Of a stretch of 48,129 nucleotides of DNA, positions 1-48,129 are shown piece after piece. Under the pieces are notes generated by a model, which saw only the letters and a program-made list of their open reading frames with translations, searched no databases and had not been told where the DNA came from. The translations under genes and the position numbers were made by a program. Positions within the stretch are counted from its first letter, which is position 1; each line of letters begins with the position of its first letter. This stretch comes from a virus, in the IMG/VR virus record IMGVR_UViG_3300021976_000027, positions 1 through 48,129 of that record; one strand, given 5' to 3'.

Positions 1-144
1 GCGCGACAAATGCGTCAAACTCGCGCTTGGTCATTTCTCCTAAGTTCTTAACAGCGACGCGGGCGAACAACCGATTGATATCGGCGTCAAGTTCGAGCGC
101 AACGCGGGCGAATTGAATGCCAGCATTACGCTTTAGTCCGGTTA
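1..144. repeat. Left copy of the contig end overlap
   Basis: These 144 bases recur at 47987-48129. The copies match throughout except near their distal end: T127 is A in the right copy, and the TTT run at 132-134 has only two T there. Both copies lie inside the same gene, which becomes continuous when the ends are joined at this overlap. It is therefore best read as assembly redundancy of a circular or circularly permuted genome, not as a biological terminal repeat. The left copy keeps the head gene in frame; the right copy does not. Confidence 0.93.
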
Positions 145-193
145 AATAAACCGAATGCCTCAATAGCAAATCGTGTACGTTACGTTCGGGCAT
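1..193 (-). CDS. Minor head (MuF-like) protein, N-terminal part; continues at 47986
   Basis: The start codon (193-191) overlaps the portal stop codon, as expected for translational coupling of portal and MuF-type genes. The first residues are MPERNVHDLLLRHSVYLTG. The gene runs off the left edge and continues in frame from 47986 down to 47244, giving a 311-aa protein. This part is the helical N-terminal region; the conserved motif lies in the other fragment. It is a minor head protein expected inside the capsid near the portal. Confidence 0.85.
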   Translation of the reverse strand, partial: MPERNVHDLLLRHSVYLTGLKRNAGIQFARVALELDADINRLFARVAVKNLGEMTKREFDAFVA

Positions 194-1697
194 TAGCTGG
201 CCCCGGACGTTCATTTGCTTTTGCCGGATCATTCTCGTTAGCGTTCGCCGGATCGGCGTCATCCTCGCCATCAAGCGGTGGCAACGTCGCGCGCATGTCG
301 TCGATTTCTTTCCGGGCGAGTTCGTCGGCTAGCGTAGCGATGCCGCCACGGCGCAAATTCGCGCGCAACTCGGACCAAGAAATCGCTTCGCCTTGCCACT
401 CTTGAATGAGCGCGGTTCGTTCGTTCGACGACAGTTTGATCAAATCGAATTGCGTATTGAGTTCGAATTCGATCAACTGCTTTTTCGTCCCATCTTCGCC
501 TTCCGCGCCTTCCTCGAATTTTTCACCTTCGAACCTTGCGACATGACGCAACGATCGCGTGAACGCGTCAGATACGTTATCAGCCGACGACGACAATGTT
601 GATGTCTCGTACGACTGATCAATTGACGCCTCCGTCGCCGTGCGCTGTACGGCCGTAGGATCGACAAGCTTCGCCCCCAGCGCGACCATTTGACCTTCCT
701 TATGCTTCATAGCCTCCATTGGGAGGGTATTCGGCGCAATCTGCACAAGGCCCGCCGCCGCCCCGGCGGGCAGCGGGATCGCAGCCCATGAGCCAAGTTG
801 AATTTTGCCCTTGAGCACTGACTTGACCCATTGTTCCGTCAAACCGCTAAACCATACGGTCGGCTGACCCATGACATAGCAAGCTTCCTCATAGTCCGCT
901 GAATTTCGATAATGTGCGATATTCATCGTTGCAAGATCGTATAGCGGCGGCTGATCCGGGTCCGGGTCGTTATTCTCAGCGCCGACGAATTCAAATGGAA
1001 TTTCCTCAAACGCGTTCCCTTTCGCGTCAGTCGGCGTCAACGTTTCAACGGGACGATCGCCGTCCGTATCGCGATACAATAATTGCGTGTATACGCCATC
1101 GATAAGGCGCAAGACGCGATATTGTTTCCCGTACGTGATCAGAAATCCGTCGTCACTTTTGACGTACTTTTCTTGAATGACGACAAGCGATTTAACCTTG
1201 CGACCTTTGACGTTATCCCAACGCCAATTAATGATATCTTTCGGATCGTAAACCGTCAGGTTCGCCCGATACAATTCCTTTTCGGCCGCGCTGATTTGGC
1301 CTGACGTTGTGGGGAAGTCCGTCAGAATTCCCGTACGGCCGAACCCGATTGTAAATCCCGAACAATACTTGGCAAGCTGCGTCAACGATACGCCAAGACC
1401 GGTAGCATCTTCCGTCAGCTTCGCCATACCATCGGGGAGCACAATAACAGGTTCACGAGAAAACACTTGGCCGACAAGTCCGCCCAAGGTTCGCTTGACG
1501 ACGTTGTAAAACACGGCCCGCGTCAAATACGCATCGTAGCGCGCGCGGTTCTCGTTTGACATGTCGCCCGCGTTTGGTCGCGGCAAATATCGATCACGAC
1601 GATATTTGACTTGAAATTCTCCTAGGATCGTATCGCGGATTACGTCCCATTGCGCGTTAAGATTACGCATGCTTTCGTGTAGAGTTGAGACTGGCAT
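180..1697 (-). CDS. Portal protein (DUF4055 type)
   Basis: The 505-aa product matches the DUF4055 phage portal family in length and pattern: an N-terminal segment around RDTILGEFQVK followed by YLPRP, then NVVKRTLGGLVGQVF, and a helical C-terminal half containing AVQRTATEASIDQ. It should form the dodecameric ring at the capsid vertex through which DNA is packaged and ejected. The acidic, Ala/Asn-rich last 40 residues look disordered. It sits directly after the large terminase (9-nt gap) and overlaps the start of the MuF-like gene, the usual TerS-TerL-portal-MuF order. Family assignment is from recalled sequence pattern, not a search. Confidence 0.88.
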   Translation of the reverse strand: MPVSTLHESMRNLNAQWDVIRDTILGEFQVKYRRDRYLPRPNAGDMSNENRARYDAYLTRAVFYNVVKRTLGGLVGQVFSREPVIVLPDGMAKLTEDATGLGVSLTQLAKYCSGFTIGFGRTGILTDFPTTSGQISAAEKELYRANLTVYDPKDIINWRWDNVKGRKVKSLVVIQEKYVKSDDGFLITYGKQYRVLRLIDGVYTQLLYRDTDGDRPVETLTPTDAKGNAFEEIPFEFVGAENNDPDPDQPPLYDLATMNIAHYRNSADYEEACYVMGQPTVWFSGLTEQWVKSVLKGKIQLGSWAAIPLPAGAAAGLVQIAPNTLPMEAMKHKEGQMVALGAKLVDPTAVQRTATEASIDQSYETSTLSSSADNVSDAFTRSLRHVARFEGEKFEEGAEGEDGTKKQLIEFELNTQFDLIKLSSNERTALIQEWQGEAISWSELRANLRRGGIATLADELARKEIDDMRATLPPLDGEDDADPANANENDPAKANERPGPANART

Positions 1698-1706
1698 AGT
1701 ATCCCC

Positions 1707-3269
1707 CTAATGCGGACGGCTGATATCCAACGTGCGCGCGTAACGGTTCGCACCTTTCAACACGCGATAGCGGACGCAATCATACGGATGATCTTCGGCT
1801 TCCGTATCTACGTCGTCGATTTTCTTATCATCGCGAGGAAGCGCCGGTAACGTCGATATGCACGCATTACAATGCGAAAAGAAATATAACCCCGCACCCT
1901 CTTTTCTCACGGATGCTTCTAATCGTTCGCGAACAAGTTGCAAACCCATTTTACGCGATCCAGCCGACTTATCCGAACTTTCCCAATGAATGCCTTTATC
2001 GGCCATCTTCTTTTCAATCGTGTCAACTTCGATTTCGCGAACGTCACGTATCGAATTGTCTGCCGGTCCGGGCCATGGCATACTTGCAATGATACCGTTC
2101 TCGTACATTCCCTTTTCTATCTTTAAGATACCTTCGGCGATGTCAGGAGCCGACAGCCGCAAACCTTGATTGGTTCCAATTTCTTTCGAACCATACCATT
2201 CATTGATTACGACAAGTGTTCCAGGCGGCGGGCAAAAGGTTGATCCGTCCTGCATAGTCATTTCCTCGCCGCTAGCTTCGGCGAACCATACGACGCAGAA
2301 CGGTTGCGTCGATCCCCAATCAAAACAACGATCCAATCCCCAACTTTCAGGGATCAACGGCGAATTACGTCCCTGATTAGTCAAACGCGCAACGCCCCAT
2401 TTCAGCGGATCAAACGGCAGGATATGAATATTCTTCCGCCACAAATCCGACAATGCGCCGCCCGCTACGATATCCCAATCGCCGTACAACCACGCGGCAC
2501 GGATGTTAGGATCGGTAATGTTCTCAAGTTCGGCGATATATTCAGGGGACAAATAGATATTTTCTCGATACGATCCAAAGATTGTAACTTGCGTCTTTGT
2601 AACAGGTTCTTTCATTTGCGTTCGAGGATTGAATACGTCAATCGTTTTACGAACGATTTGACCATAAGGCGCTACGTCGATAAACCGACGTTTTACAGCG
2701 GCATGGCCCGCACCGTATGGGTTCGTTGTCGCGAACACTTCAAGAGGAATATTCGGTAACTTCGGATTGTCCTTTTCAGGAGTGAACGAACTACGATTAC
2801 AACTCATCATTCGGTCAAACAAATCGAGTTGCGGGTATTTGCAGAGTTCGTTCCATCCAATGAATGGAAATTCTTGTCCGTGATAATTCCAATAGTCGTC
2901 AAGTTGCTTGATCGCACGGAACAACAATTCTTCGCCAGTCGGCCAAACCCATTTGTAATCTTGCGCCGACGATAAGAACCGTGCTCCGTCGCCGAACGCA
3001 TTGAACCAACGTCGAGACTTCGACACAAGATCGTCAAGGTTCTTGTATTCGCGATCGAAGATGACACCACGCCAAAACGATCCGTAGCCTACCCCCACAT
3101 TCTTGCGGAAACGCATAAGCTGTGTGTCGGTTTTACCGGGGCCACGTGCGCCAGTGTACAGCGTGATATGCGCCCGCGTATCGAGTGCGAGTTCCTGCGA
3201 TGATCCCGGTATCGGCGTCCAAACTGTTTCAACGCCGTTCGTAAATGTTTGGGGTTTATCTTGCAGCAT
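1707..3269 (-). CDS. terL: Terminase large subunit
   Basis: 520 aa. Residues 39-47 are TGARGPGKT, a Walker A P-loop. FPFIGWNEL (134-142) fits the Walker B strand with the catalytic glutamate, though Trp-Asn replaces the usual second acidic position. TTNPYGAGH follows as the coupling motif. The C-terminal half has the RNase H-fold nuclease pattern: CFDWGS near residue 320 supplies the first aspartate and the D-rich segment before HPYDCVRYR the last. The protein is the ATP-driven DNA packaging motor and headful nuclease, docking on the portal encoded next. The preceding terS ends 1 nt upstream of its start. Confidence 0.93.
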   Translation of the reverse strand: MLQDKPQTFTNGVETVWTPIPGSSQELALDTRAHITLYTGARGPGKTDTQLMRFRKNVGVGYGSFWRGVIFDREYKNLDDLVSKSRRWFNAFGDGARFLSSAQDYKWVWPTGEELLFRAIKQLDDYWNYHGQEFPFIGWNELCKYPQLDLFDRMMSCNRSSFTPEKDNPKLPNIPLEVFATTNPYGAGHAAVKRRFIDVAPYGQIVRKTIDVFNPRTQMKEPVTKTQVTIFGSYRENIYLSPEYIAELENITDPNIRAAWLYGDWDIVAGGALSDLWRKNIHILPFDPLKWGVARLTNQGRNSPLIPESWGLDRCFDWGSTQPFCVVWFAEASGEEMTMQDGSTFCPPPGTLVVINEWYGSKEIGTNQGLRLSAPDIAEGILKIEKGMYENGIIASMPWPGPADNSIRDVREIEVDTIEKKMADKGIHWESSDKSAGSRKMGLQLVRERLEASVRKEGAGLYFFSHCNACISTLPALPRDDKKIDDVDTEAEDHPYDCVRYRVLKGANRYARTLDISRPH

Positions 3270-3270
3270 T

Positions 3271-3744
3271 CTAATCCCGTGAATGCTCGATTAGTTTCGC
3301 CTGTTGACCGGCGGCGCTCTTTTCCCAATCATCATTGCTGCCGTGATCCTTTACGATCATGACGCGGTTGTTCGTTACACTGTTGTTGATGTTGATCCCG
3401 CCGCCCTTTTCGATAAAGCCGCGCATTTCGGCATAAAGACGATAAGCGGCCAACCGGTCCTTAGCGTCACGGTTTTGCATTTCGGCAAGATCAAAAACAC
3501 GGCGAGCGGCGATAGCCTTCGACGGCAAGAAATAATCTTCGCCGAATTCGGCTAGCAAGTCGGCTTGTTTCGATAAGACATAGAAATCATGAACCCAGGT
3601 TTGCGAAACCTCAAGAGCGCGCACCGTGTTTGTTCCGAACAGCTTCAACGCGTTCCCAAATGGATCATTCGGGAATTGCAACAATAGCATTGCGTACGCG
3701 TCCTTAAGCGTATCGTCAAAACTTGTTAGCGTCGTCGTCTTCAT
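3271..3744 (-). CDS. terS: Probable terminase small subunit
   Basis: 157 aa, immediately upstream of terL. The N-terminal half is helical with a possible DNA-binding helix pair; the segment DAKDRLAAYRLYAEMRGFIEK is the type of region found before the C-terminal tail of many small terminase subunits. Its role would be to recognise the packaging site and regulate TerL. The start overlaps the upstream membrane-protein gene by 29 bases in another frame. Identification rests on position, size and pattern. Confidence 0.75.
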   Translation of the reverse strand: MKTTTLTSFDDTLKDAYAMLLLQFPNDPFGNALKLFGTNTVRALEVSQTWVHDFYVLSKQADLLAEFGEDYFLPSKAIAARRVFDLAEMQNRDAKDRLAAYRLYAEMRGFIEKGGGININNSVTNNRVMIVKDHGSNDDWEKSAAGQQAKLIEHSRD

Positions 3745-4030
3745 TCTTCTTTTCCATATAGTCCAATGCTAGTTGCCTAGACGACATATCCGGTGTTAGC
3801 GTTCCTTCGCGAGCGACGCGCCAAAACTCCAACGCTCGAATACGCAAATCATGTCGTCCGTGTTCTGCCTGAAATTGCCTTTCTAGTTTGGCCGCACTTT
3901 CATATGTCGCGGCACGGTTACGACTGAATTGTGCATTCAGCCACATAAGACCGGCAACGACACTGGATGTCCATAGAACGAAAAACGTGGCTATGGCGAT
4001 AACGACGATAACCGCCTCATTTGGTTGCAT
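3716..4030 (-). CDS. Single-pass membrane protein of the lysis region (holin candidate)
   Basis: 104 aa. Residues about 6-32 form one strong transmembrane segment (AVIVVIAIATFFVLWTSSVV), followed by a charged, helical region and an acidic Lys/Glu/Asp tail. It lies between Rz1 and terS in the lysis cluster. No other clear small holin gene is present nearby, so this is a holin or antiholin candidate, although a second inner-membrane spanin-like protein is also possible. No family was recognised. Confidence 0.6.
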   Translation of the reverse strand: MQPNEAVIVVIAIATFFVLWTSSVVAGLMWLNAQFSRNRAATYESAAKLERQFQAEHGRHDLRIRALEFWRVAREGTLTPDMSSRQLALDYMEKKNEDDDANKF

Positions 4031-4051
4031 AGCCCGGCGCTATTCCTCTTT

Positions 4052-4273
4052 TTATTTCTTCGGTGCCTGCCAACACTTTGTACGCTCGCCGAATTCGTTG
4101 TGTCCGATGATATCATCCGCCGCGTTAGGATCATTCGCGACAAGATAGTTTGCGGTTGCGCGCTTCAACCCGACAGGTTTCCAGCCGTCGCAATGAAGAC
4201 CGCTACTCGCGCACCCAACGGTCAAGACGCTGCTTACGCTCAGTAGCAGGAAGATTGCGAATTTCCGTGTCAA
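4052..4273 (-). CDS. Rz1-like outer-membrane spanin lipoprotein
   Basis: A basic N-terminus and hydrophobic stretch are followed by the lipobox LTVGC, so this should be a lipid-anchored protein. It starts inside the Rz-like gene in another frame (71-base overlap), the classic Rz/Rz1 arrangement. The mature part is short, with two further cysteines and a CDGWKPV segment seen in many prophage lysis-region lipoproteins. A TTG start at 4273 is chosen because AAAGGA stands 6 bases before it; a GTG at 4288 is possible. With the Rz-like partner it would fuse inner and outer membranes at lysis. Confidence 0.7.
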   Translation of the reverse strand: MTRKFAIFLLLSVSSVLTVGCASSGLHCDGWKPVGLKRATANYLVANDPNAADDIIGHNEFGERTKCWQAPKK

Positions 4274-4448
4274 GACGTATCCTTTCACGAAGATTGTTGA
4301 TTGACTGTTGTTGCTGTTTCAGCGCCGCCGCATTTTTCCCCGCGCTATAGATACGGAGAATGAATACGCCGATCGCAACAGCGGCGAGAGAACCTAGGGC
4401 AACGTATCGCCCTAGTTTACTTCCGATAAGCCAAGCAATGAATGTCAT
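4203..4448 (-). CDS. Rz-like inner-membrane spanin
   Basis: 81 aa from the ATG that overlaps the endolysin stop codon (ATGA) and has GGAGGG 10 bases upstream; an in-frame ATG 18 bases earlier lacks a site. An N-terminal transmembrane segment (about residues 13-33) is followed by a Gln/Asn-rich coiled coil (ALKQQQQSINNLRERI) and a C-terminus NLPATERKQRLDRWVRE, typical of short Rz proteins of proteobacterial phages. It spans the periplasm with the Rz1-like lipoprotein encoded inside its 3' part. Confidence 0.75.
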   Translation of the reverse strand: MTFIAWLIGSKLGRYVALGSLAAVAIGVFILRIYSAGKNAAALKQQQQSINNLRERIRLDTEIRNLPATERKQRLDRWVRE

Positions 4449-5359
4449 GTTTCGGCGTCCCTCCATTTCATGTACCGGCGATAGTAGATGTATCCACCAG
4501 CCGCGACGATAACGAGGAATACCCAGAACGTCGGTTTCGTCACAATGCCCGCAAGGATCGGCATTAGGCTATCAGGCACTTGGCCGATCGTCTCGACGAT
4601 CTTACCGACGACGCCAGCAACGCCCGTACCGGCGACGACAAGCGCCGTATTGCCTTCGGCCGATTGCGCCATGCTTTCAGGCACCGGGGGCATAAGCAAC
4701 GGTTCAAGTTCGTCTTCCTGCATATCCGCAACTTGCATAGGATCGGACGGCGTCAGCACACGAACCCATTGTTTGTAGGCAACAGCCATCTTCGTATCGT
4801 ATTGATTAGCAGCATAACCGTTGCCATTGTAACCTTGAGCGAACCCGGCCCAATTCTTCGACCGTATATGCCGATCGAGTTTCTTCCATTTGATGAACCG
4901 GTACATACAATCGATTTGCGCGGTAAGTTTGCCAGCGCGCATGAAATCGACCATAGCGACGGCCGATTGAAACCCGATCGACGTAGCATTGAACCCCATG
5001 ATTTGTCCAACGCCCCAGGAACACGACGCGTAGGCGGCTTCCTTCGAAATCGCCGTTGCCCTCGCCAGCAACGCGATACGCTTCGCCGACGTATCTTGAT
5101 CAAGATACTGCGTCGATCGCCGCCAACCATTATGCGCAAGACCGGCAGATACGGCTTTATTCTGACGCGCGGGATCGCTCGCCAATTGCTTATAGAATAC
5201 GTGACGTTCGAACAAGAATGTGGGGAACGACGGATCGGCAAGATTATACGGCTTGCCGCTACTTTCGACTTGAACGACAGCTAGCAATGCTGCCGGTTCC
5301 AAGCCTTCACGACGCGCGATCCGAGTAACGCCGTCGATAACGTCTTTCGGAAATGCCAT
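4445..5359 (-). CDS. N-acetylmuramidase endolysin with C-terminal membrane segments
   Basis: 304 aa. Residues 1 to about 200 match the N-acetylmuramidase family PF11860 (formerly DUF3380): the catalytic glutamate in VQVESSGKPY (Glu32), FLFERHVFYK, SWGVGQIMGFN and QGYNGNGY. It should cleave the peptidoglycan glycan backbone. Residues 237-256 and about 277-295 are hydrophobic, the second followed by YYRRYMKW, so the enzyme probably carries a C-terminal membrane hairpin. No N-terminal signal is seen. The gene heads the lysis operon and its ribosome binding site lies inside a hairpin (5367-5396). Confidence 0.88.
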   Translation of the reverse strand: MAFPKDVIDGVTRIARREGLEPAALLAVVQVESSGKPYNLADPSFPTFLFERHVFYKQLASDPARQNKAVSAGLAHNGWRRSTQYLDQDTSAKRIALLARATAISKEAAYASCSWGVGQIMGFNATSIGFQSAVAMVDFMRAGKLTAQIDCMYRFIKWKKLDRHIRSKNWAGFAQGYNGNGYAANQYDTKMAVAYKQWVRVLTPSDPMQVADMQEDELEPLLMPPVPESMAQSAEGNTALVVAGTGVAGVVGKIVETIGQVPDSLMPILAGIVTKPTFWVFLVIVAAGGYIYYRRYMKWRDAET

Positions 5360-5366
5360 AGCAAAA

Positions 5367-5396
5367 CCCCCGCCGCTAGTTGCCTAACGACGGGGG
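5367..5396 (-). promoter_or_regulatory. GC-rich hairpin covering the endolysin ribosome binding site
   Basis: In the leftward transcript a stem pairs 5396-5391 with 5367-5372 (six G:C or C:G pairs), with one mismatch and two more pairs below a 12-base loop. The downstream arm is GGGGG, the only Shine-Dalgarno-like sequence before the endolysin ATG, and is followed by TTTT 7 bases before the start. It could sequester the RBS, act as a weak intrinsic terminator, or both. Confidence 0.55.
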
Positions 5397-5437
5397 TAAC
5401 ACAAAGCCTTGCGGTTGGCAATGTAGTTAACGGAAGC

Positions 5438-6019
5438 TTAGGCGGTCCGCCAAACTCGCGCACCCTTACCGCGACCTTGCGCCGTTTCGTCAACCGAACG
5501 TACGAGGTACTTTTTCGGATCGAGACGCTTCGACGCCGACGAAACCGTTGATGCGATCCGCTTCGCCGGGTTCGGATTGTCGGGCGAAGACGGGATATAG
5601 AACGACTGCCCCACAACCATGTGTTCGAACCCGTATACGCCGGAACCACGGCCGCCACGACGCGGTGCCGGAACAGGCACGTTGTCGTCAAACTTGACGT
5701 TCGGCGGCGGCGCGGCAGTCTGCGGCGCGGCAGTCTGCGGAGCACCCCAGGTTTGCGGCTGCGCCTGCGTCTGCGGCTGCTGCGAAGCGGCATGGACGCC
5801 GACGCCGAGTTCGGTCGCACGGAACGCGATCTTGTTGCCGTCTGCCATGTTTTCATTGAATTCGACCAACGGGCCGCGCGGATCGTTGATCAACGCGAGC
5901 ATCGCGTCTTTCTCGACCATCATCGGAATGTTGGAAACGCGCGATGCGACAGCTTCGCCAAGATAATCGCGGCTTGCGCCGGTCGCGGCCGTCTGCGTCT
6001 TGTTTGGCTTTTTCGCCAT
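5438..6019 (-). CDS. Hypothetical protein with Ala/Pro/Gln linker and conserved C-terminal domain
   Basis: 193 aa with three parts: an N-terminal region (1-70) around DYLGEAVASRVS; a low-complexity linker (75-110) rich in Gln, Ala, Pro and Thr; and a C-terminal domain with YGFEHMVVGQSFYIP, then KRLDPKKYLVRSVDE and a final GARVWRTA. Small phage domains of this last kind recur in replication and regulatory proteins of many phages, but I cannot name a function. It is the first gene after the strong promoter at 6073-6101, with a good site (AGGAG) before its ATG, and leads into the lysis and packaging genes. Confidence 0.75.
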   Translation of the reverse strand: MAKKPNKTQTAATGASRDYLGEAVASRVSNIPMMVEKDAMLALINDPRGPLVEFNENMADGNKIAFRATELGVGVHAASQQPQTQAQPQTWGAPQTAAPQTAAPPPNVKFDDNVPVPAPRRGGRGSGVYGFEHMVVGQSFYIPSSPDNPNPAKRIASTVSSASKRLDPKKYLVRSVDETAQGRGKGARVWRTA

Positions 6020-6042
6020 GTGATCTAACTCCTATTCAATTA

Positions 6043-6054
6043 CCGTTGCAACGG
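6043..6054. promoter_or_regulatory. Perfect 12-bp palindrome CCGTTGCAACGG
   Basis: A perfect dyad about 19 bases inside the -10 element of the promoter at 6073-6101, between the expected transcription start and the ribosome binding site of the next gene. Its position suits an operator. No regulator can be assigned from sequence. Confidence 0.45.
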
Positions 6055-6072
6055 CAATATCGCCGTACCCGA

Positions 6073-6101
6073 ATTAAACCGAATACGTCGATACGTGTCA
6101 A
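6073..6101 (-). promoter_or_regulatory. Strong sigma70-like promoter upstream of lysis/packaging genes
   Basis: Read leftward: TTGACA (6101-6096), 17-nt spacer, TTTAAT (6078-6073). The -35 is perfect and the spacing ideal. It lies in the 102-bp gap between the tail-accessory gene at 6122 and the gene starting at 6019, so it probably drives the lysis-packaging-head block. Confidence 0.7.
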
Positions 6102-6121
6102 GTGTCGAATACGATAGGAAT

Positions 6122-6496
6122 TTAAACCGGTGTAAACAAGCTATCCAAATCCGCCAACTCGCCGATGCATTGTACACTGACGAACGGATCGGCCCCGCTA
6201 CGAATGACCTTCAATTCATAGCGGTACGTTTTATTTTCTCGGAGTGTCGCGGTGACTTGTTGCGCGGGGCTTATCCGTGCCAGCCCTGATCCGGTCGCTT
6301 CGTCAACAACGGTAATTTCGCCGAGTGACTTCGCCAACGTCAAAAGTGCAGTTGAACCACTTGGCGCATTCGAGATACGAAACAAGACTTCCGTATCTGC
6401 GTCCAACGCGATCGGATTACCGTCCGCGTCTTTACATGTGAACGGGATATCCCAAGTTTCGCCGGAATGAAATTGGATATTCTTACGTTGTGCCAT
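6122..6496 (-). CDS. Probable tail/baseplate accessory protein (BppU-N-like fold suspected)
   Basis: 124 aa, all-beta in character. The N-terminus (FHSGETWDIPFTCKDADGNPIAL) and the later segment KTYRYELKVI resemble small structural proteins with an N-terminal BppU-like domain that describe a property as a gradient of beta strands. Its start overlaps the stop of the upstream 527-aa adhesin-like gene (TAATG). Likely a virion protein at the distal tail; specific role unknown. Confidence 0.65.
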   Translation of the reverse strand: MAQRKNIQFHSGETWDIPFTCKDADGNPIALDADTEVLFRISNAPSGSTALLTLAKSLGEITVVDEATGSGLARISPAQQVTATLRENKTYRYELKVIRSGADPFVSVQCIGELADLDSLFTPV

Positions 6497-8079
6497 TAGC
6501 TCGCCTCCCGTCCCGATAGTGCCGCGCTATTCGCGCGACCGGTCAAGATTTGTCGGTTACTGATCCCGGCTAGTGTCTCGCGTCGTGCCATTCCATCGAT
6601 CGTTTCAATTTCAGGAAAGATCGGCAACGCGATTAGTTCGCCGTTGAATTCTGCGATGTCTTCACCTTCGATGGCAGCAAGAACAATTGCCGTGTACACA
6701 TTGACTTCGAATTCGATCGTGTCCGCGTCTTCTATTGCGGCGAGTTCGCCCTGTACAATAGCCGTTTCACCAAAGAACGACGCGATGTCCGGTTCTTCTG
6801 TTACGGCTAGCTCGCCAACGATAGTCAGTTCGCCAGTAAATGCCGCTACGTCTGCGCCTTCGGTAGCATCGAGTATCCCATGATAGCTTAGTTCGCCTTC
6901 GAACGCGGCAACGTCCGGTTCCTCCGTCGCGTCAAGTACCAGCGTCCAAGCGACAAAACCAGTAAAACTTACAACGTCTTCATCTTCCGTTACGTCAAGT
7001 TCGCCCTGTACAATAACTTCGCCGATAAACTCGACTACGTCCGAACCTTCCGTTACGTCAAGAACACCGTAGTTGACAACTGTTCCAGCAAACTCGACAA
7101 CGTCGGGTTCTTCGGTCGCATCAAGAATTCCATGCGATATAACCTCGACCGTGAATTCAACAACGTCCGGTTCTTCGGTAGCGTCAAGTTCGCCCGTAAC
7201 TTCGTTATCGGTTATCTCACCTTCAAATGCAGCAACGTCGGCCGCTTCCGTCGCGGCCAAAGTGCCACGTACGCCAAGGCTACCGGTAATGGCAACTACG
7301 TCTGCGCCTTCGGTAGCAGCAAGCGTTCCAGTTTGATTGTACGAATACGCATTCGTACCCGTTCCATTGCCGCCCGTCGCAGTGACAACAACATCAACAA
7401 AACCGGGGGCATGCGCCGGAGTTGTACAAGTTACCGTGGTCGAATTAACAGGAACAACAGACGTAGCAGACGAACCGCCAAATGTAACCGCGCTAGCTCC
7501 GTCTAAATTAGTTCCCGTAATCGTAACCGATGTACTTCCGCCCGGAACACCACGATCGGGCGAAACGCTCGTAACAGTAGGGGCGGGCGGCGTGAACGTA
7601 ACTTGAAACTGGCAACTATCAAAATTGAAACCATTCGTATTACTCGCCCCTCCATTTTCACAACGAATGCGAGCGGTAAGAACGCCGTCTCGAAAATCAG
7701 CCGGTGCCCAAGCTCGCGCCGCCGTAATATCATACGTATCATCAGCAAGAGTAGCGCCAACCGTCGCAACATTAGGACTACCAACGGCGGCACCGCTTAC
7801 GAACGCTTGAATATCGCAATCAACTGTAGTAGCGGTGGACGGCCGCTTCCACGTTGCGCGCAATTCAACTTTGGTGATTGTTGAACCATTCGGGACAACT
7901 GACGTTGAAATTCCAAAGTTACGCGCCTCTAATACGTTTTGAGCAAGCGTCGTAAATGACGTAACGACGGGGATAACAAATACCCCGTCTTTCAAACGAA
8001 TATTAGCAATCGTTCCCCACGAACCGGTTGTGTTAAGGGCGGCTTCCGTCGTGGGGAGTAGAAATCCAGTAACCGCCAT
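6496..8079 (-). CDS. Large tail-tip/adhesin-like protein with IPT/TIG domain and 11 tandem repeats
   Basis: 527 aa. Residues 1-165 form a beta-rich domain ending QFQVTFTPPAP. Residues about 166-248 are a recognisable IPT/TIG Ig-like domain (VTSVSPDRGVPGGSTSVTITG, written here in part). Residues 250-485 are 11 imperfect repeats of about 21 aa, consensus GxLDATEEPDVAxFxGEV. The last 40 residues (ETIDGMARRETLAG and after) are a distinct tail. There is no signal peptide, fitting a virion protein that binds or spaces receptor-binding elements. It precedes three small tail-type genes in transcription order's upstream side. Confidence 0.8.
   Translation of the reverse strand: MAVTGFLLPTTEAALNTTGSWGTIANIRLKDGVFVIPVVTSFTTLAQNVLEARNFGISTSVVPNGSTITKVELRATWKRPSTATTVDCDIQAFVSGAAVGSPNVATVGATLADDTYDITAARAWAPADFRDGVLTARIRCENGGASNTNGFNFDSCQFQVTFTPPAPTVTSVSPDRGVPGGSTSVTITGTNLDGASAVTFGGSSATSVVPVNSTTVTCTTPAHAPGFVDVVVTATGGNGTGTNAYSYNQTGTLAATEGADVVAITGSLGVRGTLAATEAADVAAFEGEITDNEVTGELDATEEPDVVEFTVEVISHGILDATEEPDVVEFAGTVVNYGVLDVTEGSDVVEFIGEVIVQGELDVTEDEDVVSFTGFVAWTLVLDATEEPDVAAFEGELSYHGILDATEGADVAAFTGELTIVGELAVTEEPDIASFFGETAIVQGELAAIEDADTIEFEVNVYTAIVLAAIEGEDIAEFNGELIALPIFPEIETIDGMARRETLAGISNRQILTGRANSAALSGREAS
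6625..7329 (-). repeat. Eleven degenerate ~63-bp tandem coding repeats
   Basis: The DNA encodes eleven units of about 21 codons, each with the core TE-x-x-D-[VIT]-[VAI]-x-[FI]. Amino acids are far better conserved than the bases, and unit lengths vary from 21 to 24 residues, so the array is old and kept by selection on the protein. Confidence 0.85.
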
Positions 8080-8091
8080 TTGCTACTCCGA

Positions 8092-8472
8092 TCAAGCCGC
8101 GTGCGTGATCGTGCCACCCGTGATCGTGACAGTCTGGCCAGTCGTGACAGTCGTCGAATTCAGAACAATATCCGTTGATGACGTACCAACCGACAGATTG
8201 TCAACAATCGTCGTACCGCCGCCGTCCTGAATACGCGCGAGCGCAGCCGTACCAGTGTTGTTCGCCGACGTATCGGAAAGCGGCACTCCTAACATCGTAA
8301 GTACCGCACCCGATAGTGAAAACGACGGATCAGGTAGCGCAATCTCAGCAAGGATCGCCGCGAACGCCGCTGAATAGATACGCAGTACGGCAGGCGAAGC
8401 GTGATTGTCGATACGATCAAGCGTCGCCTGCATACGCGCGGTCTTAGTCGTAGCGTCGTAGTTGACAGCCAT
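8092..8472 (-). CDS. Small phage structural protein (KTARM family)
   Basis: 126 aa. The protein begins MAVNYDATTKTARMQATLDRI and ends with SSTDIVLNSTTVTTGQTVTI, a pattern seen widely in siphophages next to tail-fibre-like genes. Its core LSDTSANNTGTAALARI is also typical. It is probably a virion or tail-tip component, but no biochemical role is known to me. Its neighbours are the TIG/repeat protein and a spike-base protein. Confidence 0.75.
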   Translation of the reverse strand: MAVNYDATTKTARMQATLDRIDNHASPAVLRIYSAAFAAILAEIALPDPSFSLSGAVLTMLGVPLSDTSANNTGTAALARIQDGGGTTIVDNLSVGTSSTDIVLNSTTVTTGQTVTITGGTITHAA

Positions 8473-8496
8473 AGAAATCCCCCGTTCGGTTGAAGC

Positions 8497-8766
8497 TTAC
8501 AACATGCCTTCAAGGCCGGTTGCGGTTGTACCGGTGTCCCACACTCGTTTGATTGCGATGTCGCGTGTCTCGCCCGCAAGGATCGCGATTGTCACATCGG
8601 TTCCGGCAATCGTCGTAATCTTGACGTTGCCCGCGACAGTCGCACGAATGCGACGGATCGGTTGCGGCAAATCGACCGTATCGCTTTCGATCGCGTCGAT
8701 TAAGACCACGTCAGGCGAAACCCAATTGGAACGAACGCCCGAAAAGTCAGCCGGATTGTACGTCAT
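8497..8766 (-). CDS. Spike base protein, RCAP_Rcc01079-like
   Basis: 89 aa. The order of a leading DVVLIDAIESDTVDLPQPIR, then TVAGNVKITTIAGTDVTI and a closing RVWDTGTTATG is the pattern of the spike base protein family named after the Rhodobacter capsulatus gene transfer agent protein Rcc01079. In that particle the protein belongs to the head spikes. Here it sits among distal tail and fibre-like genes, so it may anchor a spike or fibre. The family is frequent in alphaproteobacterial phages, one of the host clues. Confidence 0.75.
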   Translation of the reverse strand: MTYNPADFSGVRSNWVSPDVVLIDAIESDTVDLPQPIRRIRATVAGNVKITTIAGTDVTIAILAGETRDIAIKRVWDTGTTATGLEGML

Positions 8767-8775
8767 AGGTTCCCC

Positions 8776-9186
8776 CTATTCGAACATATCGATTTGGATA
8801 CTCAAGTCGGCGCTGTTGATGAACACATGATCGTTCAAATGAACGGTGCGGGGCGTATCGAGTTCTTTGACGAAAAGAACATTGCCCGCCGCAACCGCGT
8901 CATGGATCGTCGCATGCGTGATATTGCGCGGAGTTGCTGAAACTGAAACGCCGAAATCGGTATCAGCGTCGCTAGTCAACACGTGATCGTCGCCGTCGTC
9001 GGCAACTGTATCTTGATTGATAACGATCCGTGCGGCTGCGCCCGTAATCAGCGCACCAATTTCCGCTCCGGTATCGAGCGGGTCGCCGTCCCATAGCCCG
9101 ACGTAAAGGTTTGTCGGAGCGGTTGGCATGGCATTGCCATTCAGCCAACGTGCGATCTTGTTCGCTAGGTACGGCGAAAAGTCCAT
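8776..9186 (-). CDS. Phage tail fibre-type protein
   Basis: 136 aa. YLANKIARWLNG, then APTNLYVGLWDGDP near the start and a beta-rich remainder ending DLSIQIDMF match a common small phage tail protein family. ATG at 9186 is chosen over an in-frame TTG two codons upstream because a GGGGG Shine-Dalgarno-like run lies 7 bases before it. That run is part of a 6-bp stem (9194-9199 with 9215-9220). Confidence 0.75.
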   Translation of the reverse strand: MDFSPYLANKIARWLNGNAMPTAPTNLYVGLWDGDPLDTGAEIGALITGAAARIVINQDTVADDGDDHVLTSDADTDFGVSVSATPRNITHATIHDAVAAGNVLFVKELDTPRTVHLNDHVFINSADLSIQIDMFE

Positions 9187-9223
9187 GCGCAACGGCCCCC
9201 ATGCGCGAAGCTTAGGGGCCGCT

Positions 9224-9364
9224 TTAGTCTAGGTCACTAACCGTGTCAAGTTTTTCGAATAGCTCACCTAACTGTTCGTTGCGCATACGCTTGGCTAACT
9301 GGATTTCGATAATCCGCAATTCGCGTTGAATTGCGAGTTCGATTTCCTCATGATCGACTACCAT
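9224..9364 (-). CDS. Small acidic/charged helical protein, 46 aa
   Basis: A 46-codon frame, MVVDHEEIELAIQRELRII at the start, mostly helical and charged, ending in KLDTVSDLD. Its ATG overlaps the stop of the upstream 50-codon gene (ATGGTAG), suggesting translational coupling. The amphipathic pattern suggests a coiled coil. Function unknown. Confidence 0.6.
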   Translation of the reverse strand: MVVDHEEIELAIQRELRIIEIQLAKRMRNEQLGELFEKLDTVSDLD

Positions 9365-9510
9365 GCCGGGGCAAGAAACCAAGCGACGATCTTACGCCAC
9401 ATGGACGGTTCGGGCGCTACGACGAAACGGGGACGATCGCCCGGCATTGGCTTGGACGGCGACAATTTCGCATTAGCGGCGATACCGAAAGGAAGACTAC
9501 GAGGTTGCAT
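9358..9510 (-). CDS. Small protein with C-terminal hydrophobic segment, 50 aa
   Basis: The ATG at 9510 has the ACGGAGTAA-type ribosome binding site used by many genes of this arm. The product is basic and Pro-rich (NAKLSPSKPMPGDRPRF) with a hydrophobic C-terminus MWRKIVAWFLAPAW that could be membrane-active. It overlaps the next small gene by 7 bases. Function unknown. Confidence 0.55.
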   Translation of the reverse strand: MQPRSLPFGIAANAKLSPSKPMPGDRPRFVVAPEPSMWRKIVAWFLAPAW

Positions 9511-9562
9511 GTCAGTTACTCCGTTGGTTACGTTCGGAGCCTACGGCAAAATTCCTAACAAA

Positions 9563-9591
9563 TAGTTAACGCAAGGATTAACGGTCGTTAA
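9563..9591 (-). promoter_or_regulatory. Weak sigma70-like promoter candidate
   Basis: Leftward TTAACG (9591-9586), 17 nt, TAACTA (9568-9563), in the 96-bp gap before the two small genes at 9510. Two GTTAAC palindromes (9565-9570, 9587-9592) overlap the -10 and -35. Weaker than the other promoters in this arm. Confidence 0.4.
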
Positions 9592-9606
9592 CCTTAATGA
9601 TTAGGA

Positions 9607-9852
9607 TTACTCGAAATTGTTAAGAACGTTGTTCGGATCGCCACCCGCCGCTTTGAAACCAAGGCAGTACGTGTATACGTCGAGTACGAGCATTAGACCG
9701 CCGCAGTTACGGCAGATCAACCGACGATGGATACCGCGCCTTAAAACGTCAGGCGGCAATTCCGTTCGGAATTCGTGAACCTTACACGCCTTTAACTTTC
9801 GCTGATTTTCTTGGGCGAGTTCCCATAGTGCTCTTATGTTTGCTTGCCCCAT
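9607..9852 (-). CDS. Hypothetical protein with Cys pair
   Basis: 81 aa. An N-terminal helix (ALWELAQENQRKLKA) is followed by a segment with CRNCGG that could be half a zinc ribbon, with Cys23 and a later Cys as possible partners. AAAGGG stands at normal distance before the ATG. It overlaps the C-terminal 71 bases of the upstream gene in a different frame; both frames have good starts, so both are kept. Function unknown. Confidence 0.6.
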   Translation of the reverse strand: MGQANIRALWELAQENQRKLKACKVHEFRTELPPDVLRRGIHRRLICRNCGGLMLVLDVYTYCLGFKAAGGDPNNVLNNFE

Positions 9853-10057
9853 GTCCGTACCCTTTGTCTAGACGGTTACGTTGTTTTTGACGAAGCGACC
9901 GCAATGGATAGTTGCCGACCGTCTCACCTTTGATTGGTGCGACGGTTGCAAGATCGGTATCGATATCCGACATAATCCGCCAGCCCGTCCGCGCCCCCGC
10001 GTACAGGCAACCGGGCCAATCGCGCCAGATACGTTCCAGTTCGGCTTTCAGCGTCAC
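9782..10057 (-). CDS. Hypothetical basic protein, GTG start
   Basis: 91 aa from GTG at 10057, which has GGGG 5 bases upstream; an ATG at 9973 would give a 63-aa product. The N-terminal part (ELERIWRDWPGCLYAG) looks folded; the C-terminal 30 residues are Lys/Arg-rich (RQKQRNRLDKGYGHGASK), suggesting nucleic acid or ribosome contact. Function unknown. Confidence 0.5.
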   Translation of the reverse strand: MTLKAELERIWRDWPGCLYAGARTGWRIMSDIDTDLATVAPIKGETVGNYPLRSLRQKQRNRLDKGYGHGASKHKSTMGTRPRKSAKVKGV

Positions 10058-10114
10058 GCTAGCCCCTAAATGGATCGGGGGCGGCAACCGCCGCCCCCTT
10101 ACCCCGCGCCCGTC

Positions 10115-11206
10115 CTAGGCCGCTAGATCAAGGATCAAACCGGCTTCCCGTTCCAGTTCAACCCGCTTGTCCTGATGGCCGATCGACTTCGCATACGCCG
10201 TAACCGCCGTTGCCGCGTCCCATAGCGTCTCAATCGGCTTACCTTCCTCAACAGTATGCGTCATCTTGAGCACCGGGACAAGGCGCTTGCTAAACCGCTT
10301 CGTCAAGAATTCGTCGATATTGTCGATCCGCGCGGCTTGCGCCTTGGCGATACCGTCAACAATCGACATAGCCGACGAATTGGAATAGGCAAGCAAAGCC
10401 GGTGCGGCTTCTGCCATCCATTTGTCGGGCGCACTCGCCGTATGACGAATACGTATTTCGCGGAATTCCTCTGCGCCCCATACGATCCGATTGCAGCAAG
10501 CGTAATCGAACAGGAACGTAGCGATACCGAAAGTCTGCGAACCGACTTCCGAATTCCAAGCGAAGAACCCGCGTGCGAGCGTACCAGCCTTGCCGTTGCG
10601 ACGGTTCGGCATTTCGATACGGTTCTTTTCATCGGCGAGAAACACAAACATGTCACGGTCGCCCGCGTACAGTGTCGTATTCGCCTTGGTCACGGGAACA
10701 TCAACTCCGAATTCGCCCGGCACTTTCCAATCGCCGGATACGCCGTCGCCGAATTGATCGACAAAAGCACGCGTAATCTCGGAATTCCAAATACGACCGT
10801 ACTTAGGACCGGTCGCGGCGCGAAGCTCGCCGGTTGTTTCCGACGACTTGTACAGCAGCACGCCAACGTCGTCGATATTGCGTTTGTACTGCAAACCGTA
10901 ATTGATACAGTCTGCCGCGATCGGCGACGGAAGCGAACGCAGATACGCGCCAGGAGCTTCGGCGAGTTGAGCGACTTGACCGAAGGCCCAATTCGTCGGC
11001 GCATAACCAATGCCATTCGGGCCGTAAATCTCAAGGCCCGCATTGTCGTCAGTCGGCCGCGCTTCAATCTTACGCGACGAAATAACGAGTTCACGGGACG
11101 ACTGACGAATGTTGTCGAAGTGATCCGACATATCAACAAGCGACGTATACCGTTCGTCATCCGGTCGCGTAGCCCATTGACGGGAAGCCTGCATAAGTTC
11201 GGTCAT
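10115..11206 (-). CDS. DUF932 family protein
   Basis: 363 aa. Layout and phrases (VVISSRKIEARP region, GYAPTNWAFGQVAQL, LRAATGPKYGRIWNSEI, YAGDRDMFVFLADE, RGFFAWNSEVGSQTFGI and FDYACCNRIVWG) match the DUF932 phage/plasmid protein family. These proteins are common on plasmids and phages; their function is not settled. The gene has its own promoter (11255-11283), a 40-nt leader with a small hairpin, and the ACGGAGTAA ribosome binding site. Confidence 0.82.
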   Translation of the reverse strand: MTELMQASRQWATRPDDERYTSLVDMSDHFDNIRQSSRELVISSRKIEARPTDDNAGLEIYGPNGIGYAPTNWAFGQVAQLAEAPGAYLRSLPSPIAADCINYGLQYKRNIDDVGVLLYKSSETTGELRAATGPKYGRIWNSEITRAFVDQFGDGVSGDWKVPGEFGVDVPVTKANTTLYAGDRDMFVFLADEKNRIEMPNRRNGKAGTLARGFFAWNSEVGSQTFGIATFLFDYACCNRIVWGAEEFREIRIRHTASAPDKWMAEAAPALLAYSNSSAMSIVDGIAKAQAARIDNIDEFLTKRFSKRLVPVLKMTHTVEEGKPIETLWDAATAVTAYAKSIGHQDKRVELEREAGLILDLAA

Positions 11207-11254
11207 GTACTTTACTCCGTTTGTGGGGCCGCTTTCTAGGCGGCTTGCATGCGA

Positions 11255-11283
11255 AACCTATGCCCCATAAATGGAACCGTCAA
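11255..11283 (-). promoter_or_regulatory. Sigma70-like promoter for the DUF932 gene
   Basis: Leftward TTGACG (11283-11278), 17 nt, TAGGTT (11260-11255). It lies in the 127-bp gap before the DUF932 gene. Confidence 0.6.
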
Positions 11284-11333
11284 CCCCTAAAACGTACCCT
11301 AAAACAGTTACGGCGATTACGGTTAAAAATCCG

Positions 11334-11831
11334 TTAACTCGGATAGATACGGCGAGGTAAGGTTAAACGATTGTAAACGGTTCCGGTCAAATACGTCAAT
11401 AAAGTTGCAGCAGCGTCCGCCCAATGGTCACAAACATATACGGCATAATTTTCTCGCAAGCATGCAATCCAGTCGTCTTGCTCCGACGATGTATTCTTGA
11501 GTTTGCCGGGGGCTTTCATTTCGAGGAATAGCCCACATGCGTCGCCGAGCGGCACCGGCAAAAACGTATCCAGTACGCCAGCCTTGACGCCTTCGGCTTT
11601 CATTTTGCCAGCGACAGCCGCGTGACGTTCGCCACCGTTCGGGATCGCGAACAGCCGGTTCAATGACGCGGCAATGTTGGAGGGTAGTACGTGCGGCGCT
11701 TCCTGCCGGATATAGCAGAACAGCGCACATTGATGGCCATGCTCTGTACCGGTTGACGCGAGGCTATCGGGAGTGATCCGCTTAACCGGCTTGCTTTGTG
11801 TTGCTTTTGGGAATGTGCGACGGCGGTACAT
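11334..11831 (-). CDS. VRR-NUC domain nuclease
   Basis: 165 aa. The segment IPNGGERHAAVAGKMKAEG, then GVKAGVLDTFLPVP, GLFLEMKAPG and SSEQDDWIACLREN is the VRR-NUC pattern: the aspartate of AGVLD and the E-x-K of EMK form the PD-(D/E)XK active site. Phage VRR-NUC proteins are thought to resolve branched DNA, with roles in recombination or packaging. The start codon shares a base with the stop of the upstream gene (TAATG). The N-terminal 30 residues are basic. Confidence 0.85.
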   Translation of the reverse strand: MYRRRTFPKATQSKPVKRITPDSLASTGTEHGHQCALFCYIRQEAPHVLPSNIAASLNRLFAIPNGGERHAAVAGKMKAEGVKAGVLDTFLPVPLGDACGLFLEMKAPGKLKNTSSEQDDWIACLRENYAVYVCDHWADAAATLLTYLTGTVYNRLTLPRRIYPS

Positions 11832-12067
11832 TAGCCGCGATCCAAATCGACGTTCGATTGACGATACCCAGGATTTAAGTAGTTCGTATTTCTGTCCGCT
11901 TGATCGGCGATACGTTTGATATCAATAACGATACTTTCAAGGATGTATAGCGCCATTGACGTTAGCCGAAATTCTGGCGTTTCGGTCTTATGGTTCTTAG
12001 TTGCTTCGTCAAGCAACTGCTTACGGATCGCATCGAAGCATTGTTCGATTTCTAGCTTTGTTGCCAT
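11831..12067 (-). CDS. Hypothetical helical protein, 78 aa
   Basis: Mostly alpha-helical (KLEIEQCFDAIRKQLLDEA; YILESIVIDIKRIADQ), with a polar C-terminal tail. Start and stop both overlap the neighbours by one base (TAATG), so the three genes from 12312 to 11334 form one coupled unit. Function unknown. Confidence 0.65.
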   Translation of the reverse strand: MATKLEIEQCFDAIRKQLLDEATKNHKTETPEFRLTSMALYILESIVIDIKRIADQADRNTNYLNPGYRQSNVDLDRG

Positions 12068-12312
12068 TACGTTGATCCCTTTTTGATTGGCGCTGGAAAC
12101 ATTTCTGCGAGACGTGGTAAACCTAAGTTACGATAATCGTCAGGAACGACATTGAACGCGATCAAGTCGCCTGCATTCGCGGTGTCGATAGATACGACGG
12201 GGCCACGCTGAAATTGGCCGCTACCTTTGGTTTGATCGCCATACCAGATTTGCGGCATAGGCGCACGAGCGCCCGCGATCCATACGAGGTACAGTACGTC
12301 AGTTTCAGTCAT
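12067..12312 (-). CDS. Hypothetical protein, 81 aa
   Basis: A compact beta-rich protein beginning MTETDVLYLVWIAGARAPM. GGGGGA precedes the ATG. It is the first gene of the coupled trio that leads to the VRR-NUC nuclease and follows the promoter candidate at 12342-12371. Function unknown. Confidence 0.6.
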   Translation of the reverse strand: MTETDVLYLVWIAGARAPMPQIWYGDQTKGSGQFQRGPVVSIDTANAGDLIAFNVVPDDYRNLGLPRLAEMFPAPIKKGST

Positions 12313-12341
12313 TATGGAACGTCCCCCAGGTTTACGCCCCG

Positions 12342-12371
12342 ATCTTGCGACCGGGGCGCTACGCTTGTCAA
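12342..12371 (-). promoter_or_regulatory. Sigma70-like promoter candidate with overlapping hairpin
   Basis: Leftward TTGACA (12371-12366), 18 nt, CAAGAT (12347-12342) in the 72-bp gap before the gene at 12312. An inverted repeat (12336-12357, six G:C pairs) overlaps the -10 region and could be the terminator of the preceding gene or an operator. Confidence 0.45.
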
Positions 12372-12384
12372 CCGGCGAGGCGCG

Positions 12385-12624
12385 CTAGCCGCCCGTACGC
12401 TGTTCTGCGTCAGCTTTCGCCGCGTCGGCTGTCGCATGATACGCGATATAGTCGCCGGAAAACTTCAACTCGTATACCGATACGCGCGAACCATAGCGAC
12501 GAACCTTTTTCACAAGCCAACGGCCGTTGCCATAAGTTATTGACGCGTCACGCGGCGTATCTGCGAAACAATCGCCCGGCTTTCCGCCGTGATTACGAGA
12601 CAACGATTCCCAAAATAGTTTCAT
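12385..12624 (-). CDS. Hypothetical protein, 79 aa
   Basis: Begins MKLFWESLSRNHGGKPGDCF and continues with a beta-rich middle (GRWLVKKVRRYGSRVSVYEL) and an Ala-rich C-terminal helix. The ATG overlaps the preceding stop codon (ATGA) and GGGAG stands upstream, so this start is preferred over a longer frame. Function unknown. Confidence 0.65.
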   Translation of the reverse strand: MKLFWESLSRNHGGKPGDCFADTPRDASITYGNGRWLVKKVRRYGSRVSVYELKFSGDYIAYHATADAAKADAEQRTGG

Positions 12625-12797
12625 GTGCCATACTCCCAAAAGGTCTTGCCACGTTCCACATTGTCGGCGATAGCACAAGCCCGGTGCGCAAGAGCGATAT
12701 ACGAAAGCTCACCGCACTTGAAAACCTTGTGATCCGCCATAGCGTCGCCTTCGTGAATATCACTTCGGCAAACGTCGCAAAGACAAATAACCGTCAT
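12621..12797 (-). CDS. Small cysteine-rich (possible zinc) protein, 58 aa
   Basis: ICLCDVCRSDIHEGD gives a Cys-x2-Cys knuckle and later residues include KCGE and HRAC, enough for one zinc site. ATG at 12797 has GGAG 8 bases upstream; ATG at 12803 is too close to it. Coupled to the next gene by ATGA. Function unknown. Confidence 0.6.
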   Translation of the reverse strand: MTVICLCDVCRSDIHEGDAMADHKVFKCGELSYIALAHRACAIADNVERGKTFWEYGT

Positions 12798-12808
12798 TGT
12801 CATTTCTC

Positions 12809-13033
12809 CTATGCGATATCCATCGGACCGACGACGACAACGTACCCGCGCTTGCGGAGCGCGTCGCCGCGCCGTTCGGCTTCCACCTTGGTAAGCCAGT
12901 TGATAACGCGAACTTCGCCGAACGGGGTACGGAAGGCAACGGCGTAATGATCATGCTCAACCGCAGTATGCGAAGCAAGAACCGTACGAAGGTCGTTCGA
13001 GGAAACCGGGGGGACGAAGCGAACGCGTTCCAT
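12809..13033 (-). CDS. Hypothetical protein, 74 aa
   Basis: Starts MERVRFVPPVSSNDLRTVL with the ACGGAG ribosome binding site and promoter 13061-13089 just upstream. The fold looks mixed alpha/beta (HYAVAFRTPFGEVRVINWL; RRGDALRKRGYVVVVG). Function unknown. Confidence 0.65.
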   Translation of the reverse strand: MERVRFVPPVSSNDLRTVLASHTAVEHDHYAVAFRTPFGEVRVINWLTKVEAERRGDALRKRGYVVVVGPMDIA

Positions 13034-13060
13034 GTGCCTAACTCCGTTGTTGATACAGAG

Positions 13061-13089
13061 AACGTATAGCCGTAACCGACGCAAGTCAA
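13061..13089 (-). promoter_or_regulatory. Sigma70-like promoter
   Basis: Leftward TTGACT (13089-13084), 17 nt, TACGTT (13066-13061), 28 bases before the ATG at 13033. A GTTAAC palindrome lies at 13118-13123, upstream of the -35. Confidence 0.55.
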
Positions 13090-13129
13090 CTAGGCTACGT
13101 CGGTTACGTCGTATACGGTTAACAGCGGG

Positions 13130-13468
13130 TTAAGCCACCGGCCCATCGGGGCCGTCCCAAGTTCCATCCGGTGTGGAAAAGACCGTGTAGAACGATTGCA
13201 GTTCGATCCGACCGGACAGCGGACCACGAAGCTTACGACAAGACGCGCCACGCGCGCCCATGGATCGAACCCAACAATCCGCAATGATCTTCGCATGCTG
13301 ATAGCTTTCTGCATCAAGCTCGCACCATGAGCCGTCGTCAACCTCGATCATGACAACGGCAAGGAACGGCAAACCTTGCGCCGCGTACTGCGACGCGCGC
13401 GACGCGCGTGCAATCGTCGCGTCAGTTGTCAGCAGGTCGCCAAGCTTTTGGGCGTTGAATTTCGTCAT
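13130..13468 (-). CDS. Hypothetical protein, 112 aa
   Basis: Begins MTKFNAQKLGDLLTTDATI; the middle LPFLAVVMIEVDDGSWCEL is beta-rich and the C-terminus is Gly/Asp/Pro-rich. GAGGG precedes the ATG at 13468, which lies 2 bases after the stop of the upstream 59-codon gene. No family recognised. Confidence 0.65.
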   Translation of the reverse strand: MTKFNAQKLGDLLTTDATIARASRASQYAAQGLPFLAVVMIEVDDGSWCELDAESYQHAKIIADCWVRSMGARGASCRKLRGPLSGRIELQSFYTVFSTPDGTWDGPDGPVA

Positions 13469-13470
13469 GT

Positions 13471-13650
13471 TCAATCCCTCAATTTTCCCATTACGCGCAA
13501 CGCGACATAGGCGCTACGGTAACGCGCGTTAAGTTGTTCGCGGCTGTCATTCGATAGCGAACCGCCAAGCACCGTAAGATTGTAAATCTTTTCGGCATGT
13601 TCGACGGGGCAATGAAGTTGCCTGACAATGTCGCTAACCCAGAAGTCCAT
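13471..13650 (-). CDS. Small hypothetical protein, 59 aa
   Basis: Read from the ATG at 13650, which is preceded by ACGGAG and by the promoter 13682-13710. Product begins MDFWVSDIVRQLHCPVEHAE and is helical, with NARYRSAYVALRVMGKL near the end. This frame is preferred over the overlapping longer frame 13491-13673, which has no ribosome binding site. Residues 10-40 could form a helix-turn-helix, but this is weak. Confidence 0.65.
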   Translation of the reverse strand: MDFWVSDIVRQLHCPVEHAEKIYNLTVLGGSLSNDSREQLNARYRSAYVALRVMGKLRD

Positions 13651-13681
13651 AGCCGTATCTCCGTTTTGTTCAACGGTTACG

Positions 13682-13710
13682 GTTCTAAATCCGGCAACAG
13701 GCTACGTCAA
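13682..13710 (-). promoter_or_regulatory. Sigma70-like promoter
   Basis: Leftward TTGACG (13710-13705), 17 nt, TAGAAC (13687-13682), followed 32 bases later by the ATG at 13650. Confidence 0.55.
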
Positions 13711-13740
13711 CAGCCTGATAGCTATACGGTTAGTACCGAG

Positions 13741-14226
13741 TTAACGGCGTCGCCGGACCGGTGGCGGATACTGGCTTTCAAGCGGGTTCCACTCGATCCG
13801 AACCGGCATAACACCGCGCTTCCGTGTCAATCCGATCTTAGCACCGGCGTAAGGCACTAAGTCGATAATCCGACCATCAATATACGGGCCACGATCGACG
13901 ATAATAACATCAACCTCCAACCCGTTGTCTAACGACGTGACGGTTACGCGCGTCCAACACGGTAACGACGGATGCGCAGCCCAATCATTCCGCATTGTCT
14001 TATACGAAAGGTACTCCCCACACGCGAGCGGTTGCGGTTCCCAAAATAGCGATGCTTCGCCGGTTTCACTTCGCGCTTCGCGGTCGCGGATATCTTCGGC
14101 AAGTTCGTGAGCGGCGCGTTCGTCGTCGGTCCAAAACTCTTGCGGCACCGGGGCGCTATAACCGTTGTGCGCGATCCATAGCACGATCCCGAACACTGCC
14201 GCGACGTAATCGTTGGCGTTGGTCAT
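13741..14226 (-). CDS. RlpA-like double-psi beta-barrel protein, exported or membrane-anchored
   Basis: 161 aa. Residues 6-25 are hydrophobic (YVAAVFGIVLWIAHNGYSAP) and look like a signal anchor or signal peptide. The C-terminal half has the RlpA/DPBB pattern: CGEYLSYKTM, RVTVTSLDNG, VDRGPYIDGRIIDL (Asp111, Asp122) and MPVRIEW. Bacterial RlpA acts on or binds denuded peptidoglycan. In this early-type cassette it may modify the host wall, help lysis or block superinfection. The start at 14226 has a GGGGG site 6-8 bases upstream, within a hairpin; longer in-frame starts lack one. Confidence 0.72.
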   Translation of the reverse strand: MTNANDYVAAVFGIVLWIAHNGYSAPVPQEFWTDDERAAHELAEDIRDREARSETGEASLFWEPQPLACGEYLSYKTMRNDWAAHPSLPCWTRVTVTSLDNGLEVDVIIVDRGPYIDGRIIDLVPYAGAKIGLTRKRGVMPVRIEWNPLESQYPPPVRRRR

Positions 14227-14259
14227 GGTGGCCCCCAGGTCGGTCCCAAGGGCCACCAT
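14225..14259 (-). promoter_or_regulatory. Hairpin pairing the RlpA-like start codon region
   Basis: A perfect 10-bp inverted repeat (14225-14234 and 14250-14259, 15-base loop). In the leftward transcript the downstream arm contains the start codon and the adjoining GG run, so the fold would block initiation of the RlpA-like gene. Confidence 0.5.
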
Positions 14260-14269
14260 AGCGGGGCGA

Positions 14270-14662
14270 TTAATCGTCCGCAAGTTCGGCGATAAGATCA
14301 ACGATCCTGTTTTGAGTACGTTCGGACAGCTTAATAAAGCACCGTGACAGTTCGATCCCGCGACGCGTTTCTCCGAGTAAACGAATAGGATCGTTCAACA
14401 CGTCGGACGGAATATCATACGCCGTACCAAGGCCCGCTGTACCGTCGAACAAGTCAGCCGTCGTGCAATCGAGTGCGACAGCGATTTGAACCATGCGCGA
14501 ACCGCCGATACGATTTGCGCCTTTTTCATATTTCTGCACTTGTTGGAACGTTACGCCGAGTGCATCCCCCAATTTTTCTTGGGACATGCTTTTGAGCATA
14601 CGAAGGCGACGAACATTCTGACCAACGATCCGATCGACGGGATTGCATTCTTTTTTACGCAT
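14270..14662 (-). CDS. Xre/cI-family transcriptional regulator
   Basis: 130 aa. An N-terminal helix-turn-helix (IVGQNVRRLRMLKSMSQEKL through FQQVQKYEKGANRIG) is of a form very frequent in alphaproteobacterial Xre proteins. A C-terminal helical domain with FIKLSERTQNRIVDLIAEL may mediate oligomerisation. No LexA-like cleavage domain is present. ATG at 14662 has GGA 6 bases upstream; ATG at 14668 is the alternative. Its start overlaps the stop of the second HTH gene by 8 bases, so the two are co-expressed. Likely controls the early or accessory genes. Confidence 0.85.
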   Translation of the reverse strand: MRKKECNPVDRIVGQNVRRLRMLKSMSQEKLGDALGVTFQQVQKYEKGANRIGGSRMVQIAVALDCTTADLFDGTAGLGTAYDIPSDVLNDPIRLLGETRRGIELSRCFIKLSERTQNRIVDLIAELADD

Positions 14663-14951
14663 GGCCATTCCGCTTTGTTGTCCTGACCCAAGTTCGTTTG
14701 AAGCCGCACGATCGTCCGACAGCCTCAAGGCTCGCCGACTGCGGACGCTTGGTATCGCCAAAGAACCAAGCACGTTGCGCGTTGACGGATACCCCGCTAT
14801 CCTTAGACGTGGCTGTCAACGTCTTGTTGTTGATCGCCCCGTACGTATCGCCGACGATCGTGCGAAGTTCGTCAATCGCCGGGTCTTTCGATCGGAACAT
14901 GTACGAGCGATATCCGATAATACCGCGTTTCCCTTTTCGCTTTTGCACCAT
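14655..14951 (-). CDS. Small HTH DNA-binding protein
   Basis: 98 aa. After a basic leader the protein reads MFRSKDPAIDELRTIVGDTY and then ATSKDSGVSVNAQRAWFFG with TKRPQSASLEAVGRSCGF, the pattern of small phage helix-turn-helix proteins that resemble Cro-like regulators. Immediately upstream of, and overlapping, the Xre-type regulator gene. A two-regulator switch is an inference. Confidence 0.72.
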   Translation of the reverse strand: MVQKRKGKRGIIGYRSYMFRSKDPAIDELRTIVGDTYGAINNKTLTATSKDSGVSVNAQRAWFFGDTKRPQSASLEAVGRSCGFKRTWVRTTKRNGHA

Positions 14952-14965
14952 TGCGCGTTACTCCA

Positions 14966-15316
14966 TTACTTTGATTTGGCAATTACGAGGTACTGGCCGA
15001 TTTTCTTCGTCTTTTTCAACAGCCGACGTTTGATTAGTTGTTGAATAAGATACGTTGACGATGATCCCGCGCGACCTTGCGCTTTCAACCATTGCCGAAC
15101 GTATTCGGGCGTTACAATCGTGGCCTTCGTCGTCTTCACTTGTTCGGCCAGCATATCCGGCAAGTTTCCAGCCGGACCGGTTACGATCTTGCCCTTTTCA
15201 ACTTGGGCATTGATGATCGGAACGGGAAGCGGGGGTTTGATCAACAATCCCGCTAACGCGCGCATAACTTCGCCAAGATGCTTATCCTCGACGTACACAT
15301 TACGCAACTCAAACAT
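14966..15316 (-). CDS. Hypothetical protein with winged-helix-like C-terminus
   Basis: 116 aa. Residues 65-116 (TPEYVRQWLKAQGRAGSSST; LIQQLIKRRLLKKTKKIG) look like a small winged helix with a beta-wing at the end (QYLVIAKSK). The N-terminal 60 residues are of unknown fold. ACGGAGTAA-type ribosome binding site. A DNA-binding role is possible. Confidence 0.65.
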   Translation of the reverse strand: MFELRNVYVEDKHLGEVMRALAGLLIKPPLPVPIINAQVEKGKIVTGPAGNLPDMLAEQVKTTKATIVTPEYVRQWLKAQGRAGSSSTYLIQQLIKRRLLKKTKKIGQYLVIAKSK

Positions 15317-15317
15317 G

Positions 15318-15512
15318 CTACTTACTCCGTTTCAATACGACAAATCGGTTTCCTTTAGCATCGCGTTGAAGTTCGACCGTACCGGAATAGAAAGGCGGCA
15401 ATCCAGTTTGATATTCCCATGTACCAGCAGGAACTTTATCTCGCGTCACAAATGATTGTAATGCGTCGTCCCAAATTACGACGGCGACATGATAGTCTAT
15501 TTTGTTTTCCAT
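15318..15512 (-). CDS. Hypothetical protein, 64 aa
   Basis: Begins MENKIDYHVAVVIWDDALQS, beta-rich with a closing KGNRFVVLKRSK. The ATG lies inside the last codons of the upstream gene (16-base overlap), with only a weak ribosome binding site, which suggests coupling by re-initiation. Function unknown. Confidence 0.6.
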   Translation of the reverse strand: MENKIDYHVAVVIWDDALQSFVTRDKVPAGTWEYQTGLPPFYSGTVELQRDAKGNRFVVLKRSK

Positions 15513-15796
15513 GGATTTGTAGGTTTCAAATCGGTTGACCAACCATCAGACGCAGGCGGAATTGATTTCTTGAGGTTTTCAACGATAGGTTCGACGAACG
15601 TCGTTTTGGCTTGCGTACCCATCGGCAACGCTTCAATGTACGTATCGCGGCACGCCTTACACGTCACATCGGCAAGCGTCGCGGTCATTTCATTAGCAGG
15701 TACGATCGCCTCACACGTCGCAATCTGTACAGTATTGTTGACTTGCAACTTTGCAAGGATATCAGGACGCCAATAGCACAAATACATATGTTTCAT
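15497..15796 (-). CDS. Cysteine-containing hypothetical protein with DGWST motif
   Basis: 99 aa from the ATG with GGCGGG upstream. Cysteines in YLCYW, TCEAI and TCKACRD could bind one zinc ion. Near the C-terminus it carries SDGWSTDLKP, a variant of a motif shared with four other proteins of this phage. Function unknown. Confidence 0.62.
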   Translation of the reverse strand: MKHMYLCYWRPDILAKLQVNNTVQIATCEAIVPANEMTATLADVTCKACRDTYIEALPMGTQAKTTFVEPIVENLKKSIPPASDGWSTDLKPTNPWKTK

Positions 15797-15797
15797 G

Positions 15798-16109
15798 TTA
15801 CCCGCCTTCCCCACGTGGGGACCGCTTTTCAGAAAGCTCGCCTGCCGCAAATCCAAGTTGAAACCCGCGTTCGACTTCGTTTCGAATGGCTTTTTCGAAT
15901 GCTGCAATACCTTGAACGGTTAGACGACAGGGCCACTTGTCTTCACGTTGATCGCGTGTATTCCACTCGACCAACTGCATAGCCGGATCGGAATTCAACA
16001 GTTTAATTTGTTCTTCCTGCAAGTAGCATAGTGACGTGATCAGATAGCCTTCGGTATGGCACCGCAACATTCCGATTGCGACAGCGTACAGTAACTTATC
16101 GCGTTTCAT
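15798..16109 (-). CDS. Hypothetical helical protein, 103 aa
   Basis: Begins MKRDKLLYAVAIGMLRCHTE and contains CRLTVQGIAAFEKAIRNEVE; helical with a possible winged-helix core. The ATG at 16109 lies 9 bases after GGAG and overlaps the stop of the 27-codon upstream gene (ATGA). An ATG at 16118 is too close to the GGAG. Function unknown. Confidence 0.6.
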   Translation of the reverse strand: MKRDKLLYAVAIGMLRCHTEGYLITSLCYLQEEQIKLLNSDPAMQLVEWNTRDQREDKWPCRLTVQGIAAFEKAIRNEVERGFQLGFAAGELSEKRSPRGEGG

Positions 16110-16189
16110 GTCGGCCATACTCCGAGTACCCTTGCTAGTATGTAGAGGTTGAACGCAACGTATATAGTTGCAATCGAAATCTTGATCAT
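16106..16189 (-). CDS. Hydrophobic micro-peptide, 27 aa
   Basis: A 28-codon frame whose ATG overlaps the upstream stop (ATGA) and whose TGA overlaps the downstream ATG (ATGA). The product MIKISIATIYVAFNLYILAR is almost entirely a transmembrane segment. GAGGCAGGT lies just upstream. Tight coupling on both sides argues for a real gene; function unknown, perhaps a small membrane modulator. Confidence 0.5.
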   Translation of the reverse strand: MIKISIATIYVAFNLYILARVLGVWPT

Positions 16190-16497
16190 ATACCTGCCTC
16201 GATACGGCGAATCACTTCGTTTTCGGCTAACTGTTTCATTTCGACGATAGTTAGCTCGCTCGAATGATAGGTAATGCACCGGCTATCTTCACGCGACATG
16301 ATCAGAAGCACCCATTCATTCTCACGTTCAACCGAGCGCGAAAATACGGCATATAGTCGAATACAATGGATTAGCGGAAATATCTCATTCGACGTTTCGT
16401 ACCGCCAGTTTTCCAATCCGAACGGTCGATCGGTTACGGGATTGATTTCGTGCGCGTCCGCGTATATCCATTTGGGCGCGATCACGGGCGTTGCCAT
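16186..16497 (-). CDS. Hypothetical protein, 103 aa
   Basis: Begins MATPVIAPKWIYADAHEINP; mixed alpha/beta with REDSRCITYHSSELTIVEM near the C-terminus. The start lies inside the upstream gene's last codons (16-base overlap). Function unknown. Confidence 0.62.
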   Translation of the reverse strand: MATPVIAPKWIYADAHEINPVTDRPFGLENWRYETSNEIFPLIHCIRLYAVFSRSVERENEWVLLIMSREDSRCITYHSSELTIVEMKQLAENEVIRRIEAGI

Positions 16498-16715
16498 CCC
16501 GGCTGATGTTCGTGAATGAATTTCCAATCGTCGTCGCTCGCTTCGCGTAACGTGACGAATATTACATCCATTGCCGAATGCGAACCGCCTAAAACATGCG
16601 TACCGTAGTAGCGAAAGGTATCGCCGCTTGGGATCGCGCTTTCAACGCGAAACAGCGCGGACACTCTGTCGCCATAACGAACAACCGTTCCCGGCGCAAA
16701 GCGCGATCCAGCCAT
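16482..16715 (-). CDS. Small conserved phage protein, 77 aa
   Basis: VVRYGDRVSALFRVESAIP, then YYGTHVLGGSHSAMDV resemble a small phage protein found in many proteobacterial phages in the same kind of accessory cluster. A beta-barrel-like fold is likely. AGGGAAG precedes the ATG. Promoter candidate at 16750-16779. Function unknown. Confidence 0.68.
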   Translation of the reverse strand: MAGSRFAPGTVVRYGDRVSALFRVESAIPSGDTFRYYGTHVLGGSHSAMDVIFVTLREASDDDWKFIHEHQPGWQRP

Positions 16716-16749
16716 GCTAACTTCCCTAGGTTTTGCACGCTACCCGAAA

Positions 16750-16779
16750 TGCCTACAACCGGAAGCCGCCCCCCGTCAA
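16750..16779 (-). promoter_or_regulatory. Sigma70-like promoter candidate
   Basis: Leftward TTGACG (16779-16774), 18 nt, TAGGCA (16755-16750), 34 bases before the ATG at 16715. The spacer is GC-rich, which would weaken it. Confidence 0.42.
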
Positions 16780-17045
16780 CCCCCGGCCCCCGGCGCGGTT
16801 AATTTCGGCTTTGGCCCCGGCTTGCCCATCAACCGCCGTCGTTTGATATCGATCCGCGCCGCCATGTCGATGATGTTCAAAACGTAGATATCAAGCCACG
16901 TAACGTCGTCGCCGTTTTCAACGTATGTATCGCGAACCGTCAGAAGCGACCGTTTGGCCCGCCGTAGCTCGCGCGCACTCAACAACAATGCGAATGCCGC
17001 TGGCGAATGTTCGGCCGCACGCTTGCTGATATCGTAGCTTGGCAT
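16776..17045 (-). CDS. Hypothetical helical basic protein, 89 aa
   Basis: A strong AGGAGG stands before the ATG. The protein is helical and Arg/Lys-rich (LLLSARELRRAKRSLLTVRD) with a Pro/Lys/Gly tail. Function unknown. Confidence 0.62.
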   Translation of the reverse strand: MPSYDISKRAAEHSPAAFALLLSARELRRAKRSLLTVRDTYVENGDDVTWLDIYVLNIIDMAARIDIKRRRLMGKPGPKPKLTAPGAGG

Positions 17046-17127
17046 GAAACCTCCTAATGGTGAACCGGAACCCTCTTACGAGTCCCGGCGCACGATTTTA
17101 TCCCCACATTCGTTAGGGGTTCGACGG

Positions 17128-17490
17128 TTACAACGGGACGGCAGGATTGACCAAGTTCTGATCATTCGTTCGCCGACCTTCGGCGACGCCGCGATCGTTC
17201 TCCCAACAACGCGTACAGGACTTGTATACGACGCTGCAATACTGTGTACCGCACTTCCGACATTCAGCGTACCAGTGTCGCGGCCGACCGTGCTTCGCGC
17301 AGCCCCGGCATTCGAGTACATATTTTGAGCCGTGTTTGGTTTGCGGGTTCGGCGAACCTTGCGGCGTGCTTGTCGCCGTATCGAACTTGCCCGATCCGAT
17401 GCCGTACTCGCGGGTATTTCCTGCCGGGTTCGGTACGCCTTCACGCGACGTAGGCGCTACGCGGTCCCGTGGCTTGTGCGGTTTGCTCAT
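17128..17490 (-). CDS. Zinc-ribbon protein, 120 aa
   Basis: The first 50 residues are polar and Pro/Gly/Ser-rich. Residues about 58-96 hold LECRGCAKHG, AECRKCGTQYC and CTRC, six or seven cysteines able to bind two zinc ions, in a treble-clef or rubredoxin-like pattern. AGGGGA precedes the ATG. A nucleic-acid or protein-binding adaptor is likely; no family recognised. Confidence 0.65.
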   Translation of the reverse strand: MSKPHKPRDRVAPTSREGVPNPAGNTREYGIGSGKFDTATSTPQGSPNPQTKHGSKYVLECRGCAKHGRPRHWYAECRKCGTQYCSVVYKSCTRCWENDRGVAEGRRTNDQNLVNPAVPL

Positions 17491-17538
17491 GGTGTCCCCT
17501 AGGAGCGGGCTGAATTGCCCGCCCCCGCCCTAGCACGG

Positions 17539-17754
17539 CTAGCCCCGAACGACAATGACGCCATTGTGCGCGAAGAATATGACCGCCCGGTCGCGTTCAC
17601 TCGGATTGACAAACGGCGAGAACGTATTGTCATCGTGCGCAATGACGCCGTAGTATCCGTGAAACTCGCCGTATAGCTGCAAGGCAACGTCTAGCTTTGC
17701 TTTCGCCGTAACGTAGCTCTTGTACCGTTTGGTCGGGACGTTGATCGCAGGCAT
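17539..17754 (-). CDS. Hypothetical protein, 71 aa; first gene of the leftward arm
   Basis: Begins MPAINVPTKRYKSYVTAKAK and is mixed alpha/beta (VIAHDDNTFSPFVNPSERDR). CGGAG precedes the ATG, and promoter 17783-17811 lies just upstream; an apparent longer frame starting at 17811 would begin inside the promoter, so it is rejected. First gene transcribed leftward from the AT-rich region. Function unknown. Confidence 0.65.
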   Translation of the reverse strand: MPAINVPTKRYKSYVTAKAKLDVALQLYGEFHGYYGVIAHDDNTFSPFVNPSERDRAVIFFAHNGVIVVRG

Positions 17755-17782
17755 GTCAGGTACTCCGGTTGTTGATTTCAGG

Positions 17783-17811
17783 AACGTAGTCGGTTGTTGG
17801 ATGTTGGTCAA
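17783..17811 (-). promoter_or_regulatory. Sigma70-like promoter at the head of the leftward arm
   Basis: Leftward TTGACC (17811-17806), 17 nt, TACGTT (17788-17783). The same -10 as the promoter at 13061-13089. Confidence 0.55.
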
Positions 17812-17840
17812 GTAGTTTGTACGTCAAAGTTCGTACGTAG

Positions 17841-18003
17841 TTACGCGAAAGTGAATGAATTGGTTGCGGGGTGGAATTGGTGGGGCCGCTCATTTTTGTT
17901 AACCCTAAATCCGGGTGGTAGGGGTATGCCCCCATTAACTTTAATTATTGAGGTTAATGCTTCGTCGAGTTCAACGATACGTTGTGTGATTGTGTTCGTT
18001 CCA
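17841..18003 (-). pseudogene. Possible small gene interrupted by a one-base frameshift
   Basis: From ATG at 18003 the frame closes after 16 codons. The neighbouring frame, however, reads TNTITQRIVELDEALTSI and on through NGGIPLPPGFRVNKNERPHQ to a TAA at 17841, a credible protein with no ATG, GTG or TTG of its own. One extra base near the fourth codon would join them into about 54 aa beginning METNTITQ. This is either a broken gene or a sequencing indel. No clear ribosome binding site is present. Confidence 0.4.
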
Positions 18004-18772
18004 TAATATACGTTATGCGAACTACTATAGGTTGAATATATAGTTCAATGATATCATGCACATACGTAGTTAACATACGTTAAGTATATACGTTATGTAT
18101 ATCACATGTCTTACCATGCATCTACAGCATAGCTACCCCTATTAACGTAAGGAATTAACGTTACCCGATAGCACTTAATTCAAATTGTTCGAATTCGTGA
18201 ATAGTATTCTGTTATCGTATTCAACACGTATCGTATACGTATCCCCCGTATTTATTCTGAATTAGCTCGATTTAAACATCGATCCGTCTGCTAAGTGCTT
18301 GATATTATTATATTATATATATATATTTACTATATTTACTATAATTACTATGGTTATTTTCATTTACTATAGATATTAGCGAAAATAGTAAAGCGAGTAA
18401 ATCTAGTAAATATCCCCCTTTTATCTAATGATATCAATGACTTACGACTTTCAAATTGATTTACTATCATAGTAAAGATAGTAAATGGACAGCCTAACCA
18501 TATACGCGTATATATTAATGAACATATTAATAAAACAAACGCGTATATCAGACTTCTCTTAAACACGCTATATAAATGCTATTTCAAACTACTATTCAAT
18601 AATACGTTTATTATATTCAATTCAATACATTACCAATGATCTACAGCGCAAATCGGTTAATCACCAATCGTAGAAAGCAAGGCGCATTAGGATCAGAGCA
18701 CATGCACAGAGCTATTCCCAGGCAACCGGATTTCTGCTAAGGGCATTTGCAGACACACCTAGGGAAGGTCGC
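18004..18772. other. AT-rich non-coding control region between divergent arms
   Basis: About 770 bp without credible genes, far richer in A and T than the rest. It separates the leftward and rightward arms. Contents: three ATACGTTA boxes (about 18007, 18077, 18090), an inverted repeat TTGAA-7-TTCAA (about 18033-18050), a promoter-like TTGATA-17-TATATT (18299-18327), the TTTACTAT array (18326-18485), and a perfect palindrome ATATACGCGTATAT (18500-18513) with a half copy at about 18540. A replication origin, early promoter region, or both, is the likely role. The last 100 bases are a leader to the gene at 18773, with AGGGAAGG before the ATG. Confidence 0.7.
18326..18485. repeat. Array of TTTACTAT / ATAGTAAA iteron-like boxes
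   Basis: About ten full or one-mismatch copies of the 8-bp box in both orientations: at 18326, 18335, 18344 (variant), 18363, 18385, 18395 (variant), 18403 (variant), 18460, 18469 and 18478. The last three are exact copies in a row, the first two facing each other across one base. Such clusters are typical binding sites for a replication initiator, partition protein or repressor. Confidence 0.7.
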
Positions 18773-19306
18773 ATGAGCGAACAACAGCGCCTATTGACAA
18801 TCAAGCGTCATGATTGGTTGTTGCGAATGTTGGCAACGATCCTGCAATCCGACACATCACGAACCGAAATGGCCAAGCTTCCGGCAGACGTGTTAGTTGC
18901 GCTCGTAATGTCCGGTAAAGATCACGGTATCGATGTTCAACGATACAAGGATCGTTGCGGTAACGACGCGATCGATTTGGTTGCGCAAATCCTATGGGCC
19001 ATGGTTGACGAACCTACGCATGGATCAATGTGGGAAGATAGGATGCAACGCGGGGAAGCACGGCGCGCGATGATTGAGCGAATGGAAAATTCGTTAGTGG
19101 ATAGTGCAATAGACGACGCATTGTTGCGTGCGATCAATGCCCACAATCTGCCGCAGAGTAAAAGCGATCCTGAATGCCCGTGTTTGTTCTGTACGGCAAA
19201 ACGCAATCGCGAAATGAGCGATAACCATCGTATTATAGATCAATTTAGGAAACAGCATGATCAACACGTGATTGATTATCGTGCTTATCGGAGTTTGCCC
19301 AAATGA
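18773..19306 (+). CDS. Hypothetical early protein, 177 aa
   Basis: First gene of the rightward arm. The protein is helical throughout (HDWLLRMLATILQSDTSR; DAIDLVAQILWAMVDE) with a C-terminal CPCLFC cysteine cluster. AGGGAAGG lies before the ATG. It is coupled to the next gene by an ATGA overlap. Position next to the iteron array makes it a candidate for binding there, but no DNA-binding motif is clear. Confidence 0.7.
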   Translation: MSEQQRLLTIKRHDWLLRMLATILQSDTSRTEMAKLPADVLVALVMSGKDHGIDVQRYKDRCGNDAIDLVAQILWAMVDEPTHGSMWEDRMQRGEARRAMIERMENSLVDSAIDDALLRAINAHNLPQSKSDPECPCLFCTAKRNREMSDNHRIIDQFRKQHDQHVIDYRAYRSLPK

Positions 19307-19545
19307 ACATGCCGGGATTGCTAACAGCAATGTTTGTGCGCAAGGCGAGCGTGCAACGGGTACAGGACATTGATAGCCGCTTGGGCTACTATTGGTGCGT
19401 CAAAAACACTTATGGCTGGCTCAAATGTACCAAGGCTGTTGAAGCCGCATTGCGCCATGAATATCTGGCACTCGCAATTGAACAGGATGTCTGGATTGTC
19501 ACACTAACCGACGAAGGCGTTGCATTCGTCAAGAGGTTCAAATGA
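19303..19545 (+). CDS. Hypothetical protein, 80 aa, winged-helix-like
   Basis: The pattern of helices followed by ALAIEQDVWIVTLTDEGVAF could be a small winged helix. ATGA overlaps with both neighbours place it in a coupled set of genes (18773-19769). Function unknown. Confidence 0.6.
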   Translation: MNMPGLLTAMFVRKASVQRVQDIDSRLGYYWCVKNTYGWLKCTKAVEAALRHEYLALAIEQDVWIVTLTDEGVAFVKRFK

Positions 19546-19769
19546 CACGTTTCAAGCCAGCGAGCCAAGAACCGTCAACATTACAAGAGGAACACGATAT
19601 CATTGATGGATTAATGAAGGCGCTGGCAATGCGCCTGTACCAGTTCAACCATGAACCAATCGAAATCACACTATTCGAATTACGCGAGGCGTTCGCTGTC
19701 GAATTCGAAATTCAATACGCCGAACACGATCATGCAACTATCTTAACCATTAGACGGGTGGCAGACTGA
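19542..19769 (+). CDS. Hypothetical protein, 75 aa
   Basis: Two helices then a beta hairpin (PIEITLFELREAFAVEFEIQ; HATILTIRRVAD). Coupled to the gene before by an ATGA overlap. Function unknown. Confidence 0.6.
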   Translation: MTRFKPASQEPSTLQEEHDIIDGLMKALAMRLYQFNHEPIEITLFELREAFAVEFEIQYAEHDHATILTIRRVAD

Positions 19770-19802
19770 ATTGCGTGCCATTCTCAGAAAGGAAAAAAAG
19801 TT

Positions 19803-20300
19803 ATGCCTGTCGAAATGTCAAACGAATATCGTAAGTACCGCGAACGTATGGTTGATCGCGGTATCGACATGGACAAGATTGCCGACGATACTGTACATCA
19901 AATTTGGGGAAAATTTGCTAAGCATTTTATGCATACTAAAGAGCCTCGTATACAATACGAGGTACAATACGTGTTGAAGATGGCGGATCGACAGGCATTC
20001 AACGAAATGGCGCAGCCGCTATTGCGTCAACTCATATCGAAAGGATATCAAGCGGGCGTTGAAGATACCAAAGCACCCGAATCGACAGGAGCGGAACGCG
20101 TTGTCGTATACAATATTGAATGCCCTAGCCGCCTAATCACATGGGGATATCAGAGATACGATGTGTATGAATGTATACGTCGTCGAGGGAAAGACGATTA
20201 TACGTTCAACGAGATTGAACGCAATTGGGTCGCGCGTTTTCGAGTATGGACAGACGCGCACAACTTCAAAATCAAATGTGAACAAGAGTTCGCGTCATGA
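19803..20300 (+). CDS. Hypothetical protein, 165 aa
   Basis: Begins MPVEMSNEYRKYRERMVDRG. N-terminal half helical; C-terminal half includes VVYNIECPSRLITWGYQRYD and a terminal basic region. AAAGGA precedes the ATG after a 33-bp gap. Coupled to the next gene by an ATGA overlap. No family recognised. Confidence 0.65.
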   Translation: MPVEMSNEYRKYRERMVDRGIDMDKIADDTVHQIWGKFAKHFMHTKEPRIQYEVQYVLKMADRQAFNEMAQPLLRQLISKGYQAGVEDTKAPESTGAERVVVYNIECPSRLITWGYQRYDVYECIRRRGKDDYTFNEIERNWVARFRVWTDAHNFKIKCEQEFAS

Positions 20301-20557
20301 CGGTATATCTAGCGTCACTCTTACAGTTATGCGACTTCTATCGCAATGTTGCCGATGTAATGGGTAACGTAAAGTTCATGTCGAAAGTATCGGCGTATTA
20401 CGCTCTCATGATTACAATTGCACCGTACCTAGTGCGCACCGATTTAGCCGCAGATACAATCGGTACAATTGCAATGGAGTATCGACGCGCACGCGCGCAA
20501 TACGAACACGAATGTTTCATAATCGAAGCTAACGCATCTTCGCCCGATAGCGAATAA
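20297..20557 (+). CDS. Hypothetical helical protein, 86 aa
   Basis: Begins MTVYLASLLQLCDFYRNVAD, helical with moderately hydrophobic stretches but no clear transmembrane segment. Its last 29 bases overlap the 3' end of the convergent primase gene. Last gene of the five-gene early set; function unknown. Confidence 0.62.
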   Translation: MTVYLASLLQLCDFYRNVADVMGNVKFMSKVSAYYALMITIAPYLVRTDLAADTIGTIAMEYRRARAQYEHECFIIEANASSPDSE

Positions 20558-22973
20558 GAAATTGCGTTTCATCGGCAATCCAATAGACTTTGCCATGTCC
20601 GGCATAGCGCCCAGGTTGGCCCGTATCCTTGTCCCTGATCTTATTCGCTGTTTCTTCGACCAAGATACCACGATCGACGAATGATCGTAGAGTATTGAAC
20701 ATGGCGTGTTTATAGCCCTGTTTCGCGTGTTTGAATGATCCTCTATTCTGCAATCGTAATGTAAAATACGTTTGTGGTATGATATGATCCCGATGATACA
20801 TTTCCGCTTCTTTCAACGGTACAAATGCTTTTATATGGTCAAATGACTTTGACAGATAATCAACAACGGTATCGATCAAATCTTTGTCCTGTTCGCTATC
20901 ATCCGAGATACGCCCAACCTGCCCATTTTCAAAGTGATTGACAACATTAGAAACGTCGTACGTTACAATACTCTCTGCCCATTCCCATATTGTTCGCGTC
21001 ACGGTTGGAAATTGTGGGTTCACTCCGACAGCCACAAGACATGCGAGCTTAAGCGCCTTCAAGTGTGCCCTATTCCATAGTTCGGCGATAGCTTCGTTGT
21101 CGGCGAGATTGATTAGCTTCGTGCAATCTTTGTCGTATGTATTTTGCATATGTGACGCATCTTGATCGAATTTGACATTGATCACTTTGCCTTGCCGCAT
21201 TAGATCGTGACACGTAGAGGCGAGCATGCCTAACTCTGTACAGAGTTCGGGAGTAGGATCAACGTTGGTATGAAACTCATTCAAGGGCGGGCGTTCGCCA
21301 TGATACTCAATCGTTAGAAATCGAGGCAGCAAACCTTGTGCGATCAATGCCGGTGTCAACGCTTCATAGAACGTGCTTGGCGTAGTCTCGGCAAGTAACG
21401 AGAATGCAGGCGATACGATAGCTTGCGTGTTCTTTGCTCGATCGGAATACGCAGACGATCCAAGTACGTTGTCCTTGCCACTCTTGCCATATAGGTCTAA
21501 CAGCATTCCACGTAACCCAATTAGATTGCTGTTTGCATGAATAGCTGTCATGGCTTGGAGCTTCAAACCGAATTCGCCAATCATCGCCACCATAGACGGC
21601 TTTTCAGCTAACTCTTTCAACAGCCCCATATCCGATCTTATTTCGCTAGGACCAATGAACGCGGCGATTGATGGTACAGCCGAACTAGCCGTGTTTGGTG
21701 TTAGCCTCGATACACGTTGAACAAGACGCGACACACCGCTTTGAATAGCTTCTTTGCCGCGCCCTGATTTCGCAATCAACAGCGTATAGAGGTTTAACCC
21801 CGCACCGGTTGGCGTGTTGAATGCTCGCCCGCAAATTCCAGCCATAAATCCCATTGCACCGGCTAACGCTATTTCAGGTACTTGGCGCGGTGCGGCGTCA
21901 TAGATGAATGTGGCGATCTTACCCATCAACCCAGGCGGTACGGTGTACGGATTGACAGCCGTCACCGCTTGTGTTCCATTGGCTTCTGCGGTGCCAACCG
22001 CTACGCTTGCGGCCCTTTCCTCCCTAGGTTTGGGGTCCGGCAATGACGCCCCGTTATCGGCCAGCCCCGGTAGCGGGGCGTTTGCGTATCTAGGATCGAA
22101 CGGGGCCATGTTGGCTTGCAACCGGTCGAAGTCCATTGGCGGGGCCATACGATCGAATGCCTTCAAGATCATCGTTTCTCGGTAATCTTTGCGCGAAGCT
22201 TTAGCGCGCTTACCTAATCCCGAACGTAAGAAGATACGTTCGATTTGTGCAACGTTACGCGTATACAATTGCACCATGTCAACGAACGCCATATCAGCCT
22301 CCGACTGCGATAACTGCGGCGGCGGATAATGCAATTGCCAATTACCTTCGAACAGATCACGAAACTTCGGACCAAATGATTGCGAGTTGCCGCACTTCTG
22401 AATAACCGTATCGTCGTCGTCCTTTTGTGCTTCGTCAGTTACAATAATTTCGCCTTTATCCGTCTTGCCAGTTTCAGCCCACAATACTTGTGCGAGTTGA
22501 ATTCGCTCTGCGATTGGCTTGTCGGCGATTACGTCGCCGGTCATGGTCATAAAGCGACCACTCGAATAGATTTCAATGTTGCCGCGCTTACGTCCGCTCG
22601 GAACGTGACCTTTCAAAATTAGATGCGCGCCCGTACCGGACGGCGATCGTTCGGCATACGTATCGAATGCATTGAATATACGTATCTGACGATCTAACGT
22701 GGCTTGATCAGTCGTCCCGTCAAGATCAATAAAACAGAATGGATCATTCAACGTTAGTACGAACCCAACCCCATGATACTCGGGATGTTCGGCAACTGCT
22801 TTAATGGCATGCTCGTACGTGACCCATGTTCGCGGATCATCGACAGCCGCCATAAATCCCGTCTTGGGATCGTATGGTACTTTGGTTGGTTTGCCGCCTA
22901 TACGTTCTTCATATCGCCATACTACCCATTGGAGGTATTGACGCATTTCGAGCGGTATACGGTGGTAATTCAT
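20529..22973 (-). CDS. Primase-polymerase/helicase-like replication protein (DUF3987 type)
   Basis: 814 aa. Residues 1-170 resemble the small primase-polymerase domain of phage and plasmid replication proteins: PTKVPYDPKTG, an acidic pair in FIDLDGT (Asp83, Asp85), ERSPSGTGAHLIL and IEIYSSGRFMTMTG. The larger C-terminal part matches DUF3987-type ATPases, with a diverged P-loop AKSGRGKE near 398-405 and a winged C-terminus. It would prime and possibly unwind DNA at the origin. It is the only leftward gene inside the rightward arm and has its own promoter (23011-23040). ATG at 22973 is chosen; an upstream TTG is possible. Confidence 0.85.
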   Translation of the reverse strand: MNYHRIPLEMRQYLQWVVWRYEERIGGKPTKVPYDPKTGFMAAVDDPRTWVTYEHAIKAVAEHPEYHGVGFVLTLNDPFCFIDLDGTTDQATLDRQIRIFNAFDTYAERSPSGTGAHLILKGHVPSGRKRGNIEIYSSGRFMTMTGDVIADKPIAERIQLAQVLWAETGKTDKGEIIVTDEAQKDDDDTVIQKCGNSQSFGPKFRDLFEGNWQLHYPPPQLSQSEADMAFVDMVQLYTRNVAQIERIFLRSGLGKRAKASRKDYRETMILKAFDRMAPPMDFDRLQANMAPFDPRYANAPLPGLADNGASLPDPKPREERAASVAVGTAEANGTQAVTAVNPYTVPPGLMGKIATFIYDAAPRQVPEIALAGAMGFMAGICGRAFNTPTGAGLNLYTLLIAKSGRGKEAIQSGVSRLVQRVSRLTPNTASSAVPSIAAFIGPSEIRSDMGLLKELAEKPSMVAMIGEFGLKLQAMTAIHANSNLIGLRGMLLDLYGKSGKDNVLGSSAYSDRAKNTQAIVSPAFSLLAETTPSTFYEALTPALIAQGLLPRFLTIEYHGERPPLNEFHTNVDPTPELCTELGMLASTCHDLMRQGKVINVKFDQDASHMQNTYDKDCTKLINLADNEAIAELWNRAHLKALKLACLVAVGVNPQFPTVTRTIWEWAESIVTYDVSNVVNHFENGQVGRISDDSEQDKDLIDTVVDYLSKSFDHIKAFVPLKEAEMYHRDHIIPQTYFTLRLQNRGSFKHAKQGYKHAMFNTLRSFVDRGILVEETANKIRDKDTGQPGRYAGHGKVYWIADETQFLIRYRAKMR

Positions 22974-23010
22974 TCGCAACCCGGACAAGACGGTTACGCC
23001 ACGCGCCGAC

Positions 23011-23040
23011 GCTATACTACGGCCCGCCGTTATCGTGCAA
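23011..23040 (-). promoter_or_regulatory. Promoter candidate for the primase/helicase gene
   Basis: Leftward TTGCAC (23040-23035), 18 nt, TATAGC (23016-23011), about 38 bases before the ATG. The palindrome GGGGTTAACCCC lies just upstream of the -35. Confidence 0.48.
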
Positions 23041-23047
23041 AGAAATG

Positions 23048-23059
23048 GGGGTTAACCCC
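23048..23059. promoter_or_regulatory. Perfect 12-bp palindrome GGGGTTAACCCC
   Basis: A perfect dyad 8 bases upstream of the primase promoter, in the 230-bp gap between divergent genes. A second GTTAAC is at 23083-23088. GTTAAC recurs in most intergenic gaps of this genome. A regulator-binding site is likely. Confidence 0.5.
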
Positions 23060-23203
23060 TCCCCAGGATGGCCAGCATGTGGGTTAACGGCGACTTTGTC
23101 AATTCGGGGGCACTTGACTTGCGGATAACTTCGGCGGACACTGGCCACGCGCGCTAGGGCTGCTTATTGTCGATCGCGGCGCGTCAAACCTAGGGGTATT
23201 CAT

Positions 23204-23677
23204 ATGGCAGGACGTGACGGCGTAGGCGGGCGAGGCATGAATGAACCCTTGAAAACGTTCACGGACGAAGAATGGGGCAATCTCGATAAAGAGATTGATG
23301 CGCAATACGAACGCGACGTACCGACACGTGGTTATGCTTCTGCATTCGTACCGCCCGTACCCGTTCAACCATCAACAAAGGTTGGTTTGGCATATACGCC
23401 AGCGCCGACGCAAGTCAGTACAATCGCCGCGCAAACATCAACCGCACTTGATACGGCGACGACGTATGTCGTTCAAGAAATCACCACGCTAATCAAAGAA
23501 CTTGAAGATTTGAAAGCGTACGTGATCGCAGACGGTGCGCGTGTGAAATCAGAAGTACAAGGCCACGTCGGCGTCGCTAGCGAGGCGGTCCAATCTGTTG
23601 CCGACATTCGCAAGCGAATGGACGAAATGAAACGGCAACGTACCATTCAAATGCAAATGCACACGGAAAGGAGCTAG
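23204..23677 (+). CDS. Hypothetical coiled-coil protein, 157 aa
   Basis: N-terminal 80 residues polar and Pro/Thr-rich; residues about 85-157 form a long helix and coiled coil (EITTLIKELEDLKAYVIADG; VADIRKRMDEMKRQRTIQMQ). AGGGG precedes the ATG. First gene of the recombination-replication operon; an oligomeric scaffold or accessory factor is a guess. Confidence 0.65.
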   Translation: MAGRDGVGGRGMNEPLKTFTDEEWGNLDKEIDAQYERDVPTRGYASAFVPPVPVQPSTKVGLAYTPAPTQVSTIAAQTSTALDTATTYVVQEITTLIKELEDLKAYVIADGARVKSEVQGHVGVASEAVQSVADIRKRMDEMKRQRTIQMQMHTERS

Positions 23678-23679
23678 CT

Positions 23680-24192
23680 ATGTCCGATGGTTGGTCAACT
23701 GGAACGGCCGCCCCACATGTCAAACCGCTGTCGCCGGGTGCGCAAGCCGCGCTAGGTAAGTACGGATCGGAAGACGCGCTGTTGCTCGCATGGACAACGG
23801 CCAAGTCCAACCTTGACGTAGCGAAAGAGATTGAAGCGGCATTGCGCGTCGTCGTGTTCGAAATCAAGTTCCCCGATCCGAAGGAAGGCACGCAACGCGC
23901 GGCGATTGGCAATGCCGGTTGGAACATCAAAGCGACATGGCCACAGAACTACAATCTTGATAAAGAGCGGACGGAAGCCGTACAGAATAGCATGTGCGAG
24001 CTTGGCGTTAAGCAGGAGCTAATCGCCGATCGTCTAATCAAATGGACGCCCGAACTTTCGATCAAGGAATATCGATTGCTTGAAAAGGACACAACGTCCG
24101 AAGGCATGCAACTTCGCATGATGCTTTCAAGCGTTCTCGAAATCAAGCCGGGTATGCCACAACTCGAAATCGAAAAACCGAAAGCTGCTTAG
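23680..24192 (+). CDS. Hypothetical replication-operon protein with DGWSTG motif
   Basis: 170 aa. Begins MSDGWSTGTAAPHVKPLSPG, then a helical and beta core (VVVFEIKFPDPKEGTQRAAI; NAGWNIKATWPQNYNLDKER). Similar proteins occur upstream of Sak4-like ATPases in other phages, but I cannot name a function. GGAG precedes the ATG by 8 bases, 2 bases after the previous stop. Confidence 0.68.
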   Translation: MSDGWSTGTAAPHVKPLSPGAQAALGKYGSEDALLLAWTTAKSNLDVAKEIEAALRVVVFEIKFPDPKEGTQRAAIGNAGWNIKATWPQNYNLDKERTEAVQNSMCELGVKQELIADRLIKWTPELSIKEYRLLEKDTTSEGMQLRMMLSSVLEIKPGMPQLEIEKPKAA

Positions 24193-24221
24193 CATAACCA
24201 CGGGCGGTAACGGGGGCGGCG

Positions 24222-24491
24222 ATGCTGGATATCTCGGACGGTTGTATTTGGAATGGATCAAAGCCGGTCGCGCGTCTTGACCCCAAATTACTTCCGTCCG
24301 AGATTGACGCTATCAACGCGACTTTGAACCCCGTTTACGAGCCTGACGAAGCAACGTTCGAATATCAAGAGGTTAAAGAAATCCTAGGAAAGCTTCGAAT
24401 TCGCGCCGTTGCATTGGCGAAAGCCGGTAACGTTACTGTTGCCGAACTTTCCGATTTAATTGAAGAATTAATTGATGAGGAAATCGAATGA
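24222..24491 (+). CDS. Hypothetical acidic protein, 89 aa
   Basis: Begins MLDISDGCIWNGSKPVARLD; the C-terminal half is an acidic helix (AELSDLIEELIDEEIE). Coupled to the Sak4-like gene by an ATGA overlap, so a partner role for it is plausible. Function unknown. Confidence 0.65.
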   Translation: MLDISDGCIWNGSKPVARLDPKLLPSEIDAINATLNPVYEPDEATFEYQEVKEILGKLRIRAVALAKAGNVTVAELSDLIEELIDEEIE

Positions 24492-25183
24492 CTGTTTACC
24501 TACGTTCAACGTCGGATATCGCAATCAACGGCGTCAAGTGCCTTGTCTATGGCCCGCCGAAAGTCGGCAAGACGCGCCTAATCGCAACAGCGCCAGCCCC
24601 TGTTATTCTTTCGGCCGAAGGCGGCTTGTTGTCACTGCGCCAATACAATTTGCCGTATATCGAAATCAAGACAATGCTTGATCTATCGGAGGCGTACCGA
24701 TGGTACACGCAAGCACAAGAGGCAAAACAGTTCTACACGATCGGGCTAGATAGCATTTCCGAAATCATCGAAGTGCTTCTAGAGCATGAGAAAGCACGGA
24801 CGCGTGATCCGCGCAAAGCGTACGGCGAAATCATAACGCAAGGCTTACGGATTGTGCGCGACTTCCGCGACATACCGGGCCGTAACGTCGTCATGACGGC
24901 GAAGATGGAATACAGTAAGGACGAAGCGAACGGAATGATGCTGTTTCAGCCTTCATTTCCAGGTTCGAAACTCGGCCCGGCTGTACCGTACTTTCCCGAC
25001 GAAATATTTCAGTATTGCGTGTTCACAAATCCCCAAACCGGACAACGCGGCGAATTCCTGCGTTGTTGGGCCGATCAACAAAACATCGCTGGCGACCGTA
25101 GCGGCGCTTTGGATCAATGGGAGTTACCGAACTTGTCGAACGTATTCGCCAAGATCGCAAGCGGTCATATAGCAAAACGATGA
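24488..25183 (+). CDS. Sak4-like RecA-type ATPase, single-strand annealing/recombination
   Basis: 231 aa. Residues 22-29 are GPPKVGKT (Walker A), YTIGLDSISE near 84-93 is the Walker B region, and LRIVRDFRDIPGRNVVMTAK follows as in the AAA_24 (PF13479) phage nucleotide-binding proteins that include Sak4. These enzymes act in phage homologous recombination with an SSB-like partner, encoded two genes downstream. Coupled on both sides by ATGA overlaps. Confidence 0.85.
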   Translation: MTVYLRSTSDIAINGVKCLVYGPPKVGKTRLIATAPAPVILSAEGGLLSLRQYNLPYIEIKTMLDLSEAYRWYTQAQEAKQFYTIGLDSISEIIEVLLEHEKARTRDPRKAYGEIITQGLRIVRDFRDIPGRNVVMTAKMEYSKDEANGMMLFQPSFPGSKLGPAVPYFPDEIFQYCVFTNPQTGQRGEFLRCWADQQNIAGDRSGALDQWELPNLSNVFAKIASGHIAKR

Positions 25184-25380
25184 CACCAGAACAGAGAGCG
25201 GCGTTTGTAGTCGCACAAGCCGCGTGCGCCCAAGCTGAAACGTTTGCTATGCAATCGCAGAACTTTATGGATGCAAGGGAGAACAAGCCGCTAACGTACT
25301 CGTACGCCGACTTCATAGCAATACAAGACCGCTACGTGATCGGTCATAACGCCGTAATCTCATTTATGGCACACTCCTAA
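25180..25380 (+). CDS. Hypothetical protein, 66 aa
   Basis: Begins MTPEQRAAFVVAQAACAQAE; helical. The ATG overlaps the stop of the ATPase gene, so this start is preferred to an upstream one at 25117. It lies between the ATPase and the ssDNA-binding-like protein. Function unknown. Confidence 0.62.
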   Translation: MTPEQRAAFVVAQAACAQAETFAMQSQNFMDARENKPLTYSYADFIAIQDRYVIGHNAVISFMAHS

Positions 25381-25397
25381 ACAGGAAGGAATGAACA

Positions 25398-26333
25398 ATG
25401 TTTAGTTTCGACGCCCGAACAGTCGCACCGCAAACGGCAATGGAGCCTGTACCGCTCGGCTGGTATAAGTGCATCATCGTCAAGTCGAATATCAAGCCAA
25501 CCAAGAACGACACAAGCCAAGCGTTTCTTGAATTGGTATTGAAGATCATCGAAGGCCAATTCGCGGATCGTCAAGTTTACATCAACCTGAATATCTTCAA
25601 CCAATCACAACAGGCTGTTGAAATTGCGTACAAGCAATTGAGCGCAATCTGTCACGTGATCGGACAATACAATGTTCAAGCGCAACAAAACGCGCCGGAC
25701 ATGACAACGCCGATGCTGCACAACATTCCATTCATGGCGTATATCGTCGTCGGAACCGGCACGAACGGCCCGAACAACAACGTCAAGGGCTTCAAGGATA
25801 TCGCTGGCAACGATCCCGGCAAGCAAGGTCAGGCGCAGACGATCCCCGGCGGCGCACCGCAAGGCTTTGGAGCGCAGCCGCAACCGGGGCAGGCGCAGCC
25901 GGGCGGTACATGGGCGGGGCCGCAAGGCGGTATGGCACCGGGCGGCAATATGCCCTATGGCGGCGCTGCCCCACAGCAGCAGGGCGGCGGGTGGCCCGGT
26001 GGCGGACCACAGCCCCAACAGCAGCCGAACCCGCAACCGCAGTATCAACAGCCGAACCCAGCGCCACAAGGCAACGGCGGTTGGTCAACCGGACCGGCGC
26101 AACCCCAGGCAACGCCGAACTATCAACCGCCGCCGCCGAACCAACAGCCTCAACAGCCGCAACAGTTCGCGCAACCACAACCGCAACAGGCGCAACCGCA
26201 GCAGCCGCAGTACCAGCAGGCGGCACCGCAAGGCCAACCGCAGTACCAGCAGCCACAACCGGGGCAATTCCAGCCGCAACAGGGACCGGGGCCGCAAGGC
26301 GGTCCGGCCGGTGCCGCACCTTGGTCGCGCTAA
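25398..26333 (+). CDS. DUF669 ssDNA-binding-like protein with 165-aa Q/P/G-rich tail
   Basis: 311 aa. Residues 1-135 match DUF669 (PF05037): a beta-barrel of SSB type beginning MFSFDARTVAP, with PLGWYKCIIVKSNIKPT and QAFLELVLKIIEGQFADRQV. Residues from about 145 onward are almost only Gln, Pro, Gly, Ala and Asn, with NGGWSTGPAQ inside, and the protein ends AAPWSR. DUF669 proteins accompany Sak4-like ATPases and polymerases and are thought to coat ssDNA. The long tail resembles the disordered linkers of bacterial SSB, but the acidic tip expected at its end is missing. Confidence 0.82.
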   Translation: MFSFDARTVAPQTAMEPVPLGWYKCIIVKSNIKPTKNDTSQAFLELVLKIIEGQFADRQVYINLNIFNQSQQAVEIAYKQLSAICHVIGQYNVQAQQNAPDMTTPMLHNIPFMAYIVVGTGTNGPNNNVKGFKDIAGNDPGKQGQAQTIPGGAPQGFGAQPQPGQAQPGGTWAGPQGGMAPGGNMPYGGAAPQQQGGGWPGGGPQPQQQPNPQPQYQQPNPAPQGNGGWSTGPAQPQATPNYQPPPPNQQPQQPQQFAQPQPQQAQPQQPQYQQAAPQGQPQYQQPQPGQFQPQQGPGPQGGPAGAAPWSR

Positions 26334-26378
26334 CGTAGGAAGGTTCCACGACTTCTTACGGATAGGGCGATCGTTGGG

Positions 26379-26411
26379 CCGTCCGGGGTCATAGACACCC
26401 GCCCCGGACGG
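26379..26411 (+). terminator. 10-bp perfect hairpin after the ssDNA-binding gene
   Basis: CCGTCCGGGG (26379-26388) pairs with CCCCGGACGG (26402-26411) across a 13-base loop. It follows the DUF669 gene and precedes the nuclease GTG start by 22 bases. No T run follows, so it is more likely an RNA stabiliser, attenuator or partial terminator than an efficient terminator. Confidence 0.45.
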
Positions 26412-26433
26412 TTCAACCATTTAGGGGGCAATC

Positions 26434-27288
26434 GTGACGTATCAGCCGCATTTACTCGTAACGATCGCAAACCGCATCAGCGATGATATCGACGCATTCT
26501 CGATTAAACAGTACCAAGATCAACACCGTTCGCACTTAGGCGCGAGTGTGATCGGCCATGATTGCTGGCGCTATTCATGGTACGCGTTCCGTTGGATCAA
26601 AAGCGAAATATTCTCCGGTCGAATGCTGCGCCTGTTTCAACGCGGACACGACGAAGAAAGCAAATGCATCGCGAACTTACGCGGGATCGGGTTTGAAGTT
26701 TGGAACGCGCAAGTCGGCGGCGACCAATTCCGTATTGTGGGGGCCAAAGGTCATTACGGCGGATCAACGGATAGTGTCGCGGGTAGTCCTTACAAGGATT
26801 TTCCCGAGAAACTGATTTGCGAATTCAAGACGCATAATTCTAAGTCACTAACGAACTTACACCATAAGAAACTTATGGTGTCTAAGCCACGACATTACGC
26901 GCAAATGTGCAACTATGGAAAAGCGTTCGGGATCAAATACGGGCTGTACTATGCCGTCGGTAAGAACGACGACGATATTTATATTGAAGTCGTCGAACTT
27001 GATTGGACGCTCGCCGACGACTTGTACAAGAAAGCGGAAGACATTATTTTCTCACCACATCCGCCGCCAAAGCTCGCAATGCAAGCGGACTATTACGAAT
27101 GTAAAATATGCCCGTTCAAAGGGCCATGCCATCACAATACGGATATCGATCGTAATTGCCGTAGCTGTATTCACGCGCATCCAATCGAGGAAGCGCAATG
27201 GGGATGCGACGAACACAAAGTTATCATCCCAAAAGAATTTCTGCCGCAAGGCTGCGATCGTTGGCAACCAATTGTCAATCGAGGCTAA
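26434..27288 (+). CDS. Cas4/RecB-like PD-(D/E)XK exonuclease
   Basis: 284 aa, GTG start with AGGGGG upstream. HDCWRYSWYAFRW holds Cys44; GSTDSV (109-114) gives the catalytic aspartate; ICEFKTH (about 128-134) the E-x-K; QMCNYGKAFG the downstream motif. YECKICPFKGPC (222-233) and Cys44 together give the four cysteines expected for the iron-sulphur cluster of Cas4 and AddB-type nucleases. It is likely a 5'-3' end-resecting exonuclease that supplies ssDNA to the annealing proteins encoded upstream. A second cysteine group CRSCIH follows. Confidence 0.85.
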   Translation: MTYQPHLLVTIANRISDDIDAFSIKQYQDQHRSHLGASVIGHDCWRYSWYAFRWIKSEIFSGRMLRLFQRGHDEESKCIANLRGIGFEVWNAQVGGDQFRIVGAKGHYGGSTDSVAGSPYKDFPEKLICEFKTHNSKSLTNLHHKKLMVSKPRHYAQMCNYGKAFGIKYGLYYAVGKNDDDIYIEVVELDWTLADDLYKKAEDIIFSPHPPPKLAMQADYYECKICPFKGPCHHNTDIDRNCRSCIHAHPIEEAQWGCDEHKVIIPKEFLPQGCDRWQPIVNRG

Positions 27289-27293
27289 ACACG

Positions 27294-27461
27294 ATGATGA
27301 CAAAGGTTCATGGTAAGCACGTCTTTGAATGCGATACGTGTGCTGCTATCCTCGATAGTGAAACAAGAGATTTTCACGAAGCACTAGACGTGTTAAACGA
27401 ACATGGGTGGCGCTCCGTCCGGTCGAATAAAGAATGGGAACATCGTTGTCCTAGGTGTTAG
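27294..27461 (+). CDS. Small zinc-ribbon protein, 55 aa
   Basis: Begins MMTKVHGKHVFECDTCAAIL and ends HRCPRC. Two Cys-x2-Cys knuckles separated by about 40 residues make a single zinc ribbon. The stop codon abuts the helicase ATG. GAGG lies 10 bases before the start. Possibly an accessory to the helicase. Confidence 0.65.
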   Translation: MMTKVHGKHVFECDTCAAILDSETRDFHEALDVLNEHGWRSVRSNKEWEHRCPRC

Positions 27462-29057
27462 ATGATCTTCGAACGACGCTGGTATCAAACCGAAGCTGTC
27501 GATAGTATCTTTCGGTACTTCGAACAGAAAGACGGCAATCCGGTTGTGGCTATGCCTACCGGCACCGGAAAGAGTGTCGTCATAGCTCTATTCCTACAAA
27601 TCATTTATCAGTATTGGGCGCATCAACGCGTCATGATGCTGACACATGTTAAAGAGTTGATTGGACAGAACGCGGCCAAACTACTTGATGCATGGCCAAC
27701 CGCGCCCCTTGGTATCTATTCGGCAGGGCTACGCCAACGCGCTACGATGAACCCGATCATATTTGGCGGCGTCAAGTCCGTTGTCAATTGCGTAGAGGCG
27801 TTCGGTTGGGTGGATTTGTTGATCATTGACGAATGCCACTTGATCAACCCAAGTGCGAGTAGCGACTATCAGAAAATCATTGCGAAGCTTAAAGAAATCA
27901 ATCCAAAGCTCAAAGTCATAGGTTTGACGGCGACGTGGTATCGGTTAGGTCAAGGGCTGTTGACGCAAGGCAACATCTTTACGGATATCTGCTACAACAT
28001 TTGCGATACGATTGGTTTCAATCGATTGATATCCGAAGGCTATCTTTCGCCTCCGATACCGAAAACGACAAAGACGTTACTCGACGTTTCGAAAGTTAGC
28101 ATAGGCAGCAATGGCGACTTTACTCAATCGCAGCTACAGGCGGCTGTTGACAAGCAAGACGTAAATTTCAGCGCTGTTTCCGAAATGGTTGAACGCGGAC
28201 AAGATCGCCATTCGTGGCTTACATTCTGTTCGGGTATCGAACACGCCGAACATATCGCCGAATTGTTGAATAACTATTTTGGGATACCGACTGTCGCCGT
28301 TCATTCCAACATGTCAACGGGAGAACGCGACGCAGCAATCAAAGGGTTCAAGAACGGCGACTATCGCGCGTTGACTTGCAACAACATTTTCACGACTGGC
28401 CAAGATCATCCGCCAATCGACTTGATAGGAATGCTACGCCCCACAACCTCGACGGGGCTATGGGTTCAAATGGTTGGACGTGGTACGCGACCGTCACCGG
28501 AAACCGGCAAACGCAATTGCATGATTTTGGACTACGCTCGTAACTGCCAACGGTTAGGCCCGATCGACGATCCGAACATACCGCGACCGAAAGGCGGCGG
28601 CGGGGGCGATGCGCCGGTCAAGATATGCGACTACTGCGGCGCGTTCAATCATGCGCGAGCGGCCTTTTGTATCGATTGCGGTCAACCATTCGTCTTTGAA
28701 CAGAAGCTAATCCGGCAAGCGGACACACGACAAATCCTATCAAGCGGAATGCCGCAAGTCGAACGATACGAAGTTAGCCGCGTCATGTACAACCGTCACG
28801 TAGCACGCAAGAGCGGAAAGACCAATATCAAAGTGTCGTATATGTGCGGCTTGCAAATGTTCCAAGAATATATCTCATTCGATCAAACCGGGTACGCATT
28901 GCACCGCGCCCATGAATGGTGGCGGCAACGCCATGAAAGTCCGCCGCCATTGTCAACTGATCTAGCCTTGCTCGGATTGTCGCAACTGCGAACGCCGAAA
29001 GCTATCAAGGTATGGGTCAATAAAAATCCACCGGAAATATTGTCCCATGAATACTAG
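27462..29057 (+). CDS. RadD-like superfamily 2 helicase
   Basis: 531 aa. Motif I is MPTGTGKS (about 30-37), motif II DECH (about 122-125), motif III LTAT, and motif VI QMVGRGTR (about 335-342). A zinc ribbon follows the helicase core, CDYCGAFNHARAAFCIDCG at about 389-407, the layout of E. coli RadD (YejH). RadD acts in recombination repair and binds the C-terminal tip of SSB. The next replication protein downstream, the clamp-like gene, ends in that very tip. The gene overlaps its downstream neighbour by 11 bases. Confidence 0.85.
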   Translation: MIFERRWYQTEAVDSIFRYFEQKDGNPVVAMPTGTGKSVVIALFLQIIYQYWAHQRVMMLTHVKELIGQNAAKLLDAWPTAPLGIYSAGLRQRATMNPIIFGGVKSVVNCVEAFGWVDLLIIDECHLINPSASSDYQKIIAKLKEINPKLKVIGLTATWYRLGQGLLTQGNIFTDICYNICDTIGFNRLISEGYLSPPIPKTTKTLLDVSKVSIGSNGDFTQSQLQAAVDKQDVNFSAVSEMVERGQDRHSWLTFCSGIEHAEHIAELLNNYFGIPTVAVHSNMSTGERDAAIKGFKNGDYRALTCNNIFTTGQDHPPIDLIGMLRPTTSTGLWVQMVGRGTRPSPETGKRNCMILDYARNCQRLGPIDDPNIPRPKGGGGGDAPVKICDYCGAFNHARAAFCIDCGQPFVFEQKLIRQADTRQILSSGMPQVERYEVSRVMYNRHVARKSGKTNIKVSYMCGLQMFQEYISFDQTGYALHRAHEWWRQRHESPPPLSTDLALLGLSQLRTPKAIKVWVNKNPPEILSHEY

Positions 29058-29538
29058 AGAACAATCACGTATCGGTCGAAAGATGATACGGCACCGTAAC
29101 GAAGTGCTACGATCATTGGATATCGTAGCATTCGATCGGTACTGCCGTAAATGGAAAGTGCCGATCCCGGCAGGCGGTTGGCTTCCGTTGGCTCGCGAAA
29201 TTCTCATGCACAAATCCCGTGTCGAATTTGATACATTTTCTGATGATGAAAAGGAATTCAGCCGACGTTGGCTAATCGAACACGGATTTAGTGATCAACT
29301 CGGAACGTTGCACATGACATTTGCGCCGGGCGAATGGTGGAAAATACCGCTCGCACTTCGCAAGCGGTATTGGCTCGAAACCGACTACGGTAAGAACCCG
29401 CCAACGATCGAACTAGCCGAACTAATCTGGATCGCGCTAGGAAAGATGACGCTATGCGAGGATTGCGGAAAGAACCCAGCCGATCCGCCGTCGAAACTTT
29501 GCCCAGGCTGTCGCGCGTACAAGGAACATACCACATGA
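29047..29538 (+). CDS. Hypothetical protein with C-terminal zinc knuckle pair
   Basis: 163 aa. Helical, charged N-terminal 130 residues; the C-terminus has LCEDCGKNPADPPSKLCPGC, a compact zinc ribbon. Coupled to the helicase upstream by overlap and to the next gene by ATGA. A helicase or polymerase accessory role is inference. Confidence 0.65.
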   Translation: MNTREQSRIGRKMIRHRNEVLRSLDIVAFDRYCRKWKVPIPAGGWLPLAREILMHKSRVEFDTFSDDEKEFSRRWLIEHGFSDQLGTLHMTFAPGEWWKIPLALRKRYWLETDYGKNPPTIELAELIWIALGKMTLCEDCGKNPADPPSKLCPGCRAYKEHTT

Positions 29539-30092
29539 TCGCAAGACCGACTGCCGTTACCCAACCATGGACGCATTCGCTAACGTTCATGCAACAAACC
29601 GTTCTCTTGACAGCCGTACGCGGACCGGACGGCTTACCCAAATATTCAGGCGTCAAATACCTGCTGCGTTGGTATCGACGTTGCATTCTCGTATCATCGC
29701 TTGATGGTGGCGTAATTCTTGAAAACCCATATACACCCGTTGGCGGATCATTCATGGGGCCGTCGTTCGATGAAAATCGGCTTAGCATGGACACTAACGA
29801 AAATCCGCGCCGCCCCGCGACGTGGCAAGACCATATGGACGATATCGTATCGCAGTATCTTCGCGAACTTGATGGTATTCCGCATCATTTCCAATTGCAT
29901 TTGATGCACTCATTCGAAATCGTCGGGTACAAGCATCCGTCAGTCGAAATACGCGATTGGTTCAACCTCGCGTATCAGCGTCTCGTACACGATCTTCACT
30001 TGTGGCCAGAAACCGAAGAACAGCTAGACGCGCGATTGAACGATACGCGCGACGGTTGGTTGGCGCGAGCGGACAAGGCGACGGTCGCGTAA
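29535..30092 (+). CDS. Hypothetical conserved phage protein, 185 aa
   Basis: Starts MIARPTAVTQPWTHSLTFMQ. The sequence QTVLLTAVRGPDGLPKYSGV, LLRWYRRCIL and later HHFQLHLMHSFEIVGYKHPS recurs in phage proteins of Rhizobiales and related hosts. The ATG overlaps the previous stop (ATGA); an upstream frame from 29454 is rejected. Function unknown. Confidence 0.72.
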   Translation: MIARPTAVTQPWTHSLTFMQQTVLLTAVRGPDGLPKYSGVKYLLRWYRRCILVSSLDGGVILENPYTPVGGSFMGPSFDENRLSMDTNENPRRPATWQDHMDDIVSQYLRELDGIPHHFQLHLMHSFEIVGYKHPSVEIRDWFNLAYQRLVHDLHLWPETEEQLDARLNDTRDGWLARADKATVA

Positions 30093-30093
30093 C

Positions 30094-31200
30094 ATGGCAA
30101 AGAAACCACGGGGAAAAGCCAAGACCGATCCGACCAAGAACCCAGCAACGGCGTCACTACTCGCCGCGCTCAAATTCATTGAACCGGCGTCGCGCGAGGA
30201 AGGCCAAATTAATCAAATCCACTGCGCGCTTACCGGTGGTTGGGCCGCGTCGTTCGATGGTACGCTTTGCATGGCCGCAAAGATCGATACGGATATCGTA
30301 TGCTATCCGAACACGAAACGACTAATCAGCGTTTTGTCTAAGTGCAAAGATACGACGCAGATAACGCAACTCGATAACGAACGATTGCACGTCAAGTCAG
30401 GACGGTTTGACGCGTACGTTCCATGTATCGATCCCGCGTTGTTTTCCATTACCCCGCCCGATCCGCCAGCGTTCCCAATCGACAAAAAGCTAATCGACGC
30501 GTGTAACATTGTGGGGAAACTTGTCGCTGAAAATGCCGAACGCATGGTTGAAGCCTGCGTGTTGGTTCGCAATGGTTCATGCGTCGCAACCAATGGCGTA
30601 ATCCTGTTCGAGCAATGGCACGGCTGGCAATTGCCGTTCCGCGCCGTAGTCCCGAAACTGTTCATATCGCAATTAGGTAAGATCGCGAAGCTTCCGACGC
30701 ATTGCGGTGCAAGCGAAACAACATTCACAATTTGGTTCGAAGATGGATCGTTTATTCGAACACAACAGTACGTCGAAAAATACCCGGATACAGACGGACA
30801 GATATGGGACAACGTACGCGCCCAACCGTACGACATTCCGGCAGGTTTCTTTGACGCTATCGATGCAATCGAGGCGCTAGCGGACGACAAAAATCCGCGC
30901 GTATACACGATAGACAAAGGGATTAGAACCCATGACGGCGAAGGCGTTGGCGCGTTCTACGAAATCGAAGGTATACCGCCCGATCTATGCTTTGATATCG
31001 ACTATGTTAAAATGTTTGCCCCACACGCGAGCAAGGTCGATTTCGTCGCATCGGTGCCGAACGGTAATACGCTTGCGTTCTTCGGCGAAAGCTTTCGGGG
31101 ATTGCTTATGCATATCCGATGTACGCCGCAGAAAGTTGAACGTGAACCACTCGCCGTAGGTACAAGCCGATCGGACATGGACGACGACATTCCTTTTTAA
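30094..31200 (+). CDS. Sliding-clamp-like protein with SSB-type C-terminal tip
   Basis: 368 aa, the length of bacterial beta clamps (about 366). Three roughly equal blocks show the clamp pattern: block 1 around CALTGGWAASFDGTLCMAAK, block 2 with ATNGVILFEQW, FRAVVPKLFISQLGKIAKLP and TIWFEDGSFIRTQQY, block 3 around IPAGFFDAIDAIEAL and GNTLAFFGESFRG. It would tether the family A polymerase encoded two genes later. The last residues are DMDDDIPF, identical to the tip of E. coli SSB (DDDIPF), which recruits repair proteins. The clamp call is by length, pattern and context; the tail is seen directly. Confidence 0.75.
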   Translation: MAKKPRGKAKTDPTKNPATASLLAALKFIEPASREEGQINQIHCALTGGWAASFDGTLCMAAKIDTDIVCYPNTKRLISVLSKCKDTTQITQLDNERLHVKSGRFDAYVPCIDPALFSITPPDPPAFPIDKKLIDACNIVGKLVAENAERMVEACVLVRNGSCVATNGVILFEQWHGWQLPFRAVVPKLFISQLGKIAKLPTHCGASETTFTIWFEDGSFIRTQQYVEKYPDTDGQIWDNVRAQPYDIPAGFFDAIDAIEALADDKNPRVYTIDKGIRTHDGEGVGAFYEIEGIPPDLCFDIDYVKMFAPHASKVDFVASVPNGNTLAFFGESFRGLLMHIRCTPQKVEREPLAVGTSRSDMDDDIPF

Positions 31201-31214
31201 TGGAGGTTGAAACT

Positions 31215-31457
31215 ATGGCAACGAAACGCGAAGTATTACTAGCAGCAGCCAAGGGCGAAGGTTGCCTAGGGAAAGCCGCCGACGACGAACCCGTATTCGT
31301 CTTACGCGCGCAAGATATTCTAGCGCCCATGGCTATTCGCGATTGGGCGTATCGAGCCGCGACGCGTACCGGACACCGTGCGCCGAAAGTCGTACAAGCG
31401 GAAAAAGACGCGTTAGAATTTATCGCGTGGCAAGGTTCGAAGAAACTCCCCGACTAA
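31215..31457 (+). CDS. Hypothetical protein, 80 aa
   Basis: ATG at 31215 has GGAGG 9 bases upstream; an ATG at 31200 overlaps the clamp stop and has no site. The product is helical and mildly basic (RDWAYRAATRTGHRAPKVVQ). It lies between the clamp-like gene and the polymerase and shares one base with the polymerase start. Function unknown. Confidence 0.7.
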   Translation: MATKREVLLAAAKGEGCLGKAADDEPVFVLRAQDILAPMAIRDWAYRAATRTGHRAPKVVQAEKDALEFIAWQGSKKLPD

Positions 31458-33460
31458 TGTTCTTCGACGACATAGACCTAGGCCCGTTGAAGAAACGAGC
31501 TTTGTTGAAAGTGCCGCCGCCAGCCCCTAACACGGGCTGGCGTCCGCCGTCCGACTTCCCGAACCTATCGAACGCAACCGTCATTGGATTTGATACCGAA
31601 GGCAAAGAAGACGATTGGGACCATGGCCCCGGTTGGGCACGCGGCAAATCTGATCTAGTCGGCTATTCGCTCGCCGCTAAGGATCGTCAAGGCAATACCG
31701 GCAAATGGTATTTCCCGTTCGGACACCGCGTCGGAACGGAAGATAACTTAGACCGCAACCATTGCCTTGCGTTCTTAAAACATACTCTTGAAACAACGAC
31801 GAATGTTCCGAAAGTCGGAGCTAACTTGCTGTTCGACGTTGGCATGCTTACCGACTATGACATAAAAGTTAAGGGCAAGCTGTTCGACGTTCAATTCGCC
31901 GAAGCTCTATTGAACAGCGATGGATTAGTCAACCTTGACCATTTGGGCGAGCAATATCTAAAGCAAGGTAAAACGACGAATGCCCTATACGAATGGTGCG
32001 CGTCGGCTTACGGCGGACCGCCAACGGGCGTTCAACGTAACAACATTTGGCGAACGCCTCCGCAGTTAGTCGGACCGTACGGCGAAGATGACGCTTTTCT
32101 ACCGATCGAGATTTACGAGAAACAATCGCCGTTATTACATGCGCAATATCTCAGCGACTTGTTTGAAATGGAATGCGGATTGATCCCGTTGCTTGTGCAA
32201 ATGCGGATCGAAGGCGTAACAGTCGATTTGAAACAAGCGCAAGCATTACACGACGAACTTACGATCGAGATAGCGCGGCTGTACGTTGAACTTTACAACT
32301 TAGTCCCGATCCGAATTGAGAGTGTCAACAGCGGCGACGATATCGCCCGTCTATTCGATGCGTCGGGTATAACGTACCCAACAACGGCGCAAGGCAATCC
32401 ATCATTCCGCAAAGACTGGCTAAAGAATTTAGAGCACCCAGTCGCGGACAAAATAAACGAGATACGCGAGTATGAAAAAATTCAATCGACATTTATTAGG
32501 AACTACATTCTTGAAGGTAACACGAACGGAAAGATACATTGCCAATTCCATCCTCTACGTAATGACGACGGAGGCGCTCGTACAGGACGGTTTGCAAGCT
32601 CTGATCCAAACTTACAGAACATTCCAGTACGAACTAAGCTCGGCAAGCGTGTTAGACGCTGCTTTACGTATGACCATGGACACATTGCATGGGAAAAGAA
32701 CGATTATTCTCAAATTGAATACCGCGACCTAGCACACTTTGCTTGTGACGACGGCGACGGTTCGGCCGATCGATTGCGCGAAGCTTATCGCCTTGATCCC
32801 AAAACGGACTATCACAAGCAAACTCAAAACAACGTTCTAAATCTAACCGGGATCGAGATTGATCGACGGCCGATCAAGAACATGAATTTCGGACTTGTAT
32901 ACGGCATGTCGGAAGGAAAGCTAATCCGACAAAACGGATTTACTCAATCGCAAGGGAAAGCGGTATTCAAAGCGTATCACGAAGGAAACCCGTACGTCCG
33001 CCCCACAATGAAAGCGGCGGCCGATGAAATGCAAAAGCTTGGATATATCACGACGGTTCTAGGACGGCGAACCCGGTTCAACTATTGGGAACCGCTCTTT
33101 CGTGACTACGACAAGCCGCGCCCGCCAGCGTTGCCGTATGACTATGCGATACGTCGGTACGGATCATTGATCAAACGCGCCGACGAACACAAGGCAATCA
33201 ATTATCGCCTGCAAGGCAGCGCCGCAGAGCATATCAAAGCCGGGATGTATCGATGCTGGAAAGAGGGAATATTTGACGTTACAGGCGTCCCCAGGCTACA
33301 GATACACGACGAACTTGATTTTAGCGTCCGTGATGAAAATCCGGCGACTAACGAGGCGTTCGCCGAAATGCGTATCCGTCTTGAGACTGCGTGCCCGATC
33401 CGCGTTCCAGTTCGAGTTGACTTTGCGCGGGCGGCGTCATGGGGTGACATAGCTGATTAG
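31457..33460 (+). CDS. polA: Family A DNA polymerase with 3'-5' exonuclease domain
   Basis: 667 aa. Residues 1-250 are a DnaQ-like 3'-5' exonuclease with IGFDTEGKE (Asp46, Glu48) and GANLLFDVGML. The polymerase motifs are A: NDYSQIEYRDLAHF (about 413-426; Tyr replaces the usual Leu after the Glu), B: RRPIKNMNFGLVYGMS (about 470-485; the ribose-selecting position is Phe, as in E. coli Pol I), C: QIHDELDFSV (about 613). No 5'-3' exonuclease domain. It is the replicative phage polymerase. ATG at 31457 shares a base with the previous stop. Confidence 0.95.
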   Translation: MFFDDIDLGPLKKRALLKVPPPAPNTGWRPPSDFPNLSNATVIGFDTEGKEDDWDHGPGWARGKSDLVGYSLAAKDRQGNTGKWYFPFGHRVGTEDNLDRNHCLAFLKHTLETTTNVPKVGANLLFDVGMLTDYDIKVKGKLFDVQFAEALLNSDGLVNLDHLGEQYLKQGKTTNALYEWCASAYGGPPTGVQRNNIWRTPPQLVGPYGEDDAFLPIEIYEKQSPLLHAQYLSDLFEMECGLIPLLVQMRIEGVTVDLKQAQALHDELTIEIARLYVELYNLVPIRIESVNSGDDIARLFDASGITYPTTAQGNPSFRKDWLKNLEHPVADKINEIREYEKIQSTFIRNYILEGNTNGKIHCQFHPLRNDDGGARTGRFASSDPNLQNIPVRTKLGKRVRRCFTYDHGHIAWEKNDYSQIEYRDLAHFACDDGDGSADRLREAYRLDPKTDYHKQTQNNVLNLTGIEIDRRPIKNMNFGLVYGMSEGKLIRQNGFTQSQGKAVFKAYHEGNPYVRPTMKAAADEMQKLGYITTVLGRRTRFNYWEPLFRDYDKPRPPALPYDYAIRRYGSLIKRADEHKAINYRLQGSAAEHIKAGMYRCWKEGIFDVTGVPRLQIHDELDFSVRDENPATNEAFAEMRIRLETACPIRVPVRVDFARAASWGDIAD

Positions 33461-33472
33461 GGGTTACTGCGT

Positions 33473-33907
33473 ATGCCTTGGAAACCATCAGCCGAACCTT
33501 ACAGCCAATACAAACGAACCAAGACCAAGTCGTCAACTCTTGACAATCAAAGCGATCGTTGGTCCGCCATGCATGCATGTGGGGGCATATCGTACGGTAA
33601 GATTGCACGACACGAATTCAAAGGATGGTATCGGTATAGCGAGGAAGCACGCAACACGGTACGGCAACGTATCATTCGTTGGCGCATACGATACCTAGGC
33701 GGATTTGACAATGAAACCGCCGCATGCTATCATATCTCCGTTCGAAACCCAGGAGGTATCAATGGCACGAACGAAACTAACGCTATTACAGACGAAGCAC
33801 CGCGACGAACTTACAACTACGATTTCAGATATCGACAAGACAACCGGCCGATTGCTGCGAACAGCAACGAAGCTTGCGAACTTGCGGAAGCGTCGCAAGA
33901 GGCTTGA
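33473..33907 (+). CDS. Hypothetical protein after polA (uncertain)
   Basis: 144 codons. The first 85 residues (MPWKPSAEPYSQYKRTKTKS through ARNTVRQRIIRWRIRYLGG) look like a folded basic protein, and AGGGG precedes the ATG. The C-terminal 50 codons overlap in another frame the well-supported gene at 33762 and the promoter at 33705-33733, so the real product may be shorter than the frame, or the frame may be altered by an indel. Function unknown. Confidence 0.45.
   Translation: MPWKPSAEPYSQYKRTKTKSSTLDNQSDRWSAMHACGGISYGKIARHEFKGWYRYSEEARNTVRQRIIRWRIRYLGGFDNETAACYHISVRNPGGINGTNETNAITDEAPRRTYNYDFRYRQDNRPIAANSNEACELAEASQEA
33705..33733 (+). promoter_or_regulatory. Near-consensus sigma70 promoter
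   Basis: TTGACA (33705-33710), 17 nt, TATCAT (33728-33733): a perfect -35, ideal spacing and a -10 one base from consensus. The predicted start near 33740 gives a leader of about 22 bases with AGGAGG (33751-33756) before the ATG at 33762. It is the best promoter match on the rightward strand. Confidence 0.72.
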
Positions 33908-33938
33908 ACGTACTATTGCGAAGGAAATGGCCGCCTAG
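33762..33938 (+). CDS. Small basic helical protein, 58 aa, under its own promoter
   Basis: Begins MARTKLTLLQTKHRDELTTT; the second half is very basic (RTATKLANLRKRRKRLERTI). A helical hairpin or coiled coil with nucleic acid-binding potential. It has the strongest promoter and ribosome binding site of the early arm, suggesting high, immediate expression after DNA entry, as seen for host-takeover or inhibitor proteins. Function unknown. Confidence 0.7.
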   Translation: MARTKLTLLQTKHRDELTTTISDIDKTTGRLLRTATKLANLRKRRKRLERTIAKEMAA

Positions 33939-33966
33939 CCCAGGCGAATCGCCCGGCCGGAATTTA

Positions 33967-34003
33967 AGAAAAAAGTCCTGTTCCAAGATCTAGGAACAGG
34001 ACT
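33967..34003 (-). terminator. Intrinsic terminator of the leftward structural operon
   Basis: A perfect 11-bp stem (33974-33984 with 33993-34003, 8-base loop), followed in the leftward direction by TTTTTTC. It closes the head-tail gene block whose last gene ends at 34115. In the rightward direction there is no T run. A smaller hairpin (34099-34114) adjoins the last stop codon. Confidence 0.88.
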
Positions 34004-34114
34004 ATAATCATTCTCCCAGGCAGCGACCGCGCGATCGAGCCACCACGGTAGCGGGCAAGAGCCGCCAGCAAACGTAGCCCCGGTTTCCCGGTCGGCGTGC
34101 CGGTGCCTACCGGC

Positions 34115-34552
34115 TTAGGTTTCGTCGTTAAAGTCGCCTGCCAAGGCCACGATCGAGAGTTGTTCGGTCGCCGTGATCGAGGTCAAGGCAATGGCGCGTA
34201 GTTCGTCGTCCGGCATAAGATACAAGTACGGTTGATTGGAACCATCTTTCGGAAGGATCGCGCGTAACTCCGTCGTGAACAAATCGACCGGCGGTACTCC
34301 GTCAGCGCGACCGGCATTCAACGGAATTTCAACCGTGATAAGCGGGATCGTAACCGGTATTTCCGGTCGAACAATAACAAGTTGAATTTCCCGAGCGGCG
34401 GTTTCCTCGCCAGTTGCGAACAACGAAACTACTTTCGTAGCGAACGGACTTCCGATCAAGATTGCTTTCGGGTCTTGACCGTCGGCGTTCTCCCACACTT
34501 GAAGGCCCAACCGTGGCGCATGAACGAACGTCGGCTTTTTATTATACGACAT
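34115..34552 (-). CDS. Structural protein at the distal end of the tail operon
   Basis: 145 aa, beta-rich, beginning MSYNKKPTFVHAPRLGLQVW and continuing with segments such as QLVIVRPEIPVTIPLITVEI. It is the last gene before the terminator, following other tail proteins. GGAGGG precedes the ATG. Likely a tail-tip or virion accessory protein; family not recognised. Confidence 0.65.
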   Translation of the reverse strand: MSYNKKPTFVHAPRLGLQVWENADGQDPKAILIGSPFATKVVSLFATGEETAAREIQLVIVRPEIPVTIPLITVEIPLNAGRADGVPPVDLFTTELRAILPKDGSNQPYLYLMPDDELRAIALTSITATEQLSIVALAGDFNDET

Positions 34553-34564
34553 ATCAACCCTCCG

Positions 34565-35047
34565 TTAGATGCCGTCAAACGCGGCGTGTTCGAGTGCATA
34601 AAAGCTATCCGGCGTACCCGGTTGGGCTGTACCGAACATTTGAGCGTAGAGCGGAAGGAAGTCAGGCGCTCCGGTATTGGCCAGCGCGTCGAACGATCCG
34701 CTTTCCGGTGTTTCGTGTTCGACCAATACAAGGAACAATCCGATATCCGTAACCGGGATCAAGTCGAACGCCAGATACGTGTTGTCGTTTAACCACCCTT
34801 CCGGGCGGAAATGGAATGCGGCGACCGGCAACGGATATGGTCCGAATTCGGTTGCATCCGCAAGAATGATTTTGAATTGCGATCCGATAACCTGAATATT
34901 CGAAATACCAATCGCCGTAGGCGGGTCTTCCTCCAACGCGAGCATACGCGTTGCAAGTTCGTAGAGGTTGGTATCGCCTTCAACGCTCGTTAGCGACGAA
35001 CCTTTGCCAGCGCCCCAAGCGCCAGTAGTCCTATAGACGAGTACCAT
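34565..35047 (-). CDS. Tail-tip/fibre-associated protein
   Basis: 160 aa. The N-terminus YRTTGAWGAGKGSSLTSVEG with DTNLYELATRM resembles the GAWG(A/T)GKG segment found near the start of many siphophage tail-fibre and tip proteins. The rest is beta-rich. Probably binds the tail tip via this segment. GGGGG lies upstream of the ATG. Confidence 0.68.
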   Translation of the reverse strand: MVLVYRTTGAWGAGKGSSLTSVEGDTNLYELATRMLALEEDPPTAIGISNIQVIGSQFKIILADATEFGPYPLPVAAFHFRPEGWLNDNTYLAFDLIPVTDIGLFLVLVEHETPESGSFDALANTGAPDFLPLYAQMFGTAQPGTPDSFYALEHAAFDGI

Positions 35048-35059
35048 TGCAACCCCCGT

Positions 35060-35797
35060 TCATTGTTCGAAGCGTAGCACGCCGTCATTGTCTCGGAATA
35101 GGTGACACGTCATAGAGAACGGGTCGCCTTGTAAATCACCAAATCCACCGATATCAGTTTCGCCCGCCCATATTCCAGTTTGCGGGTTCTTTCTCATGAT
35201 GACGGCGGATACGTTTGCAGAATAAGAATGGATAGGCGGGTTCGGATTTGGCCATACGCCCGAAGCTTCGCTAAACGATACTGTTAGCGTTAGGCCCGAT
35301 CCATTACGAACCAACGCTTCCGCCATCAAGCTAGCTTGAAACAGAACGTAGTTGCTAGAAAATATCCTAGCTTGGCCAGCGAATTCGAAACTTGGTCCGA
35401 CTGCTTTATGGTGTCCGACTAGTTCGGTCCATTGCGCCGCGTGTACCTTGCGGATATTTTGCGCGAATACGTCGGGTACTTCGTCCGGCGAACCCGGCAT
35501 AGGGAATACGCCCGGCTGACCGGGTACACTTCCTGACGTTGTAAATCCGAAAACAGGTACGTCGTCTTCAAACGGTGGCGTCGGAAACTCAGTCGAATTT
35601 CCGATCGGCCCGGCGAACGAACCAAAGCCGTCTAGCGATGCGATCATGTTGCCACCAAACGCGGTAGCCGCGTCTGTCGGGTTCAAATTCGGCGTTTCAA
35701 AGTTAGCACTTCCTGTCGCCAAGATCGTCACCATCGTTTCGTTCCACTTGACACCACGAAACGTGTTAGCTGGAAACGTTCGAAAGCCGGTGGCCAT
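35060..35797 (-). CDS. Tail protein, 245 aa
   Basis: Gly/Pro/Phe-rich beta protein: residues 1-110 have many loops (FGGNMIASLDGFGSFAGPIG), and the rest includes RIFSSNYVLFQASLMAEALV and DGVLRFEQ at the end. Located between distal tail genes. No family recognised; virion component by position. The TAA and the upstream gene's start share bases with neighbours, indicating a single transcription unit. Confidence 0.62.
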   Translation of the reverse strand: MATGFRTFPANTFRGVKWNETMVTILATGSANFETPNLNPTDAATAFGGNMIASLDGFGSFAGPIGNSTEFPTPPFEDDVPVFGFTTSGSVPGQPGVFPMPGSPDEVPDVFAQNIRKVHAAQWTELVGHHKAVGPSFEFAGQARIFSSNYVLFQASLMAEALVRNGSGLTLTVSFSEASGVWPNPNPPIHSYSANVSAVIMRKNPQTGIWAGETDIGGFGDLQGDPFSMTCHLFRDNDGVLRFEQ

Positions 35798-36192
35798 TAT
35801 ATTGCCGCCAACTTGGTTCTTCCTTTTTCGATCATTTCGCGGTTTTCGCCAAGTTCGTCCGGCTGATACTTGACCTTGCGCCGCTTGCCGTCCGTACCAA
35901 GTACCGTAAGCTCTGTCACACTTTCAACGTCAACATGCTGTTCGGGATCATCTTCGTTCTTAACCCGAATTACGTCAACCGTGCGCGAAACTTCTTTTTC
36001 TTCCGCTTCCTTCGTCTCGAATTCGTTGACTAGCTGTTGTTGCACCGTGAAAATGCTATCGCCTGACGAACCCCATTGCAGCGTCGGATTGCCTTCGGTC
36101 GGCCCGCGCGCACTCGCCGATATGAACGGACGCAACGGGCGGATATCAAGCGTCTCATTCGGCCGAACGACGCGGGTTAGGGGGCTGCTCAT
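35797..36192 (-). CDS. Hypothetical tail-operon protein, 131 aa
   Basis: N-terminal 50 residues contain PLRPFISASARGPTEGNPTL; the rest is strongly charged and helical to beta (NEFETKEAEEKEVSRTVDVI; GKRRKVKYQPDELGENREMI). ATGA overlap with the upstream gene, and its stop abuts the next start. Function unknown. Confidence 0.62.
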   Translation of the reverse strand: MSSPLTRVVRPNETLDIRPLRPFISASARGPTEGNPTLQWGSSGDSIFTVQQQLVNEFETKEAEEKEVSRTVDVIRVKNEDDPEQHVDVESVTELTVLGTDGKRRKVKYQPDELGENREMIEKGRTKLAAI

Positions 36193-38117
36193 GCGCTTGC
36201 CTCAAGATCAATCCCGGCAGGTAAGACTAGATCAGTTACGACAATCTCGTAAGGCGTTTCAAACGGCCCCGTCAATAGGTCGATCAACTGCATTGTTACG
36301 ACCGTGGGGACAGTCTGCAATTTCTCTTTTACGGTCCCTTCCTCCAATCGTGTATTGGGTTCGGCTTTTGCTGATAGCATCGCCGCACGTTGCGTACTTG
36401 GCGCACCCGTGACGCTGAAATGCGTTATGATTTCGATCGGCCGGAACCCGCGCTTGAAGTCGATACCATCGTCTTGCGGATCATCAAGCGGCACCGTATA
36501 CCCTACGTCGCCTGCGCCGACTGCGATAATCTCGCCGGTTCGCTCATAGTACCCAAGTTCGATGTAGTCGTCTTCAATGTACGTTGGGGAACCCGGTGCC
36601 GTTGCAATTGCATCGCCGTATCCAACAGGACACGCGATCTTGACGTAGCCAATTGGCGCGCTGTTCTCTTGCTTGCTAAGTCCGTACGTGACAACTTTGC
36701 CAGTTGCTTCGCCCCCAGGAATACGCGGATCGATAATCTTCGCATTCTTCCGACATGACATATCAAAGATATTTTCAAATTGCGTTTCCCAATCGATTTC
36801 TACAACGCGCGATCGTATCATAAGGTTCGCGCGACCGACTTGGATTAGATACTGCAATGCCTGTTGGCCACGTTCTGACGGAATGAAACTACGATCCCTC
36901 TTATCCGCGATCCATAGAACGTTAGGAACAAGCGGATCAATCGGTTGCGATATGTCGATCGACGACATGGTGACTAACAACGCTTCATCTTCGCCCGGCA
37001 TAGTCACAACATCTTGCACGCTTGAATTGATCGTGAACGTAACGACTTCTTTGCGCGCCCGTGTTGCATCGTACTCAACGGTAAGCGTCGGCTTGAAATG
37101 CCACAGCGGCGCGATAATCGTCATTGCGAAATACTGATAGGCGTCAAGTCCGTTGATGACTGGAATAATCAATGATCCGGCAGGCGTCGCTTTTGGGATC
37201 AGGATACCATGGTTCAACTCCAACGCTTCGAATTCGTTCGGCACCGCCTGACCGGCAACATAATCGACTTTCGCGTCTTTCACTGTCCAACCGCCGCCAA
37301 TACTCTGTTCGGGTTTCGGCCAAGACGATTGAAGACCTTGCCCCGTAAACGACGTAAGAAAGCGATGAAACGTAAAGCCGGACGGTTGCGGCCAGTTGTC
37401 CACAAGAAACGGACCCATGTTAACGACGCCACGCGCGGACTGCGTCCATGAAATATCGGCGACGACGGTAACAGAGCGCAAAGGTACATTGTTCAAATTG
37501 ATTTCGACGCTATCGCCCATAACATTATCTTCGTCGAATTCGATTAAACCATCTTCGCCAACAAGAACATTCGACGACGTAAGGACGCCAGTCACGCGAT
37601 CGATATGCCAGAATTCGGGCCGCCCTTCTAGTACAACTTCGGGATCAATCCGTCGTTCTTCCGAAACAAAGATATCATCCCAATATGGCGCTACACGCAT
37701 TGTCGCGGCGAGCGCATCCTTTTGCGCCACATAATCGGCGGGCCGTCCGATGAATTGAATAGTACACACTTCCGATATCAAATCCGAAGGTATCCCCACA
37801 ATCCGGCCGAAGAACACGGGGATGATATCGGCACCTTCGCCGGGATTAAATGCGAACCACGCCCAACGCTTTCGCGATGCCGTCAATAGTCCGATGCGAG
37901 GATTTCGAATGCTGATTTGTAGTGTGGCGAAGTCGCCTTCATTATGTTCGAGTTCGAATGAAAACATGTCTTCATCTAAGCGGACATGCTCCGGTTGAAA
38001 TTCAGTTTCCTCCGGGTCAACCCAGGCGAACAACCACGGCCCAATCGGCGGCGATTGTAAAAACGCCGTGCCGCTGGCACTTCCGGTAAAGGCAAGGTCT
38101 AACGCTACGTCGGCCAT
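36189..38117 (-). CDS. Large distal tail / baseplate hub-like protein
   Basis: 642 aa. The N-terminal 130 residues (DEDMFSFELEHNEGDFATLQ; VFFGRIVGIPSDLISEVCTI) have the pattern of baseplate-hub proteins of siphophages, in which early domains resemble the gp27/distal tail type. The middle is beta-rich. It lies downstream of the tape measure gene and one further tail gene, where hub and central fibre proteins are normally encoded. Exact family uncertain. Confidence 0.72.
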   Translation of the reverse strand: MADVALDLAFTGSASGTAFLQSPPIGPWLFAWVDPEETEFQPEHVRLDEDMFSFELEHNEGDFATLQISIRNPRIGLLTASRKRWAWFAFNPGEGADIIPVFFGRIVGIPSDLISEVCTIQFIGRPADYVAQKDALAATMRVAPYWDDIFVSEERRIDPEVVLEGRPEFWHIDRVTGVLTSSNVLVGEDGLIEFDEDNVMGDSVEINLNNVPLRSVTVVADISWTQSARGVVNMGPFLVDNWPQPSGFTFHRFLTSFTGQGLQSSWPKPEQSIGGGWTVKDAKVDYVAGQAVPNEFEALELNHGILIPKATPAGSLIIPVINGLDAYQYFAMTIIAPLWHFKPTLTVEYDATRARKEVVTFTINSSVQDVVTMPGEDEALLVTMSSIDISQPIDPLVPNVLWIADKRDRSFIPSERGQQALQYLIQVGRANLMIRSRVVEIDWETQFENIFDMSCRKNAKIIDPRIPGGEATGKVVTYGLSKQENSAPIGYVKIACPVGYGDAIATAPGSPTYIEDDYIELGYYERTGEIIAVGAGDVGYTVPLDDPQDDGIDFKRGFRPIEIITHFSVTGAPSTQRAAMLSAKAEPNTRLEEGTVKEKLQTVPTVVTMQLIDLLTGPFETPYEIVVTDLVLPAGIDLEASA

Positions 38118-38555
38118 TTAGATTTCCGATAGCTCAAGTGTCCAACCGATAACTTGCGCGTATTCGTCGTCCTGCGTCGTATACGATACGATGCGCATTT
38201 GAAGGCGCGGACGATAAAACGTGTAATCGCCTTGTACGCGTGATGATCCGGGTACAACCGCCCGAGACGGAGCGCCGCCTGCCGTCTTATAAGCCAGTTC
38301 GGTAACGCAATCGACTTGAACAGCCGTCCCAGGCATAACGCCGTCAAGGGCGGGTACGTTCATATCGCTGCATTGAATGGTCGATTGATACTTGCGCGCT
38401 TCCGGCCGCGACAAGTCTTTCAATGATCCGTTCACGGTTCGCCGCAACTGACTTGCTTCCTCGATATGATCGAGCGTCTGCGTCAATCCACGTGCTGAAT
38501 ACGGCGAGATACCGAAACCTGAAAGTACGAGTAGTGTATCGCCCTCTAATGCCAT
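38118..38555 (-). CDS. Tail protein downstream of the tape measure
   Basis: 145 aa. Begins MALEGDTLLVLSGFGISPYS; contains PALDGVMPGTAVQVDCVTEL and ends VIGWTLELSEI. The position directly after the tape measure gene and the size suit a distal tail protein. The stop abuts the next ATG. Family not recognised. Confidence 0.68.
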   Translation of the reverse strand: MALEGDTLLVLSGFGISPYSARGLTQTLDHIEEASQLRRTVNGSLKDLSRPEARKYQSTIQCSDMNVPALDGVMPGTAVQVDCVTELAYKTAGGAPSRAVVPGSSRVQGDYTFYRPRLQMRIVSYTTQDDEYAQVIGWTLELSEI

Positions 38556-38556
38556 G

Positions 38557-40842
38557 TTATCGGTTCCATCCCGGTCGCCGCCCCGCCGATCGCAGCGTAC
38601 TTACGTTAGCATAGCGTACGAGACGATCGGCCGTATTGTCGTCGGCTTGCATATCGAATACGCCCCCGCCCGGCAGCGTCAACGCGATAGCTCGCATGGC
38701 TTGCCGTGTTGAGACTTGTCCGCCTTCCGCGAAACGCATCGGCCGCAGTGTGGGGACCGCGTTCGAGATAGCATCAACGATCCCGCCCGTGTTGAAACGA
38801 GGTACGCGAAACCGCATAGAGTTGATCGCATTCAACAAGCCGACACCGTATTTTGAAACCGCCCGTTCCTTAACGACGAATTCCCCATCAGACAGCCACG
38901 CGCGGATACTGTCAGACGTGCCGGTGCCGGGGCCACGGATATGTCCGCCCCGCGCCGCCGCAACAGCGCCCGCCGCTGGCGCGTCTGCGGCCGATCGGGA
39001 GGCGACCAATTTTTTGGCCCATTCGACGGCGGTCTTGAACCAATCGATCAACCCTTTAAGCTTTTCGTCGAACCAATTGAACAAACCATTCCAGGCTTGT
39101 TTGACAAGGTCAACCGCGCCATTCCATAGCGCGACTACCGCGTCAATATGCGCTTTGACGGCTGCGATGATCGCATTGATTACAGCCGTAATGACAGCGA
39201 CGATTGCATTCCATACCGTAGTTACGATCGAAACAAGACCGTTCCATATGGTACGAATGAATTCGATACCAGCATTGAAGATGTTTTTAACGCCTTGCCA
39301 CATTTGCGTGACGGTAGCGAGTATGAAGTCCCATGCGGCTTTTGCTTCCGTCGCAACCTTATTCCAATCAAGCGACAACAGATACTTGATAAGTTGAAAG
39401 GCTAACACTGCAACAACGGCAAGGATCGCGACCTTAAGCAATCCAAACGTAGCGACGGCAAGAACAAGACCCTTGACGACAACCCCCACAACGGATGCGA
39501 GCACGCCGAACAGCCCGGACATTTTCGCGAAGATCGCGATTAGGGCTAGCGTAGCCCCGCTAATGTTCGTGCCGAAAATCCCGTTGAAAGCTTCGGCGAG
39601 TACGTTCAAGGTAGCAATCAATCCCGTAACAATTGCTTTCAGGAACGTGAACGCTTGCCCTGCCGCCTTTCCGAATTCAACGATAGCGTCACGCGTTTCG
39701 ATGATCCATGAATTTTGTACGTCTTCCTCACGACCTTGGATCAACGCGAGAATATCGCCAATGATCGGAATTGCCTTCGACGCGATCCCTTCCACCCATT
39801 GCTGCATAGCCGATCGATTGGCCGCAATGGCGTTGCTGAAACCTTCGATCAACCGAGTAAGCGGGGCGAACAGCGGTGATAGTATCGTTATCGAGTTACG
39901 TTTGATAACAAGGTTCAATTGCGTGAAGGCGTCCGACAGCCGATCGCCTGCCGCGAGAACTTCCGGCATGACGACAAGCCCCAGGCGTTGCGCTTCCTTA
40001 TTATACTTGCGCAATCCCTCCGAACCTTCAAGCAACAGATTGACAACTTTTCGATTGCGCGAACCGAACAATTCCATTGCCAAGCCAGTTACGTCAAAAC
40101 CCGGCCCAAGTTCTTTTACGCGATCCGCGATATTGTCTAGCGTCCCTTCAAGATCAACGCCGCCGTCTGCAAACCGCTCTGTCGTGATGTTCAACCGTTT
40201 TAGCGTGTTATCGACTTGATTATTATTGAACCTCAATTCTTGACTTTGTTTGTTCCACTCTTGCAGTCCGATGTTACCAAGTGTGAATTGTCGAAACAGA
40301 AGACGTTGGGATTTCTCGTAATCGCGGTTTTGCTTTTCGCCCGCTGACAATTGTTGGTTCAACGTTCCAAGCGAACGCGCGAATTGATCCTCCGACAACC
40401 CAGCCGCCGCGGCTGCTGCGCTACGCTGCTGAAAGAACTTCGTTGAGACACCTAAGCTGTCGGCGGTTTCTTGGATCGCCCCGGCTGCGTCCGCCGCGCC
40501 TTTGACAATCGCGGTTAATCCGCCGACGACGGCCGTTGCCGACGCTTGCAGGATAAAGAATTGCCGCGCCATTCGTGTAACGGACGTACCGAAATTCGCA
40601 ACCGCACCAGCGCCACGATCGAATACGTTTCGTATCTGGCCACCAAATTGATTGGCGGCAGCTTCAACCCGTCTAATTTGATCGGCGGTTGCTTGTAATG
40701 GCTTAACGGCTTTATTAGCGCCCGCCGCAATGTTGTTGAATGCTTTTTCACCCCCTGATCCAATTCGATCAAGCGAAGCGTTAACTTGGCTATCGCCTTC
40801 GACGGCGATTTTCTGAATGATCGTTTCGCTTACGACGGCCAT
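38557..40842 (-). CDS. Tape measure protein
   Basis: 761 aa. The N-terminal region (AVEGDSQVNASLDRIGSGGE; DQIRRVEAAANQFGGQI) and Ala-rich helices lead to hydrophobic membrane-like segments around residues 400-480, then amphipathic Trp-rich helical repeats (MWQGVKNIFNAGIEF; IWNGLVSIVTTVWNAIV; LWNGAVDLVKQAWNGLF). Such architecture is typical of tape measure proteins, which set tail length and help DNA entry. At about 1.5 angstrom per residue the tail would be about 115 nm. Located after the G/GT chaperones, as expected. Confidence 0.92.
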   Translation of the reverse strand: MAVVSETIIQKIAVEGDSQVNASLDRIGSGGEKAFNNIAAGANKAVKPLQATADQIRRVEAAANQFGGQIRNVFDRGAGAVANFGTSVTRMARQFFILQASATAVVGGLTAIVKGAADAAGAIQETADSLGVSTKFFQQRSAAAAAAGLSEDQFARSLGTLNQQLSAGEKQNRDYEKSQRLLFRQFTLGNIGLQEWNKQSQELRFNNNQVDNTLKRLNITTERFADGGVDLEGTLDNIADRVKELGPGFDVTGLAMELFGSRNRKVVNLLLEGSEGLRKYNKEAQRLGLVVMPEVLAAGDRLSDAFTQLNLVIKRNSITILSPLFAPLTRLIEGFSNAIAANRSAMQQWVEGIASKAIPIIGDILALIQGREEDVQNSWIIETRDAIVEFGKAAGQAFTFLKAIVTGLIATLNVLAEAFNGIFGTNISGATLALIAIFAKMSGLFGVLASVVGVVVKGLVLAVATFGLLKVAILAVVAVLAFQLIKYLLSLDWNKVATEAKAAWDFILATVTQMWQGVKNIFNAGIEFIRTIWNGLVSIVTTVWNAIVAVITAVINAIIAAVKAHIDAVVALWNGAVDLVKQAWNGLFNWFDEKLKGLIDWFKTAVEWAKKLVASRSAADAPAAGAVAAARGGHIRGPGTGTSDSIRAWLSDGEFVVKERAVSKYGVGLLNAINSMRFRVPRFNTGGIVDAISNAVPTLRPMRFAEGGQVSTRQAMRAIALTLPGGGVFDMQADDNTADRLVRYANVSTLRSAGRRPGWNR

Positions 40843-40850
40843 CCCGGTGC

Positions 40851-41390
40851 CTACTTCAAGTTTGCGTTGTAATAGGATACGTATTGTTTCATCGTATTAC
40901 GCGCGATTGTACGAATACCCCAGCGAGGTTTGACGCGAACAGATTTCAAACCGACATAGATCGGTTTATGTTCGCGGATCGAAATCAACAACGGCGCTTT
41001 GCCTTTTCGATTGACGCGAGCCAAGCCGCCCGGATAGTCCGCCGCGCGAACCTTTACCCCGCTAAAACTTAGCGGTATCCACAACAGCGGCTTACCAAGG
41101 ATCACGCCGCCAGTTTCGTGTAACAACGCCCCCGGTTGATTGTGGGTTATCGTGATCGTCTTGTTGATCCGTACCGATTTCGGATCGACAACGACTTTCA
41201 ACCCTTGTACCCAACGACTACCGAACCGGCCGGACGTTTTAATAGAGTTACGTCCATTCTCTTGAATTTCTTTTGCGGCAATATTAGTCGCCGCAGTCGC
41301 CGCTCTTGCGATACGTAGTACGTTATCCCGCATTCGTTGCTTGAATACGGGACCGGCTTGTGGATTTCGAAAGACGATCCGAAACGTCAT
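40851..41390 (-). CDS. Tail-assembly protein between chaperones and tape measure
   Basis: 179 aa. An N-terminal helix rich in Ala (NVLRIARAATAATNIAAKEI) is followed by a beta-rich basic region with QPGALLHETGGVILGKP, a layout like HK97-gp10-type tail completion or joining proteins. The ATG overlaps the stop of the GT frame. Role in tail assembly is inferred from fold pattern and position. Confidence 0.68.
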   Translation of the reverse strand: MTFRIVFRNPQAGPVFKQRMRDNVLRIARAATAATNIAAKEIQENGRNSIKTSGRFGSRWVQGLKVVVDPKSVRINKTITITHNQPGALLHETGGVILGKPLLWIPLSFSGVKVRAADYPGGLARVNRKGKAPLLISIREHKPIYVGLKSVRVKPRWGIRTIARNTMKQYVSYYNANLK

Positions 41391-41982
41391 TCCAAGCCTT
41401 GCAGTAGCTTTTTGACTACGCGTTGAATTGACTTACCGTCGCCACTCGCAGCAATTGCGCTTAACTGCAACTGTTCGGCGGCGTTTCGCTTCTTACGTTG
41501 TTCGGCAAGGTACAGATACGCAACTGCCTGCTTTAGCGTGTATCCCCACACGTCGCGTTCTTTGTGCCCGGCGGATATCAGATATTCGATACCGGCGGCT
41601 AACTCGCGTCCGGTTGCATTTGCGATACGGCCGCGAAGATGCCTTGCTTTTCCAGGCGTGCGACGAAAGGGCCGAACCCGCCCGGCATAGTCTGCCGTAT
41701 GACGGCTTCAATAAAGTCGAGTTGCGTTTCGAGCGGAAGGTTGGAGAATGCGGCGGCTTGTCCGTCTTGACCTTGCAAACCGCATGCATGGCATACGATA
41801 TCGCCGATCGCAGCAGGGGCCATTCGAATAATGTCGGGGCCGGTAATACCGCCGCCTTGAAGTGCAAGGCTTAGCGCCGGAAATTCCAAAAGCAGCATGA
41901 CGATGCTTTCGAGGGACAAACCTCGCACCTTGATCCCGTGAACGACTTCGTCAGTTCGAGCGATATCCAGAAAGCTGATCAT
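41387..41982 (-). CDS. Tail assembly chaperone GT fusion made by -1 frameshift
   Basis: Residues 1-106 are shared with the G product. At C CCT TTC (41671-41665) a -1 slip moves ribosomes to a frame that stays open for 92 more codons to a stop at 41389-41387: KARHLRGRIANATGRELAAG, then DVWGYTLKQAVAYLYLAEQR and a basic C-terminus. The fusion would be 198 aa. This T frame has no start codon of its own. The lambda G/GT pair, which helps the tape measure and tube assemble, is the precedent. Confidence 0.82.
41599..41982 (-). CDS. Tail assembly chaperone G
   Basis: 127 aa. Helical with a hydrophobic N-terminal half (MISFLDIARTDEVVHGIKVR; LSLESIVMLLLEF) and a C-terminal VIRQTMPGGFGPFVARLEKQ. Located between the major tail protein and tape measure genes, where siphophages encode this chaperone. 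AAAGGG precedes the ATG. Translation in the zero frame ends at 41599; the frameshift product is annotated separately. Confidence 0.82.
   Translation of the reverse strand: MISFLDIARTDEVVHGIKVRGLSLESIVMLLLEFPALSLALQGGGITGPDIIRMAPAAIGDIVCHACGLQGQDGQAAAFSNLPLETQLDFIEAVIRQTMPGGFGPFVARLEKQGIFAAVSQMQPDAS
41665..41671 (-). promoter_or_regulatory. -1 ribosomal frameshift site C CCT TTC
   Basis: The heptamer fits X XXY YYZ in the zero frame of the chaperone gene (codons GGC CCT TTC; -1 frame CCC TTT). It lies 22 codons before the zero-frame stop codon, upstream of a GC-rich stretch. Confidence 0.72.
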
Positions 41983-42023
41983 TGGTTGAACCCTTTGTTA
42001 CACGGCAGTTTCGCAAATTGAAA

Positions 42024-42048
42024 CGGTAGCGCGATTGCCGCGCTACCG
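42024..42048 (-). terminator. Stem-loop after the major tail protein gene
   Basis: A perfect 10-bp stem (42024-42033 with 42039-42048, 5-base loop) in the gap between the major tail protein and chaperone G. In the leftward transcript it is followed by TTTCAATTT, a poor U tract, so partial termination or mRNA protection of the highly expressed tail gene is likely. Confidence 0.65.
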
Positions 42049-42063
42049 CCAACGTGCATTCAG

Positions 42064-42885
42064 TTAGGCGACAACGTCAACGGTTGGCGACGAAAGTGCG
42101 GCCGTTGAACCCGCGCCATTGGTAGCGGTAACTTGCAGCTTGATCGGTTGCCCCGTCAACGCTCCGATAAGATACGTCGGTCCGGTGGCACCGGGGATCG
42201 GGTCGAAACCGCCGCCGTCGTCCGTCTGCCACTGGTAGGCATACGACGCGGGCGAGCCGCTCCAAGTGCCCCGGAATGCTGTCAAGGTCTCGCCTACCTC
42301 GACAAGTCCCGAGATAGCCGGAAGCACGATATTCGCCGGGGCAACGCCACCGCTGAAATCGGCCGACGCGGTGCCGAACGACAGCGGATCGCCAGTTCGC
42401 AGAACTTCGCCCGAAACTTCGATTGGAGCCCATTCTTCCGAAATCAATTGCAGCGTACCTTCCGGCGAGAATTCGACAGCCGGAAAGATATACGTCCATT
42501 TCGGACCGATTTCGTTTTCGCCGACGAAACGAAGTTCGCCGCGTACGGAATTGCCCGCGAAGATATCGATGGTGACGGCGGACAAGTCGCTGATATCGGG
42601 CGTACCGAGCAAGTAAATTCCAAGATTGTTCGGCGTCCATTCTTCCATGACCATTCGGACAGTCGCCGCCTTTTCGAGTACGACGGTTTTATCCTTCGAC
42701 CGAACGCCTTCCTGTTGGTCGAAATGATCCAGCTTTTCAAGCGCCGGACCGAATTCGAATTCGGTAACGTTGCCGACGCGCCAGTTTGTGAGAATATCCC
42801 CCGCCGCACCGTCCGGCTTGAAATACACCTTTCCTTTGCCGACAACGAAATTATCCGTGTTCGGCGACAGTAACGTTGCAACCAT
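42064..42885 (-). CDS. Major tail (tube) protein with C-terminal Ig-like domain
   Basis: 273 aa. Residues 1-185 have the tube-protein pattern: GKGKVYFKPDG, then EFEFGPALEKLDHFDQQEGV, AATVRMVMEEWTPNN and a final GTLQLISEEWAPIEVSGEVL. Residues about 195-273 form an Ig-like (Ig_3/I-set like) domain with PANIVLPAISGLVEVGETL and AYQWQTDDGG, ending in TVDVVA. Such appended Ig domains decorate the tail surface and probably bind polysaccharide or cell surfaces weakly. AACGGAGG precedes the ATG. Confidence 0.85.
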   Translation of the reverse strand: MVATLLSPNTDNFVVGKGKVYFKPDGAAGDILTNWRVGNVTEFEFGPALEKLDHFDQQEGVRSKDKTVVLEKAATVRMVMEEWTPNNLGIYLLGTPDISDLSAVTIDIFAGNSVRGELRFVGENEIGPKWTYIFPAVEFSPEGTLQLISEEWAPIEVSGEVLRTGDPLSFGTASADFSGGVAPANIVLPAISGLVEVGETLTAFRGTWSGSPASYAYQWQTDDGGGFDPIPGATGPTYLIGALTGQPIKLQVTATNGAGSTAALSSPTVDVVA

Positions 42886-42898
42886 TGTCGGGCCTCCG

Positions 42899-43363
42899 TT
42901 AGAGTTCGCTAGGGATTAGGGGATAGATGAATGTGAAGCCGATACCGAGTTCCCCCGCCATGTCCCGGCCTTTCGCCAAGTCGCTCACAAGTCCGTCGTA
43001 CCGAACCGTTCCATTTGTTGAAACAAGTTCGCGTAATTCTTCGTCAATCAAGACCGCTTTAACAATGCTAGTCCGCGTGTCGTTCACAAGATCGCCGATA
43101 TCCGTGTTCTTCGGCTTCTTATCGCTAGGCACGTAGTAAACTTCTGGCGACATTGAAACGAGATTGGGGGAAGCCATTGCGCTAGGCTTCCGTTCGCTCA
43201 TGCTAATAACGGCGGTTTCGTCCGCATCGAGCAAGATACCGCCCGGACGCTGATCAAGATCAAGATCGCCGCGATTACGATGCCACGACGCAGCCGCAAG
43301 GCTTGTGATCGAGCCTTGCAGTACGACAAATAATCGTGAGAGAATGAGCTTACGTCGATCCAT
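42899..43363 (-). CDS. Probable head-tail joining / tail terminator protein
   Basis: 154 aa. Begins MDRRKLILSRLFVVLQGSIT and ends RDMAGELGIGFTFIYPLIPS. Position just upstream of the major tail protein gene and the size fit a tail terminator (gpU-like) or connector. The start overlaps the stop of the preceding gene. Family not recognised with certainty. Confidence 0.68.
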   Translation of the reverse strand: MDRRKLILSRLFVVLQGSITSLAAASWHRNRGDLDLDQRPGGILLDADETAVISMSERKPSAMASPNLVSMSPEVYYVPSDKKPKNTDIGDLVNDTRTSIVKAVLIDEELRELVSTNGTVRYDGLVSDLAKGRDMAGELGIGFTFIYPLIPSEL

Positions 43364-43718
43364 TGCCTATCTTTCGAACTTGCATTTCGTGGTATATCGC
43401 GATGCCACCCGGCATGAATGTACCCGGATCGATAATGCGATATTCCCCCACACTAGATGCGTAAAGTTCGTTGCTATCAGTGATAACAACCGTGTCGGTT
43501 TCTTTGTTGATCGCGCCAAGGCTCAAACCCATGTCCGCAACCATCATCTTTAAATCGGTACGACGAACTAGATCGCCGTCAATTTCGTTCTGCGAATACG
43601 AAGTAATCAAGAATGAAGCGGGGGTATCTACGCCGTCACGACGGATCGCGCCCAATGCTCCGTCTTCCTCGATTGCCTCTTTCGCGTCTTGTCGTTCGGC
43701 CGCGTACAGGTTCGCCAT
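43350..43718 (-). CDS. Head-tail connector-type protein
   Basis: 122 aa from the ATG 2 bases after the 35-codon gene (MANLYAAERQDAKEAIEEDG). Contains TDTVVITDSNELYASSVGEY and a C-terminal beta region ending VRKIGNGST. Connector region by position. A GTG-started extension to 43757 would overlap the lipoprotein gene fully, so it is rejected. Confidence 0.66.
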   Translation of the reverse strand: MANLYAAERQDAKEAIEEDGALGAIRRDGVDTPASFLITSYSQNEIDGDLVRRTDLKMMVADMGLSLGAINKETDTVVITDSNELYASSVGEYRIIDPGTFMPGGIAIYHEMQVRKIGNGST

Positions 43719-43719
43719 G

Positions 43720-43827
43720 TCAATGCCGTTGTCCTTTTTCGCATGGCAGCATGACACCGCATTTCGGGAACCCGCATCCCTGCAAGAGTGTCAGCATCAA
43801 TACGACAAGTACGACAGTTCGGATCAT
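43720..43827 (-). CDS. Small lipoprotein, 35 aa
   Basis: MIRTVVLVVLMLTLLQGCGF: a basic-hydrophobic signal with lipobox LLQGC, so the mature peptide is about 18 residues with two or three more cysteines. The ATG overlaps the upstream stop (ATGA) with AAGGA nearby, and the next gene starts 2 bases after its stop. A lipid-anchored peptide inside the head-tail gene block could act in superinfection exclusion or lysis. Confidence 0.58.
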   Translation of the reverse strand: MIRTVVLVVLMLTLLQGCGFPKCGVMLPCEKGQRH

Positions 43828-44333
43828 ATCCTTTCTACCTTCAACGCCGCACCAGATTGGTTCGACAACAACGGCGCTAGTAGCGCGTCGATCATCGGGT
43901 TAGACCATGCGGTGACACCTACGCCGCCCCCCGGCGAAAACCATTCCTTTTCGAGCGGCCCGGTTTTCTTGCGCCGCAATCCCGCTTCCGACGACGAAGG
44001 CATAAAGTCGAAACCCTTTGAGAGTTCGACAATCAACCCGCATTGCAGGTTCTTCACTTCGACCGGGATAACGTCGTCGGCAACTTCGACGTTGCGTATT
44101 GTCCAATAGGTTCGCGGATACGGCAAAGGCTGCGTATCGTGGGTTCGCGATCCTGATAGGTTCGGTTCCTCCGAAACAATGAAATCCATCGACTTGACGA
44201 TCAATACATCGAGTTCGTCGCCTTCCTCCAACTCGATACCACGCAACGCCGCATACGCGACAGCTTCCGCTTGCGTAATAAACGCATACGCGGCGGGATC
44301 GGAACCGCTACCGTCTTCAACAACAATAGCCAT
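43824..44333 (-). CDS. Head-tail adaptor (DnaT-like fold) protein
   Basis: 169 aa. The start IVVEDGSGSDPAAYAFITQA and EAVAYAALRGIELEEGDELD, then MDFIVSEEPNLSGSRTHDTQ match the DnaT-like, head completion/adaptor family often placed right after capsid genes; RTYWTIRNVEVADDVIPVEV follows. Ends near SGAALKVERI. It connects the portal to the tail. Confidence 0.75.
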   Translation of the reverse strand: MAIVVEDGSGSDPAAYAFITQAEAVAYAALRGIELEEGDELDVLIVKSMDFIVSEEPNLSGSRTHDTQPLPYPRTYWTIRNVEVADDVIPVEVKNLQCGLIVELSKGFDFMPSSSEAGLRRKKTGPLEKEWFSPGGGVGVTAWSNPMIDALLAPLLSNQSGAALKVERI

Positions 44334-44371
44334 TCCATGCCCCCGCCGCGTATCGGCCCGTCGCGCGAACT

Positions 44372-44953
44372 TTACGTGAGAGTGACGGTTGCGGTACGAA
44401 CCACCGGATCGGCGTCGTCGCCTGCGTCGTACGTATACGTAATGACGGTCGAACCCGCGCCAGTGTTCGCACCAGTCACAAGACCGGAAGACGACACCGT
44501 CGCTTTCGCGGGCGTACCGCTTTCCCAGCTAACGCCAGTTCCCGAGTTGCGCAGCGTTTGCGTAACCCCGCCGTCGTCGTCGGCTTCGGCCGCAATCGCA
44601 TTCATTTGAACCGTACCGCCGTTGGCAGCGATCGACGGAGCGGACGGAATGAGAATGATCGCTTCCGGCACCGCGTCGTTACCGTCCGGTGTAACGTCAC
44701 CATCGGGAAAGACTTCGGTATCAACTTCATCTTCGTCGTCGAGATAGCTTGCAGGAATGCTGCCCGCAAGTCCGTCCGCTTGTTCGAGGCGTCCGACTTC
44801 GCCGACCGCGCCATACTGTTGATTGACGTTCACGTCGCCATTGCGAACAAGAACGTGTTCGTATGCCTGCCGCAATTGATCGATTTGCAGCAACTCACCG
44901 GCGGTTGCGATGCTACCCGCCGTGAAGAATAAAACCCGCTTATTGAATTGCAT
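44372..44953 (-). CDS. Virion protein with C-terminal Ig-like (Big_2-type) domain
   Basis: 193 aa. The N-terminal 95 residues (RVLFFTAGSIATAGELLQID) are helical to acidic; residues about 100-193 form an Ig-like domain with GGTVQMNAIAAEADDDGG, SWESGTPAKATVSSSGLVTG and a closing VVRTATVTLT. Encoded between the capsid gene region and the adaptor; a capsid decoration or connector protein is likely. ACGGG precedes the ATG. Confidence 0.7.
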   Translation of the reverse strand: MQFNKRVLFFTAGSIATAGELLQIDQLRQAYEHVLVRNGDVNVNQQYGAVGEVGRLEQADGLAGSIPASYLDDEDEVDTEVFPDGDVTPDGNDAVPEAIILIPSAPSIAANGGTVQMNAIAAEADDDGGVTQTLRNSGTGVSWESGTPAKATVSSSGLVTGANTGAGSTVITYTYDAGDDADPVVRTATVTLT

Positions 44954-45000
44954 TGTAGTCGTTCCCGTTGTTTGGCGGATAGTTACGGAAACGTCGTCGG

Positions 45001-45408
45001 TTACTTACCCGACGACGCTTTCCCCGTAGCCCAACCCCCGTTGGATTGTTCGGCGACTTCAACGATCGGTTCGCTTGTGCTCGCCTTCGATACGGCAGGA
45101 GCGCCCCGTGAAACTTCGACGGCGCGTGCTTCCTTCAACTTGCCGCTTTTGTTGTTGTACGCTTCGCGATACGCCTTCGGCACGGCAGGACCGACAGCTT
45201 GCGCACATTGCTCCAATGGCTCGCCGTCATGATACTGCGTCCCGTTACGAAAGACGACGCCCGGTCCATATTCGGCGGCGGCTTTGTAATCATCGTCGGT
45301 TGGCGTCATACCTGCACAGAAGAACAGGACTTTCGGGTATCGGGCCGCGACCATGTTGAAACTCCGTCGATCGGTTTGAATGGTTGGCCGGTACAACGCC
45401 CCGGCCAT
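45001..45408 (-). CDS. Hypothetical head-region protein with GGWATG C-terminus
   Basis: 135 aa from ATG 45408; an in-frame TTG at 45435 is the alternative. N-terminal globular part (YPKVLFFCAGMTPTDDDYKA; GPGVVFRNGTQYHDGEPLEQ), then a low-complexity region ending NGGWATGKASSGK. Immediately downstream of the capsid gene, so a capsid accessory or decoration role is likely. The terminal motif recurs in other proteins of this phage. Confidence 0.65.
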   Translation of the reverse strand: MAGALYRPTIQTDRRSFNMVAARYPKVLFFCAGMTPTDDDYKAAAEYGPGVVFRNGTQYHDGEPLEQCAQAVGPAVPKAYREAYNNKSGKLKEARAVEVSRGAPAVSKASTSEPIVEVAEQSNGGWATGKASSGK

Positions 45409-45418
45409 GGCGTTGTCG

Positions 45419-46378
45419 TTACTTGGTAACGACAAGAACCCCAGCGAGGTCCTTATGCGACGTGGAAAGGCGATCCCAATTGGATTGCATGATCAACGCC
45501 GCGTCATTGGGGGCTGCGCCGCCGTTCGCCTTGTCCCAAGCGAAACCCTTGATCCCGAGTTCGTAGGACCATTCAGCCTGATAGTTGCGCTGAATGTTTT
45601 CGTCGCCGTTCGACGTATCCATATGATCGTCGAAGTCGGCGTTCTGATCCAACGTGATCGCACCCGCCGTCAAACCGAGCGTGTGATACTGATCCGGCGT
45701 CGGCGTCATGTTGACCAAGCCGGGGCTATCCGAAATGATGAACACACGACCGAAACCATCGGTTTTCACGTTCACAGTCTCAAATGAGAACAGGCTTTCG
45801 CCGTTGGCGAGCGCATTGCCGTACAAATCGAACAACGGCTTGGAGTGCATGACCCAAGCACGAATGTCCGTGTACGCATCGCCGAACTTGGCTTGCGCGG
45901 TGTTGAACGTGGGGAACGCCATAAAGTTCGCCGCGTCCGAAACAGTAACTTCGGCAACTCCCGACAGCGCGGAAGCCGCCGCCGCAACCGACGTATTGAG
46001 CATGTCGGCCAACGTATCCCGAGCAAGTTGCTGACCAATGATCGTACCGCCTTCCTCCGGGTTCCGCTGTATCCAACGGAATTGCGAAGGCGGAATGTCG
46101 ATCGGCGGCGTACCGGCCGCGACCTTGACCATGGTATCGACCAAGTGTTCGAGTGACTTATGCGTCACTGCGCCGGAACCGTAGGGATTGCGGCGACGAA
46201 CAAGGCCCGAAATCTTGGCCCAATACGCGCTGTCGGAATAGTCGCCGACATGCGCCTTTGTGCCAAGCGTGATCGTACCACGCGAAGCCGCGTTGAACAG
46301 ATCAAGTTGCTGGCGCAACACTTCCGTTTGCGCCAGATAAACGTATTCGCTGAATACGGCAAGATCGGAAAGAGCCAT
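45419..46378 (-). CDS. Major capsid protein
   Basis: 319 aa. Begins MALSDLAVFSEYVYLAQTEV. The sequence runs through AASRGTITLGTKAHVGDYSD, DIPPSQFRWIQRNPEEGGTI and FGDAYTDIRAWVMHSKPLFD, the pattern of major capsid proteins found with DUF4055 portals. It follows the scaffold gene in the standard order and has AAGGGG before the ATG. HK97-type fold is expected from family, not seen. Confidence 0.88.
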   Translation of the reverse strand: MALSDLAVFSEYVYLAQTEVLRQQLDLFNAASRGTITLGTKAHVGDYSDSAYWAKISGLVRRRNPYGSGAVTHKSLEHLVDTMVKVAAGTPPIDIPPSQFRWIQRNPEEGGTIIGQQLARDTLADMLNTSVAAAASALSGVAEVTVSDAANFMAFPTFNTAQAKFGDAYTDIRAWVMHSKPLFDLYGNALANGESLFSFETVNVKTDGFGRVFIISDSPGLVNMTPTPDQYHTLGLTAGAITLDQNADFDDHMDTSNGDENIQRNYQAEWSYELGIKGFAWDKANGGAAPNDAALIMQSNWDRLSTSHKDLAGVLVVTK

Positions 46379-46392
46379 GGCCCCTTACCCCT

Positions 46393-47226
46393 TTAGCTAG
46401 ATGCTTCCTTTTGGGCCTTCAAGCGTGCGGTCAAATCCTTGACCGGCATTCTTGCAAGGTCCGGCGACTTACCGTCTTCGGAAGCACCGCCACGGGCGGG
46501 CGCTTTGGTATCCGGGCCATGTTGCGAGGCACCGCCGCCGCTGGCCTTAGAACCGCGAATGATCGCGGCGTACTCTTTATTCGCTGTAAACTCTTTTCCG
46601 AGTTTGTCAAGCGTGAGTTCCGAAGGCTCACCATCTTTGTCCAAGATGACAAGGCGCGGTTCGTCGCCGTCAAAATCAACGGTTAGACGATCACGGATCG
46701 CCTTCGACATGAGTTCGGGAGCCGTCGAAATTTGCGACGCCAAAGATGACGCGGCATTTCCGATCAAACTCTTTTTGATAAACTCATTCGCCTTCGAAAG
46801 AGTTTCCTTGCCCTTTGTTTCCGCGTTTTTCACGCGGTCTTTCCAGGTTCGTTCGATGGTGTCGATATCCTTCGCCGATCGACGCTCGCGCTTATTCTTC
46901 GGCGGCGCTTCACGGCCAGTTTTCCAACCATCGCCACCTTCGCCGGTTTCGTTATCGTCGTCGTCGTCATCGTCGTCTTCCGCGTCGGGATCGATACCCG
47001 CTTTCTTCAACTTGGCTTCAAGAGCATCGGCGCGTTTCTTCGCGTCTTTTGCTTTTTGCTTTTCACGATCCCGAGCGCGACGCAACGCGTCGCCGCCTTC
47101 CTCGCCGTCGTCTTCTGTATCGAGCAAATATTCGTCTTCATCATCTTCGTTGACTTTGTAATGCGCCTTCAAATCCTTCGCCAGCTTTTTGTAATCAGCC
47201 GCTGTCAGCTTCTTTTTGAGTGCCAT
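46393..47226 (-). CDS. Capsid scaffolding protein
   Basis: 277 aa, highly charged. Acidic blocks (DDDDDDDDNE near residue 90), Lys/Arg-rich helices (DREKQKAKDAKKRADALEAK) and a conserved helical C-terminal region with MPVKDLTARLKAQKEASS, typical of scaffold proteins next to major capsid genes. No protease domain was recognised. It carries GDGWKTGREA near residue 100, a variant of the motif shared by four other proteins. Confidence 0.82.
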   Translation of the reverse strand: MALKKKLTAADYKKLAKDLKAHYKVNEDDEDEYLLDTEDDGEEGGDALRRARDREKQKAKDAKKRADALEAKLKKAGIDPDAEDDDDDDDDNETGEGGDGWKTGREAPPKNKRERRSAKDIDTIERTWKDRVKNAETKGKETLSKANEFIKKSLIGNAASSLASQISTAPELMSKAIRDRLTVDFDGDEPRLVILDKDGEPSELTLDKLGKEFTANKEYAAIIRGSKASGGGASQHGPDTKAPARGGASEDGKSPDLARMPVKDLTARLKAQKEASS

Positions 47227-47243
47227 GGTACTCCCCGTTGCTG

Positions 47244-48129
47244 CTAAATGAGAATGAATTCGAGCTTTTCCCCGAATTGATCCAACGTTATGATTTTCAC
47301 GTTGTCAAGTTCGCGGTTACCTTTCTTGAACGCATCATTCAAGAATTCACTTGGTTGTTGATCGAGCCAATCGACGAACGACGTAGGCGGCGCATCATCC
47401 GTAAACGGTATGATATCGCTACGGCAACCATAATGCGCGGGCGGAACAGGGCCGTCGCCATACGGAAACGTCTGTTCGTTTAAATCTTCACAAATTTCTG
47501 TCGTACCTTCGTCCATAACAGAAATCCATTGATATTGTTCGTAATACTCTTTTGCCGTTTCATGGTTCGCATACGAATTAACATGCGACCACGTTGAAGT
47601 TGCGAACGTATTACCCCATGCCGCTACACGACGAAGCGCGCCACCCTCAAATGATTTCGATTTGTTACCAACGATATTCCGCAGTACATCAACCGTCGCG
47701 ATCTTTTGTGCATAGCCCGTACGAACAGCACGTTCGATCAACCCGAGCGACGAAGCTTTAGCGGATCGCGCCGCATTGATATATTTCATTCCAGTAGCGG
47801 CATTCACATTAGCAGTCGTCTTACCCCACACTTGGCCGATGGTTGGCGCGCGTCCGCGTCGTCGGCCGATCGCGGTTTCAAACAATTTTCGATGTATCGC
47901 AATATCAACGCTAGCAAACTTCTTTGACGCAATCACAAACCGGGTTAGATGACGGTCGTAAGTCGTAATCATATCTTTGCGCAGACGCGCGACAAATGCG
48001 TCAAACTCGCGCTTGGTCATTTCTCCTAAGTTCTTAACAGCGACGCGGGCGAACAACCGATTGATATCGGCGTCAAGTTCGAGCGCAACGCGGGCGAATT
48101 GAATGCCAGCATAACGCTTAGTCCGGTTA
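47244..48129 (-). CDS. Minor head (MuF-like) protein, C-terminal part; begins at 193
   Basis: This is the rest of the 311-aa gene that starts at 193. It contains the MuF/SPP1 gp7 signature VMDEGTTEICEDLNEQTF with PVPPAHYGCRSDIIPF, where His and Cys may bind metal. Upstream of base 48113 the right copy of the overlap is out of frame with the left copy because of a missing T; the gene is intact only through the left copy. Confidence 0.85.
   Translation of the reverse strand, partial: NRTKRYAGIQFARVALELDADINRLFARVAVKNLGEMTKREFDAFVARLRKDMITTYDRHLTRFVIASKKFASVDIAIHRKLFETAIGRRRGRAPTIGQVWGKTTANVNAATGMKYINAARSAKASSLGLIERAVRTGYAQKIATVDVLRNIVGNKSKSFEGGALRRVAAWGNTFATSTWSHVNSYANHETAKEYYEQYQWISVMDEGTTEICEDLNEQTFPYGDGPVPPAHYGCRSDIIPFTDDAPPTSFVDWLDQQPSEFLNDAFKKGNRELDNVKIITLDQFGEKLEFILI
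47987..48129. repeat. Right copy of the contig end overlap
   Basis: Same as 1-144 with one substitution and one missing T near its distal end. Both differences fall in the last 20 bases, where read support at a contig end is usually lowest. Confidence 0.93.

Follow-up and report, generated by a model that had tools for sequence, protein, structure and literature searches.

Facing cores and 9-bp iterons downstream of a primase-helicase gene as the likely replication origin of a siphophage-like virus

To our knowledge, most phages other than a few models have no mapped replication origin. In the SaPIs, the origin has iterons immediately past the gene of the Rep helicase, and these are recognised by the C-terminal domain of that helicase, apparently in the form of two hexamers (PMC7581432). 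Phage NrS-1 has one 8-nt recognition site per strand near the centre of its genome, which may serve as the origin (PMC7102993). The general design of iteron plasmid origins has also been described (PMC10797057), and those with IHF, such as R6K and pSC101, combine short direct repeats and a replicon-encoded initiator with an AT-rich unwinding region and bend sites for nucleoid proteins.

The window considered in the current analysis is the whole of an IMG/VR virus record (48,129 nucleotides). Its gene content is siphophage-like, with portal, terminase, capsid and tail genes. The head genes continue from one end of the contig into the other, and these ends overlap (1-143 and 47987-48129; 143 bases with 135 identities, hence not exactly), for which reasons the record is probably a complete genome of about 48.0 kb that is circularly closed or permuted. 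No near-DNA match to the window was found in phages and plasmids, and Rfam and tRNA searches of the 48 kb gave no match. We consider it likely from the comparison of sequences that a cluster of short boxes in this genome is the iteron part of the phage replication origin, which would be opened by the primase-helicase of the phage with the help of a host bending protein. The features concerned are given below.

17812-18772, no strand: non-coding gap of 961 bp that holds the repeat structure, flanked by divergent gene arms
18291-18303, plus strand: core 1, CTAAGTGCTTGAT; 22.1 bits, the best site in the whole window, and a strict consensus match
18292-18444, no strand: inverted repeat of two putative half-origins, with arms 18292-18351 and 18385-18444, from arm alignment
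18302-18351, no strand: 50-bp segment with the highest AT content in the gap (6% GC), in the left arm; candidate unwinding element
18326-18351, plus strand: left inner iterons, TTTACTAT at 18326 and 18335 and ATTACTAT at 18344, with a 9-bp period
18363-18370, plus strand: central TTTACTAT box between both arms, from the box search
18385-18410, minus strand: right inner iterons, boxes at 18403, 18394 (two mismatches) and 18385, with a 9-bp period
18433-18445, minus strand: core 2, GTAAGTCATTGAT, opposing core 1; 20.5 bits, second best in the window, and a strict consensus match
18460-18485, no single strand: right outer boxes, TTTACTAT at 18460 (plus), 18469 (minus) and 18478 (minus), in 9-bp steps
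18773-20557, plus strand: five small genes without family match, between the putative origin and the primase gene
20529-22988, minus strand: primase-helicase, the proposed initiator, with PrimPol (residues about 7-281), MCM-like AAA+ helicase (352-685) and winged-helix-like C-terminus (about 725-804)
24488-33460, plus strand: replication module of Sak4-like annealing protein, SSB, Cas4-like exonuclease, helicase, clamp-like factor and DNA polymerase

The initial annotation had described ten boxes in both orientations at 18326-18485, in an AT-rich region between divergent gene arms and with the last three boxes contiguous, and in all these respects it is borne out. Seven boxes are exact copies of TTTACTAT (18326, 18335, 18363 and 18460 on the plus strand; 18385, 18469 and 18478 on the minus strand) and three are near copies, of which those at 18344 (plus) and 18403 (minus) have one mismatch and the third, read from the sequence as TTTACTCG at 18394-18401 (minus), has two. 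The starts of the last three are stepped by 9 bp, and the GC content of the gap is about 35% as against 52% for the genome. Eight of the nine exact copies of TTTACTA/TAGTAAA in the full 48-kb window fall within 161 bp, which leaves a sole copy outside the cluster. The 8-mer ATAGTAAA occurs seven times in the 961-bp gap; the top count of any 8-mer in 1000 dinucleotide shuffles of the gap was 7, and 8 was never reached. The span originally assigned was too narrow, as the structure also includes the inverted repeat and the two cores at 18291-18303 and 18433-18445; the boxes had thus been seen while the conserved cores, and with them the structure as a whole, had been missed. To the left of the putative origin, four boxes of the type TACGTTA/TAACGTA occur at 18009-18149 (14 in the window against 6.9 expected), possibly as an early-promoter or regulator site.

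With a core matrix trained on the relatives, the window being left out, the third-best site of the window reaches 12.0 bits as compared to the 22.1 and 20.5 bits of the two cores, and the best score in 1000 mononucleotide shuffles of the gap is 16.6 bits. The box runs, counted inward, are placed at 18326, 18335 and 18344 on the plus strand and at 18410, 18401 and 18392 on the minus strand, and the distance between core and first inner box is exactly 22 nt in both halves. The arms of the inverted repeat are of 60 nt each, 73% complementary and separated by a spacer of 33 nt. Three boxes are situated outside core 2 (18460-18485), and no convincing boxes were found outside core 1. Elements characteristic of iteron origins are present together, namely direct repeats spaced by 9 bp, a segment of 6% GC and a replicon-encoded primase-helicase gene 2.1 kb away.

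The primase shares 44-45% identity with the primases of Burkholderia phage KL1, Variovorax phage VCLv11 and the Septimatrevirus group. Its N-terminal half has sequence matches to SaPI5 PriRep (7ola; profile E-value 2.8e-58 over positions 7-260) and to the NrS-1 polymerase, and the predicted fold of the PrimPol domain matches NrS-1 PrimPol with a Z score of about 21. The HBD family is matched by 37/37 members. An AEP PrimPol fold and a helix-bundle domain are both present in the window primase, which places it with the PrimPols of NrS-1 type. The helicase half matches the Pfam family DUF3987, annotated as of 'unknown function'; the predicted fold of residues 352-685 aligns with MCM AAA+ domains (Z 17.8, rmsd 3.6 over 252 residues), so that the DUF3987 region of this PrimPol fusion is predicted to be a helicase of the MCM-like AAA+ type. 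The C-terminus (about 725-804) has the order helix-strand-helix-helix-strand-strand found in winged helices, and its structural matches, which are weak (Z 7-9, Foldseek E-value 0.13 at best), are nearly all to winged-helix proteins. It is the least conserved part of the primase, with 23% as against 36-66% for most of the rest. Scans with single proteins for close relatives of the primase or of the first small gene returned none; the small genes at 18773-20557 have no family match and the first of them is without a relative.

The likeness to the SaPI origins, as represented by SaPI5 PriRep, lies in a primase-helicase initiator with a related N-terminal half and in an iteron origin downstream of the initiator gene. 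The window is, however, an autonomous phage, which encodes terminase, portal, capsid, tail and polymerase itself, and not a satellite island. Only the PrimPol-HBD half of its primase matches 7ola by sequence, the helicase being MCM-like (DUF3987) unlike the Primase_Cterm type reported for SaPI5 Rep, and the window has conserved IHF-like cores in which it also differs. Because of the autonomous phage and the differing helicase half, the origin is not filed with those of the SaPIs. NrS-1 shares a PrimPol and HBD of the same kind, but the window has ten arrayed boxes and two cores, and the NrS-1 site TTTGGTTA is absent from the 48 kb. The iteron plasmids with IHF share the elements listed at the outset; in contrast to them the window has a mirror-symmetric double half-origin, repeats of 9 bp and a PrimPol-helicase as putative initiator, and lacks a DnaA box at the site. 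The best reading by analogy is that the origin would resemble a SaPI-type or iteron-plasmid origin in its working without being a member of the SaPI group.

Phages sharing the primase are considered here as relatives, with an identity of about 40-45% in those that have a core pair, and they were scanned with a core matrix refined on pairs. A convergent core pair scoring above every divergent-pair and reversed-sequence control was identified in 20/79 relatives and in the window; against the reversed-sequence control alone, 35/79 and the window exceed. Many of the 79 relatives have no core pair detectable in this matrix scan. In each of these 20 phages the pair is situated on the 3' side of the primase gene, at distances between about 30 bp (L105) and 4.3 kb (L127), and in the window it lies 2.1 kb past the 3' end of the gene with the five small genes between. 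Among core pairs of strict consensus in the primase family, 13 loci are facing as against 3 divergent. A clear inner repeat is present in 42 arms of the relatives, and its period is 9 bp in 30 of them.

In one relative (L107/L355) the very same TTTACTAT box forms an array near the primase gene, and most others have variants differing by a few bases; the conservation of the repeats in relatives, on which the initial annotation had made its proposal depend, is thereby supported. The boxes in the gaps of relatives are other words, such as ATATAATAA, TAGGATA, TTGGTAT, GTATAAT, GTTTAAT, TTCTTAC and ATATAGTAA, and beside these differing boxes a common core of about CTAAGTCATTGAT occurs in facing pairs. 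Relative to the cores, the window boxes are oriented opposite to the ATATAATAA boxes of most relatives. The group of Burkholderia phage KL1 and Pseudomonas phage 73 (Septimatrevirus, Kilunavirus) resembles the window in its replication module and in its primase (about 44%). KL1 carries a core pair with ATATAATAA boxes 1.2 kb past its own primase gene; unlike the window, its boxes are different and start about 8 nt past the core. The KL1 genome paper does not mention repeats or an origin.

Box similarity tracks primase similarity; the Mantel r is 0.36 when the PrimPol is compared and 0.47 with the helicase region (p 0.001). A specific coevolution of the boxes with the primase C-terminus was considered and discarded, as the C-terminal signal disappears after correction for the other domains (partial r -0.13) and a general co-divergence is what remains. 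Since the C-terminus adds nothing to the co-divergence after this correction, the binding of the boxes by the winged helix is suggested by analogy. Repeat arrays detected without supervision were also rejected as a marker of the origin: 43/59 were counted downstream and 43/56 upstream of the primase, and they do not discriminate because the repetitive coding sequence of the SSB region gives as many.

For the two half-origins, whose anatomy and conservation are described above, we infer the following course of protein action. Host IHF or an IHF-like protein at each core would fold the flanking boxes together. The primase-helicase would bind the boxes, probably through its C-terminal winged helix, and may assemble as two opposed hexamers. 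The AT-rich left arm would then melt and the MCM-like helicase rings load, upon which the PrimPol domain could lay the first primers for bidirectional replication. Between phages the boxes diverge while the cores and the geometry stay. The window has no exact copy of the DnaA boxes TTATNCACA; one match with a single mismatch lies in the gap at 18054, and the total is below chance. Because a DnaA box is absent, the phage probably needs no host DnaA at this origin. The initial annotation had looked for the binding protein at 18773-20557 and among the HTH genes at 14270-14951, which the comparison does not uphold, since it favours the primase-helicase (20529-22988). The GC skew, also proposed there as a check, follows the gene strand and carries no mark of an origin.

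In the papers searched, which make up only part of the literature, the core was not recognised as a described element of origins. If the reading as an origin is true, a short rule (two facing cores with 9-bp boxes that differ from phage to phage, located downstream of a PrimPol-helicase gene) would locate the origins of a large group of siphophages including the cultured KL1. It would also provide a direct system for the study of how the specificities of origin and initiator shift together within a constant host-bending frame, and the unnamed DUF3987 helicases could be tested for a role as replicative helicases that are MCM-like and load themselves.

The cluster had been taken initially as an origin, a partition site or a repressor array. 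Its reading as an origin is strengthened by the same layout 3' of the primase in at least 20 relatives, and the other two fare less well. An operator array, at which a repressor or early regulator (the HTH_3 protein encoded at 14270-14773, or a ribbon-helix-helix protein) would act on two divergent early operons, is an unlikely explanation. The position of the cluster between divergent operons and the presence of the HTH_3 gene are in keeping with it, as is the unrelated AT-rich viral contig L054, where TTTACTAT/ATAGTAAA boxes at 3637-3700 lie just upstream of a small gene whose product resembles, by eye, a ribbon-helix-helix protein. It leaves unexplained why the cores are conserved and convergent, why the arms mirror each other over 60 nt and why the place by the primase is constant; moreover, the relatives retain the geometry while the box changes, and promoter-like matches in the gap number 3 against a shuffle mean of 5.6. 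The L054 boxes are probably an independent operator. The palindrome TTTACTATNATAGTAAA was also followed through the viral contigs; it occurs in 53 stretches, mostly as single copies in AT-rich DNA, and was read as chance, with more than three copies only in L054 and L005.

A sigma-70 promoter array, with the cores as -35 elements (TTGAT) and the AT-rich boxes as -10 elements, is very improbable. Two promoter-like matches do draw on the cores, each on the TTGATA of one core and with a spacer of 17 nt, and the ATATAATAA boxes of relatives look like -10 elements. Both promoters would nevertheless converge and drive no gene, the distance from core to box varies in relatives, the CGCCGACA, TGTGAGAA and AATGTTCC boxes of contigs with core pairs are unlike -10 elements, and promoter-like sites are rarer in the gap than in shuffles. 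Partition sites typically have short repeats clustered in non-coding DNA, as the gap does, but a centromere-like site for plasmid-like maintenance is the least probable of these alternatives and can practically be set aside, as a ParB_N family match is absent from the contig and in relatives the element follows the primase gene rather than a partition operon.

Returning to the reading as an origin, both window cores fit exactly the string WATCAANNNNTTR, which is in use in the literature as the IHF consensus (18292-18304 as the reverse complement TATCAAGCACTTA, and 18432-18444 as TATCAATGACTTA), and judging from this fit they are regarded as IHF-like sites. GT occupies the first two spacer positions in 29/35 consensus sites inside origins as against 1/36 outside, an enrichment that is partly circular because most of the origins were found through that core. 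The conserved GT is not demanded by the IHF consensus, and the bending protein may therefore not be IHF. No IHF/HU genes were found in the contig. The facing core pair also occurs in bacterial contigs that lack the primase considered here, chiefly beside priA in Comamonadaceae, which argues for a host protein at the cores.

In the viral collection, facing cores 115-145 bp apart were identified in 49 stretches, as against 6 for the reversed pattern. At least eight of the 49 (L139, L146, L156, L159, L160, L161, L176 and L179) represent by eye one bacterial tRNA-like region, and these were dropped. In most of the remaining convergent stretches the cores are flanked on either side by phage-specific boxes (GGTGAAC, TGTGAGAA, AATGTTCC, CGCCGACA, TTAACTTTA, GATAAAAA). 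Divergent core pairs are found in 30 stretches, several of them with boxes around AT-rich centres. As divergent pairs are also frequent, the core appears to be widely used without an orientation fixed across phages, and convergence as a general rule is weakened, while the facing arrangement prevails within the primase family. We put forward, tentatively and as a less than even possibility, that the core TAAGTNNTTGAT may be a widely shared origin frame read by a host bending protein that is sharper than the E. coli IHF consensus. The frame would be kept while iterons and initiators diverge fast, giving rise to origin compatibility types, and the Comamonadaceae priA pair might be its cellular counterpart.

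Among the GTDB contigs (L187-L296), the Comamonadaceae chromosomes have a facing core pair about 162 bp across (for example L210:6758-6919, L211:475-636 and L207:3700-3861), usually around TTATCCACA, which is a perfect DnaA-box sequence. The presence of priA next to the pair has been confirmed in two of these loci (L207 and L211). The pair of Ramlibacter terrae is not adjacent to dnaA but lies at a distance of 0.6 Mb. The Rhizobium group has a core pair of about 145 bp around AATAAGTGATCCAC-like repeats. Two short viral contigs carry the core-pair element twice each and have no phage-style boxes (L143:1074-1216 and 3329-3471; L162:1026-1168 and 1990-2132). Another group, comprising L342, L343 and L350 and their relatives L332, L336 and L340, has an inverted GTAATTTTACGCTTTT-like repeat surrounded by several cores, and looks like another design of origin or control element with the same core.

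Follow-up and report, generated by a model that had tools for sequence, protein, structure and literature searches.

An SSB-type C-terminal peptide on a phage sliding clamp and on alternative replication proteins of related phages

The window, the whole 48,129-nt stretch of viral DNA analysed here (positions 1 to 48,129 of IMG/VR record IMGVR_UViG_3300021976_000027), contains an operon in which a sliding-clamp gene is accompanied by genes for Sak4, a DUF669 SSB, a Cas4-like exonuclease, a ResIII helicase and a family A polymerase:

24488..25183, + strand: Sak4-like annealing ATPase (phrog_124, E 2.9e-41), a candidate phage-encoded reader of the tip
25398..26333, + strand: DUF669 SSB-like protein (PF05037, phrog_6015), ending APWSR, without acidic tip
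26434..27288, + strand: Cas4-like exonuclease (phrog_1990, E 8.9e-90), with a C-terminal Cys module like the miniprotein of relatives (hhalign 92%)
27462..29057, + strand: ResIII/RadD-like helicase (phrog_16), ending PPEILSHEY, without tip
29047..29538, + strand: ORF of 163 aa that overlaps the helicase stop and occupies the place of the tip-bearing miniprotein of relatives
30094..31200, + strand: sliding clamp of beta/DnaN type (PHROG 947), 368 aa, ATG start, the tip carrier
31120..31197, + strand: C-terminal tail past the clamp body, residues 343-368 (fall in pLDDT; tail-less relatives end at the equivalent of about residue 342)
31177..31200, + strand: SSB-type tip MDDDIPF and stop codon (from the sequence; conserved in several clamp lineages)
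31454..33460, + strand: family A DNA polymerase (PF00476, E 2.4e-66), starting MFFDD, directly downstream of the clamp

The C-terminus of the window clamp reads SRSDMDDDIPF and is followed directly by TAA; codons 31177-31197 are ATG GAC GAC GAC ATT CCT TTT (MDDDIPF), and the stop occupies 31198-31200. As in SSB tips, acidic residues and then I-P-F form the extreme C-terminus. Of the window's 560 ORFs of 30 aa or more, no other ends in an SSB-type tip, and matches to the tip rule outside the replication-module families were rare (3 of 17,999 ORFs in one set, 9 of 23,461 in another). Relatives vary synonymously in the tip codons for I, P and F. The tip rule demands P and, at the final position, an aromatic residue, so the invariance of these two positions is in part built in. 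Judged by these ORF counts and by the relatives described below, the clamp tip is neither a chance match nor unique to this phage.

The 368-aa protein matched PHROG 947 (DNA polymerase processivity factor) with an E-value of 1.4e-53, and a profile built from 17 clamp relatives matched bacterial DnaN in the PDB (E 5.6e-5). A Pfam search of the protein gave no match, the OB fold PF00436 included. Given 60 relatives, AlphaFold2 modelled the protein with a mean pLDDT of 92.4; on the clamp sequence alone, pLDDT was only 36.8. Foldseek comparison of the model returned bacterial beta clamps throughout as the best PDB matches (E. coli 4mjq_B, E 3.8e-18, TM 0.71, 369 columns), showing the fold of a beta clamp and not the OB-fold ssDNA-binding domain of SSB. 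The main helices of the model (residues 17-32, 74-82, 131-141, 188-196, 252-260 and 302-308) are consistent with three two-helix domains. By profile match and predicted structure, the window protein is a beta-type clamp, with the fold extending over its full length.

Model confidence fell from a pLDDT of 97 at residues 331-340 to 76, 64 and 58 in the final three blocks, and the tip is therefore probably carried on a disordered or flexible tail. Clamps without a tail end at the position equivalent to residue ~342 of the window clamp, and in tip-bearing clamps the tail after the conserved RG varies from 14 to 68 aa. About twenty clamp lineages bear the tip, among them those of Kakheti25 (NYEDDIPF), KL1 (DMDDDIPF), FtMidnight (DPDKDIPF) and RcMotherGoose (DPDDEIPF); the clamps of Pfeifenkraut, Halfdan, Pavpe01, R3, CAjan, NP1 and others end with the clamp body. 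A single-sequence search of viral contigs with the window clamp found no relatives, and the 17-clamp alignment held no stretch conserved enough for scanning, so a closer clamp alignment was used for the viral contigs. A relative of this clamp occurred in 296 phage records, and all host genera among the matches listed were Proteobacteria; a separate search found a relative in a Microcystis phage as well.

The initial annotation, made from the letters of the window, had described a 368-aa gene for a sliding-clamp-like protein ending in MDDDIPF-TAA. ORF 30094-31200 and codons 31177-31200 bear out this reading, and the proposed structure prediction, together with PHROG 947 and Foldseek, returned a beta-type clamp. 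It had also proposed that homologues be checked for the tip, which the four named clamps above do keep, and had stated that the phage's own DUF669 SSB-like protein lacks such a tip, which agrees with its APWSR end and with the lack of any canonical SSB in the genome.

Neither the window genome nor any of the 17 genomes searched contained a canonical SSB (PF00436), and no DnaX-family clamp loader was detected in the 17 genomes; controls were detected in both searches. Chi was likewise not found in the 17 phage genomes, and the Sak4 family was present in 17/17. Instead of an acidic tip, the DUF669 SSBs of the group share a conserved C-terminal P-x-W motif (PWGQR, PAWGQK, PPWAK; 75/85 loci), probably a short element with a docking or binding role of its own. 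Family A polymerases of the group carry a clamp-binding-like hydrophobic motif, which is C-terminal in some (SLFF, QLQFF, TLALF) and N-terminal in others, reading MFFDD in the window and GLFWED in Queuovirinae-like phages. Such ends on many related polymerases are suggestive of polymerase binding. No homology to the tip-bearing Cys-rich miniprotein of relatives was recognised in the 163-aa ORF at 29047-29538, which has zinc-like pairs (CEDCG..CPGC) and no tip at its C-terminus.

A scan of all ORFs in the loci showed that relatives with a tail-less clamp usually bear the tip on another protein of the module. The alternative carriers were a Cys-rich miniprotein encoded close to the helicase gene (63-87 aa in the named phages below), the ResIII helicase itself and, rarely, the DUF669 SSB, so that the tip follows unrelated protein bodies in different relatives. 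The miniprotein bears it in Pfeifenkraut (YENDIPF), Halfdan (DFDIPF) and R3 (VDEIPF), as well as in Eidolon, Me-ZS1, Iggy and Pavpe01; the helicase C-terminus bears it in NP1 (DLDDDIPF) and in CAjan and Seurat (DPDYVPF). At locus L344, the DUF669 SSB ends AETDDDIPF and the clamp and helicase have no tip; the SSB is therefore also a possible carrier in this group. In an unselected sample, viral ORFs ending DDDIPF were mostly SSB-like proteins, with six ResIII helicases included. The pattern survey also turned up a viral protein family of ~75 aa with IGEHPQF/IGEHPQH and a C-terminal DDDIPF (L103, L122, L130, L168).

The miniprotein belongs to phrog_23504, a family of 60-110 aa whose function is not known. 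By hhalign, its Cys module is similar to the one at the C-terminal end of the neighbouring Cas4-like exonuclease (probability 92%, E=6e-7), and the miniprotein looks like a free-standing version of the latter module (L005:7480-7710, L002:3873-4064, L006:7464-7694 and others). Tip-bearing members were the input to the miniprotein model, which nevertheless detected tip-less ones as well. L070 is a rare double carrier: its exonuclease has a C-terminal tip (FVLDSDIPF), and so does the miniprotein next to it.

How many tips a phage carries was counted in three ways. The first scan took in the complete or almost complete genomes of twelve phages and the window (429-653 ORFs per genome; NP1 and Iggy to base 57,000, 1.5-3.6 kb short of their ends). 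Exactly one tip-bearing gene was found in 12 of these 13 genomes, on the clamp in five, the miniprotein in six and the helicase in one (NP1, where one extra antisense ORF matching the rule was taken as spurious and discounted). Acinetobacter phage Ab_SZ3, alone among the complete genomes of the set, had no tip-bearing ORF; of the replication module genes looked for, all were present except the miniprotein. Eighty clamp-anchored viral contigs and the named phages were then grouped into 68 clamp groups at 80% identity, of which 29 had a clamp tip, 33 a miniprotein tip (two of these have both) and two a helicase tip. Among helicase-anchored contigs it was on the helicase in 46, the miniprotein in 40, the clamp in 15 and the SSB in one, with none or a cut end in 28 and two carriers in none.

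Dereplication of the combined set by helicase left 101 loci with complete helicase and clamp, many of them contig fragments. Exactly one carrier was found in 83, two in 2 and none in 16, the helicase being a carrier in 17. When carriers were shuffled independently (5000 times), a procedure that ignores shared ancestry, one carrier was expected in 47.8 loci (maximum 64) and two in 18.2 (minimum 10). Some of the 16 loci without a carrier hold weak or unassigned tips (an 88-aa ORF ending ELDDIPF in L230, NDCPF in L227, NEFPF in L254 and MVIPF in L265). A few genomes or loci, including Ab_SZ3, L044, L051, L222, L229 and L268, have no detectable tip and keep the other module genes, so that either the tip is not absolutely required or variants escape the rule. 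The presence of exactly one tip in most related phages, on differing proteins, suggests that the peptide itself is what the replication machinery needs.

A tree of 67 clamp rows, built after removal of the tail columns, contained five changes of clamp-tip state, all forced by well-supported branches, and a wider, quicker tree of 100 clamps needed seven, of which at least five were forced. Taken together, these clamp phylogenies call for a minimum of five gains or losses of the tip. The tip is inherited within a Septimatrevirus-like clade, and the window clamp lies outside this clade in both clamp trees, its exact neighbours differing between them. On the best helicase tree, the single-carrier state changed nine times. 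In L066, the L071 group, L078 and L311, the clamp has gained a tip and the miniprotein is kept but no longer ends in a proper one; a miniprotein that has stayed on without its tip is counted in three clamp-tip lineages. In L061 and L068, a clamp tip accompanies miniprotein ends without acidic residues (HCFLIPF and HVMKIPF).

These distributions bear on two further proposals of the initial annotation. The first was that the phage had moved the tip from SSB to its clamp. The conserved SSB-type tip on the clamp and the tip-less phage SSB speak for this, but a simple move does not fit the carriers, which are miniprotein, helicase, clamp and rarely SSB, or the clamp and helicase trees, which place the window among or near lineages whose carrier is the miniprotein or helicase. 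The proposed SSB-to-clamp transfer is a single instance within this wider pattern. The second was that the RadD-like helicase of the operon reads the tip. E. coli RadD is a ResIII-type helicase that binds the SSB C-terminal tip (SSB-Ct), and the phage helicase shows a family resemblance to it; unlike RadD, however, the phage helicases often bear the tip themselves. Because the helicase is a carrier in many phages (17/101 dereplicated loci), it is an unlikely reader and more likely an interchangeable carrier, and we set it aside as a reader.

The peptide is of a known kind. It resembles the bacterial SSB-Ct (E. coli MDFDDDIPF) in its position at the extreme C-terminus, its acidic residues followed by I-P-F and its flexible tail, but is found here on a clamp, and in relatives on a helicase or miniprotein, rather than on an OB-fold ssDNA-binding protein. 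The clamp is like DnaN and PHROG 947 in fold, body length and location beside the polymerase gene; it differs in having a 26-residue tail with an SSB tip, where most relatives stop at the end of the body, and in its setting, since no DnaX-family loader gene was found in the phage. The phrog_23504 miniprotein, encoded beside the helicase in relatives, bears the same tip, but is a Cys-rich protein without a clamp domain, and the window has none. The closest module with a demonstrated tip function is that of phage HK620, in which a DUF669 SSB next to Sak4 ends in the SSB-like NDYPPF and these last six residues are needed to stimulate Sak4 (PMC5928155). In HK620 the SSB itself bears the tip, whereas in the window a different protein of the module does so and the SSB has none.

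The clamp fold, the conserved tip, the low-confidence tail, the repeated gain on clamps and the near one-carrier rule are each directly supported by the data above. The reading that we favour, and consider probable, is that the clamp tail works as a copy of the SSB docking peptide and recruits an SSB-tail-binding protein to phage forks. The DNA of these phages would be coated by the DUF669 SSB; this protein usually has no peptide, and the module therefore appears to show one copy on another protein, the clamp here and, in relatives, the miniprotein, the helicase or, in rare cases, the SSB. At the phage fork, this tip would attract a protein whose pocket binds SSB tails, and the carrier would be interchangeable provided that it sits there. 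Most likely, the tip gives the phage replisome a hold on SSB-tail-binding proteins that its own SSB lacks. We infer that it binds SSB-tail readers, mainly host proteins; the candidates are host chi, other host SSB partners and the phage Sak4.

In a more specific version, the tip would attract the clamp loader of the host by way of chi, the loader subunit that reads SSB tails. PMC13213242 and PMC4199511 describe chi as linking SSB tails to the clamp loader. Chi is attractive as a reader because it couples SSB tails to the loader and because no DnaX-family loader was found in the 17 genomes. Its distribution is restricted (2 of 14 control genomes). Plasmid SSBs, used for matching phage tips to host SSB tips, gave mainly enterobacterial matches, and bacterial genomes yielded only two relatives. 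That a single SSB-type peptide, passing among clamp, helicase, miniprotein and SSB, captures the host loader via chi, so that the host machine places the phage clamp on DNA coated by a tip-less phage SSB, is put forward only tentatively.

The main rival to host readers is the phage's own Sak4-like annealing ATPase, which would bind the tip, so that the recombinase is drawn to the fork by it; the carrier would be free to change, all carriers being at the same replication and recombination complex. The occurrence of Sak4 in every one of the 17 genomes and the HK620 precedent (PMC5928155) favour this explanation. However, tip-less Ab_SZ3 still encodes Sak4, as do most tip-less loci, a peptide read by a co-evolving phage protein alone need not stay near the host SSB tip, and the P-x-W C-terminus of the DUF669 SSBs themselves could serve Sak4. 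On balance we regard a phage-encoded reader as rather unlikely.

It is improbable that the tip is a decoy or inhibitor that occupies host ExoI, RecQ, RecO and RecJ and so spares phage DNA from processing. The peptide is nearly identical to the host-type tip (E. coli tip as given in PMC5928155) and a small free miniprotein would suit such a role, but the carriers are core replication proteins of one operon, a helicase or clamp would be expected to titrate poorly, and a single copy is kept rather than several. We find it more doubtful still that the tip is a clamp-binding peptide, docking helicase, miniprotein or SSB on the clamp and acting in cis when on the clamp itself. All carriers could plausibly dock there, and in beta clamps the C-terminus adjoins the peptide-binding pocket. 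Yet the tip is unlike the clamp-binding consensus QLxLF, the phage polymerases here do have LF/LFF-type ends, and a cis copy would block the pocket. Coincidence, with tails drifting to similar ends or descending without function, is least credible of all and already contradicted: inheritance within the Septimatrevirus-like clade fits it, but the background of 3/17,999 ORFs, the repeated gains, the exclusivity and the synonymous codon variation do not, and it could be revived only through a sampling artefact.

In the literature searched, neither SSB tips on phage clamps nor their movement between proteins is described; the placement of this peptide and its near one-copy rule appear to be new. 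The SSB tail is a hub peptide of bacterial genome maintenance and is usually regarded as part of SSB. Its occurrence on clamps, swapped among unrelated replication proteins at about one per genome, presents it as a peptide separable from SSB, and the pattern suggests that selection acts on the presence of the peptide at the fork. The variety of carriers offers natural swaps, already at hand, for finding out which partner matters, and the tip may explain how phages with no recognisable clamp loader might engage that of the host. It also provides a first functional handle on the uncharacterised phage family phrog_23504.
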